The notes under the pieces were generated by a model, which made no database searches, had not been told where the DNA came from, and saw only the letters and a list, made by a program, of their open reading frames with translations. This document shows positions 1 through 28,707 of a stretch of DNA of 28,707 nucleotides, piece by piece. Location: positions 1-28,707 of the IMG/VR virus record IMGVR_UViG_3300044638_002366. The stretch is one strand, 5' to 3'. The position numbers were made by a program, and so were the translations under genes. Every line of letters starts with the position of its first letter. Position 1 is the first letter of the stretch. The stretch is from a virus.

Positions 1-7
1 TCACCAA

Positions 8-1195
8 ATGGCTGATGTCTTTTCAACAACAACCTCTGGGTTAGGTTCCAATCTTGTAACTATGGCGTACGACAAGTTGATCGAAATCAACTTACGTTCA
101 ACACCACAGTTCCGCGCAATCGCAGACAAGAAGATCGGAAACCCAACTCACGACGGTTCTTCAATTCGTTTCCAGTTCCACAACGATATTGCTGACACCT
201 CAATTGCAGGTGCAACACTCGCTGAAACTGTAGACCCAGATGCAGTAGCACTGCCATCAACTACAACACTAGATGTCACACAGACAGAACTAGGTCGCGT
301 AGTACTTCCAACACGCAAGTTGTCATTAATGTCACTTGCTGACGTAGATCCATGGATTGCTAACGCAGTTGCGTTCAACATGGCAACTACACTAGATAAC
401 GGTATTGCCGCTATCCTAGATGCAGGCACAAACGTCATCCGCGAATCCGCTGGTGCGCTTTCAACAACTGCTGCTAAGTCAACAATTGTAGCATCAGACA
501 CATTCAAGGGACGCGACGTACGTTACGCTGTAACTAAGTTACGCGCTGCTAACGTTGTTCCTCGTGGCGGAATGTATGTTTCATACATCCACCCAGAAAT
601 TTCACACGATCTCCGTACAGAGACAGGTAACAACATCTGGCGTACACCACATGAGTACCAAAACGTTGGTCCACTACTTGCTGGTGAACTTGGCGCATGG
701 GAAGGTGTTCGTTTCATCGAAACACCACGTATGACAAATACAATCTCAGGTGGTGCTCTAACAGCACTTGCTACTGCTCCTGCAGTAAGCGGTGTATCAG
801 GCGAGTTCACAATCGTTGCAGCAAACGCTGCATTCGGTGGTCTTGCTGAGGTTGGCGATGCCATCTCAGGTACAAACGTAGGCTCTGGTGCTTTGATCAC
901 AGCAATCTCAGTTGGTGCAACAAACACTACATTCACAGTGTCTGTCGCTAACTCAGGAACTGTTGGAACAAACACACTTACAGTGACTCCAAAGGCTCGT
1001 GTTTACAACACATACGTACTAGGACAGCAAGCACTTGCTGAAGCAGTATGGAAGGAACCAGGCATTGAGTTTGGTAACGTTGTAGACAAGTTGAATCGTT
1101 TCCGCCCAGTCGGCTGGCACGGTATCATCAACTGGTCTATCTACCGTCAAGAGGCGCTATACCGCATCGAGACTGCTTCTTCAGTTCGTCCGTAA
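8..1195 (+). CDS. Major capsid protein, N4-gp56 family type
   Basis: The 395-aa product should be the shell-forming subunit of the virion head. It has the general layout of N4-gp56 family capsid proteins as I know them: an N-terminal arm, a stretch of helices and strands with RGGMYVSYIHPEISHDLR (about 186-203), a conserved EGVRFIETPRM (232-242), and a C-terminal block with YVLGQQALAEAVWKEPGIEF (336-355) and a final GWHGIINWSIYRQEALYRIE. Between about 245 and 330 there is a Gly/Ala/Thr/Val-rich, Ig-like insertion that breaks the family pattern. Only seven bases precede the ATG in this window, so its ribosome site cannot be judged. It is followed by a hairpin and a gap of 76 bases, consistent with separate high-level expression. 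Family assignment is from memory of the motifs, not a search. Confidence 0.85.
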   Translation: MADVFSTTTSGLGSNLVTMAYDKLIEINLRSTPQFRAIADKKIGNPTHDGSSIRFQFHNDIADTSIAGATLAETVDPDAVALPSTTTLDVTQTELGRVVLPTRKLSLMSLADVDPWIANAVAFNMATTLDNGIAAILDAGTNVIRESAGALSTTAAKSTIVASDTFKGRDVRYAVTKLRAANVVPRGGMYVSYIHPEISHDLRTETGNNIWRTPHEYQNVGPLLAGELGAWEGVRFIETPRMTNTISGGALTALATAPAVSGVSGEFTIVAANAAFGGLAEVGDAISGTNVGSGALITAISVGATNTTFTVSVANSGTVGTNTLTVTPKARVYNTYVLGQQALAEAVWKEPGIEFGNVVDKLNRFRPVGWHGIINWSIYRQEALYRIETASSVRP

Positions 1196-1222
1196 GAAGT
1201 AATCTAAGTATTTAGATGGGTG

Positions 1223-1244
1223 GGGCTAGGGGAAACTCTAGCCC
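1223..1244 (+). terminator. Stem-loop after the capsid gene, possible partial terminator
   Basis: GGGCTAGGG and CTCTAGCCC pair over nine positions (one G-U) around a GAAA tetraloop, 28 bases after the capsid stop codon. Only a mixed A/T stretch follows, without a clean T run, so it may attenuate transcription or stabilise the capsid message 3' end instead of stopping transcription fully. The window's strong terminator at 14785 also closes with GAAA. Confidence 0.45.
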
Positions 1245-1271
1245 TATCAATAAAACGACTTAGGAGGATAC

Positions 1272-1523
1272 ATGGCATACAGATTTACAACACCTACAGT
1301 AAGTGAAGGCCCTGCAGGTGAAGGCGACTTATTTAGCCGTTACAGGCTTGTAAGGGGCATTACAGTCCTTAAGATAGACGGAGAATACTACGAAGTTAGA
1401 TTCCCCTCATCTGAAGAGACCACAGATGCAGATATTGCATACATCGGTGGATATTCATATGACGTTGACTTAGCAGAAAAGACTGCTCTTGAAGCAGCAG
1501 GATACACGGTGGAGACGGTATAA
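1272..1523 (+). CDS. Small acidic hypothetical protein in head region
   Basis: An 83-aa protein I do not recognise. A good ribosome site (AGGAGG, 1262-1267) precedes the ATG. The sequence is beta-strand-like in the middle (VLKIDGEYYEVRFPSSEE), acidic overall, and ends with a possible helix (LAEKTALEAAGYTVE). Its stop is immediately followed by the next ATG, so the two are probably co-translated. The position directly after the capsid gene suggests a head-associated or decoration role, but nothing in the sequence proves this. Confidence 0.75.
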   Translation: MAYRFTTPTVSEGPAGEGDLFSRYRLVRGITVLKIDGEYYEVRFPSSEETTDADIAYIGGYSYDVDLAEKTALEAAGYTVETV

Positions 1524-1961
1524 ATGTGTGACCATATCAGTAAAGTGCTTGAATGGGGATTCACTGACACTCACGATTTTAAAGTTACAAAGTATGGATG
1601 TGTGAACTGCGATGAAACTTCCCCAGTTCCATTTGTATCAGATGATGTTTTCGTAGATCACAGCAAGTGTGGTGGTCCAGATGTCTGCTTTGGTTGCAAG
1701 GCAGCGGGACTCCAGTTAAATCCTGGAGACGCTCATAGTGCCAAAGGCATGACCAATAAAAAATGGGAAGGTGAACTGAGCGCTTACCGCGAGGCAAGGG
1801 CACAGGGCATACAACCAGAAGGTACAAGTATGGAGAAGATTCAGGAAGCACGTCGTGCCTCTGATGTCATGGGGAAAGCATTTGATGCCAATACCATGGT
1901 TGATAGTAAAATAATCCAAAACAAGTCAGTAGACAAACTCAAAGAAGTAGGAGCAATATAA
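1524..1961 (+). CDS. Cys-rich N-terminal, helical C-terminal hypothetical protein
   Basis: This 145-aa protein begins directly after the previous stop. Its first half contains several potential zinc ligands: CDH at 2-4, CVNC around 26-29, then HSKC and CFGC around 46-58. The second half (from about residue 75) is charged and helix-forming (KKWEGELSAYREARAQG, then SMEKIQEARRASDVMGKAFD). The combination of a zinc-knuckle-like head and a helical tail could serve as a scaffold or structural adapter. No family is recognised. The stop overlaps no coding sequence but abuts the next ATG (TATAATG). Confidence 0.75.
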   Translation: MCDHISKVLEWGFTDTHDFKVTKYGCVNCDETSPVPFVSDDVFVDHSKCGGPDVCFGCKAAGLQLNPGDAHSAKGMTNKKWEGELSAYREARAQGIQPEGTSMEKIQEARRASDVMGKAFDANTMVDSKIIQNKSVDKLKEVGAI

Positions 1962-2122
1962 TGCCAATGGTCGGAAAAAAAGAGTACTCATACTCAGCAA
2001 AAGGTATGGCAATGGCTAAGGCTGATGCCAAAAAGTCTGGTAAGAAAATGGTCATGAAGAAGACAGCCAAGAAAAAGGTTGCAAAGAAGTCTGCACGACG
2101 CGGTATGTTCGGTTCTCGATAA
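1961..2122 (+). CDS. 53-aa Lys-rich basic protein
   Basis: This short gene reads MPMVGKKEYSYSAKGMAMAK at its start and continues with repeated KK/KKA clusters, ending RRGMFGSR. About a third of residues are Lys or Arg. Short proteins beginning MPMV-GKK-Y-Y-AKG are common next to phage head genes in my experience, but have no assigned function. Its stop overlaps the next start as TAATG. It is the first of five adjacent basic proteins (to 3291), so a role in binding packaged DNA or in capsid interior contacts is a reasonable guess. Confidence 0.7.
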   Translation: MPMVGKKEYSYSAKGMAMAKADAKKSGKKMVMKKTAKKKVAKKSARRGMFGSR

Positions 2123-2322
2123 TGCCTAAGAAAGTATCATACCTAGATAACCTTCAAAAGGAACTAGGTCAATGGAAGGCAGCAGTAAGAGCAACTGGTT
2201 CACCAAAGACTAACAAGCCTACGGGTAAGGGTGAGTCCCAGTACAAGCAAGCGCTTGGTCAACTTGGTGGAGCAATTATTGGTCGTCAGTACAGCGACAA
2301 GACTGCAAAAAGAATCAAATGA
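2122..2322 (+). CDS. 66-aa basic hypothetical protein
   Basis: The product begins with a short helix (YLDNLQKELGQWKAAVRATG), then a Lys/Pro/Gly linker (SPKTNKPTGKGESQYKQ) and a Gly-rich small-residue segment (ALGQLGGAIIGRQY) before a basic end (DKTAKRIK). The start overlaps the previous stop (TAATG) and its own stop overlaps the next start (ATGA), so translational coupling is likely. No family is recognised. Its basic charge fits the neighbouring genes. Confidence 0.7.
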   Translation: MPKKVSYLDNLQKELGQWKAAVRATGSPKTNKPTGKGESQYKQALGQLGGAIIGRQYSDKTAKRIK

Positions 2323-2474
2323 AAAAGAAAGCGTTTTGGGATAAACCAAATCCTAAAAAGAAATCAACTCCTTTAACGCCATCACAGAAGGCTAGGGCTA
2401 AGGCACGTGCTAAAGCAGCAGGTCGTCCTTATCCAAATCTAATAGATAATGCAGGGGCAAGGAAAAAGAAGTGA
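2319..2474 (+). CDS. 51-aa Lys/Arg-rich basic protein
   Basis: A very small gene, starting MKKKAFWDKPNPKKKSTP and ending NAGARKKK. The centre is Ala/Arg/Lys-rich (QKARAKARAKAAGRP) and should form a basic helix. It overlaps its neighbours at both ends (ATGA upstream, GTGA downstream), a strong sign of a real translated gene in this packed block. No function is known to me. Nucleic acid binding is plausible from charge alone. Confidence 0.65.
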   Translation: MKKKAFWDKPNPKKKSTPLTPSQKARAKARAKAAGRPYPNLIDNAGARKKK

Positions 2475-2749
2475 AAGACTCACGATTAAAACGGGCTGGA
2501 GTAGCAGGCTTTAATAAGCCTAAGCGCACTCCAAGCCACCCTACTAAGTCACACGTAGTTGTGGCTAAGGTAGGTAGCCAGGTTAAAACCATTCGCTTCG
2601 GACAACAAGGCGTTTCTGGCTCACCTAAAAAAGCAGGAGAATCTGCATCGTATGCAGCACGTCGTAAGTCTTTCAAAGCAAGACATGCAAGCAATATATC
2701 CAAAGGAAAAATGAGTGCCGCATATTGGGCAGACAAGGTGAAATGGTAA
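2471..2749 (+). CDS. Conserved basic phage protein, DUF6321-like
   Basis: This 92-aa protein starts with GTG inside the preceding stop (GTGA). It contains GFNKPKRTPSHPTKSHVVVA, then IRFGQQGVSGSP, then an Arg/Lys-rich helix and the ending GKMSAAYWADKVKW. This order of motifs (P-KRTP-HP-KSHVV, IRFGQQGV, RR-SF-ARH, SAAYWA-KVKW) matches a conserved phage domain I remember as DUF6321, whose function is not known. The next gene overlaps by one base (TAATG). The domain name is from memory and uncertain; the gene itself is secure. Confidence 0.75.
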   Translation: MKDSRLKRAGVAGFNKPKRTPSHPTKSHVVVAKVGSQVKTIRFGQQGVSGSPKKAGESASYAARRKSFKARHASNISKGKMSAAYWADKVKW

Positions 2750-3291
2750 TGGCAATTAAAGTATCACAAGCAACAATCGATAAGATTAAGAAGATGGGTA
2801 TGACTGCAGCACTAAAGTCTGCCCCTAAAGCAAATGCAGAAATGACAGAAGCACTTCGTCGTATGTATGGTCAACGCCGTCTAGACGCTGCTACAAAGTC
2901 AAAGTCATCAGTTCCAGCACAGAAGAGCACGCCAGAAAAAGGAACAGGGTTCAAGAGAGTATCTCCATATCCTTACAGCGGTGTTAAAGTTAAAGGCTCT
3001 GGTCGCCCAGCAGGCGCTCCTGGTGCAGTCAGTGGTTCCTCACGTAACAGTGCTCCTGGTGCAGTTAGTGGAAAGAAAGTTTCTACAACTACAGCAAAGA
3101 AAGCAGCACCTGCTAAGCGTCAATCAGATGCACAAAAATTAGTTGGTGGAATTAAGCGTGTAATTAATTCTTCTCCAGGACCAGACATCAAGAAGGCACT
3201 AACTTCTTCTAACAAGACAACAACAACTGCAGCAGCACGTCGTAAAGCCGCAGCAGACGCTGTAAAGCGCGCTGGCGGACGCACAAGATAA
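2749..3291 (+). CDS. Basic, low-complexity Ala/Lys/Ser-rich protein
   Basis: I place the start at 2749 (TAATG overlap) instead of the upstream TTG, because every neighbour uses that junction; this gives 180 aa. Residues 1-50 form a helical head (ATIDKIKKMGMTAALKSAPK, then MTEALRRMYGQRRLDAA). The rest is low-complexity, with a repeated motif (GAPGAVSGSSRNSAPGAVSG) followed by Lys/Ala/Thr-rich sequence ending VKRAGGRTR. It resembles linker-histone-like tails in composition. Function unknown; an internal virion DNA-binding protein is one possibility. Confidence 0.7.
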   Translation: MAIKVSQATIDKIKKMGMTAALKSAPKANAEMTEALRRMYGQRRLDAATKSKSSVPAQKSTPEKGTGFKRVSPYPYSGVKVKGSGRPAGAPGAVSGSSRNSAPGAVSGKKVSTTTAKKAAPAKRQSDAQKLVGGIKRVINSSPGPDIKKALTSSNKTTTTAAARRKAAADAVKRAGGRTR

Positions 3292-3313
3292 TCAACTTTA
3301 AAAAGGAATATCA

Positions 3314-4234
3314 ATGACAACAACTTATGCTGATTTGGTAAATGAGATCTCTCTCAATTTATCAGGCTACACATTAAGGCAAGACCGTACTACTCACCTT
3401 ACTCAGGCTATTAATGACAGTGAGTTGACTTTGAACTTTGGTAGTGTAACTAACATTGGCAAAGGTGCAGTTGAAATTGATGACGAGTTGCTGTGGTTAG
3501 ATACATATGATCGTGTGTCTAACACAGCAGTCGTCGCTCCTTATGGACGTGGCTACTACGGAACTGCTAAAGCAGCCCACGCAGTTAATACAAAAGTAAC
3601 AATTGCTCCAACCTTCCCACGTGCTACTATCAAGAAGGCTATCAACGATACAATTGATTCAATCTTCCCTGAACTATTTGGTGTAGGGGTTCACACATTT
3701 AACTTTAATACAGTCAAGACAACTTACTCATTGCCAGCAGATGTTGAAACAATTCTATACATCTCATGGAAATCAACAGGACCATCAGAAGAATGGGTTC
3801 CATTGAGAAACTGGCGCGCTGACCCACTTGCTAATACAACAGCATTTACAACTGGTCAGTCAGTATCTATCTACGATAGAGTCGATGCAGGTCGTACAGT
3901 GCAAGTTTTCTATACCAAAAAGTCGGCAACATTTTCAGAACTAGCAACTTCTGCTCTTACAAATGCACAGGTATTTGAGACAGTCACTGGATTACCATCA
4001 TCTACTAAAGACGTTATCGTCTATGGCGCATCGTATCGCCTATCATCCTTTATTGACCCAGGTCGACTCAACTACAGTTCAGCAGAAGCAGATAACGCAG
4101 ACACCAAGATCCAATATGGTGCTGGTGCATCCACTGCAAGATTCTTACTTGCTCTTTATCAGCAAAGACTGAAAGAAGAAAGCAAGAAATTACGTGATGT
4201 TTATCCAACCCGAATCCACTACACGAGGTACTAA
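3314..4234 (+). CDS. Candidate head-tail adaptor or structural protein
   Basis: A 306-aa protein preceded by AAAAGGAATATCA and ATG. The N-terminus (TYADLVNEISLNL) leads into a small beta-domain with VEIDDELLWLD and YGRGYYGTAKAAHAVNTKV (about 75-95), a motif partly echoed in the next gene (VDGTTAIAHSAGAKV). The middle has FPRATIKKAINDTIDSIFPE, which looks like the helix pairs of podovirus-style head-tail adaptors, and the C-terminus is helical (FLLALYQQRLKEESKKLRD). Position between capsid and fibre genes fits an adaptor or gatekeeper. No search was possible, so the role is inferred. Confidence 0.6.
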   Translation: MTTTYADLVNEISLNLSGYTLRQDRTTHLTQAINDSELTLNFGSVTNIGKGAVEIDDELLWLDTYDRVSNTAVVAPYGRGYYGTAKAAHAVNTKVTIAPTFPRATIKKAINDTIDSIFPELFGVGVHTFNFNTVKTTYSLPADVETILYISWKSTGPSEEWVPLRNWRADPLANTTAFTTGQSVSIYDRVDAGRTVQVFYTKKSATFSELATSALTNAQVFETVTGLPSSTKDVIVYGASYRLSSFIDPGRLNYSSAEADNADTKIQYGAGASTARFLLALYQQRLKEESKKLRDVYPTRIHYTRY

Positions 4235-4237
4235 AAT

Positions 4238-5929
4238 ATGACAACTCGCAAATATTCCTCCACATCCCAAGAGACAAGTCTTACAACAGCCTTGGCTGCT
4301 GGTGCGGGAAATACTACTATGGTGGTGGGTTCCGCAACAGCGTTGCTATCTGGAACTATTCCAGGAAACACTAGCCCGCTAGAAACATTTACTGTTGTTA
4401 TCGATCCAGATACAGCGCTTGAAGAAATTGTTGATGTAACCTATCCTTCGACCCCTGACAGTAATACACTTACAATTGTTCGTGCAGTTGATGGCACTAC
4501 TGCTATTGCTCACTCAGCAGGTGCCAAGGTTCGTCATATGGCTTCTGGCCGTGACTTCCGTGAAGCCAATGCTCACATTGAGGCAACTACTGGACACGGT
4601 GCAACAGGTGCTGTAGTTGGTACAACTAACACTCAGGTTCTTACAAACAAAGACCTTTCATCTGCAACTAATACTCTTTCTACCTCAGTCGTAACTTTAA
4701 CTGGCGCACAGACACTAACAAATAAGAATCTAACTAGCCCAACCATTACTGGTACTGGCGCTATTGCTGGAACCTTTACAGGCAACCTAACAGGTAACGT
4801 AACTGGTAACGTCTCAGGAACTGCAGGTAGTGCAACAGGCAATGCTGGCACAGCAACCGCCTTGGCTACAGCACGTACATTCCAACTTACTGGAGATGTA
4901 GAAGCAAGCGGAGTATCTTTTGATGGTACTGGCAATGTAAGTTTAACAACTGTTATTGGCACTGGTGCAATCGTTAATGCCGATGTGAACTCATCTGCCC
5001 AGATTGCATACAGCAAGTTGGCTTTGACTAACGGCATTGTTAATGCTGACATCAACGCATCTGCTGCTATTGACTGGTCTAAGATTGCTCCATCTAGCAC
5101 GGTATCTGCAACTGAACTTGGATACCTAGATGGCGTCACCTCTGCCATTCAAACTCAGATTGATTCTAAGTTGGCTACTGCAACAGCATCAAGCACATAT
5201 GCGCCTTTGGCTAGCCCAGCACTAACTGGCACACCAACTGCACCTACTGCTACTGCTGGAACTAATACAACACAGGTTGCAACTACAGCATATGTAGGAA
5301 CTGCAATATCTAACCTTGTTGCTGGAGCACCAACTACTCTTGATACTCTTGATGAGATTGCTGCAGCCATTGCTGACACAGGCAACTTCTCAGACACAGT
5401 AGTTCTTAAGTCAGGCTCAACAATGTCTGGCAACCTAGCAATGGGTACTAATAAAGTAACTGGTCTAGGAACTCCTACAACATCTACAGATGCTGCAACT
5501 AAAGGTTATGTAGATACAGTAACAGTTGCGCCTAGCAACTTGACTGGTCCAATTACATCTGTAGGAGCAGCAACAGCAGTGGCAGCACAGACTGGTACTG
5601 GCTCAACATTCGTAATGAATACAAGCCCAACACTTGTAACTCCTGTACTTGGTGTGGCTACTGCTACATCTATCAATGGAACTACAATTCCATCAAGCAA
5701 GACTTTGGTAGCAACTGATTCAACTGCCTATGTAGTTCCTAGCCAAACTGGTAACTCAGGCAAGTACCTCACAACAGATGGAACTACTTCATCTTGGGGT
5801 ACAGTCAATGCGCTGCCATCACAGACAAGCAACGCAGGAAAGTATTTAACAACAGACGGAACCTCAGCATCCTGGGCAACCGTAACAACCGACCCAACAG
5901 CCGACATCTTTATGATGATGGGCGCCTAA
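4238..5929 (+). CDS. Repeat-built tail fibre protein
   Basis: A 563-aa beta-rich protein, almost free of Cys and Trp and full of Thr, Ala, Ser and Gly. A globular head (1-105) carries VDGTTAIAHSAGAKVRHMAS. It is followed by fibre-type repeats: LTNKDLSS and LTNKNLTSPTITGTG, GNLTGNVTGNVSGTAG, NADVNSSAQIAYSKL and NADINASAAIDWSKI, TELGYLDGVTSAIQTQID, then ATKGYVDT. The C-terminus has two copies of PSQT-N-GKYLTTDGT--SW-TV (about 500-550). These modules are typical of trimeric phage fibres. It would attach to the tail or head and contact the host. No chaperone or protease domain is visible, so it may need the six downstream proteins to be completed. Confidence 0.8.
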   Translation: MTTRKYSSTSQETSLTTALAAGAGNTTMVVGSATALLSGTIPGNTSPLETFTVVIDPDTALEEIVDVTYPSTPDSNTLTIVRAVDGTTAIAHSAGAKVRHMASGRDFREANAHIEATTGHGATGAVVGTTNTQVLTNKDLSSATNTLSTSVVTLTGAQTLTNKNLTSPTITGTGAIAGTFTGNLTGNVTGNVSGTAGSATGNAGTATALATARTFQLTGDVEASGVSFDGTGNVSLTTVIGTGAIVNADVNSSAQIAYSKLALTNGIVNADINASAAIDWSKIAPSSTVSATELGYLDGVTSAIQTQIDSKLATATASSTYAPLASPALTGTPTAPTATAGTNTTQVATTAYVGTAISNLVAGAPTTLDTLDEIAAAIADTGNFSDTVVLKSGSTMSGNLAMGTNKVTGLGTPTTSTDAATKGYVDTVTVAPSNLTGPITSVGAATAVAAQTGTGSTFVMNTSPTLVTPVLGVATATSINGTTIPSSKTLVATDSTAYVVPSQTGNSGKYLTTDGTTSSWGTVNALPSQTSNAGKYLTTDGTSASWATVTTDPTADIFMMMGA

Positions 5930-5949
5930 GAAACTAAGGAGAAATACAA

Positions 5950-6270
5950 ATGGCAAAGAAAGTACTTGGGCAAGTAAACCCATCCGCAACAACAGCAACG
6001 ACACTCTATACAGTTCCATCTGCTAAGAGTGCAGTTATCTCATCACTTACTATCTGTAACCAAGCATCTACATCTGCCACATTCCGTGTGGCTGTACGCC
6101 CTGCTGGTGCAACACTGGCTGCAGTTCACTATGTAGCCTATGATGTAACAGTTGGTGCTGCTGATACTACTGCTCTTACACTTGGTATTACATTAGCAAC
6201 TACAGACGTTGTAACTGTATATGCTTCAACTGCAACAATTTCATTCCACGCATACGGAGATGAGTCTTAA
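5950..6270 (+). CDS. Small beta-sandwich virion protein
   Basis: A 106-aa protein with an AAGGAG site ten bases before ATG. The sequence is a run of short beta strands: TTLYTVPSAKSAVISSLTIC, then ATFRVAVRPAGATL, then DVVTVYASTATISFHAYGDE. This pattern is common among small phage structural proteins found between fibre genes and may form a trimeric knob or fibre-associated subunit. It ends three bases before the six-gene paralogue array. The fold is my reading of the strand pattern. Confidence 0.7.
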   Translation: MAKKVLGQVNPSATTATTLYTVPSAKSAVISSLTICNQASTSATFRVAVRPAGATLAAVHYVAYDVTVGAADTTALTLGITLATTDVVTVYASTATISFHAYGDES

Positions 6271-6273
6271 CAA

Positions 6274-6855
6274 ATGGCTAACTCCCGTATAGCAACTTCG
6301 TCTATTACGCAGGGGTTTCCTAAGAGTAAGTCGTTGCTTACGGGAAATGATGCAATCTATGCTGGCTCGTATGAGTCTATTGCTACTGCTACGGGTACTG
6401 GTTCAAGTGGAACAATAACTTTTTCTAGTATACCAGCAACATATACGCATCTTCAAATTAGATGTCTAATGAAAAATACTAGCAATAGTACCAATCTTTA
6501 CGTAACATTTAATGGAGATAGTACTTCTAATTACAGCGCCCATTATCTTTATACTGATGGACAAACAAGAAGTAGCGCTGCATTAAATGGAGCATATATG
6601 TTTTTAGGACGTTATGCATCTAGTACTGCTGCAAGCGTATATGGCGCAAATGTAATAGATATTTTAGATTACGCTAACACTAATAAATATAAAACAGCAA
6701 AAGGTTTAGGTGGTTACGATACTAATGGTGGTGGAGAAATATTATTTTCAAGTGGAAATTGGCGCTCAACTGCCGCAATAACAAGTATTACATTAAATAC
6801 TGATGCTACCAACTGGACTACTGCGACTACATTTGCTTTGTATGGGATAAAATAA
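6274..6855 (+). CDS. Tandem fibre-tip-like protein A1
   Basis: The first of six related surface proteins (193 aa). Shared family landmarks are TITFSSIP (47-54), TYTHLQIRCLMKN (57-69), AAITSITL (167-174) and the ending LYGIK. Subtype A marks are FNGD--SNYSAHYLY (79-93) and GANVIDILDYANTNKYKT (124-141), which recur in the fourth gene at 7870. The N-terminal 45 residues (SRIATSSITQGFPKSKSLLT) are longer than in subtypes B and C and might anchor the array to the virion. Its stop overlaps the next start (TAATG). Likely a host-contact or fibre-decorating protein. Confidence 0.7.
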   Translation: MANSRIATSSITQGFPKSKSLLTGNDAIYAGSYESIATATGTGSSGTITFSSIPATYTHLQIRCLMKNTSNSTNLYVTFNGDSTSNYSAHYLYTDGQTRSSAALNGAYMFLGRYASSTAASVYGANVIDILDYANTNKYKTAKGLGGYDTNGGGEILFSSGNWRSTAAITSITLNTDATNWTTATTFALYGIK

Positions 6856-7358
6856 TGCCAATTACATATACTCCGATTGCTACTCAGACATTAACAAGCG
6901 CACAAACAACTATTGCTTTTTCATCTATTCCACAAACATATACAGATTTAAGATTAGTTATGCAAATTAAAAATACATTAGGTGTATATTTAACTTATAT
7001 ATATGAACCAACTTTTTCTGCTGGAATCTATAGCGGAACATATATTTTAGGAAATGGAACAACAGCATCAACTGGAAGATATACTGCAGACAGTTATATT
7101 TTGCCTGATAAACCGTATGGTTCCACATCTACTGGTTGGAGTATTTATACTGTTGATTTTAATAATTATAGTAATACTACAACATATAAAACAGCAATTA
7201 GTAGGTCATCAGTTCCAGATTCCGCTAGCGGAAATGTGTATGTAAATGCTGGTCTTATAAGAACTACTTCTGCAATTGCAAATTTAACAATTGCAGCGGG
7301 TGGTGGAAATTATGCAATTGGTTCAACCTTCACCCTCTATGGAATAAAGGCGGCATAA
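6855..7358 (+). CDS. Tandem fibre-tip-like protein B1
   Basis: 167 aa, start overlapping the previous stop by one base. Family landmarks: TIAFSSIPQTYTDLRLVMQI near the N-terminus, a middle DFNNYSNTTTYKTAIS segment, and the ending FTLYGIKAA. Subtype B is shown by the short N-terminus and by the YSNTTTYK motif, both shared with the fifth gene at 8436. The DNA is visibly more AT-rich than in the capsid and large tail genes, with many TTA, ATA and AGA codons. Probable virion surface role by association. Confidence 0.7.
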   Translation: MPITYTPIATQTLTSAQTTIAFSSIPQTYTDLRLVMQIKNTLGVYLTYIYEPTFSAGIYSGTYILGNGTTASTGRYTADSYILPDKPYGSTSTGWSIYTVDFNNYSNTTTYKTAISRSSVPDSASGNVYVNAGLIRTTSAIANLTIAAGGGNYAIGSTFTLYGIKAA

Positions 7359-7870
7359 TGGCATTTACATTTTCTAAACTAGCCAGCGTAGCCGTAGGTT
7401 CTGGTGGCGCTTCAACAATATCATTTAGCAGTATTCCACAAAACTACAAAGACTTGTGTTTAAAAATAAGTGCAAGAACAACAAATGCTTATTTTAGAGA
7501 TTCTGTTGATATAAAATTTAATGGAGCACTTACTTCTGCTGGAACATCTAAAGATATTTTAGCGCAAGGCACTTCAGTTGTTTCACAGTCTTTAAGTAAT
7601 TTATATGTCCAAATTGAAGGCAATAGCGGTACTACTGCTAATATTTTTGGTAACGCTGAAATATACATTCCTAACTATACATCCAGTAACAATAAATCTT
7701 TATCAATTGATGCTGTTACAGAAAATAACGCAGCAGCAGATAATTCTTTGAATTTGTCTCCTGGTCTATGGTCTAACGTAACAGCAATAAGTTCTATACT
7801 GTTATCGGGTGGTGGAACTTTTATGCAGTACTCAACAGCAACTCTCTATGGAATCCGAGCAGAGGTATAA
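7358..7870 (+). CDS. Tandem fibre-tip-like protein C1
   Basis: 170 aa. Family landmarks: VGSGGASTISFSSIPQNYKD, YIPNYTSSNNKS, TENNAAADN, LWSNVTAISSILL and the ending YSTATLYGIRAEV. Nearly every one of these blocks recurs in the sixth gene (8921), so these two are the closest pair by eye. The protein lacks the FNGD and GANV-DILDY marks of subtype A. Junctions on both sides are one-base TAATG overlaps. Likely a virion surface protein. Confidence 0.7.
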   Translation: MAFTFSKLASVAVGSGGASTISFSSIPQNYKDLCLKISARTTNAYFRDSVDIKFNGALTSAGTSKDILAQGTSVVSQSLSNLYVQIEGNSGTTANIFGNAEIYIPNYTSSNNKSLSIDAVTENNAAADNSLNLSPGLWSNVTAISSILLSGGGTFMQYSTATLYGIRAEV

Positions 7871-8436
7871 TGGCTACTACTAAACTATCCGACTCAGGTA
7901 CACTTGGTAATAAGTACGAAAACCTGTCTGCTGACAATAACTATATGGAGACTATTGCCTCCACCCTATTAACAGGCAGTGCGTCTACTGTTACCTTTAG
8001 TAATATTCCACAGGGGTATAAACATCTGCAAGTAAGACACACCGTAAAAGCAAGTCTTGATGACCAAGATGTATGGGTTAACTTTAATGGTGATACTGGT
8101 TCTAACTATTCAGAGCATCGTATTTACGCTAATCAGGCAGCATCAATTGTTTCTGGTGGTGCAACATCAACTTCAAAAATTGAATACTTTGGAAGAACTG
8201 GCGCAGGTACAAATGTTTTTGGGGCAAATGTTGTAGATATACTTGATTACTCTAATCCAAATAAAAATAAAACAATTCGTGGTATGCTTGGTTGGGATAA
8301 TAATTCAAGTGCATTCGTAATGTTTACTTCTGGCGCTTGGTATAATACAGCACCAATTACTTCAATGGTTATCCAACCACAAGGTGGAACATTTTCTCAG
8401 TACTCACGTTTTTCTCTTTACGGAATTAAGGGGTAA
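7870..8436 (+). CDS. Tandem fibre-tip-like protein A2
   Basis: 188 aa. It matches A1 in having a longer N-terminal extension (about 30 residues, including LGNKYENLSADNNYMETIAS), VTFSNIPQGYKHLQVRHTVK, NFNGDTGSNYSEHRIY (71-86), FGANVVDILDYSNPNKNKT (117-135) and the ending FSLYGIKG. This places it as the second copy of subtype A, restarting the A-B-C order. Probable receptor-contact or fibre-decoration role shared with the array. Confidence 0.7.
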   Translation: MATTKLSDSGTLGNKYENLSADNNYMETIASTLLTGSASTVTFSNIPQGYKHLQVRHTVKASLDDQDVWVNFNGDTGSNYSEHRIYANQAASIVSGGATSTSKIEYFGRTGAGTNVFGANVVDILDYSNPNKNKTIRGMLGWDNNSSAFVMFTSGAWYNTAPITSMVIQPQGGTFSQYSRFSLYGIKG

Positions 8437-8921
8437 TGATGGCAAAGACGGCAACGTATTCATTAATTCAAAGTCAAACAACAAGTGGGTCTTCAACAAC
8501 AGTAATTACTTTTAGTTCTATACCACAAACTTTTACAGATTTAGTTTTAGTTGTAAATGGTGCTGCTGTTTCAGGTGGACCAGATTTAAAGTATACTTTT
8601 AATTCTGATACTGGAAGTAATTATGCAAGAATTGCTTTTTACGGTTCAGGTTCTGCTGCTTTTGTAGCAAGAGACGTAAATCAAACTGGCACTAATACTG
8701 GTTACCTAGGAACATCAAATACAACAAACATCCTTAATGTGCCTGATTATTCAAACACAACAACATACAAAAATATAGTTGGAAGAATAGGTGGTGGCAA
8801 TGCCTATTTAGGAACTTGGCGCTCTACTGCTGCAATTTCAAGCATTACATTAACTATTGTTAGTTCGTCATATGCAAGTGGTTGTACATTTAAACTCTAC
8901 GGAATAGAGGCATACAAGTAA
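8436..8921 (+). CDS. Tandem fibre-tip-like protein B2
   Basis: 161 aa. Two adjacent ATG codons (8436 and 8439) follow the previous gene; the first overlaps its stop. Shared marks: ITFSSIPQTFTDLVLVV, FNSDTGSNYARIAFYG, VPDYSNTTTYKNIVGRIG, TWRSTAAISSITLTIV and the ending FKLYGIEAYK. The IPQT-TDL-LV and DYSNTTTYK blocks match B1; FNSDTGSNY also echoes subtype A, suggesting some exchange between copies. Confidence 0.7.
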   Translation: MMAKTATYSLIQSQTTSGSSTTVITFSSIPQTFTDLVLVVNGAAVSGGPDLKYTFNSDTGSNYARIAFYGSGSAAFVARDVNQTGTNTGYLGTSNTTNILNVPDYSNTTTYKNIVGRIGGGNAYLGTWRSTAAISSITLTIVSSSYASGCTFKLYGIEAYK

Positions 8922-9442
8922 TGGCTCTTCAATTATTTAAAATTGCTACCGTAACTGTAGGTTCAGCAGGAGCATCAACTATTGACTTTACTTCTATCCC
9001 ACAAGGATACACCGACTTAATGTTGGCTTACTCTGTAAGAGTATCTCGTTCTGGAACAACTTTTACTCAATTAGGTATAAGAATAAATGCAGCAAGCACT
9101 AACTATTCTACTACAACACTTTCGGGAAATGGTTCAACGGTAACATCATCTAGCAATACTACTGGATACTTTGCCTACGAGTCATCATCAATGAATTCTA
9201 GTAATAGTACTGCAAACACTTTTAGTAGTGGAAATTTATATATTCCTAATTATACAAGCAGTAATTATAAGTCAGCATTAGTTGATTTTGTAACAGAAAA
9301 TAATGCTACAGCATCAAATGTTGTACTTAGTGCTGCTTTATGGTCTAATACGTCTGCTGTAACTTCTATTACATTAAATGAACCAAATAGTAATTCAAAC
9401 TTTGACCAATACAGCACGGCAACACTCTACGGTATCCTTTAG
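8921..9442 (+). CDS. Tandem fibre-tip-like protein C2
   Basis: 173 aa, last of the array. Marks shared with C1: VGSAGASTIDFTSIPQGYTD, LYIPNYTSSNYKSALVDFVT, ENNATASN, ALWSNTSAVTSITL and DQYSTATLYGIL. Between about residues 60 and 105 it carries a Ser/Thr/Asn-rich stretch with no counterpart in C1, which may be the variable, exposed part. It stops 12 bases before a gene with its own ribosome site, so the translationally coupled array ends here. Confidence 0.7.
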   Translation: MALQLFKIATVTVGSAGASTIDFTSIPQGYTDLMLAYSVRVSRSGTTFTQLGIRINAASTNYSTTTLSGNGSTVTSSSNTTGYFAYESSSMNSSNSTANTFSSGNLYIPNYTSSNYKSALVDFVTENNATASNVVLSAALWSNTSAVTSITLNEPNSNSNFDQYSTATLYGIL

Positions 9443-9454
9443 AAAGGGAGACAA

Positions 9455-9685
9455 ATGACAACACCAACAGCAATTGAAGTAAACTGCGAGACAGGCGAAG
9501 TTACAGAACGCCCATTAACTGCAGAAGAAATCGCTCAGCGCGAAGCAGATGCAGCAGCATTTACAGCAGAGCAAGCAGCAAAAGAAGCAGAAGCAGCAGC
9601 AGTGGCTACAGCCAAGGCATCTGCAGAAGCAAAGTTAGCAGCACTAGGTTTGTCTGCTGACGAAATTGCAGCACTATCTAAGTAA
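9455..9685 (+). CDS. Ala/Glu-rich helical small tail-region protein
   Basis: 76 aa, preceded by AAAGGGAG. It starts with a short strand (TAIEVNCETGEVTERPLTAE), followed by one long Ala/Glu helix (EEIAQREADAAAFTAEQAAK onward) and ends LAALGLSADEIAALSK. Proteins with this E-N-ETGEV--RPLT-EE start and a LGL--DEI-AL ending are frequent next to phage tail-fibre genes, often unannotated, and may be fibre assembly helpers. The helix probably forms a coiled coil. Stop overlaps a 29-aa gene (TAATG). Confidence 0.7.
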   Translation: MTTPTAIEVNCETGEVTERPLTAEEIAQREADAAAFTAEQAAKEAEAAAVATAKASAEAKLAALGLSADEIAALSK

Positions 9686-9774
9686 TGTGTAAGGAATGTG
9701 GCAGTTGCAGTAAAGAACACAACTACGATGCACTAGCAGAAGTAGACTTTGTAGAAGCAAGTATATTTATTTAA
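9685..9774 (+). CDS. 29-aa CxxCxxC micro-protein
   Basis: A short reading frame, MCKECGSCSKEHNYDALAEV and nine more residues, starts in the preceding stop (TAATG) and fills the gap up to the ribosome site (AAGGAG) of the next gene. Cys 2, 5 and 8 give a CxxCxxC cluster with His 12 nearby, enough for one zinc or Fe-S site. Exact packing and residue choice suggest it is translated, but length alone makes this uncertain. No function known. Confidence 0.5.
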   Translation: MCKECGSCSKEHNYDALAEVDFVEASIFI

Positions 9775-9782
9775 GGAGCAAC

Positions 9783-11993
9783 GTGGCATCACCAGATATT
9801 ACGGACAATATACCGTTAAACATCGGTAACCCTGGAGTCTCAGGTTTCTGGACCAATAACGCCGAAGATTACGACGTTGCCATTGGTGGAGAACCTTTCT
9901 TCATGGCTCCTACAGATCAAACTCCATATCAACGTGAGACTGCTCCTTATAGAAAAGAACAGTTTGACAACGGTGCAGAACCAGGTGAACAGTCATTAAC
10001 TGGCTGGTGGATCCGTTCACAGTCATCCTTCCACAATGGTAGTGGCATTAAGTTCTATGACCCTTCATCTGGTGAGGCAAGTAAGTATCGTTTTACTGAC
10101 TCACAGGGTGTAAACGTCTGGACTAAGGGTGAAGTATCACTACTTAAAGATGTGACAAGTACACACGTGACTACTGGACCAGTTACTGGCACAGATCACC
10201 AACATCCTAGTCAACATGTCCGTTCTATCCAGTGGTCTGGTATTAACGGTGTATTACTACATGATGAATACGATGTTGATAAAGTTTATCCAGCAATTAC
10301 TGTATCTATTACTAATAAGGCTTTGACTTCAAACGTGGCAACACTTACCACATCTGCAGCACACGGTCTGTCTACTGGTTTAGAAATAACAATTACTGGC
10401 GTAGATGCTACCTTTAACGGCACCTATACAATTACTGGCGCACCCACTACAACAACTTTTACATACGCCAAGGTAGCAAGTGATGTACCTTCTGCTGCAG
10501 TATCTCCAGTTGGTACTGGCGTAACTGACCCAGTAATTCACTTTATTGATTACAATAGCGGTAGTGCAGAGCCTGTTTATGCTATCTGTGATGATGGCGT
10601 ATACGCCTATTGGGTAACTAATGCTGTGGCTGGTGGAGCCAATAAAATCCACATGTACAAGAAGTTGTTGACCGACAACACAACAACTATCCCATCACCT
10701 ATGTTTACTGCAACTGGTGTTGTTATTACCTATGCTGCCATGGAGTTTGTCAAAGACCGTATTATCCTATGTGTTAATAACTCTGTTTATGAATTAGCAC
10801 CTACTGCTACATCGCTTCCAACAGCAACCTATACCAACCCCAACACAAACTATCATTACACATCTGTCTCTGCCTCTGGCGCTGCTATCTATACTGCTGG
10901 TCACTCTGGCATTTACTCCACAGTACAGAAGTACATACTAACAACTGGCGGAGCAATACAGGTATTGACTCAGGCAATAGTTGCAGCAGAGTTTCCTCCT
11001 GGCGAAATAGTCGAGAAGTTGTACTACTACCTAGGTTACATGATGATCGGAACCTCTAAAGGTATGCGAGTTTCTGTGGTTAATGATCAAGATGGTTCTA
11101 TCTCATATGGACCACTCATTGTTGAAACCGCACAACCAGTATATGACTTTGCTGCCCGTGACCGTTTCGTATGGTGTGCATCAGGAATTGGTTCACTGGA
11201 TGCAGGACTTATTCGTATTGACTTAGGTCAAGGTATCGAAGGTGAGCAGTTACGCTTTGCTTATGCAAATGATTTACAGTTTGCTCAGACTGCAGAGCAC
11301 TACACCACTGGTGTGGCATTCCTTGGAACAACCAATAGACTTGCTTTCTGCACTGCTTATGAGGTTACAGACGGAGCCATCTACTTAGAGTCAGCAACAG
11401 TACTGAAATCTTCTGGATACGTAACTACTGGTGGTATCCGCTATGGAACACTAGAGCCTAAGAACTATAAGTTCATTCGTGCTCGTGGTGACTTTTCTTT
11501 TGGTGCTATGGATATCTTCTCATTAGATCCATCTAACAATACTTTTACAATTATTACATACAACGCTGGAGTAGGAAGCCCAGAGGCTGCCACAACAAGC
11601 CCACAGGGACCACAGGAGTTCCTCTCCTATAAGTTTACGCTCTCACGTAGCGCAAGCGATACCAGTAAAGGACCCGTATTTAAGGGTTATCAAACAAAGG
11701 CTCTACCTGCCACAGAGCGCCAACGAGTGATTCAGTTCCCTGTATGGTGCTTCGACGTAGAAACCGACAGAAACAATGTTAAAACTGGATATGAAGGCCG
11801 TGCGTGGGAGCGTATTCAAAACCTTGAACAGATTGAAAAGTTAGGTGACATCGTTAACGTACAAGACTTCACTACAGGTGAGCGAGTACAGGCAGTCATT
11901 GAACGAATTAACTTCTCTCGCAAAACACCTCCATCAGGAAACTTCAATGGATTCGGTGGTCTTCTTGTTATTACAGTCAGGACTGTCTTATAA
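9783..11993 (+). CDS. Large beta-rich tail protein (nozzle or minor tail)
   Basis: A 736-aa protein starting with GTG after AAGGAG. The N-terminal region has PYQRETAPYRKEQFDNGAEP and GEQSLTGWWIRSQSSF (about 48-83) followed by a jelly-roll-like segment. An Ig-like insertion (about 170-245; SNVATLTTSAAHGLSTGLEI, then FNGTYTIT) is a widespread phage surface module. The remainder is a series of strands that may form a propeller, and the C-terminus reads VIERINFSRKTPPSGNFNGF. Similar starts occur in actinophage minor tail proteins; in podoviruses a protein of this size often forms the tail nozzle. Which applies is unclear. Confidence 0.7.
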   Translation: MASPDITDNIPLNIGNPGVSGFWTNNAEDYDVAIGGEPFFMAPTDQTPYQRETAPYRKEQFDNGAEPGEQSLTGWWIRSQSSFHNGSGIKFYDPSSGEASKYRFTDSQGVNVWTKGEVSLLKDVTSTHVTTGPVTGTDHQHPSQHVRSIQWSGINGVLLHDEYDVDKVYPAITVSITNKALTSNVATLTTSAAHGLSTGLEITITGVDATFNGTYTITGAPTTTTFTYAKVASDVPSAAVSPVGTGVTDPVIHFIDYNSGSAEPVYAICDDGVYAYWVTNAVAGGANKIHMYKKLLTDNTTTIPSPMFTATGVVITYAAMEFVKDRIILCVNNSVYELAPTATSLPTATYTNPNTNYHYTSVSASGAAIYTAGHSGIYSTVQKYILTTGGAIQVLTQAIVAAEFPPGEIVEKLYYYLGYMMIGTSKGMRVSVVNDQDGSISYGPLIVETAQPVYDFAARDRFVWCASGIGSLDAGLIRIDLGQGIEGEQLRFAYANDLQFAQTAEHYTTGVAFLGTTNRLAFCTAYEVTDGAIYLESATVLKSSGYVTTGGIRYGTLEPKNYKFIRARGDFSFGAMDIFSLDPSNNTFTIITYNAGVGSPEAATTSPQGPQEFLSYKFTLSRSASDTSKGPVFKGYQTKALPATERQRVIQFPVWCFDVETDRNNVKTGYEGRAWERIQNLEQIEKLGDIVNVQDFTTGERVQAVIERINFSRKTPPSGNFNGFGGLLVITVRTVL

Positions 11994-12190
11994 TGAGCGC
12001 AACAGATTGGGCTGGAATAGCCGTAGCAGTAGCAACTATCGTGGCAAGTTTTGCAGGTGCAGTTCGATGGATGGTTAAACATTATCTTGAGGAATTGAAA
12101 CCAAACGGGGGCGGATCCGTTAAAGACCAAGTCAATAGATTGGAAGCCCGCGTTGACCAAATCTACATCCTCCTTTGTGAGAAAGAGTAG
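11993..12190 (+). CDS. Small membrane protein with coiled-coil tail
   Basis: 65 aa. One membrane segment (about 5-27, WAGIAVAVATIVASFAGAVR) is followed by a charged helix with heptad pattern (SVKDQVNRLEARVDQIYILL). This layout is seen in small phage proteins of the DUF2746 or XhlA type near lysis genes. It overlaps the tail gene stop (TAATG) and is overlapped itself by the next gene. Either a lysis accessory or a membrane-tethered tail component. Confidence 0.65.
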   Translation: MSATDWAGIAVAVATIVASFAGAVRWMVKHYLEELKPNGGGSVKDQVNRLEARVDQIYILLCEKE

Positions 12191-13409
12191 AAACCTTTTA
12201 GCAGTTTGCTTTATTGCATTTAACTTTTTATTCCTTGTTGCCCCTGCATATGGGGAAGAAGTAACCTCAGAAGTAACTACCATTGTTACCCCTGGTGGCG
12301 ATGATGTTTCTTATCAGATACCACTGACAGTTTCAGTTGTCTATGATGGTGTTACATACGAAAATGTCTATGCAACTACCAACTCAGTAATTACCTTTGG
12401 TAGACCAGATGGAACATATTGGACATATCCAACTACACCATCAGTATCTATCGAGTCTAAAGACTGGTGGGTGCTACCACAGCAGATGCCAGATACTCAC
12501 TTCATCATCAATGTAAGTGAAGGTGGCTTTCAGGTAGATGGTAACTATCGTCCATACGGTACTTTTACTGGCGATACAACTAGTATTATTATTACTGCAC
12601 AGATTCAAACAGATGGAACTGTTGCATATAGTTATGCAGTAGATGGTCCACTAGCAGGTAATGAAAGAACTGGTGCAGTACTTACTGATGGAACTGTCGT
12701 TCCTTTATCAGAAGTAAACATCATTGAGGTTGAAGAGGCACCAGTTCTAGAACCTGAACCAGTTCCTCCAACACCTGAACCTGTTCCAGAACCAGAGCCA
12801 ACTCCAGAGCCTGAGCCAGAACCTCAACCAGAGCCAGCACCTGAACCTGCTCCGCAACCAAGACCTATCCCAATCTTTGAACCACCTGCACCTGAGCCAC
12901 CTGCCGAAGAACCTCCAGCACCAGTAGAGGAACCGCCAGCAGAAGAGCCACCTGCGGATGAACCGCCAGTTCCAGTAGAAGAGCCTCCTACTCCTGTAGA
13001 AGAACCACCTACTGAAGCAGAGGAACCTCCTGTTGAAGCAGAACCTGCACCAGAGGAAGCACCAGAACCTCCAGCAGAACCAGAGGTAGTGCAGGCAGAA
13101 GATGTAGAAGCATCTGAACTACCAGCCGATACTCCAATCGAATTGGAGAACGGTGTAGTTCTTACTGCTGGTGTAGTCGCAGCACTTGAATTGTTTGACA
13201 ACCCAACAGAATTATTAACAGAAATATTTACAAATCCTGCTCAGGTATTAACAGCATTATCTAATATTGGTGCCGATATGTCTGAGGAAGAAAGAAAAGA
13301 ATCAACTGAAACTATCTTGGCAGCAGTGATCGTGGGACAAATCGCAACACAGTCAGCAGTAGCAGCAGCAGCATCCGCAGCCTCAACCACGTATAGGAGA
13401 AAACCTTAA
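12153..13409 (+). CDS. Secreted Pro/Glu-rich protein with N-terminal beta-domain
   Basis: Up to 418 aa. A signal peptide is clear: basic KSRN, hydrophobic LLAVCFIAFNFLFLVAPAYG and a likely cut before EE (about 34-35). The mature part has a beta-domain (about 41-185; VYDGVTYENVYATTNSVITF, then WWVLPQQMP), then a long Pro/Glu repeat stretch (about 195-315) and a helical C-terminus ending AVAAAASAASTTYRRKP. No lipid or sorting motif is seen. The start could be TTG 12153 (GGAAG six bases before it) or GTG 12177; both keep the signal peptide. The Pro/Glu arm could span the thick actinobacterial envelope. It sits just before holin-like and endolysin genes. Function is unknown to me. Confidence 0.7.
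   Translation: MTKSTSSFVRKSRNLLAVCFIAFNFLFLVAPAYGEEVTSEVTTIVTPGGDDVSYQIPLTVSVVYDGVTYENVYATTNSVITFGRPDGTYWTYPTTPSVSIESKDWWVLPQQMPDTHFIINVSEGGFQVDGNYRPYGTFTGDTTSIIITAQIQTDGTVAYSYAVDGPLAGNERTGAVLTDGTVVPLSEVNIIEVEEAPVLEPEPVPPTPEPVPEPEPTPEPEPEPQPEPAPEPAPQPRPIPIFEPPAPEPPAEEPPAPVEEPPAEEPPADEPPVPVEEPPTPVEEPPTEAEEPPVEAEPAPEEAPEPPAEPEVVQAEDVEASELPADTPIELENGVVLTAGVVAALELFDNPTELLTEIFTNPAQVLTALSNIGADMSEEERKESTETILAAVIVGQIATQSAVAAAASAASTTYRRKP
12736..13085 (+). repeat. Degenerate Pro/Glu codon repeats
   Basis: Imperfect repeats of CCAGAGCCTGAACC-type hexamers encode PEPEP, PPAEEPPA and PVEEPPT blocks in the secreted protein. Synonymous changes between copies show the repeat has been kept at the protein level. 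Such tracts change length readily by slippage. Confidence 0.7.
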
Positions 13410-13579
13410 TGAAGCAATGGTTCTCAGACATCCTGAACCAAGCATGGACCCTACTAGGCATGTTCGTAGCATGGGTAGTTTTAGATGGTTCAGCAAAGAC
13501 AGTAGTGGGCTACGCAATTGTAGTCACATCAGTGCTATGGGCGGTTTCGTACAAAGCACGTAACCCTAAGGACGAATAA
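13409..13579 (+). CDS. 56-aa two-helix membrane protein, holin-like
   Basis: This gene starts in the preceding stop (TAATG) and its stop overlaps the next start. The peptide begins MKQWFSDILNQAWTLLGMFV and has two hydrophobic segments (about 12-25 and 31-47, the second TVVGYAIVVTSVLWAVSYKA), with a short GSAK turn and a charged end (RNPKDE). Size, two helices and position before the endolysin fit a class II holin or anti-holin. The neighbour at 13579 is also membrane-active, so the pair may act together. Confidence 0.65.
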   Translation: MKQWFSDILNQAWTLLGMFVAWVVLDGSAKTVVGYAIVVTSVLWAVSYKARNPKDE

Positions 13580-13821
13580 TGGACACACTAAAAAGCGTAA
13601 TGATGCGAATTCTTGCAGTTATTGCAGCAGAATCACTAGGCGTAATTGGTGCTGGTTCCCTCGTAGGTATCGAAGTGTGGCAAGCAGGAGTTCTTGCTGG
13701 TGCACTTGGTGCTATGAAGGTAATCGAAGCACTTGCACGCTTCTATCTAGCAGATGGAAATCTATCAGCAGAAGAAATCAACGAGGCATTTGCCAAAGTA
13801 GATAAGAAGGTTGCTGAATAA
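13579..13821 (+). CDS. 80-aa membrane protein, candidate holin
   Basis: Starts in the preceding stop. Residues 7-50 contain two small-residue-rich hydrophobic helices (RILAVIAAESLGVIGAGSLV and WQAGVLAGALGAMKVIEALA) followed by an amphipathic charged tail (NLSAEEINEAFAKVDKKVAE). This fits small actinophage holins, which form lesions to release the endolysin. Another holin-like protein follows the endolysin at 14554, so the assignment of the main holin is open. Confidence 0.6.
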   Translation: MDTLKSVMMRILAVIAAESLGVIGAGSLVGIEVWQAGVLAGALGAMKVIEALARFYLADGNLSAEEINEAFAKVDKKVAE

Positions 13822-14033
13822 TGACAATTGAAATCGTAATTGTTGCAGTAGTCATACTTAGTATTATTGCAATTGGATATGTTTTAGACCTTCAAAGAGG
13901 TGGTCTTAAGTTAAAGACTAAAGACGCAGATGGTGATGGATGGATTCAAGAAGGAACCAAATTTGAACGTCAAGTAAATCCAGTTAAAAAGACAGCAAAG
14001 AAATCAACACCTCGCAAGAAAGCAGGAAACTAA
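13821..14033 (+). CDS. Membrane-anchored peptide with EF-hand-like loop
   Basis: 70 aa. An N-terminal hydrophobic helix (EIVIVAVVILSIIAIGYVLD) is followed by KDADGDGWIQEGT (about 34-46), which has the D-D-DG----E spacing of a calcium-binding EF-hand loop, and then a Lys-rich tail (KKTAKKSTPRKKAGN). It overlaps both neighbours by one base. Calcium binding is inferred only from the loop; a lone loop without its second helix may bind weakly. Role in lysis or virion stability unknown. Confidence 0.65.
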   Translation: MTIEIVIVAVVILSIIAIGYVLDLQRGGLKLKTKDADGDGWIQEGTKFERQVNPVKKTAKKSTPRKKAGN

Positions 14034-14545
14034 TGGGCCAAAGATTAGACTTCATTGAAGTAGCCAAGTCACAACTTGGTGTCATCGAAGGACCAAAGGA
14101 CAATGAAACCAAGTACGGTGCTTTCACAAAGGCTAATTTTTTGCCTTGGTGTGGGTCATTCGTTAACTGGTGTGCCAATGAAGTTGGCTTGAAGATTCCT
14201 AACTGTGTATCTACAGCCAATGGAGCATCAGCCTTTATGAAGAAAGACCAATGGGAGAAGGCAAGCGATGATGCTCAGCCACTTCCAGGGGACATCGTAT
14301 TCTTTGACTTCCCTAACGATGGTGTAGATCGAATCTCACATATCGGTATTGTAGTCAAGGATAACGGAGATGGAACAGTTACCTGCGTTGAGGGTAACAC
14401 CGCTCCTGATAAGAAGGGCGACCAACGTAATGGTGGACAAGTCTGCCTCAAGGTTCGCGCTTTTAAGAAGAAGAACGGATCTAAACTCCGTAAATCACAG
14501 GCTGTGACTGTCGTAGGATTCGGCAAGCCAGCCTTTAAGTCCTAA
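14033..14545 (+). CDS. CHAP-domain endolysin
   Basis: 170 aa, forming a single papain-like CHAP domain with the expected catalytic set: Cys40 in PWCGSFVNWCA, His103 in SHIGIVV and an acidic residue Glu120 in EGNT. The surrounding PLPGDIVFFDF is also typical. CHAP enzymes cut peptidoglycan peptide bonds (amidase or endopeptidase); which bond cannot be read here. No signal peptide is seen, so it needs a holin, in line with the small membrane proteins on both sides. It has no separate wall-binding domain, and the final 25 residues are basic (KKKNGSKLRKS), which might aid wall contact. Confidence 0.85.
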   Translation: MGQRLDFIEVAKSQLGVIEGPKDNETKYGAFTKANFLPWCGSFVNWCANEVGLKIPNCVSTANGASAFMKKDQWEKASDDAQPLPGDIVFFDFPNDGVDRISHIGIVVKDNGDGTVTCVEGNTAPDKKGDQRNGGQVCLKVRAFKKKNGSKLRKSQAVTVVGFGKPAFKS

Positions 14546-14553
14546 GGAGAACT

Positions 14554-14748
14554 ATGTTCGACAAAACAAAACTTCAATCAATCGCATTTTCATATCTTCG
14601 CGCCGCAGCAGCCGCTGCAATTGCGCTATATACTGCTGGACAGCATGACCCAAAGGTCCTTGCTACTGCATTCCTCGCAGGTCTCATTGGACCTGTTTTG
14701 AAGGCACTAGACTCTTCAGCACCAGAGTTTGGACGTGGCTCTAAGTAG
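14554..14748 (+). CDS. 64-aa holin-like membrane protein
   Basis: Preceded by TAAGGAGAACT and ATG. Hydrophobic segments are AFSYLRAAAAAAIALYTAG (about 11-29) and KVLATAFLAGLIGPVLKAL (about 34-52), with a short GQHDP turn and polar end. Length, two helices and position immediately after the endolysin fit a phage holin. It is the last gene of the rightward structural-lysis block, just ahead of a strong terminator. Confidence 0.65.
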   Translation: MFDKTKLQSIAFSYLRAAAAAAIALYTAGQHDPKVLATAFLAGLIGPVLKALDSSAPEFGRGSK

Positions 14749-14784
14749 GGTTTTAACCCTCTAGGAGCCCCGTAGAGACGAGAG

Positions 14785-14827
14785 CACCCCTTACCTGAGT
14801 AGAAATACTAGGGTAGGGGGTGTTTTT
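14785..14827 (+). terminator. Strong intrinsic terminator of the structural-lysis block
   Basis: CACCCCTTACCT pairs with AGGGTAGGGGGTG and the stem continues as AGTA-GAAA-TACT, giving about 16 pairs (one bulged G, one mismatch, G-U pairs) closed by a GAAA loop and followed by five T. It lies 37 bases after the last plus-strand gene and before a leftward pair, as expected for a block end. Confidence 0.85.
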
Positions 14828-14828
14828 G

Positions 14829-14961
14829 TCATTTATCGGTGGCTCTACGATGCCTCAAACAAGCCCGAAAACTCAGGGTTTGGGACGTTTTCAGCCCGTC
14901 CGAGGGGTAATGTATGGGTCGGAGGTACTTTTGGCTCCAACTCAGGGTGCTTTTACTTCTG
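14829..14961. other. Intergenic region, no gene seen
   Basis: No start with a ribosome site and no tRNA fold was found. The 10-bp AACTCAGGGT occurs twice (14870-14879 and 14939-14948), and GGACG with CGTCC can form a short hairpin near 14882-14901. It is downstream of the leftward pair and could include its weak terminator, but no T run supports that. Confidence 0.4.
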
Positions 14962-15138
14962 TTAACCGCCTGTACTGTAGAATCCAGGAGCATTAAACTT
15001 AACCGCAGGTGTAGTGTACACCCTGCGTAGTGTACTAGTACACACCGTACACACGTACACACCCTCTTCTTCATCTATTGGACGGGTAATAATGATGATC
15101 TTCCCGTCTCCAGGGCATTCGTATTCATAAGTTGCCAT
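14962..15138 (-). CDS. FmdB-type zinc-ribbon protein
   Basis: 58 aa on the minus strand. The start MATYEYEC, the CTVC pair (Cys30 and Cys33), and the ending RRVYTTPAVKFNAPGFYST match the FmdB zinc-ribbon family, which normally carries two CxxC pairs. The first pair is degenerate here: CPGDG keeps only one Cys (Cys8), so metal binding may be altered. FmdB members are small putative regulators of unknown mechanism. The start overlaps the stop of the 40-aa gene upstream (TAATG), so both are read from one leftward message. Confidence 0.75.
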   Translation of the reverse strand: MATYEYECPGDGKIIIITRPIDEEEGVYVCTVCTSTLRRVYTTPAVKFNAPGFYSTGG

Positions 15139-15260
15139 TACATGTCATCCCAACATATCTCGCATATTCCATTTGGTCCAAGAAATACTAGGGTTTCAGT
15201 TCCTACTGTGTCACCACAGCGGTCACATAAGGATACGTAATCTTCATCATAAGTTGTCAT
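15138..15260 (-). CDS. 40-aa zinc-ribbon protein, leaderless start
   Basis: The product MTTYDEDYVSLCDRCGDTVG and twenty further residues carries two pairs, CDRC (12, 15) and CEIC (34, 37), spaced as in a zinc ribbon. I chose ATG 15260 because an extended -10 box lies six bases upstream, which places the transcript start at or beside the ATG; upstream in-frame codons would be outside the message. It overlaps the FmdB-like gene by one base. Unknown function; small regulators of this type often act on transcription. Confidence 0.7.
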   Translation of the reverse strand: MTTYDEDYVSLCDRCGDTVGTETLVFLGPNGICEICWDDM

Positions 15261-15266
15261 GCACAG

Positions 15267-15275
15267 ATAGTAGCA
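15267..15275 (-). promoter_or_regulatory. Extended -10 promoter of the leftward pair
   Basis: On the minus strand TGC-TACTAT is an extended -10 (TGn plus a four-of-six match to TATAAT). Six bases separate it from the ATG at 15260, so initiation would fall on or next to the start codon, giving leaderless mRNA. No convincing -35 box is seen, which an extended -10 does not need. Confidence 0.55.
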
Positions 15276-15393
15276 CATGTGGTAGAGTTTCAGTGCGGGT
15301 AACCGTGGGGCGGAAACTTCAAATGACGGATGACGGCAGTCAGCCTGATCGCTCCCCTGAACCACCATGAATTTTTATGGGGGGTAGGGGGGC

Positions 15394-15432
15394 GTTTCTT
15401 AAAATCTGGAATCAGGCAGCGTTTTAAGAAAC
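15394..15432. repeat. 11-bp perfect inverted repeat, operator candidate
   Basis: GTTTCTTAAAA (15394-15404) and TTTTAAGAAAC (15422-15432) are exact complements separated by 17 bases. The right arm ends about 20 bases before the -10 box at 15453, where -35 contacts would be. A repressor dimer or tetramer could act here. As RNA it could also form a hairpin, but it has no T run. The adjacent upstream DNA has G runs (GGGGGGTAGGGGGG). Confidence 0.5.
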
Positions 15433-15449
15433 CCGTTGTCGGTGTCGTA

Positions 15450-15458
15450 TGGTATAGT
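15450..15458 (+). promoter_or_regulatory. Extended -10 promoter of the replication block
   Basis: TGG-TATAGT is an extended -10, six bases before ATG 15465, the same spacing as on the opposite strand at 15267. The transcript should be leaderless. No -35 match lies at normal distance. Confidence 0.55.
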
Positions 15459-15464
15459 TCTCCT

Positions 15465-15557
15465 ATGACTAAATTACTTTGTTTGATATGTAGATCGCCT
15501 TTAGTAATGACTAAGGCTGGGTTTCAATGCTCCAATAAGGAGTGCGATGATGAATAA
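15465..15557 (+). CDS. 30-aa zinc-ribbon micro-protein
   Basis: MTKLLCLICRSPLVMTKAGF then QCSNKECDDE. CLIC (6, 9) and C-NKEC (22, 27) could form a small zinc site. The ATG follows the extended -10 by six bases; the longer upstream frame would not be transcribed. The downstream nuclease start lies within its last 11 bases, with a ribosome site (AAGGAG, 15537-15542) inside this gene, so translation is likely coupled. Could also serve mainly as a leader cistron. Confidence 0.55.
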   Translation: MTKLLCLICRSPLVMTKAGFQCSNKECDDE

Positions 15558-16290
15558 ATTACCTGAACATATATCGTACTCATCATTTACAACTTGGCAG
15601 GATTGCGGTTGGAAATATAAATTAACTAAAGTAGATCAAGTGCCAGAAGGTCATGCCGTCTGGTTTACTGGTGGTACTGCAGTTCACAAAGCCACAGAAT
15701 TATACGACCTTGAAGGTGGCAAATCCGAAGACATTTGGAACAAGGTCTGGTTTGAGCAGGTCAAAGAAGATGAAGAACTCAATGGCGACATGAGCACTTG
15801 GAAGTATGCCAAACGTGAGGACATGTCTTGGTGGTACGGAGAAGGCATCTGGATGCTAGATCGCTGGATTAAATTCCGTGAGCAGTGGGGCATCTATGAA
15901 GATTTTATTGAGAAGCAGTACGAAATACCTCTTGAAGATACTGTAGTCAAGATGGCTATTGATAGAGTGATGACTGATATGGATGGCAAGCGTGTTCTTG
16001 TCGACATCAAGACTGGAGCATCTGCTCAGCGTCATCCTCTGCAGTTGGCTATCTATGCTTGGGCTCTTTCTAAAGAAGGTATAATTGTCGACAAAGCAGG
16101 ATTCTGGGATGCTCGATCAGGGCACATCAGTCTCTGGTCGCTTAACAACCTAACATCTGATAGGATAGAAGAGATACTCAACACCTTTGATAAGGCTAGG
16201 AAGGCAGAAATGTTTATACCTAATCTTAAACAGTGTGGATATTGTGATGTCTCACATCACTGTAAATTCGTAAATTCTAGAGCAGAATAG
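15547..16290 (+). CDS. PD-(D/E)XK exonuclease with Fe-S cluster, Cas4/RecB-like
   Basis: 247 aa. The conserved elements of the RecB-nuclease fold are all visible: His47 in GTAVHKATE, Asp139 in AIDR, Asp153-Ile-Lys155 in LVDIKTG, and Gln166-L-A-I-Tyr170. Four cysteines, Cys20 near the N-terminus and Cys230, Cys233 and Cys239 at the C-terminus, match the 4Fe-4S staple of AddB, Cas4 and related enzymes. It would degrade or resect DNA ends in replication or recombination. Its position before a RecA/DnaB-type ATPase supports this. Two ATGs (15547, 15550) are possible; the second has better spacing. No CRISPR array is in the window, so a spacer-acquisition role has no support. Confidence 0.8.
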   Translation: MMNKLPEHISYSSFTTWQDCGWKYKLTKVDQVPEGHAVWFTGGTAVHKATELYDLEGGKSEDIWNKVWFEQVKEDEELNGDMSTWKYAKREDMSWWYGEGIWMLDRWIKFREQWGIYEDFIEKQYEIPLEDTVVKMAIDRVMTDMDGKRVLVDIKTGASAQRHPLQLAIYAWALSKEGIIVDKAGFWDARSGHISLWSLNNLTSDRIEEILNTFDKARKAEMFIPNLKQCGYCDVSHHCKFVNSRAE

Positions 16291-16298
16291 GAATAAAA

Positions 16299-16721
16299 AT
16301 GCCTGGTAACTTTCAAGTAAGTAGTAAACTACCTGATGGTCGTATCTTCGTGGTAGCAGGGGAAACATACACAGACTTCTGTGCAGCCCTTGAAAACGCA
16401 GTCGGAATCGAAGAGTCTCAAGATGTACTCAAGGTTATGGCTCAGTCACTTGTAGGGGCTCCAACAAGTCCAGTACAAGCCGTGTCTAATGTTCGTGATG
16501 CATTTCCAAATGCACAAGTCGACCATACTGCACATCCGACACAAACATCTAGCATTGCACCACAAGGACGTTCATGCGTTCACGGTGGAATGACTAAGCG
16601 CCAAGGTAACGGTGCTAAGGGTCCATGGAAGGGTTACATGTGTCCAACACCAAAGGGAACAGCAGATCAATGTGATCCAGTATTTATCCGTCGTAATGAT
16701 GCAGAATGGAACACATTCTAA
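16299..16721 (+). CDS. Replication-region protein with C-terminal zinc-ribbon
   Basis: 140 aa. The N-terminal half looks like a small beta-alpha domain (VSSKLPDGRIFVVAGETYTD). A Pro/Thr-rich linker follows (about 72-92), then a C-terminal module with GRSCVHGGMTKRQGNGAKGP, WKGYMCPTPKG and DQCDPVF (about 93-130), carrying three Cys and one His for zinc. The C-terminal module recurs in actinophage replication proteins as I remember them. Position between an exonuclease and an ATPase makes single-stranded DNA binding possible. A weak AGGA lies before the ATG. Confidence 0.65.
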   Translation: MPGNFQVSSKLPDGRIFVVAGETYTDFCAALENAVGIEESQDVLKVMAQSLVGAPTSPVQAVSNVRDAFPNAQVDHTAHPTQTSSIAPQGRSCVHGGMTKRQGNGAKGPWKGYMCPTPKGTADQCDPVFIRRNDAEWNTF

Positions 16722-17510
16722 ATGAGAACATTAGCCCGTGCCGTAGGTACTAAAGACATCGGTGGCGAACCATTGCCATCAGTCTTTCGTACATTTGATA
16801 TTAATAAAGTCATCTTCCGTAGGTCAGAAGTATCGATGATTGCTGGCACTCCTGGTGCTGGTAAGTCGACGCTTGCTCTTGCGGTTGCGTTACGGTCTAA
16901 AGTTCCAACACTGTACGTATCAGCAGATACAAATGCCCATACAATGGCTATGCGTCTGCTATCAATGATTACTGGCAAACCTCAGAGTGACGCTGAAATG
17001 TTACTCAATGATGATGTTGCTGGTAGTCGACAAACTATCAATGATTCCTCGGGGCATATCTTCTGGTCATTTGAGTCAGCACCAACGCTGTCAGATCTTG
17101 ACCAAGAGGTACAAGCATTCGAGGAATTGTGGGGTTGCTCGCCGACTCTCATTGTTATCGATAACCTTATGGATATTGCTAATGATGGTGGGGAAGAGTT
17201 TGCGAGTATGCGCTCCACAATTAAGGAACTCAAGTACTTGGCTAGGGATACCAATGCTTGCGTTCTTGTACTGCACCATACAAAGGAATCATACGTTGGG
17301 TCACCATGTCAACCGAGGTCAGCCCTCCAAGGCATGGTGGCACAACTTCCTGCTTTAATCTGTACAGTTGGAACAGATGCTCCTGGCTTTATTGCAGTAG
17401 CACCTGTGAAGAACCGTTATGGTAAAGCAGATCCGACAGGCGCAACAGCGTTTTGGTTGCAGTTTAACCCTGAGATAATGGATGTCTCAGATATACCTGA
17501 AAGGGTGTAA
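16722..17510 (+). CDS. RecA/DnaB-type ATPase, replication helicase or loader
   Basis: 262 aa, starting on the base after the previous stop. Walker A is AGTPGAGKST (41-50), Walker B LIVIDNL (143-149), and a HHTKES motif (185-190) matches the nucleotide-sensing loop of DnaB and RepA-type helicases. Arg199 in RSALQG and KNRYG (230-234) match later DnaB or KaiC motifs. With no N-terminal DnaB domain it corresponds to the bare RecA core, like RepA of AAA_25 type. It should power DNA unwinding or protein loading at the phage fork. The primase lies 1.8 kb downstream in the same block. Confidence 0.75.
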   Translation: MRTLARAVGTKDIGGEPLPSVFRTFDINKVIFRRSEVSMIAGTPGAGKSTLALAVALRSKVPTLYVSADTNAHTMAMRLLSMITGKPQSDAEMLLNDDVAGSRQTINDSSGHIFWSFESAPTLSDLDQEVQAFEELWGCSPTLIVIDNLMDIANDGGEEFASMRSTIKELKYLARDTNACVLVLHHTKESYVGSPCQPRSALQGMVAQLPALICTVGTDAPGFIAVAPVKNRYGKADPTGATAFWLQFNPEIMDVSDIPERV

Positions 17511-17511
17511 T

Positions 17512-17604
17512 ATGTCTACTATCATTCCACTTCCCGATTGGGGAAGCCCGACTCAACCTCAGCCAGACTGGTACGAGGATGAAGAAGATGATGATGACGA
17601 GTAA
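17512..17604 (+). CDS. 30-aa acidic micro-protein
   Basis: MSTIIPLPDWGSPTQPQPDW then YEDEEDDDDE. Half Pro/Trp-rich and half acidic. Preceded by AAAGGG at suitable spacing, starting one base after the ATPase stop, and overlapped by the next gene in another frame. Acidic tails with an aromatic end are used by single-stranded DNA-binding proteins to recruit partners, and this could be such a peptide on its own, or a DNA mimic. Coding is supported by composition and packing only. Confidence 0.45.
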   Translation: MSTIIPLPDWGSPTQPQPDWYEDEEDDDDE

Positions 17605-17800
17605 AAGTATATCGGAGTTAAAACCCGACTATACAAGGGCGATGGATATTCGTGGTGAACCAACCTCGGTATGCATCTGTGGGAGTTTCGTATGGAATCT
17701 CAAGGTATCATTCGCAGAGGATGGTACAATTGGGATGTATTTCAGAGATATGGAGTGTGCTGACTGTGGAACACAGGCAACTGCCCCAATTGAGGAGTAA
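17579..17800 (+). CDS. Zinc-ribbon protein, conserved actinophage type
   Basis: Up to 73 aa. A conserved core, RGEPTSVCICGSFVWNLKVS, is followed by YFRDMECADCGTQATAP, giving two pairs (CIC and CADC) of a zinc-ribbon. Starts at 17579, 17588, 17591 or 17594 all lie inside the previous gene; ATG 17641 (MDIRGEPTSV) is a shorter option. The core resembles small proteins encoded near replication genes in other actinophages, from memory. Followed by GAGGAG serving the next gene. Confidence 0.65.
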   Translation: MKKMMMTSKSISELKPDYTRAMDIRGEPTSVCICGSFVWNLKVSFAEDGTIGMYFRDMECADCGTQATAPIEE

Positions 17801-17802
17801 TA

Positions 17803-18234
17803 ATGAAACTATCAACGTACGCGTGGATAATGGCTGCTGTAATCTTTGTGGGTACACTGCCACACACTGTGGGTGCGATGTTTTCGCTGAAACGTATAAA
17901 CGAGATGGTTCAAGTGAGTGCGGTGCACCCATGCGAAACATCGATTGGATATATGAAGAAGGCTGCGAAACGTATCGGACGCGCGAAAGTTATGGCTATA
18001 TACAAGAGTAACTACGAGTGGAAATCACTCTATACTCTTTGGAGTAGAGAATCTCGCTGGGATTATACAGCGAACAATCCTACTTCATCAGCATATGGCA
18101 TACCTCAGATGTTAAATATGTCAGAGGATACACCTATGGTCCGTCAAATTGACCTTGGGTTGAAGTACATCAAGAGTCGTTACGGCTCACCGTCAAAGGC
18201 ACTAGCCTTTCACAACAGAAATGGTTGGTACTAA
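17803..18234 (+). CDS. Transglycosylase-like (SLT) protein with N-terminal membrane segment
   Basis: 143 aa. A strong ribosome site (GAGGAG, five bases before ATG) fixes the start. Residues 5-25 (TYAWIMAAVIFVGTLPHTVG) form a signal peptide or anchor. The C-terminal part has WSRESRWDYTANNPTSSAYG, IPQ, GLKYIKSRYG and ALAFHNRNGWY, the core of SLT-type lysozyme-like domains; Glu in RESRWD is the expected catalytic acid. Such domains cut peptidoglycan glycan strands. It lies in the replication block, far from the CHAP lysin. Residues 25-65 lie in a region where another frame also looks coding (17823-18011), so the N-terminal portion is less secure. Confidence 0.65.
   Translation: MKLSTYAWIMAAVIFVGTLPHTVGAMFSLKRINEMVQVSAVHPCETSIGYMKKAAKRIGRAKVMAIYKSNYEWKSLYTLWSRESRWDYTANNPTSSAYGIPQMLNMSEDTPMVRQIDLGLKYIKSRYGSPSKALAFHNRNGWY
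17823..18011 (+). CDS. Possible overlapping Cys-rich gene in alternative frame
   Basis: Inside the 5' part of the transglycosylase-like gene, another frame from GTG 17823 to the stop at 18011 reads MDNGCCNLCGYTATHCGCDV then FAETYKRDGSSECGAPM. Its Cys spacing (CC--C, C-C, C) resembles a zinc finger, and its codons look closer to the neighbours than the GCG, GTG and CTG-rich codons of the other frame. It lacks a ribosome site. It could be a real overlapping gene, a relic of a displaced gene, or chance. Confidence 0.3.
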   Translation: MDNGCCNLCGYTATHCGCDVFAETYKRDGSSECGAPMRNIDWIYEEGCETYRTRESYGYIQE

Positions 18235-18575
18235 TGAGCAGTGCTGCTAAAGCCAAAGGCTCTAAAGCAGAACGCGATGTAGTTAACTATCTTCAAACGT
18301 GGTTCCCGTATGCAGAACGTCGGCTTGCGGGAGCCACGGAAGATAAAGGTGACATCGCTGGTATCAACGGTGTCTGCATTGAAGTTAAAGATCATGCAAA
18401 GATGGCACTCGCTGGCTGGATAGAAGAGATGACCTTAGAAACCAAACATGCTAAAGCATGGACTGGTGTAGTAATTCACAAGCGCAAAGGCAAAGGCAGT
18501 CCAGCGGACTGGTATGCTAGTATGCCTGTCTCAGTATGGGTAGAACTACTACGAAAGGCTATGGAACGTGAATAA
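18234..18575 (+). CDS. PD-(D/E)XK resolvase-like nuclease
   Basis: 113 aa when read from the TAATG overlap at 18234 (three further residues upstream are unlikely). It has KGSKAERDVVNYL with Glu13, then KGDIAG with Asp40, and IEVKDH with Glu50 and Lys52, the usual metal site of small Holliday-junction resolvase-like nucleases. The size suits an archaeal-Hjc-like or VRR-NUC-like fold. It may resolve branched replication intermediates before packaging or act as a general endonuclease. The assignment rests on motif order only. Confidence 0.7.
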   Translation: MSSAAKAKGSKAERDVVNYLQTWFPYAERRLAGATEDKGDIAGINGVCIEVKDHAKMALAGWIEEMTLETKHAKAWTGVVIHKRKGKGSPADWYASMPVSVWVELLRKAMERE

Positions 18576-18645
18576 TTTATTAATGTTTTTACAGTTATCT
18601 TTAATGGAATTGCTTGCAGTTATTCAACTATTGCTTTGCCTTTAA
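18568..18645 (+). CDS. Possible 25-aa hydrophobic peptide
   Basis: A frame from GTG 18568 reads MNNLLMFLQLSLMELLAVIQ and then LLLCL. It overlaps the nuclease end and stops three bases before the methyltransferase ATG, filling an otherwise empty gap. The peptide would be one membrane helix. No clear ribosome site; it could equally be AT-rich spacer that reads hydrophobic by base composition. Confidence 0.25.
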   Translation: MNNLLMFLQLSLMELLAVIQLLLCL

Positions 18646-18648
18646 CAA

Positions 18649-19293
18649 ATGATTATCTTTGATTTCTTCTCTGGCACTGGTAGTGCTACTCAAGCATTCA
18701 AAGATGCAGGTCATCAGGTCTATTCATTTGAACTCAATGGAAATTTTGATGCTACAGAACATGTTAATTTACTTGAGTTAACTGCTGAGTATCTCATTGA
18801 GAAGTACGGTCAACCCGACTTTATATGGGCTTCACCGCCTTGTACAGCATTCTCTATTGCATCTGCTAAGCACCATTGGGAAGCAGGACAGAAGATCCCT
18901 GTGCCTAAGACTGAACTAGCAGTAGAGTCTATTGATTTAGTTATTCACACATTAAAATTAATTAAGCAGTTGAACCCACGCTATGGATGGCTCATGGAGA
19001 ACCCTAGAGGTATGCTCCGTAAGTTAAAGATAGTCGCTGGTTTACCACGCAGAACACTTACGTATTGCCAGTACGGCGAAGAATATATGAAGCCTACAGA
19101 TTTATGGGGTGCAGTCCAAGGTTGGACTCCACGCCAGCCATGTAAAGCAGGTATGCCTTGTCATAAATCCTCACCTAGAGGTTCACACAACAAAGGCTTA
19201 CAAGGTATAGCAGACGTAGTAGAACGATCTCGTGTACCCTATGATCTTGGAAAAGAAATATTAGAGGTGATAGATGCAAAGCGAAAAGCCTGA
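18649..19293 (+). CDS. DNA cytosine-5 methyltransferase-like protein
   Basis: 214 aa. Motif I is DFFSGTGSA (5-13), the SAM-binding loop; motif IV is ASPPC (61-65) with the catalytic Cys65; motif VI is MENPRG (116-121) with the Glu that protonates cytosine. The target-recognition part is short (LPRRTLTYCQYGEEYMKPTD), and the protein is far smaller than standalone Dcm enzymes, so recognition may be relaxed or depend on partners. It would methylate phage DNA, perhaps to evade host restriction. No matching restriction enzyme is nearby, although an HNH gene follows at 21054. No ribosome site is obvious before ATG. Confidence 0.75.
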   Translation: MIIFDFFSGTGSATQAFKDAGHQVYSFELNGNFDATEHVNLLELTAEYLIEKYGQPDFIWASPPCTAFSIASAKHHWEAGQKIPVPKTELAVESIDLVIHTLKLIKQLNPRYGWLMENPRGMLRKLKIVAGLPRRTLTYCQYGEEYMKPTDLWGAVQGWTPRQPCKAGMPCHKSSPRGSHNKGLQGIADVVERSRVPYDLGKEILEVIDAKRKA

Positions 19294-19654
19294 TATTACT
19301 GCCATCCTAGAAAACTACGGTGCAACTGTACCTGTGCGAATAGGATGGGCTAAAATGAAGTGTCCATTTCACGACGATTCACACGCATCATCTGCCGTGA
19401 ACTTAAGAGAGAATATCTTTAAGTGTCACGGATGTCAGATGAAAGGCGACGGATATGCTATAATTATGGCTAAAGAGGGGGTTGAATTTCTTGAAGCAGT
19501 CAACATCGCAAAGAGAATCCTTGACTCGTGCGGCAAAGTATTACCACAGCGCCCTGCACGAAGCGGAGGATTACCTCGCAGAACGGGGAATCACTTTAGA
19601 GCAAGCAACGAAGGCTCGATTGGGCGTCGTGCTAGAACCGCTAACGGGGCATGA
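19274..19654 (+). CDS. DNA primase, CHC2 zinc-finger part (frame-split)
   Basis: The first 85 or so residues are a CHC2-type primase zinc domain: Cys30 and His33 in MKCPFHDDSHASS, Cys51 and Cys54 in FKCHGCQMKGDG, then GVEFLEAVNIAKRIL (69-83). A site AGAGGTGA precedes the ATG. After about residue 83 the frame becomes unlike a primase (Arg/Ala/Gly-rich, to a stop at 19654), while the true continuation lies in the +1 frame (19482-20114). The zinc domain would select template sites for RNA primer synthesis. Either a shifted ribosome, separate halves, or a sequence error explains this. Confidence 0.7.
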   Translation: MQSEKPDITAILENYGATVPVRIGWAKMKCPFHDDSHASSAVNLRENIFKCHGCQMKGDGYAIIMAKEGVEFLEAVNIAKRILDSCGKVLPQRPARSGGLPRRTGNHFRASNEGSIGRRARTANGA

Positions 19655-20114
19655 ACAATATGTCAACCGTTTATCTATTCCCTACCTCACGCGTTCGGGG
19701 GTGGTTGACCTTCGATTCAGGTCGATGGACTCAACAGAACCAAAGTATATGGGACTATCGGGTGCGACTACGCACCTCTATAACGTGGCGTCGTTCTTCC
19801 GCGCAACCTCATATATTTCTATATGCGAGGGTGAAATTGACACGATCACGTTGGATCATGTTTGCGGGATACCTGCGGTTGGTGTACCAGGGGTCAACAA
19901 CTGGAAGAAACACTACTCAAGGCTCTTAGCAGACTTTGATAAAGTATTTCTATTTGCAGATGGTGATAATGCTGGAACAGAATTTGGTAAATCATTATCA
20001 AGAGAACTTGGAAATCTCGTGGTAGTGCAAATGCCCGAAGGAGAAGATGTGAATTCTATGTATCGCACACACGGTGCTGAATACTTTAAACACAAGATTG
20101 AGAGCGCACAATAA
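19482..20114 (+). CDS. DNA primase, TOPRIM part (frame-split)
   Basis: The catalytic half of the primase. Conserved parts: EAEDYLAERGITLEQATKAR, the strand-rich PYLTRSGVVDLRFRSMD, then the TOPRIM signatures CEGEID (115-120, metal-binding Glu) and FADGDNAG (158-165, Asp pair), with GIPAVGVPG between. No ATG occurs in this frame before residue 82; possible starts are TTG 19482 or TTG 19491, the latter with GAGGGGG about nine bases upstream. Joined to the preceding frame by +1 near 19520 the whole enzyme would be about 280 aa, a normal size for a small phage primase. Confidence 0.7.
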   Translation: MNFLKQSTSQRESLTRAAKYYHSALHEAEDYLAERGITLEQATKARLGVVLEPLTGHEQYVNRLSIPYLTRSGVVDLRFRSMDSTEPKYMGLSGATTHLYNVASFFRATSYISICEGEIDTITLDHVCGIPAVGVPGVNNWKKHYSRLLADFDKVFLFADGDNAGTEFGKSLSRELGNLVVVQMPEGEDVNSMYRTHGAEYFKHKIESAQ

Positions 20115-20458
20115 TGTTAGTTCCTGTTGATGGACATTTCGTCTGCGAAGATAAGTGTGATTTTACTACTTGTGACATCTTTGAATTCTTAGATCATTGT
20201 GGTGTTGAGTTCTCATGGGGCGTCAAGTTAAGCAAGCGTTACTCATTTGATCTGTTTACTTTCCTACATCAATTAAATCGTCTGATAGACGAAGGTGATG
20301 GGGATGCTATCTATGACCACGTTCAAAACGCCACACTCATGATGGTCAATGCTAGCGACGATGAACTCGAGCCGTTCATAGAGGAGATGGTTGTTGCTGC
20401 AGAAATGGACGATGTATTGGAAGGCGTGGAAAAACTACTCAAGGAGAACAATGACTAA
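20114..20458 (+). CDS. Acidic hypothetical protein
   Basis: 114 aa, start overlapping the primase stop (TAATG). Four Cys and His residues in the first 30 residues (HFVCEDKCDFTTCD) may bind metal. The rest is acidic and helical (LFTFLHQLNRLIDEGDGDAI, then DDELEPFIEEMVVAAEMDD). I do not recognise a family. It overlaps the next gene by eight bases. Placement in the replication block suggests a regulatory or accessory role. Confidence 0.7.
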   Translation: MLVPVDGHFVCEDKCDFTTCDIFEFLDHCGVEFSWGVKLSKRYSFDLFTFLHQLNRLIDEGDGDAIYDHVQNATLMMVNASDDELEPFIEEMVVAAEMDDVLEGVEKLLKENND

Positions 20459-20831
20459 CTACACGGATCAGGTAAATGTGTATCGTGAGATAACAAAAAT
20501 AGCACCTCATGAACTCAAAAAAGCAGTGTCTAGCACTGACTTTAGACCACCTCAGAAGTTTGATCTTGATGTCATGAAAACCTTTGAGGAACTAGAAACG
20601 CTCCTGCTTCGCAAGCATAAAGATTACGGTCCAAAGAACATCGCATTAGCGCCAGGGGGTCCAATCAATGGGCTCCGTGTCCGTATGTGGGACAAGATGG
20701 CTCGTATAAATAACCTAGTAGACAACAAGGTAGAAGGTCTCAACGAACCTCTTGAGGATTCATTCGCAGACCTCGCAAACTATGCTATAATAGGACTAAT
20801 GGTACTGAGAGGACAATGGCCAAATGAATAA
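20451..20831 (+). CDS. Nmad1/DUF1599-like nucleotide-associated protein
   Basis: I use ATG 20451, preceded by AAGGAG, giving 126 aa. The core LETLLLRKHKDYGPKNIALA, then GLRVRMWDKMARINNL and EPLEDSFADLANYAIIG, matches what I know as nucleotide modification associated domain 1 (DUF1599), an all-helical domain related in fold to MazG-like nucleotide pyrophosphohydrolases. Acidic residues in the helices would hold metal and a nucleotide. It may adjust the nucleotide pool or support modified DNA, in line with the methyltransferase upstream. Confidence 0.75.
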   Translation: MTNYTDQVNVYREITKIAPHELKKAVSSTDFRPPQKFDLDVMKTFEELETLLLRKHKDYGPKNIALAPGGPINGLRVRMWDKMARINNLVDNKVEGLNEPLEDSFADLANYAIIGLMVLRGQWPNE

Positions 20832-21057
20832 AGTTACATGGATTACAAAGCACGGCGAATTATTGGAAAACAAATTAAAAGAAGCAAATAATGAAATTGA
20901 TGAACTTAAAACTCGTATTGCTTCAATTGAGTCAATTCTATTAATGTCTGGAATTATTGAGCGTTTAGACATGACAGATATTATTTCAATAGAAGATAAT
21001 GATCCTTGGAGTTTTTACTCAAAGACACATTATAAAGTTAAGAAGGTTACTTCATGA
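20824..21057 (+). CDS. Coiled-coil hypothetical protein
   Basis: 77 aa. A coiled-coil helix (LLENKLKEANNEIDELKTRI then ASIESILL, about 12-40) is followed by an acidic region and a basic end (HYKVKKVTS). No family recognised. It overlaps both neighbours by a few bases and so is probably co-translated with the HNH gene. Confidence 0.65.
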   Translation: MNKVTWITKHGELLENKLKEANNEIDELKTRIASIESILLMSGIIERLDMTDIISIEDNDPWSFYSKTHYKVKKVTS

Positions 21058-21362
21058 GAAAAATATTTGGACCTTACAAAGGCAGCAAAGCAAATGGCGG
21101 ACGTCCAATTTACGTCTTCAAGAGAAAGAAAAAAGATGGCACGGTGGCTACGACTTCTAGCAATAAGGCTAGAGTTGATTACGAAGAAGCAACAGGTAAG
21201 AAATTACCACGTGGAACAGAAGTAGACCACAAAAATAACAAAGGTCGTGCTGGTGACGATAGGATTTCTAACCTTCGTACAATCTCTAAGAAAAAGAATG
21301 TCGGTCTAGAGAATAAACGTCGCGCTAAGAAGACACTCAAGAAAGCGACAAAGAAGAAATGA
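21054..21362 (+). CDS. HNH endonuclease
   Basis: 102 aa, starting in the preceding stop (ATGA). The HNH core is EVDHKNN (56-62, His59), DDRISNLRTIS (68-78, Asn73) and KKKN with Asn82. The N-terminus has RPIYVFKRKKKDGTVATTSS, a strand pair before the site, and the C-terminus is Lys-rich, likely for DNA contact. HNH genes in phages may be homing endonucleases or enzymes needed for packaging; this one is short and lies within the replication block, without intron or inserted-gene signs. Confidence 0.8.
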   Translation: MRKIFGPYKGSKANGGRPIYVFKRKKKDGTVATTSSNKARVDYEEATGKKLPRGTEVDHKNNKGRAGDDRISNLRTISKKKNVGLENKRRAKKTLKKATKKK

Positions 21363-22099
21363 AAAATATTGTTTGCATCTCCGATCTTCAAGTACCGTAC
21401 CACGATGTAGAAGCCACCAAGGCTGTTGCAAAGTTCATTCAATGGTATCAACCTGAGACTGTAGTGTCCTGTGGAGATGAAATGGATATGCAGACAATCT
21501 CGAAATGGAGTAAGGGGACTGAGTTAGAGTTTGAACGCTCTATTGGACGTGACCGTGACCTTACACGCCAATTACTGTATGACTTAACTGTTGAGCACAT
21601 GGTGCGTAGTAATCATACAGATAGATTATTTAACACAGTTGCTATGCGAGCACCAGGACTTCTTGGACTTCCTGAATTACAATTAGAAAACTTTCTCGGT
21701 CTCGATGAACTTGAGATTAAATACCACAAAGATCCGTATGAGTTAGCGCCTGGCTGGTTGCTCATGCACGGTGATGAAGGAAACGTACAACCCACTGCAG
21801 GTGCTACTGCATTGGGTCTAGCGAAGCGTTCAGGTATGTCTGTAGTGTGTGGTCACACGCATCGTATGGGTCTGCTACATCAGACTCAGACGTATCGTGG
21901 TGGTAAGCCTAAGACTATTTGGGGTCTAGAACTTGGTAATCTTATGGATTACAAGAATGCAAAATATATCAAGGCAGGGTTGTTTACGTGGCAACAAGGC
22001 TTTGGTATCTTGCATGTAGACGGAAAGAACGTTACACCGCAGTTAGTTCCTATCATCAACAACTCATTCACGGTGGATGGAAAAGTATTTAAGTGGTAA
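21359..22099 (+). CDS. Calcineurin-like metallophosphoesterase
   Basis: 246 aa. The two-metal site is complete: Asp9 in ISDLQVPYHD with His15, Asp40 in CGDEMD, Asn85-His86 in SNHTDR, His137 in MHGDE, and His166 and His168 in CGHTHRMG. Family members act on nucleic acids or nucleotide phosphates. Next to HNH and sigma genes, an exonuclease or phosphodiesterase role in host DNA or RNA turnover is possible, but substrate cannot be read. It overlaps both neighbours by a few bases. Confidence 0.8.
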   Translation: MKNIVCISDLQVPYHDVEATKAVAKFIQWYQPETVVSCGDEMDMQTISKWSKGTELEFERSIGRDRDLTRQLLYDLTVEHMVRSNHTDRLFNTVAMRAPGLLGLPELQLENFLGLDELEIKYHKDPYELAPGWLLMHGDEGNVQPTAGATALGLAKRSGMSVVCGHTHRMGLLHQTQTYRGGKPKTIWGLELGNLMDYKNAKYIKAGLFTWQQGFGILHVDGKNVTPQLVPIINNSFTVDGKVFKW

Positions 22100-22809
22100 T
22101 AGAAAACTACGAGAACTTAGTTGCTCACATTGCATATGAGTTCTCACGTAAGTTCCACATGTGTGATGTCCAAGACATCCGTCAGGAACTATGGGTATGG
22201 TTCTTAGAACACCCTAATAAGGTCAAGACATGGGAAGAATTAGACGGCAAGCAGTCAACTAAGTTGATAGCACGTTCTCTACGCAACGCTGCAAAGGACT
22301 ACTGCCAAAAGCAGAAGGCTCAAGCAGTTGGTTATCGTGTAGAGGATAACTATTACTATGACCGTGAAATTGTTGAGGTTCTACTACCAGCAGTTATGCG
22401 TGGTGATCTTACGGCACCTGCTATGCAGGATCTTGGTATGACTAATAGCAAGAAGGTTGCTTCTGAGGGTGGCAATTGGTTTGCTATGGTTGCTGATATT
22501 GAGCGTGGCTTACGTAGGCTCACACAGGAACAGTTAACGATTATGTATTTACGATTTGGCGATGGATGTGATAATAGCACCCTTGCAAAAGAGTTAGACA
22601 TTACAGAGGATGCTGCGCGTATGCGAGTCAACCGCGCTATGAATAATCTGCTAAACTATATTGGCGGTGCACGTCCACGCAAGGAACGTGACTATACTGA
22701 TGAGGAGATGAGTGAACATGAAGACAGACTTCGAGATAATGCAGGAGATGCATCAAGTGATAGTGGAACAGATGAAGGACGAGAACTGGAAGAGCCAGCA
22801 GAATCCTGA
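22093..22809 (+). CDS. Sigma-70-like phage transcription factor
   Basis: 238 aa, from GTG 22093 inside the end of the previous gene. Residues 10-75 look like sigma region 2 (IAYEFSRKFHMCDVQDIRQE then LWVWFLEHP), and 140-188 form a region 4 helix-turn-helix (LTIMYLRFGDGCDNSTLAKE then DITEDAARMRVNRAMNNLL). The middle (residues 78-135) is unlike region 3. An acidic low-complexity tail (from 205) follows and is overlapped by the next gene. It would direct host RNA polymerase to phage promoters. An anti-sigma role or a plain DNA-binding regulator remains possible. Confidence 0.7.
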   Translation: MVIENYENLVAHIAYEFSRKFHMCDVQDIRQELWVWFLEHPNKVKTWEELDGKQSTKLIARSLRNAAKDYCQKQKAQAVGYRVEDNYYYDREIVEVLLPAVMRGDLTAPAMQDLGMTNSKKVASEGGNWFAMVADIERGLRRLTQEQLTIMYLRFGDGCDNSTLAKELDITEDAARMRVNRAMNNLLNYIGGARPRKERDYTDEEMSEHEDRLRDNAGDASSDSGTDEGRELEEPAES

Positions 22810-23017
22810 GTTTATTAACGCAATCCAAAAGGTCGAAGCGACGATGAATGATTTAAGCGCGTACTTGTACATACTCGTGAACTACTTCGATCAGTATGTA
22901 GAAGCGGTAAAAACATCGCCTATCTTTGGACCAGCGCCAGAGTACACAGAGAGCGACGATGTATCTAGTGCTCCAACACAAACCGACGCCTCGCGCGACG
23001 CGCGCGTGGGTGCGTAG
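22712..23017 (+). CDS. Helical hypothetical protein overlapping the sigma tail
   Basis: 101 aa from GTG 22712 or 99 aa from ATG 22718; GAGGAG (22702-22707) could serve either. The sequence is helical (MQEMHQVIVEQMKDENWKSQ, then NPEFINAIQKVEATMNDLSA, then YILVNYFDQYVEAVKTSPIF) with a Ser/Thr-rich tail. It overlaps about 95 bases of the sigma gene in another frame. A central block (NPEFI-AIQKVEA, VNYFD-YVE--KTSP-FGPAP) resembles small conserved actinophage proteins I have seen. Unknown function. Confidence 0.65.
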   Translation: MNMKTDFEIMQEMHQVIVEQMKDENWKSQQNPEFINAIQKVEATMNDLSAYLYILVNYFDQYVEAVKTSPIFGPAPEYTESDDVSSAPTQTDASRDARVGA

Positions 23018-23025
23018 GATCACGC

Positions 23026-23166
23026 GTGATTTGTCCTACGTGTGTACGCGCAGGTGTGTATAACTCACACGGCGATTATGAGATAGCGAAAGATAAGCAC
23101 CTCGCGTGTGAGTACGTGGACTGTCCATGCCAGCATAATACGGGTGCAGGTTGGTACAAAAAATAG
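23026..23166 (+). CDS. 46-aa zinc-binding protein, last gene of rightward block
   Basis: GTG start with AGGA six bases upstream. MICPTCVRAGVYNSHGDYEI then continues with CEYVDCPCQH. Two clusters, CPTC (3, 6) and C-DCPCQH (28 to 36), are enough for a treble-clef or ribbon zinc site. It ends nine bases before the convergent terminator. GC content rises noticeably here. No function known. Confidence 0.6.
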   Translation: MICPTCVRAGVYNSHGDYEIAKDKHLACEYVDCPCQHNTGAGWYKK

Positions 23167-23171
23167 ACATG

Positions 23172-23206
23172 AAAAAACCCCCACGCGCTCAATACGCGTG
23201 AGGGTT
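23172..23206 (-). terminator. Terminator between convergent operons
   Basis: AACCC-C-ACGCG pairs with CGCGTG-A-GGGTT around a seven-base loop (one mismatch). On the minus strand the stem is followed by six T, so it should end the leftward operon; on the plus strand only TTCTCT follows, so rightward termination may be weaker. Confidence 0.75.
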
Positions 23207-23217
23207 CTCTCGTGTAA

Positions 23218-23358
23218 TCAGTCCTCGAAGAAGTCGTCCCACATCTCGTCAGGCTCATTACTGTAACAGTCGTCCTCGGGTAAGTGTGTGTTCTCACACT
23301 CCACGCAGACGTCTGCTTCTCCTGTTGCTATCGGGTCGTCTAGTGGTGGCTCACTCAT
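23218..23358 (-). CDS. 46-aa acidic CxxC protein
   Basis: From the ATG at 23358 the peptide reads MSEPPLDDPIATGEADVCVE, then CENTHLPEDDCYSN, ending DEMWDDFFED. Three Cys and one His could bind metal; the tail is acidic and aromatic. The start overlaps the preceding gene (ATGA), supporting it over the longer upstream frame. It is the last gene of the leftward operon, just before the terminator. An acidic aromatic end is a common partner-binding tail; function otherwise unknown. Confidence 0.6.
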   Translation of the reverse strand: MSEPPLDDPIATGEADVCVECENTHLPEDDCYSNEPDEMWDDFFED

Positions 23359-23474
23359 AGTGCCACCGCCAACACACTCCCGACAACCATGAGCGTGCCT
23401 ACACTTGTCCACAAGATAATTCCAAGTGAGTCACGCACACTTAGTGTGAAGTAATCGTAATCTTCTTCACTCAT
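23355..23474 (-). CDS. 39-aa single-pass membrane peptide
   Basis: GGAGGT lies about nine bases before ATG 23474. The peptide starts MSEEDYDYFTLSVRDSLGII, followed by a hydrophobic helix (LWTSVGTLMVVGSVLAVAL) to its end. The acidic N-terminus and C-terminal helix suggest a C-terminally anchored membrane protein, N-end inside. It overlaps WhiB by eight bases and the next gene by four. Possible roles: superinfection exclusion or lysis control; no evidence decides. Confidence 0.6.
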   Translation of the reverse strand: MSEEDYDYFTLSVRDSLGIILWTSVGTLMVVGSVLAVAL

Positions 23475-23805
23475 AAGTTCTTACCTCCAAGTCACGCACA
23501 GTTTGCGCTAACGTACTACGCACACTTATCGTTTCTAAGTGTAACGCTTGTTGTATTTCTGCGCGTTCTAGACGATCACGCCCAGCCCAGATACCTGTGA
23601 GGTCATTGTATTGCAAGGAGTATTCATCACACTCAGCGAGTGCATCACACCCCTTGCAAATTGCACGAGCCATCATGGCACTAGGTATGCGTGACCAGCC
23701 TCGACCTTCCGTACCTGATACCTCTTCGGGGAACCATAAGTCAGGGTTGAGTGCGTTAGCACACGAAGCCTCTGCCTTAAAGTGTGGGAATACTTGCGTA
23801 TTCAT
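23467..23805 (-). CDS. whiB: WhiB-family Fe-S transcription regulator
   Basis: 112 aa. The family marks are all here: Cys15, Cys50, Cys53 and Cys59 (CKGC and C at five residues later) for the 4Fe-4S cluster, LWFPEE near the start, and GIWAGRD (71-77), the turn that follows the cluster. WhiB proteins are limited to Actinobacteria and their phages and act with the main sigma factor; mycobacteriophage TM4 WhiB is known to repress host whiB2 and block superinfection. The final 30 residues lack a strong basic AT-hook. It overlaps the genes on both sides. Confidence 0.85.
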   Translation of the reverse strand: MNTQVFPHFKAEASCANALNPDLWFPEEVSGTEGRGWSRIPSAMMARAICKGCDALAECDEYSLQYNDLTGIWAGRDRLERAEIQQALHLETISVRSTLAQTVRDLEVRTYE

Positions 23806-23969
23806 AACGTATCCTCTTCCTCTCGTAGTAACTCAACTGTTTCTTCCCGTACATAGTACGCTTGTCCGTCAAACCCTGTTGGATACATAGGCAATAGACC
23901 TTCCGCGTGTTCTTTTGAGTCTGCTTTAATCGAAATAATTTGTTCGACTAAATACACGTAAGTACTCAT
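23802..23969 (-). CDS. 55-aa hypothetical protein
   Basis: A strong ribosome site (GGAGGT, five bases before ATG 23969) and overlaps of four bases with both neighbours show a real gene. The peptide has a beta-alpha-beta look: MSTYVYLVEQIISIKADSKE, then HAEGLLPMYPTGF and AYYVREETVELL, ending acidic. The start resembles short phage proteins with a Y-V-YLVEQI-SI pattern, of unknown function. Confidence 0.65.
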   Translation of the reverse strand: MSTYVYLVEQIISIKADSKEHAEGLLPMYPTGFDGQAYYVREETVELLREEEDTL

Positions 23970-24307
23970 AACTTACCTCCACCTATAAAGAATACGCGAA
24001 ATGCGCACTCGGGTTTTTCTCCGTTACACGGAGCCTTACGTTGAGCACCACACGAAGCACATGGGTACTCCGTAGGGTCGTCCAAGTCAAACTCACTCTT
24101 GCGTAGTGGTCTGTATCTTGCACGTGTGATGTTTTCTTTAGGACGCCACCTGAACGACACACGGACAGGGCCGTCTATCTCCCAGCCTTCCTCAATGTGT
24201 AGATACTCACTAGGCAACAGCGAGATACGCGCGCTGAACACGCCCTCGTTTATCTCTCGCCACGCGAGGTCGTCCCACTCGTATCTCTTTACACGTGTGT
24301 CTATCAT
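23966..24307 (-). CDS. Hypothetical protein with C-terminal Cys cluster
   Basis: 113 aa from ATG 24307 (overlaps the upstream stop as ATGA; AGGGG seven bases before). The N-terminal 75 residues are beta-rich (GVFSARISLLPSEYLHIEEG, then PVRVSFRWRP). The end carries PCASCGAQRKAPCNGEKPEC, with Cys near 89, 92, 99 and 106 that could hold zinc. The CG---K-PC----P-C spacing is a frequent actinobacterial phage motif for small proteins of unknown role. Confidence 0.65.
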   Translation of the reverse strand: MIDTRVKRYEWDDLAWREINEGVFSARISLLPSEYLHIEEGWEIDGPVRVSFRWRPKENITRARYRPLRKSEFDLDDPTEYPCASCGAQRKAPCNGEKPECAFRVFFIGGGKL

Positions 24308-24432
24308 GGTGTAGCCCCTAACTTCACGTATGCACAAGGCACACAGTAATAGCGTTCACTTACGTCATGCGAGATAACCATAATCTTCATCTCACATGCG
24401 TAACACTCACGCTCTATGTATTGTTTATCCAC
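24304..24432 (-). CDS. 42-aa zinc-ribbon micro-protein
   Basis: From GTG 24432: MDKQYIERECYACEMKIMVI then SHDVSERYYCVPCAYVKLG. The pairs CYAC (10, 13) and CVPC (30, 33) have the spacing of a zinc ribbon. It overlaps both neighbours (four bases downstream, eight upstream). Unknown function. Confidence 0.6.
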   Translation of the reverse strand: MDKQYIERECYACEMKIMVISHDVSERYYCVPCAYVKLGATP

Positions 24433-24616
24433 GCGTATCACCTACCTCGAGTGGCATTTGACCTGCGAGATCGCGGTACTGTTCAGCACGCATGACTAAC
24501 TCTGCGTGTTGTTCTTTCTTTCCCTCAGACAAGGCGCGTAACGCCTCGCTGAGGAATAGGTCGGCACGCTTACCATAGTAAAACGAGGTAGGCGGTACAG
24601 GCTTATGCTTTTTCAT
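24425..24616 (-). CDS. 63-aa helical hypothetical protein
   Basis: Starts MKKHKPVPPTSFYYGKRADL and continues with a charged amphipathic helix (FLSEALRALSEGKKEQHAEL, then VMRAEQYRDLAGQ). It overlaps the upstream gene by 14 bases and the downstream one by eight. No motif for enzyme activity. The helix might pack as a dimer or bind a partner protein. Function unknown. Confidence 0.6.
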   Translation of the reverse strand: MKKHKPVPPTSFYYGKRADLFLSEALRALSEGKKEQHAELVMRAEQYRDLAGQMPLEVGDTRG

Positions 24617-24794
24617 GCGCGTTCTCCGTTACGTCATTGTACACGGCGACGCCGTGGTCTATGAGGAATTGCGCCATTACCCGAGCAACCTCAGCACACG
24701 GCTTTTGTCGCATTGGATACGGGTCACCTGCCTCGGGTGAGTAAGTTAAACCACTCGAGATGAGTGCGTCCATTATCTGTGATGTGTGTATCAC
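24603..24794 (-). CDS. 63-aa hypothetical protein
   Basis: I choose GTG 24794, which overlaps the amidotransferase stop (GTGA), over the GTG nine bases earlier. The product includes TSQIMDALISSGLTYSPEAG, a PYPMRQKPCAEVARVMAQFL helix and HGVAVYNDVTENAHEKA. It looks like a small helical domain. Not recognised. Coupling to the amidotransferase gene makes a link to the modification system possible. Confidence 0.6.
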   Translation of the reverse strand: MIHTSQIMDALISSGLTYSPEAGDPYPMRQKPCAEVARVMAQFLIDHGVAVYNDVTENAHEKA

Positions 24795-25603
24795 CAGCCC
24801 CACGCTCCTTCGCTTCTTGTTGTTGCGTCATAGTATGCACGTCCGTGATAGCACAGACAGTCTGTTTTATACATGTAACACTCATAGCAACTGCCACACG
24901 TAGAACAACTTGCGTCTACAAGTTCGTCTGCCGTGGTTACTGTTTGGCAGATGTCACACGTAATTTCCTCGTCATACCCTGTTGCGTATAATCCGAAGTC
25001 AAGTGGTTGCACACTTGTCCATGTGCTACGTGCAGGTGTGAGATAACATGAGTCGTTAGACCACCACACACCTGTTTCATCATGCTTACCCTTCTCCTCG
25101 TGGAGCAAGTACATCTGATGCTCGGCACGCGGATCGACTGTAAGCACACACACCTTAGAACCTGATGTGAAGTCCTCGAGTACGTTCCACACTTGCTCGT
25201 TATCTAACGCAGTCACACCGCCTATCGCAGGAAGTAAATCTTCTGCGAAGATACGTGTGTCGCTACGTGTATCACCCTTCGGTTCTACGATAGACAGTAT
25301 CCCGTTGTGTGCAAGATACGTCTGAGAGTTACACACTTGGAACGGGTGGCAGTTCTCCACAGTTGTCGTGCCATGTGTGGCAAATCGTGCGTGCCATAGT
25401 GCGTATCCCTCGGGATACTTGCCACGCATTTCGAGGAAGCGGTTGATAGATGTGTCCGCGTTCATGGTACGTTCAGCGTGGATACGCTTCTCGCTTGGTA
25501 TAACTATCGCAAACCCAAATCCGTGTGGGTTATTGAGGGCACTTGCTTCTAACTTCTCACGTGACGGGATCACGTTAGGTGGTACTACGCATAACATACA
25601 CAT
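24791..25603 (-). CDS. Class II glutamine amidotransferase
   Basis: 270 aa when read from ATG 25603, which puts Cys2 at the processed N-terminus, as the Ntn-type enzymes of this family require (MCMLCVV). Supporting motifs: NNPHGFGF (24-31), WHARFATHGT (70-79), NCHPF (84-88), AHNGIL (98-103) and SDTR (114-117). It should hydrolyse glutamine to release ammonia. The last third holds a Cys-rich module (CDIC, then CSTCGSCYECY), probably zinc-binding, unusual for the family. The upstream gene is an amidoligase, a likely ammonia acceptor. ATG 25612 or 25618 would add residues and bury Cys2, so I reject them. Confidence 0.85.
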   Translation of the reverse strand: MCMLCVVPPNVIPSREKLEASALNNPHGFGFAIVIPSEKRIHAERTMNADTSINRFLEMRGKYPEGYALWHARFATHGTTTVENCHPFQVCNSQTYLAHNGILSIVEPKGDTRSDTRIFAEDLLPAIGGVTALDNEQVWNVLEDFTSGSKVCVLTVDPRAEHQMYLLHEEKGKHDETGVWWSNDSCYLTPARSTWTSVQPLDFGLYATGYDEEITCDICQTVTTADELVDASCSTCGSCYECYMYKTDCLCYHGRAYYDATTRSEGAWGW

Positions 25604-25604
25604 C

Positions 25605-27134
25605 TTACTCATCTCCATTATCTTCAGGTGCACTATCACGTGAGAAAGACTCGTTCATGATGAGTGCTAGGTTTGGGTATTGCTCTTGGTTTTCTGCTAC
25701 GTAACGTGTGAATTGCAACCACGATAACGCATTGTTCTTGCCTGTGACTTTCAGGTTGCGTGTGTATTCGACCGCGCCATGAACAAACTCAAGCGCAGAT
25801 AACACACGTTCCTTGCGTAGTGACCCCTTAAACACACGCACCTCGAGAGTAGCGTCGTTCTCTGTGTTAATCGCGGAGTAACGTCCGTTTTCCTGCGTGC
25901 CATGCTTTACCTTAGACACGAGTTTATTCTTGTCCTGAAAGGACGCGTAGTTATTGTTTGAGCGTCCTGCGATACGCTCAACCATGCGTTGATTATCGTA
26001 AATGAGTTTCATGAAACGCAACTCGTGACCTTGTGTTTTCACAATGTCCGTGAACATGCCGTTCTTGACGTGAAAGGCTCTACGACTTACGTGAACGTGT
26101 AAGCCACACGTTCTTGTATTCCATGAGCGCATACCTGCACGCTGTAATTTATCTAACGTATCCCATGGGAACGACGTTTGATACATGCTGAGCGTGTGTG
26201 GGTGTGTGACTATCTCGAAGCCGTCACTCAGCGAGCCGTCCTCTTTCAGGTAGGCTCGATCCCCGAGTTGCGTGTGTGCTAACTCTGCACCCTCGCTTCG
26301 TGTGGTGTTGCGTGCTTCGACTTCTAACTCGAAGCCCATGTGGAACTTATCGGTTCCGAAGAAGTGCGTCTGTGGACGATACGAGTAACTGTGTATGTAT
26401 GACGAATAACCTTCGTCATTGTCGTACGCGGAACAGTCGTGTTCAGACCAGTAGGTTTCTCCACAGTCGTCACACTCGTACACGTTGTTGTCGTAGCATG
26501 GGTCACAGTAGAGTTCATCACAGTACCAGCGTGCGCTATCTCGGTGTTCGTACTCTGAACAAGCCTCACAGATAATCCACGCGTCACGTCCTCCGTTCTC
26601 CTCGAACCATGCGTCAAGGCAACCATTACACATCTCCTCTCCTTGTATCGTGATGAAGTCACGCTGACCGCCTGTGTGGCGCCAGTTGCAACTCCAACGT
26701 ACTGCACGTGTACTTGCATAGTGCTTTTCACACACCTCGCAAGCCTTACAGCATTGAGCGTGTGCCCACACATCATCACCTAAATCGCTGAGTGTGAGTT
26801 GCTTCTCGTATGCTGGGGTAGTTGGGTTATCTACGAATACGTTACCGCACCCATAGCACCTCTCCTCTTGGTACAGTTCGGGAAACTGCACAACAGGGTC
26901 GAAGTGAGTGTTTTCGTATAGGAACACACGCACAGCCTCGGGGTCATTAAAGACACTCATGTCGGTTGTGCGATAGCGTATGTCTAACGCCCTACCTAGA
27001 CAGTCAATACATTTAGGTTCTTGCTCATGTGTGAGCAGTGAGTGTATGAATAGGTGGGCAGGACGTGAACAGTTAGTACACGCACCGTTTTCCACGTATG
27101 CGAACACAGTATCGAGTATCACATCATGCGACAT
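25605..27134 (-). CDS. Amidoligase-fold enzyme with zinc-ribbon array
   Basis: 509 aa from ATG 27134 (GAGG five bases before). Residues 1-225 contain about nine Cys pairs (19/22, 42/45, 93/96, 132/135, 169/172, 189/192, 205/210/213, 221/224), forming a zinc array. Residues 258-500 read as an Amidoligase_2-type domain: GFELEVE (267-273), EDGSL (298-302), FEIVTHPHT (306-314), CGLHVHVS (343-350) and TLEVRVFKGSL (429-439), the acidic and His residues expected to bind ATP and metal in the glutamine-synthetase-like fold. It would join an amino group or ammonia to a carboxylate. Its direct downstream neighbour is a class II amidotransferase. Substrate unknown; the zinc array may bind it. Family call is from memory. 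Confidence 0.75.
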   Translation of the reverse strand: MSHDVILDTVFAYVENGACTNCSRPAHLFIHSLLTHEQEPKCIDCLGRALDIRYRTTDMSVFNDPEAVRVFLYENTHFDPVVQFPELYQEERCYGCGNVFVDNPTTPAYEKQLTLSDLGDDVWAHAQCCKACEVCEKHYASTRAVRWSCNWRHTGGQRDFITIQGEEMCNGCLDAWFEENGGRDAWIICEACSEYEHRDSARWYCDELYCDPCYDNNVYECDDCGETYWSEHDCSAYDNDEGYSSYIHSYSYRPQTHFFGTDKFHMGFELEVEARNTTRSEGAELAHTQLGDRAYLKEDGSLSDGFEIVTHPHTLSMYQTSFPWDTLDKLQRAGMRSWNTRTCGLHVHVSRRAFHVKNGMFTDIVKTQGHELRFMKLIYDNQRMVERIAGRSNNNYASFQDKNKLVSKVKHGTQENGRYSAINTENDATLEVRVFKGSLRKERVLSALEFVHGAVEYTRNLKVTGKNNALSWLQFTRYVAENQEQYPNLALIMNESFSRDSAPEDNGDE

Positions 27135-27300
27135 GACGACCTCTTCCCGTGTCCACGTGCTTGCTTCCATTACAGAAGCCACACGCGGTGACGTCATGTG
27201 TAGAACCGAGTGCGCCAACAAGGTTGGCTACACCGCAACTACGCATGAGCAGACATGCGAACTCTTCGTCCGTAAGTCCGCCTTGATTATTTTCTATCAT
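27124..27300 (-). CDS. 58-aa Cys-containing protein, first gene of leftward operon
   Basis: MIENNQGGLTDEEFACLLMR then SCGVANLVGALGSTHDVTAC and GFCNGSKHVDTGRGRHVA. Cys16, Cys22, Cys40 and Cys43 and several His residues could bind metal. It overlaps the amidoligase start by 11 bases. AGGTAAG precedes ATG by about nine bases. Unknown function; as first gene after the putative promoter it will be the most expressed of the operon. Confidence 0.6.
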   Translation of the reverse strand: MIENNQGGLTDEEFACLLMRSCGVANLVGALGSTHDVTACGFCNGSKHVDTGRGRHVA

Positions 27301-27667
27301 CTCGTCTTACCTTTCTTGCTCGTGTGAGATGAAGAAACCTCACCCTGCAACGCGGAAACCATTTTAACGCGAAGCAAGATGAGGTTTTCTCATAAGGGAT
27401 TTTTTCCCTTGTCGTAATCTTATCATGGCTCTGACCAGCAGTTTTACCGATCAAAGATTAAACTCAATACGGGAAGTCGTAGGTGCGTAAGTGCGTGCAC
27501 GTAACGACGATGTATGTACCGCGCGTGTGTGGGAAAACGCGTCCGACATGTCCGTTTCGTCCGTTCTGTCCGTTGTGCCCGTTGCGTCCGTTGCGTCCGT
27601 TGCGTCCGACATGTCCGAATTGTGCGCCCGAGCGTGGCGCGCGTGTGCGTGCGCGCACCCGTAAGAG
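27301..27667. other. Divergent intergenic region with repeats and hairpins
   Basis: 367 bases without a supported gene, between a leftward operon and a rightward gene. Elements: AAACCTCA (27335-27342) and TGAGGTTT (27380-27387) as an inverted repeat; AAGGGA-TTTTT-TCCCTT (27394-27410); a minus-strand extended -10 candidate TGA-TAAGAT (27417-27425); eight 9-bp repeats (27545-27616); a 22-bp alternating purine-pyrimidine tract (27637-27658). Frames through the repeats give low-complexity peptides without ribosome sites. It may hold promoters, operators or a replication origin. Confidence 0.5.
27545..27616 (+). repeat. Eight tandem 9-bp repeats, palindromic units at both ends
   Basis: Units in order: GACATGTCC, GTTTCGTCC, GTTCTGTCC, GTTGTGCCC, three GTTGCGTCC, GACATGTCC. 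The first and last units are identical and contain the palindrome GACATGTC. Exact 9-base spacing is kept throughout. Such arrays are typical of iterons or cooperative operator sites; the nine-base period is also compatible with coding, but no good gene covers it. Confidence 0.8.
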
Positions 27668-28489
27668 ATGAAAAAAACCGAGCCGAAAGAGAGAGCCGAA
27701 AGAGAAAACCCAAGAGCCGAAGCCCAACCACCCCCAACACAAACCCCAACACAAACCAAGAGCCGAAGCCCAACCCTCGAAGCCCGAAGCCGAAGCTTTA
27801 AGAACTCGATCCCGAGCCAATTCCAGGAACCCACAAGATCCGAACTCGATCCCCCGCAGCTATGGAATAGATCCCCCAGCGACCCGAAAACAAGACGCGC
27901 CGAGTTGCTCGAAATGGTAAAAACTCTCTCGGAGTCGTGCTACGCTGAGAACCTCGAAGCAACCGCCTCGAGAATTCTCAACCTCGAAAGGGTCGAAAAA
28001 ATGGAAACCATGAAAAACGAAGCGCAAACTTTCCTTAGTGAGCGAACAAACATCACACCAAAAGCAGGAGCCTCATTAGTAAATCGCGCCGTATCCGTAC
28101 TCGGTAAAGAACACAGCACCACAAAAGGCGCGCTAAATGGACTCATAGCCTCATGGAGCGCACTCGCAAATGATGAGAAAACACTCGAAGCCGATAGCCT
28201 CGAAATTTGGTATCTAGCCGACGCGTTACGCGTGTTTATTCTCCCACTATGCGACGCGATAGACGCCAGCGTGAAAGCCAAGCAAGCCTCGAAGGTGGAC
28301 ACCTCGAAGCCAAAACTTGCTAATGGAAAGCGTGAAGCATGGGCAGACACACAAGAGGAAGCCCAAGCCCTACGCGCAGAACTCGAACCAACCAAGCCAG
28401 CACGCGGACGCAAAACCCAAGCACCAGCCCAAGCCCTCGACGTGGACGCACTAGCACGCGTACTCGGCGAAATGTTGGCGGGTCGCTAA
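27668..28489 (+). CDS. Hypothetical protein with Pro/Arg-rich N-terminus
   Basis: Up to 273 aa. The first 75 residues are low-complexity (Pro, Thr, Ser, Arg, Glu) and read through short DNA repeats, so they may be untranslated; ATG 27914 (MVKTLSESCYAENL) gives 192 codons including stop. The rest is helical (ASRILNLERVEKMETMKNEA, GASLVNRAVSVLGKE, IWYLADALRVFILPLCDAID) with Lys/Ala-rich tail ending LARVLGEMLAGR. No family recognised. The downstream gene overlaps by one base. Confidence 0.6.
   Translation: MKKTEPKERAERENPRAEAQPPPTQTPTQTKSRSPTLEARSRSFKNSIPSQFQEPTRSELDPPQLWNRSPSDPKTRRAELLEMVKTLSESCYAENLEATASRILNLERVEKMETMKNEAQTFLSERTNITPKAGASLVNRAVSVLGKEHSTTKGALNGLIASWSALANDEKTLEADSLEIWYLADALRVFILPLCDAIDASVKAKQASKVDTSKPKLANGKREAWADTQEEAQALRAELEPTKPARGRKTQAPAQALDVDALARVLGEMLAGR
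27710..27775 (+). repeat. 20-bp direct repeat pair
   Basis: CCAAGAGCCGAAGCCCAACC occurs at 27710-27729 and 27756-27775, period 46, with a shorter CCCCAACACAAA duplicated between. GAGCCGAAAGA is also doubled just upstream (about 27680-27702). They lie inside the N-terminal coding sequence of the gene at 27668. Confidence 0.75.
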
Positions 28490-28668
28490 TGCTTAGCGCA
28501 CTCGACCTCGTGGCAGTTGTAATCGCACTCGCGACCTCTCTCACGCTTCTCATCAGCACCGCAATACAAAACGCACGCTTAACCCGCTCGCGTGATGAAT
28601 GGCGTAGGCATTGTCTAAACACGCTCGAAAAACTCGAGCGCGCAGAGGAAGCCCTGCTCCGCAGATAG
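28489..28668 (+). CDS. 59-aa membrane protein with coiled-coil tail
   Basis: The start overlaps the previous stop (TAATG). A hydrophobic helix (ALDLVAVVIALATSLTLLIS, about 4-23) is followed by a charged helix (NARLTRSRDEWRRHCLNTLE, then KLERAEEALLRR). It has the same layout as the protein at 11993. Could be a holin-like, spanin-like or membrane-tethering protein. The last 39 bases of the window after its stop show no further feature. Confidence 0.6.
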   Translation: MLSALDLVAVVIALATSLTLLISTAIQNARLTRSRDEWRRHCLNTLEKLERAEEALLRR

Positions 28669-28707
28669 TCAGCCAACACAAACGAAAGCCCGTTACGCGA
28701 GCCACGC

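Follow-up and report, generated by a model that had tools for sequence, protein, structure and literature searches.

A six-gene array in the tail-fibre locus

The window analysed here (the whole 28,707-nt stretch of viral DNA) carries six open reading frames at positions 6274-9442, all on the plus strand and all with ATG starts, which fall into three classes in the order A-B-C-A-B-C. They lie in the tail-fibre locus, with a fibre gene before them and a conserved gene after them:

4238..5929, plus strand: tail-fibre gene preceding the cassette (563 aa; matches PHROG tail fiber families, most strongly phrog_454 at E 4e-21)
5950..6270, plus strand: small fibre-associated gene (106 aa; phrog_1276, E 9e-9; phrog_693 tail fiber, E 4e-7)
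6274..6855, plus strand: triad 1 class A head (193 aa; N-terminal extension with an L-x-x-G-N docking-like motif)
6855..7358, plus strand: triad 1 class B head (167 aa)
7358..7870, plus strand: triad 1 class C head (170 aa)
7870..8436, plus strand: triad 2 class A head (188 aa; extended at the N terminus, L-x-x-G-N motif absent)
8436..8921, plus strand: triad 2 class B head (161 aa)
8921..9442, plus strand: triad 2 class C head (173 aa; modelled as a beta sandwich of 12 strands)
9455..9685, plus strand: Ala/Glu-rich gene closing the cassette (76 aa)
9783..11993, plus strand: conserved downstream gene (736 aa; phrog_11667, function unknown, E 2e-147)

The 106-aa gene recurs in relatives before triads and before other adhesin genes, and probably serves as a connector. 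The window also encodes WhiB and isolated relatives infect Planktophila, so this freshwater phage is best explained as an actinophage.

TAATG at all five junctions creates a one-base overlap of stop and start, and GC content is 32-39% over 6601-9600 versus 44-45% immediately outside; an initial annotation had correctly noted both the overlaps and the AT-rich DNA. The motifs it had described as common to the six proteins held up in part: L-Y-G-I near the C terminus and the F, I, P and L of F-SIP--Y--L are invariant (6/6 proteins), but its 'DL' reads 'HL' in the A proteins and its 'AITSITL' is variable.

The region recurs almost unchanged in a second contig (L006), which matches it at 99.99% identity along 9,951 nt. 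In another phage that is 98% identical downstream (L022), the cassette has been replaced, with homology starting at the end of the 76-aa gene.

Three classes and the age of the duplication

A tree of 112 family proteins, built independently of the class assignment (the HMM classes came initially from gene position modulo three in 19 loci, with L021 by hand), resolved A, B and C as three supported groups (SH-aLRT 98, 95 and 97). Window genes 1 and 4 fell in class A, 2 and 5 in B, and 3 and 6 in C, bearing out both the subtype pairing and the duplicated three-gene block proposed in the initial annotation; the grouping of neighbours, set beforehand as the refuting outcome, is absent from the tree. 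Raw identity alone is insufficient for this pairing, since in a six-row alignment the first A is about equally near the second A (39%) and the second B (40%). The classes stayed single groups when a lineage with B-A-C order was added, and class-specific residues are strongly conserved.

Both triads of the window are of types common to other phages, and the order of the blocks is swapped between six-gene and nine-gene phages. A recent duplication or expansion within the window's phage was rejected because its triad types occur elsewhere. Sequence comparison indicates that triads duplicate and permute as blocks, that the duplication is ancient and that its unit is the whole triad. In some cases a triad's C is fused to the A of the triad that follows.

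Census of arrays in related phages

We used the 736-aa gene as the anchor for a census of relatives (478 in viral contigs, 80 kept). An array was counted as bounded if 600 nt of sequence lay on both sides, which is distinct from a proven gene boundary, and 17 weak arrays (a member below 100 bits) were set aside before the main count. The 153 bounded strong arrays comprised 136 of ABC, 11 of two triads, 5 of three triads and 1 of B-A-C-A-B-C, so that the order (ABC)n holds in 152/153 and the last array keeps the same composition; the smallest class margin was 27 bits. Equal numbers of A, B and C were also found in 8/8 further distinct contigs of the B-A-C lineage, where composition is therefore kept even though order changes; some first genes of this lineage have a class margin of only about 8-15 bits, and their class was decided by the tree. 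The 17 arrays set aside were lone heads (L023, L026, L029, L044, L045, L053, L056), an ABC array with a weak B-like gene (L166), a distant B-like gene (L162), an array with one C double-counted (L276), truncated arrays (L210, L293, L046) and remote relatives (L103, L104, L259, L260).

Expansion of the cassette by single genes was rejected on the equal class counts (153/153). The single-triad arrays, with one of each class (136/153), argue for a heterotrimer per triad rather than the hetero-hexameric tip needing both triads that had been offered initially. Other reasons could also hold the three genes together, given their close linkage in one operon. Single, unaccompanied relatives of the head are found at this locus in related phages, some with an N-terminal part of their own, so such a head can work without two partners.

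N-terminal extensions and added domains

The first gene has a longer stretch ahead of its first head motif (median 45 residues) than B (21) and C (22). In the B-A-C lineage, the long N terminus lies on B (9/9) and A is short (5/5 examined). The docking-like motif L[LIVMF]xGN was found near the N terminus of 13/194 first A and 0/25 later A proteins, in 2/232 B (both within the head) and 0/230 C proteins, and in 13/2,286 other ORFs, 9 of these 13 being among 83 glycine-rich ORFs; in loci with the 736-aa gene it occurs in 6/22 first A proteins. Certain first A proteins thus have it in common with glycine-rich adhesins encoded at the same loci, but it is one of several N-terminal types and no general rule. 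One of the 13 motif-bearing first A proteins appears to be a chance match.

Extended B and C proteins of one locus (L041) carry a PF21722 glycine-rich domain behind the head (E 3e-21 and 5e-21). This domain (Gly_rich_2) is one they have in common with glycine-rich tail-fibre adhesins, and a Pfam search found it absent from the window's six proteins. The S16 adhesin is reportedly polyglycine-rich.

Predicted fold, one-chain model and covariation

The predicted fold of each protein is a lectin/C1q-like beta-sandwich head. A single-head model (pLDDT 83) resembled other viral models, with TM reaching 0.84; the names of some of these refer to Stf repeats, collagen, fn3 or glycine-rich domains. Its predicted fold agrees with the beta-sandwich heads of other viral fibres. 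Matches to solved structures were weak (C1QL2, Z 7.6, 3.1 Å over 108 residues; a TNF-like lectin, Z 7.2; fructofuranosidase domains and legume lectins scored level with these two) and may reflect only a common arrangement. Sequence searches for solved relatives returned nothing for B and C at E up to 1 and a single chance-like match for A (E 0.37), and Foldseek of the single head against the PDB gave no match at E up to 0.001. The 33 rows at E up to 0.001 from a three-in-one model were discarded, all having TM under 0.25.

Modelled as one chain, A, B and C packed together with a pTM of 0.72, in an uncontrolled prediction with the chains tied and the stop codons read through. Its alignment (A7; 4 triads and 17 A-B pairs, with C resting on 4 rows) was the sole one keeping register; alignments mixing in single proteins or B-C pairs placed rows in the wrong register and were discarded. 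Covariation was found between equivalent N-terminal positions in all three class pairs. Since these pairs were chosen after inspection, only the positional coincidence and the comparison of maxima with the highest shuffle count: 0.242 versus 0.234 for AB, 0.268 versus 0.247 for AC, and 0.239 versus 0.242 for BC, which lies below its best shuffle. Shuffling was done within neighbour blocks, whose members are barely nearer than average (median distance 0.49 versus 0.55), and lineage effects may contribute to the signal. A cluster-wise control was discarded because the clusters were too uneven (one held 163/216 rows).

A proposed heterotrimeric head and its alternatives

The three classes, their one-of-each composition, block-wise duplication, the first-gene extension and cassette replacement are all established at the level of sequence. 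We propose that each triad probably forms one heterotrimeric A:B:C head that binds the receptor at the tip of a tail fibre, with the first subunit as its anchor. Its members, paralogous beta-sandwich proteins whose division into three classes was settled early, would assemble 1:1:1 with pseudo-threefold symmetry. Some 20-25 extra N-terminal residues on the first subunit, which is A in the window, would plug the head into the fibre or connector, and B and C, which are without this extension, would join via their head domains. Contact with the host could be made by the outer surfaces, or by the glycine-rich domains behind B and C in some relatives. Extra triads may be further, different heads on the same virion, perhaps in series, as proposed from the occasional fusion of C to the next triad's A.

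Fibre tips are normally homotrimers, and three homotrimers (AAA, BBB and CCC), all needed together, for instance strung one after another along a single fibre or heading three kinds of fibre, would preserve this usual state. Such an arrangement would suit the lone heads with their own N-terminal part at the same locus, and the ability of B and C each to carry a glycine-rich domain. We nevertheless consider it unlikely: the extension is on the first gene only and moves to B where B leads, equivalent N-terminal positions covary across the three classes (within the limits given above), and the triad packs in the uncontrolled one-chain model. A structural or decorating role without receptor binding, for instance as a fibre collar or cap carrying other adhesins, could account for the strong conservation of class-specific residues, and two glycine-rich proteins that adjoin the triad in the Planktophila phage LanE43-AprE7 could then be the true adhesins. 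This is improbable given that the entire cassette is replaced in near relatives, that the triad of LanE43-AprE7 and AprF5 lies in a variable island that the authors link to host recognition (from the available part of PMC10202952), and that the predicted fold resembles, weakly, lectin-like sandwiches. The reading in the initial annotation of fibre-tip-like, host-recognition genes is probably right, but its expandable array of independent specificities, grown by tandem duplication, is most improbable despite copy numbers of 3, 6 or 9 and exchange of the locus between near relatives, because independent units would come and go singly, whereas growth is by whole triads (153 bounded arrays and 8 further contigs), and because the triad types are old.

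The proposed heterotrimeric head has parallels in two known systems. The virophage DSLV2 tail is a receptor-binding 1:1:1 heterotrimer according to AlphaFold3 and co-expression, and like the window has three consecutive paralogous fibre-tip genes in one orientation; unlike it, DSLV2 is not a tailed phage, its proteins have a PF07484 collar domain and resemble T4 gp37, and the available part of the report describes no multiplication of the triad (Chu et al. 2025, PMC12724248). PF07484 had no match in the window's six proteins at E up to 1. The C1q globular head is a heterotrimer of chains A, B and C, and, from what is available of that source, unites three paralogous beta-sandwich heads in one heterotrimeric recognition unit, as the triad would (PMC4774423). 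The collagen stalk of C1q is absent from the A, B and C proteins and the window's six have no C1q Pfam match; the likeness would be an analogy of working, not of membership.

More tentatively, a large group of freshwater phages might use such C1q-like obligate heterotrimeric heads, stacked with the first subunit inserted into the preceding C, giving up to three heads and nine binding surfaces per virion, and traded as three-gene blocks. Tips are usually treated as homotrimers, and host-range prediction seeks one receptor-binding protein. If the heterotrimer is the rule, the unit of host range would be a trio of genes that can change only in mutually compatible ways, and a single protein modelled as a homotrimer would yield wrong tips. 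The claim is directly testable, as a cultured phage and its host exist.

Annotation of the triad

In the Planktophila phages LanE43-AprE7 and AprF5, the triad has been printed as 'three proteins encoding DUF2541', within a 5-kb variable island with a fibre and two collagen-like genes which, in the authors' view, may have to do with recognizing the host (Kavagutti et al. 2023, PMC10202952). The triad is of the same kind as in the window, with one triad only, and the available part of that report names the proteins only by a domain label; it says nothing of a division into three classes, of a one-of-each rule, of triads being multiplied or of a heterotrimer (PMC10202952). By position and order, the 'DUF2541' proteins of LanE43-AprE7 are the A, B and C of our locus L102. 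The label DUF2541 (PF10807) was not reproduced for them: it had no match in these three proteins with an E limit of 10, nor in the six of the window with a limit of 1, although the filters of HMMER can lose the faintest hits. None of these nine proteins had a convincing Pfam or PHROG family match, and we found no account of a one-of-each triad rule in tailed phages in the open-licence papers that we searched. The head family is nearly invisible to present annotation: in 50,697 phage records, C and B queries matched only the two Planktophila phages, although three scans of 2.9 million viral contigs each listed at least 600 matches.

A cassette of two triads, with one gene of each class

Six head genes occupy window positions 6274-9442 (+ strand) in the order A-B-C-A-B-C, forming two triads drawn from three paralogous classes of predicted fibre-tip head proteins. 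The open reading frames were found as described in the initial annotation, and the one-base overlaps it reported were confirmed as TAATG stop/start sequences at every junction (5/5). The AT-richness it noted also held, with the GC content of the cassette below that of its flanks. The cassette is preceded by a tail-fibre gene and by a small gene associated with fibres; it is followed by two genes, of 76 aa and 736 aa (phrog_11667 for the latter). None of the window's head proteins (0/6) had a convincing Pfam or PHROG match, and a PHROG scan of 25 C proteins returned 1 weak match.

Relatives were sought with single C and A proteins, the downstream 736-aa gene (best 80 of 478 confirmed relatives taken), alignments of C, A and B (best 80 of 583, 578 and 562 confirmed relatives, respectively), A against genome contigs, and two outlying proteins; the open reading frames of their loci were read with HMMs of the three classes. 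The main census, these best-80 sets included, covered 273 loci, which merged into 224 groups bearing 227 arrays, 210 of them strong (each member at least 100 bits). Among the 153 strong arrays that were also bounded (at least 600 nt of sequence on either side, which does not prove a gene boundary), we found 136 ABC, 11 ABCABC, 5 ABCABCABC and 1 BACABC. The remaining 57 comprised 37 whole triads and 20 partial arrays, and in every partial array (20/20) the gene was missing at the end where the contig stopped nearby. C-seeded scans revealed A and B upstream, and A-seeded scans revealed B and C downstream.

The lone BACABC array led to a sister lineage with the order B-A-C (L328/L332, L333-L342). 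Its 10 new loci gave 8 further distinct contigs (two pairs were alike, and L332 is the same contig as L328); 5 carry B-A-C and 3 carry B-A-(C fused to A)-B-C, with equal class numbers in 8/8. We conclude that one of each class is kept even where gene order differs.

Gaps of ~340-620 nt were seen within or between otherwise regular triads (L019 1369-1848; L033 1836-2459), and A-B gaps of some 340-620 nt in L113/L115, L145, L192, L207 and L256.

Triads duplicate as blocks

When the B-A-C lineage was added to the tree, A, B and C each formed one group (SH-aLRT 99, 91 and 95). A further tree placed 11 lone or remote heads; among its labelled rows a single branch set A, B and C each apart (support 53, 86 and 99), and a remote head on a long branch, L103, sat beside A. 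We conclude that the three classes were fixed before the sampled phages diverged. In the family tree, nine-gene phages carry triad types alpha, beta and gamma in order, and six-gene phages, the window among them, carry beta then alpha. The three genes of a triad agreed in type, though several inner supports are only 80-92, and separate duplications occurred in L021 and L206, where both A proteins are sisters (support 96; 90 in the lone-head tree). This concordance and the separate duplications argue that the triad is the unit of duplication and movement.

One extended subunit per triad

Ahead of the first conserved head motif, the first gene of a triad encodes about twice as many residues as B or C do. 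Median lengths were 45 for first A (n = 174), 43 for later A (n = 24), 21 for B (n = 204) and 22 for C (n = 206). For the B-A-C lineage, the same measure was 32-47 for B (9/9) and 18-22 for A (5/5 examined). The extension follows first place in the triad, not class. Among 194 first A proteins, 12 or 13 have an L-x-x-G-N motif in the extension. Glycine-rich adhesin-like proteins of the same loci begin with it as well, including both such proteins of Planktophila phage LanE43-AprE7 (E7).

In L041, B and C have gained PF21722 glycine-rich domains behind the head. In bounded arrays without fusions, a length above 300 aa was found for 12/169 B, 21/169 C and 3/169 A proteins. In L021 and L182, a stretch that is weakly fn3-like, below the Pfam cut-off, joins C to the following A in one protein; C-A fusions turn up again in the B-A-C lineage.

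A putative heterotrimeric head

The cassette genes are of an ordinary kind, fibre-tip heads, in an unusual and very regular constitution. One heterotrimer per triad would best explain three of its features: the one-of-each composition, the block duplication and the single extended subunit. There is precedent in a heterotrimeric tail reported in a virophage (PMC12724248). No account of a rule of three in tailed phages was found in searches of a library of open-licence PMC papers; the triad itself is already in the E7/F5 paper (F5, phage AprF5), under a DUF2541 label (PMC10202952).

AlphaFold2 predicted a 12-strand beta sandwich for the window's second C protein (pLDDT 83, pTM 0.80). Viral models matched the C head with TM up to 0.84, some of them named after Stf repeats, collagen, fn3 or glycine-rich domains. 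The best solved-structure match had Z 8.1, and C-terminal domains of fructofuranosidases, C1q-like heads, legume lectins and a TNF-like lectin fell within about 1 Z of each other. These matches support a lectin- or C1q-like sandwich and nothing finer.

L031 has an in-frame triad, which we read through with stops as glycine to model A-B-C as one chain; for C1q, a correct heterotrimer head has reportedly been obtained from one tandem chain (PMC4774423). This single, uncontrolled run reached mean pLDDT 74.5 and pTM 0.72, and by our estimate three loosely tied beads would be expected to score far lower. Across 216 triads, the strongest inter-protein covariation was A26-B3 (AB), A26-C4 (AC) and B9-C166, equalled by B3-C4 (BC), the BC maximum being matched or exceeded by some shuffle. 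Pairs of N-terminal positions made up 3 (AB), 2 (BC) and 3 (AC) of the top 5, against an expected fraction of ~0.0025. This pattern fits N-terminal strands meeting on an axis, and lineage effects may contribute to it.

Exchange of the fibre region

The related contig L022 is 98.3% identical to the window over 8,609 nt (window 9683-18291 = L022 961-9569). Homology begins where the 76-aa gene ends (9683), and the only match in the 961 nt that precede it in L022 is a 93-nt piece of the fibre gene. The end of the 76-aa gene is a sharp replacement boundary upstream of which the L022 fibre region is unrelated. A second relative, L023, is 89.7% identical to the window from 9565 onward and has a lone head in place of the window's triads. 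The E7/F5 paper describes a 5-kb variable region, perhaps linked to host recognition, in which 'three proteins encoding DUF2541' are found with two collagen-like genes and a portion of the fibre gene (PMC10202952); judged by position and order, these three are A, B and C of E7 (L102).

Host and other genes

Two genes of the window bear on its host:

22093-22809, +, sigma-70 region-4 protein (domain match)
23467-23805, -, WhiB-like protein (PF02467, 41.2 bits, above the Pfam cut-off)

Of the named relatives found, Planktophila phages LanE43-AprE7 and AprF5 are the closest. They were isolated on a 'Ca. Nanopelagicales' actinobacterium from fresh water and are described as having whiB and a sigma factor too (PMC10202952). 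Since the window has both genes and its nearest named relatives found infect Planktophila, its phage is most likely an actinophage. L258, a contig from the assembly of an uncultured actinobacterium, also has an ABC triad (7917-9483) and is either a prophage or a phage contig binned with that assembly.

Further genes of the window were:

15547-16290, +, PD-(D/E)XK nuclease, similar to Cas4 (PF12705, E 7e-17; PF01930, E 3e-6)
24791-25639, -, class-II glutamine amidotransferase-like protein (PF13230, E 2e-6)
25605-27221, -, amidoligase-like protein (PF12224, E 1e-5)

The last two are neighbours and possibly form a peptide or cell-wall amide-forming pair.

Follow-up and report, generated by a model that had tools for sequence, protein, structure and literature searches.

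The 28,707-base window analyzed here, which is the whole of IMG/VR record IMGVR_UViG_3300044638_002366, encodes an amidoligase on its minus strand and, directly after it, a class II glutaminase. We propose that the two proteins are probably the subunits of a glutamine-dependent enzyme that amidates a carboxylate. GS-fold ligases activate carboxylates as acyl-phosphates, and class II glutaminases supply ammonia. Because of this family chemistry and the coupling of the two genes, glutamine-dependent amidation is the best reading. A sequence-only reading had placed such a pair at 24791–27134, and these coordinates are right. Both proteins match their Pfam families above the curated cut-offs, the predicted ligase fold is GS-like, and the N-terminal Cys2 of the glutaminase is in place. 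Amidoligase–amidotransferase pairs of phages were recorded over ten years ago. One clade of these pairs forms a two-gene unit that is almost obligate and widely mobile and that keeps a predicted zinc core. Through its small partner proteins described below and through the pair of phage Marvin, whose host is M. smegmatis, the substrate becomes open to experimental test. Should it prove to be the envelope or a protein, the pair would represent a new way in which mobile elements mark or guard the host cell.

Table 1 Features of the amidoligase–glutaminase region in the 28,707-base window.
Feature	Position	Strand	Basis
Amidoligase gene, 509 aa: predicted zinc-binding N-terminal region and GS-fold amidoligase domain	25605..27134	-	Pfam, AF2 model, dN/dS
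Predicted zinc region, ligase residues ~19-234, with five putative zinc sites	26430..27080	-	Cys/His conservation
Catalytic domain with predicted GS fold, ligase residues ~260-498	25640..26355	-	Residue conservation, VIA-align fold
Class II glutaminase/Ntn-amidotransferase gene, 270 aa, Cys2, eight-Cys tail (residues 216-251)	24791..25603	-	Pfam, conservation, fold
66-aa ORF between glutaminase and sp63	24603..24803	-	4 loci in its cluster
63-aa conserved partner ORF (sp63), soluble	24425..24616	-	Found with glutaminase in viral loci
WhiB-like regulator, downstream of the pair, actinophage marker	23467..23805	-	Pfam Whib E 2.9e-10

The pair is carried on an actinophage-like contig of 28.7 kb. 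The contig also encodes a major head protein, a tail fiber, a CHAP/NlpC endolysin, a Cas4-like exonuclease, a DnaB helicase, a DNA primase, a sigma factor, a metallophosphoesterase, and a WhiB regulator. A WhiB-like gene lies downstream of the pair on the same strand in 46 loci. WhiB is used to mark actinophages in freshwater metagenomes (PMC6802176), which makes an actinobacterial host likely. The record is probably a partial genome, since contigs of its relatives extend to 39–43 kb.

The ligase ORF opens at ATG 27134. An amidoligase domain had been claimed for it and was borne out by a Pfam Amidoligase_2 (PF12224) match (E 7.8e-6; 26.4 bits against a curated cut-off of 22), which was also obtained for all 44 aligned phage homologs. 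In the AlphaFold2 model based on the phage alignment (pLDDT 82), residues 260–509 were superposed by VIA-align on Salmonella NP459575 (Z 12.4 over 222 residues), the γ-glutamylcysteine ligase YbdK (Z 12.3), a plant glutamate–cysteine ligase (Z 11.4), and glutamine synthetases (Z about 11); the yardstick of this tool for a merely common fold arrangement is Z 7–8. E269, E271, D299, S301, E307, H346, R391, N423, E431, and R433 are conserved in all 95 homologs, which come from phages, Clostridia, Actinobacteria, and Ignavibacteria, and H348 in 94, giving the catalytic motifs E269xE271, H346xH348, and E431xR433. The predicted fold is of GS type, and the acidic (E-x-E) and Arg residues of a GS-type active site are conserved. 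A sequence search of solved structures left the catalytic domain unmatched; its hits were to zinc fingers and cytochromes and were all weak (E ≥ 0.09). Compared with the nearest relative (L002), dN/dS is about 0.26 for the ligase and 0.14 for the glutaminase. Judged from these sequence comparisons, both genes are under purifying selection, which is the pattern of working enzymes. By family and modeled fold, the ligase is probably an ATP-dependent amide-forming enzyme.

About nine Cys pairs had been noticed before the ligase domain. There are exactly nine CxxC motifs, compared with a mean of 0.9 and a maximum of 5 in 5000 shuffled sequences. Eighteen Cys residues of the N-terminal region are kept in 86–100% of the 49 phage-type homologs, and the other three (Cys129, Cys149, and Cys205) in 2–4%; H125 is invariant in these proteins and H232 nearly so. 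The conserved order of Cys and His fits five four-ligand zinc sites, of which two are outer (C19/C22/C42/C45 and C93/C96/H125/C128) and three are inner (C132/C135/C169/C172, C189/C192/C210/C213, and C221/C224/H232/C234). At least 90 of the 95 homologs, bacterial ones included, retain the inner sites between C132 and C234, with H232 kept less often. The two outer sites and the eight-Cys tail of the glutaminase occur in about half of the 95, mostly phage-type proteins. Conservation across the 95 homologs thus points to the three predicted sites beside the catalytic domain as a core trait of the clade from phages to Clostridia, and to the outer sites and the glutaminase tail as a lineage extension found mainly in the phage/actinobacterial branch. 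LIM domains have the spacing C-x2-C-x(16-23)-H-x2-C-x2-C-x2-C-x(16-21)-C-x2-C. The series C93-C96-H125-C128-C132-C135-C169-C172 has a LIM-like ligand order with longer spacings, and all LIM matches were insignificant (E 0.09 in the PDB; Pfam LIM in 2 of 44 homologs, best E 0.044).

The glutaminase ORF has two in-frame ATGs (25612 and 25603). ATG 25603 yields MCMLC..., with Cys as residue 2, and is preceded by GGAG 9 nt upstream; the homolog alignments begin here, in agreement with the annotated start of Marvin gp106. Cys2 would therefore be N-terminal after removal of Met, as the sequence-only reading had assumed, and it is present in 94 of the 95 homologs, the remaining one having a gap. The motifs HARFATHG and AHNG are likewise present, in line with the ARFATHG and AHNG named there as further marks of glutamine amidotransferases, and Pfam matches were obtained to GATase_4 (PF13230; E 2.3e-6, above the cut-off) and GATase_6 (E 2.2e-5). 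R73, G78, H86, N100, and G101 are conserved in 95/95 homologs, and D115 is invariant in 48 phage-type proteins (72/95 in a wider, less certain alignment). The glutamine-pocket residues R73, N100–G101, and D115 are present, and the predicted catalytic residues of both enzymes are intact. The Cys-rich tail, also claimed earlier, comprises eight Cys residues in the pattern C-x2-C-x13-C-x2-C-x2-C-x2-C-x6-C-x-C. It is poorly modeled by AlphaFold2, where the whole protein reaches pLDDT 75.

The tight linkage of the two genes extends well beyond the window. The glutaminase starts at 25603 and the ligase stops at 25605. Bacterial genomes searched with only the ligase profile gave 51 loci (L065–L115), three in Actinobacteria, two in Ignavibacteria, and most of the others in gut and rumen Clostridia. 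The glutaminase adjoins the ligase in 45 of them. Two of the partnerless loci (L093 and L114) end before a partner could appear, two (L113 and L115) have broken or partial ligases, and L086 has an apparent transposase directly 3′ of the ligase, as read from the sequence; L111 has no such explanation. In most bacterial loci measured, the glutaminase starts −12 to +3 nt from the ligase stop, which suggests translational coupling. Among viral contigs, 415 stretches encode relatives. Eighty were kept, and all but one of these have the glutaminase, the exception being cut off at a contig end, so that the pairing was found in every uncut viral locus. Pairwise distances of the ligases and glutaminases correlate with r = 0.94, a value raised by common descent and linkage. 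From phages to Clostridia, the two genes are nearly inseparable.

The pair is carried by phages and by bacterial mobile elements. A gene for a relaxase, tyrosine integrase, or serine recombinase lies within about 6 kb in at least 30 of the 51 bacterial loci, a lower bound since many loci end early. A plasmid search gave six records, all distant. In one mycobacterial plasmid record, the adjacent partner is annotated as 'glucosamine 6-phosphate synthetase'; in another, the match is close to the record end and no partner gene is listed. A DNA-level search with an actinobacterial copy found no plasmids. An apparent in-frame ligase–glutaminase fusion (L041:1973-4026) was rejected as evidence for a natural fusion: it lacks the first residues of the glutaminase, Cys2 among them, and its zinc part is in another frame. 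We regard it as a defective copy or an assembly error.

The closest described system is the pair of mycobacteriophage Marvin (cluster S). Its gp105 and gp106 are an adjacent ligase and glutaminase, with the Cys2 start and the same eight-Cys tail in the latter, and the catalytic domains align with those of the window (hhalign 1.6e-35 for the ligase and 1.2e-39 for the glutaminase). CxxC pairs also precede the Marvin ligase domain, but its zinc region is shorter, with four CxxC motifs before the catalytic domain, and the ligases are 33% identical. By adjacency, homology of both catalytic domains, and Cys pairs beside the ligase domain, the window pair is of the Marvin type. Other Mycobacterium phage records also match the pair. 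The bacterial copies from Clostridia, Actinobacteria, and Ignavibacteria share the gene order, the three predicted inner zinc sites, and the catalytic residues, whereas in most of them the outer pair of sites and the tail of the glutaminase are missing. In the Methylophilales phages MEP401 and MEP402, the amidoligase also adjoins a GATase (PMC10580990), but the ligase has few Cys pairs and the glutaminase tail has none. The pair is listed among the auxiliary metabolic genes of OM43 phages (PMC10580990), and PHROGs already holds both protein families without an assigned function. Our search for published biochemistry on any family member found none.

We infer the following route for the window pair. 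The GS-fold subunit would use ATP, with metal ions on the E-x-E glutamates, to convert a substrate carboxylate to an acyl-phosphate. In the Ntn-type subunit, the N-terminal Cys would serve as the nucleophile that frees ammonia from glutamine; transfer of this ammonia to the ligase would yield a primary amide. The zinc modules may dock the two subunits, a macromolecular substrate, or both.

The nearest competitor to this route, rather unlikely yet a serious rival, is a pair that works like EgtA and EgtC of ergothioneine synthesis. EgtA is a GS-superfamily γ-glutamyl ligase, and EgtC is a hydrolase with the class II GATase fold; the likeness to the window pair is at the fold level. The ligase would then add glutamate via its γ-carboxyl or couple an amine to a carboxylate of the substrate. 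Instead of supplying ammonia, the Ntn protein would trim or remove a γ-glutamyl group. The nearest solved folds of the ligase include YbdK and the plant glutamate–cysteine ligase. Two solved folds are about equally close to the glutaminase, that of the GlmS glutaminase (Z 13.6) and that of the γ-glutamyl hydrolase EgtC (Z 13.5); PurF glutaminase was also matched. The best Pfam match of the window glutaminase is the broad GATase_4 and not a specific glutamine amidotransferase family, and sequence alone does not separate a glutaminase from an EgtC-like hydrolase. The best NCBIfam matches, though weak, are GlmS and PurF, which argues against an EgtC-like function. The glutamine-holding residues of GlmS and PurF (C2, R73, H86, N100, and G101) are also kept, but this pocket is common to EgtC-like enzymes. 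No other ergothioneine genes were recognized in the window, and we do not claim membership in that pathway. Clostridium prophages are reported to carry a logically similar make-and-remove pair of an amidoligase and a γ-glutamyl cyclotransferase gene (PMC11318856).

Small proteins accompany the pair in freshwater phages and in clostridial elements. In the freshwater phages it is followed by sp63, which has the conserved motif VPPTxxYxGxRAxLFL. When sp63 was searched alone, 66 viral loci were found, with the glutaminase upstream in all 66; this association is linkage within one clade of related phages and not independent evidence. Among PADLOC profiles, sp63 gave a weak match to GajA (E 0.008). 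The 66-aa ORF of the window was found in few relatives. In at least 10 clostridial loci (L085, L087, L092, L096, L097, L099, L102, L103, L104, and L106), an ORF of about 50 aa with one hydrophobic segment is inserted between the ligase and the glutaminase. This ORF, seen in rumen and gut elements, is fast-evolving and has a charged C-terminus, often with Arg-Arg. Different small hydrophobic ORFs occupy this place in L073 and L078.

Two Ignavibacteria metagenome-assembled genomes (L068:5677-10410 and L076:5677-11511) place the pair between a recombinase side and differing defense genes, namely QatB, QatC, and QatD in one and TIR with a short Argonaute in the other. This region is possibly an integrating, defense-carrying element. 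The two loci have the same recombinase/HerA-like left flank with swapped defense cargo. Neither the ligase nor the glutaminase matches PADLOC profiles of known anti-phage defense systems.

As to the target of amidation, our least bad guess, offered tentatively, is a molecule of the envelope or cell surface that, once modified, would shut out competing phages or elements. The guess is made because phages, mobilizable elements, and defense islands would all gain from exclusion, and the phage and defense contexts suggest an envelope role. Host polymerase and virion proteins, named as further targets in the sequence-only reading, gained no support here. Wall peptides as the target are a published guess, and the envelope/superinfection idea for related phages is a prediction only (PMC5498523, PMC10580990, PMC11318856). 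We recognized no peptidoglycan-synthesis partner gene near the pair. A broader and more speculative possibility, which we consider unlikely, is a conflict module common to phages, mobilizable elements, and defense islands. Zinc-guided amidation or γ-glutamylation of a specific protein or envelope target would then exclude competing mobile elements, with the 63-aa actinophage protein or the ~50-aa clostridial membrane peptide as a substrate or adaptor.

The envelope idea rests partly on the multi-gene cassette of LUZ24, UFV-P2, and phiEco32-type phages, in which stem peptides would be rebuilt to block superinfection, and a cassette of this kind is an improbable explanation here. Such wall modification has been published for related phage gene sets (PMC5498523, PMC10580990), and the cassettes share Amidoligase_2 and a class II GATase with the window. 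In UFV-P2, genes for an amidoligase, a GATase, an ATP-grasp protein, a COOH-NH2 ligase, and AIG2 occur together, and the UFV-P2 amidoligase is related to the window ligase at the fold level (hhalign probability 89%). However, the UFV-P2 ligase lacks the zinc array, and the extra ligases and AIG2 of these cassettes were not found in the relatives tested. The COOH-NH2 ligase was not found in three full-length-sized relatives, with the UFV-P2 control detected, and the GGACT cyclotransferase was not found in the window, itself partial, or in ten relatives, with the controls detected. We rejected the LUZ24-type cassette on the absence of these two companions from the relatives; a two-gene wall-amidating function outside it may exist.

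Amidation of a carboxylated DNA base is highly improbable: the window does encode a DUF1599/Nmad1 nucleotide-modification-associated domain and a C5 cytosine methylase, and a DUF1599-type ORF recurs in 43 loci, but the pair is not adjacent to these genes, neither was seen in the bacterial mobile elements with the pair, and we rejected base hypermodification since no thymidylate-synthase-type hydroxymethylase was found in the window or ten relatives (11 records), with the controls detected. The DUF1599/Nmad1 protein (20391–20831; 43 relatives, by position) and the C5-methylase-like protein (18649–19293) may modify DNA or nucleotides of this phage independently of the pair.

PMC10580990 cites two papers, Iyer et al. 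2009 and that on Marvin, in which the idea of an amidoligase–amidotransferase couple is already in print. As far as checked, the following features appear to be new: the freshwater actinophage clade with its long predicted zinc array and 63-aa partner, the near-inseparability of the two genes from phages to Clostridia, and the small clostridial membrane peptide; some of them may be described in these two papers.

Promoter and terminator scans gave no more matches than shuffled sequence. At 27539–27608, a 9-base unit (GTCCGTTGC) forms a degenerate tandem array of about 6.6 copies. This array lies upstream of the operon of the pair, in a divergent intergenic region, and could be a regulatory or replication site. 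A second repeat region (12740–13043), with units of 18–51 bases, lies inside a 418-aa ORF and probably encodes the low-complexity linker of a structural protein.
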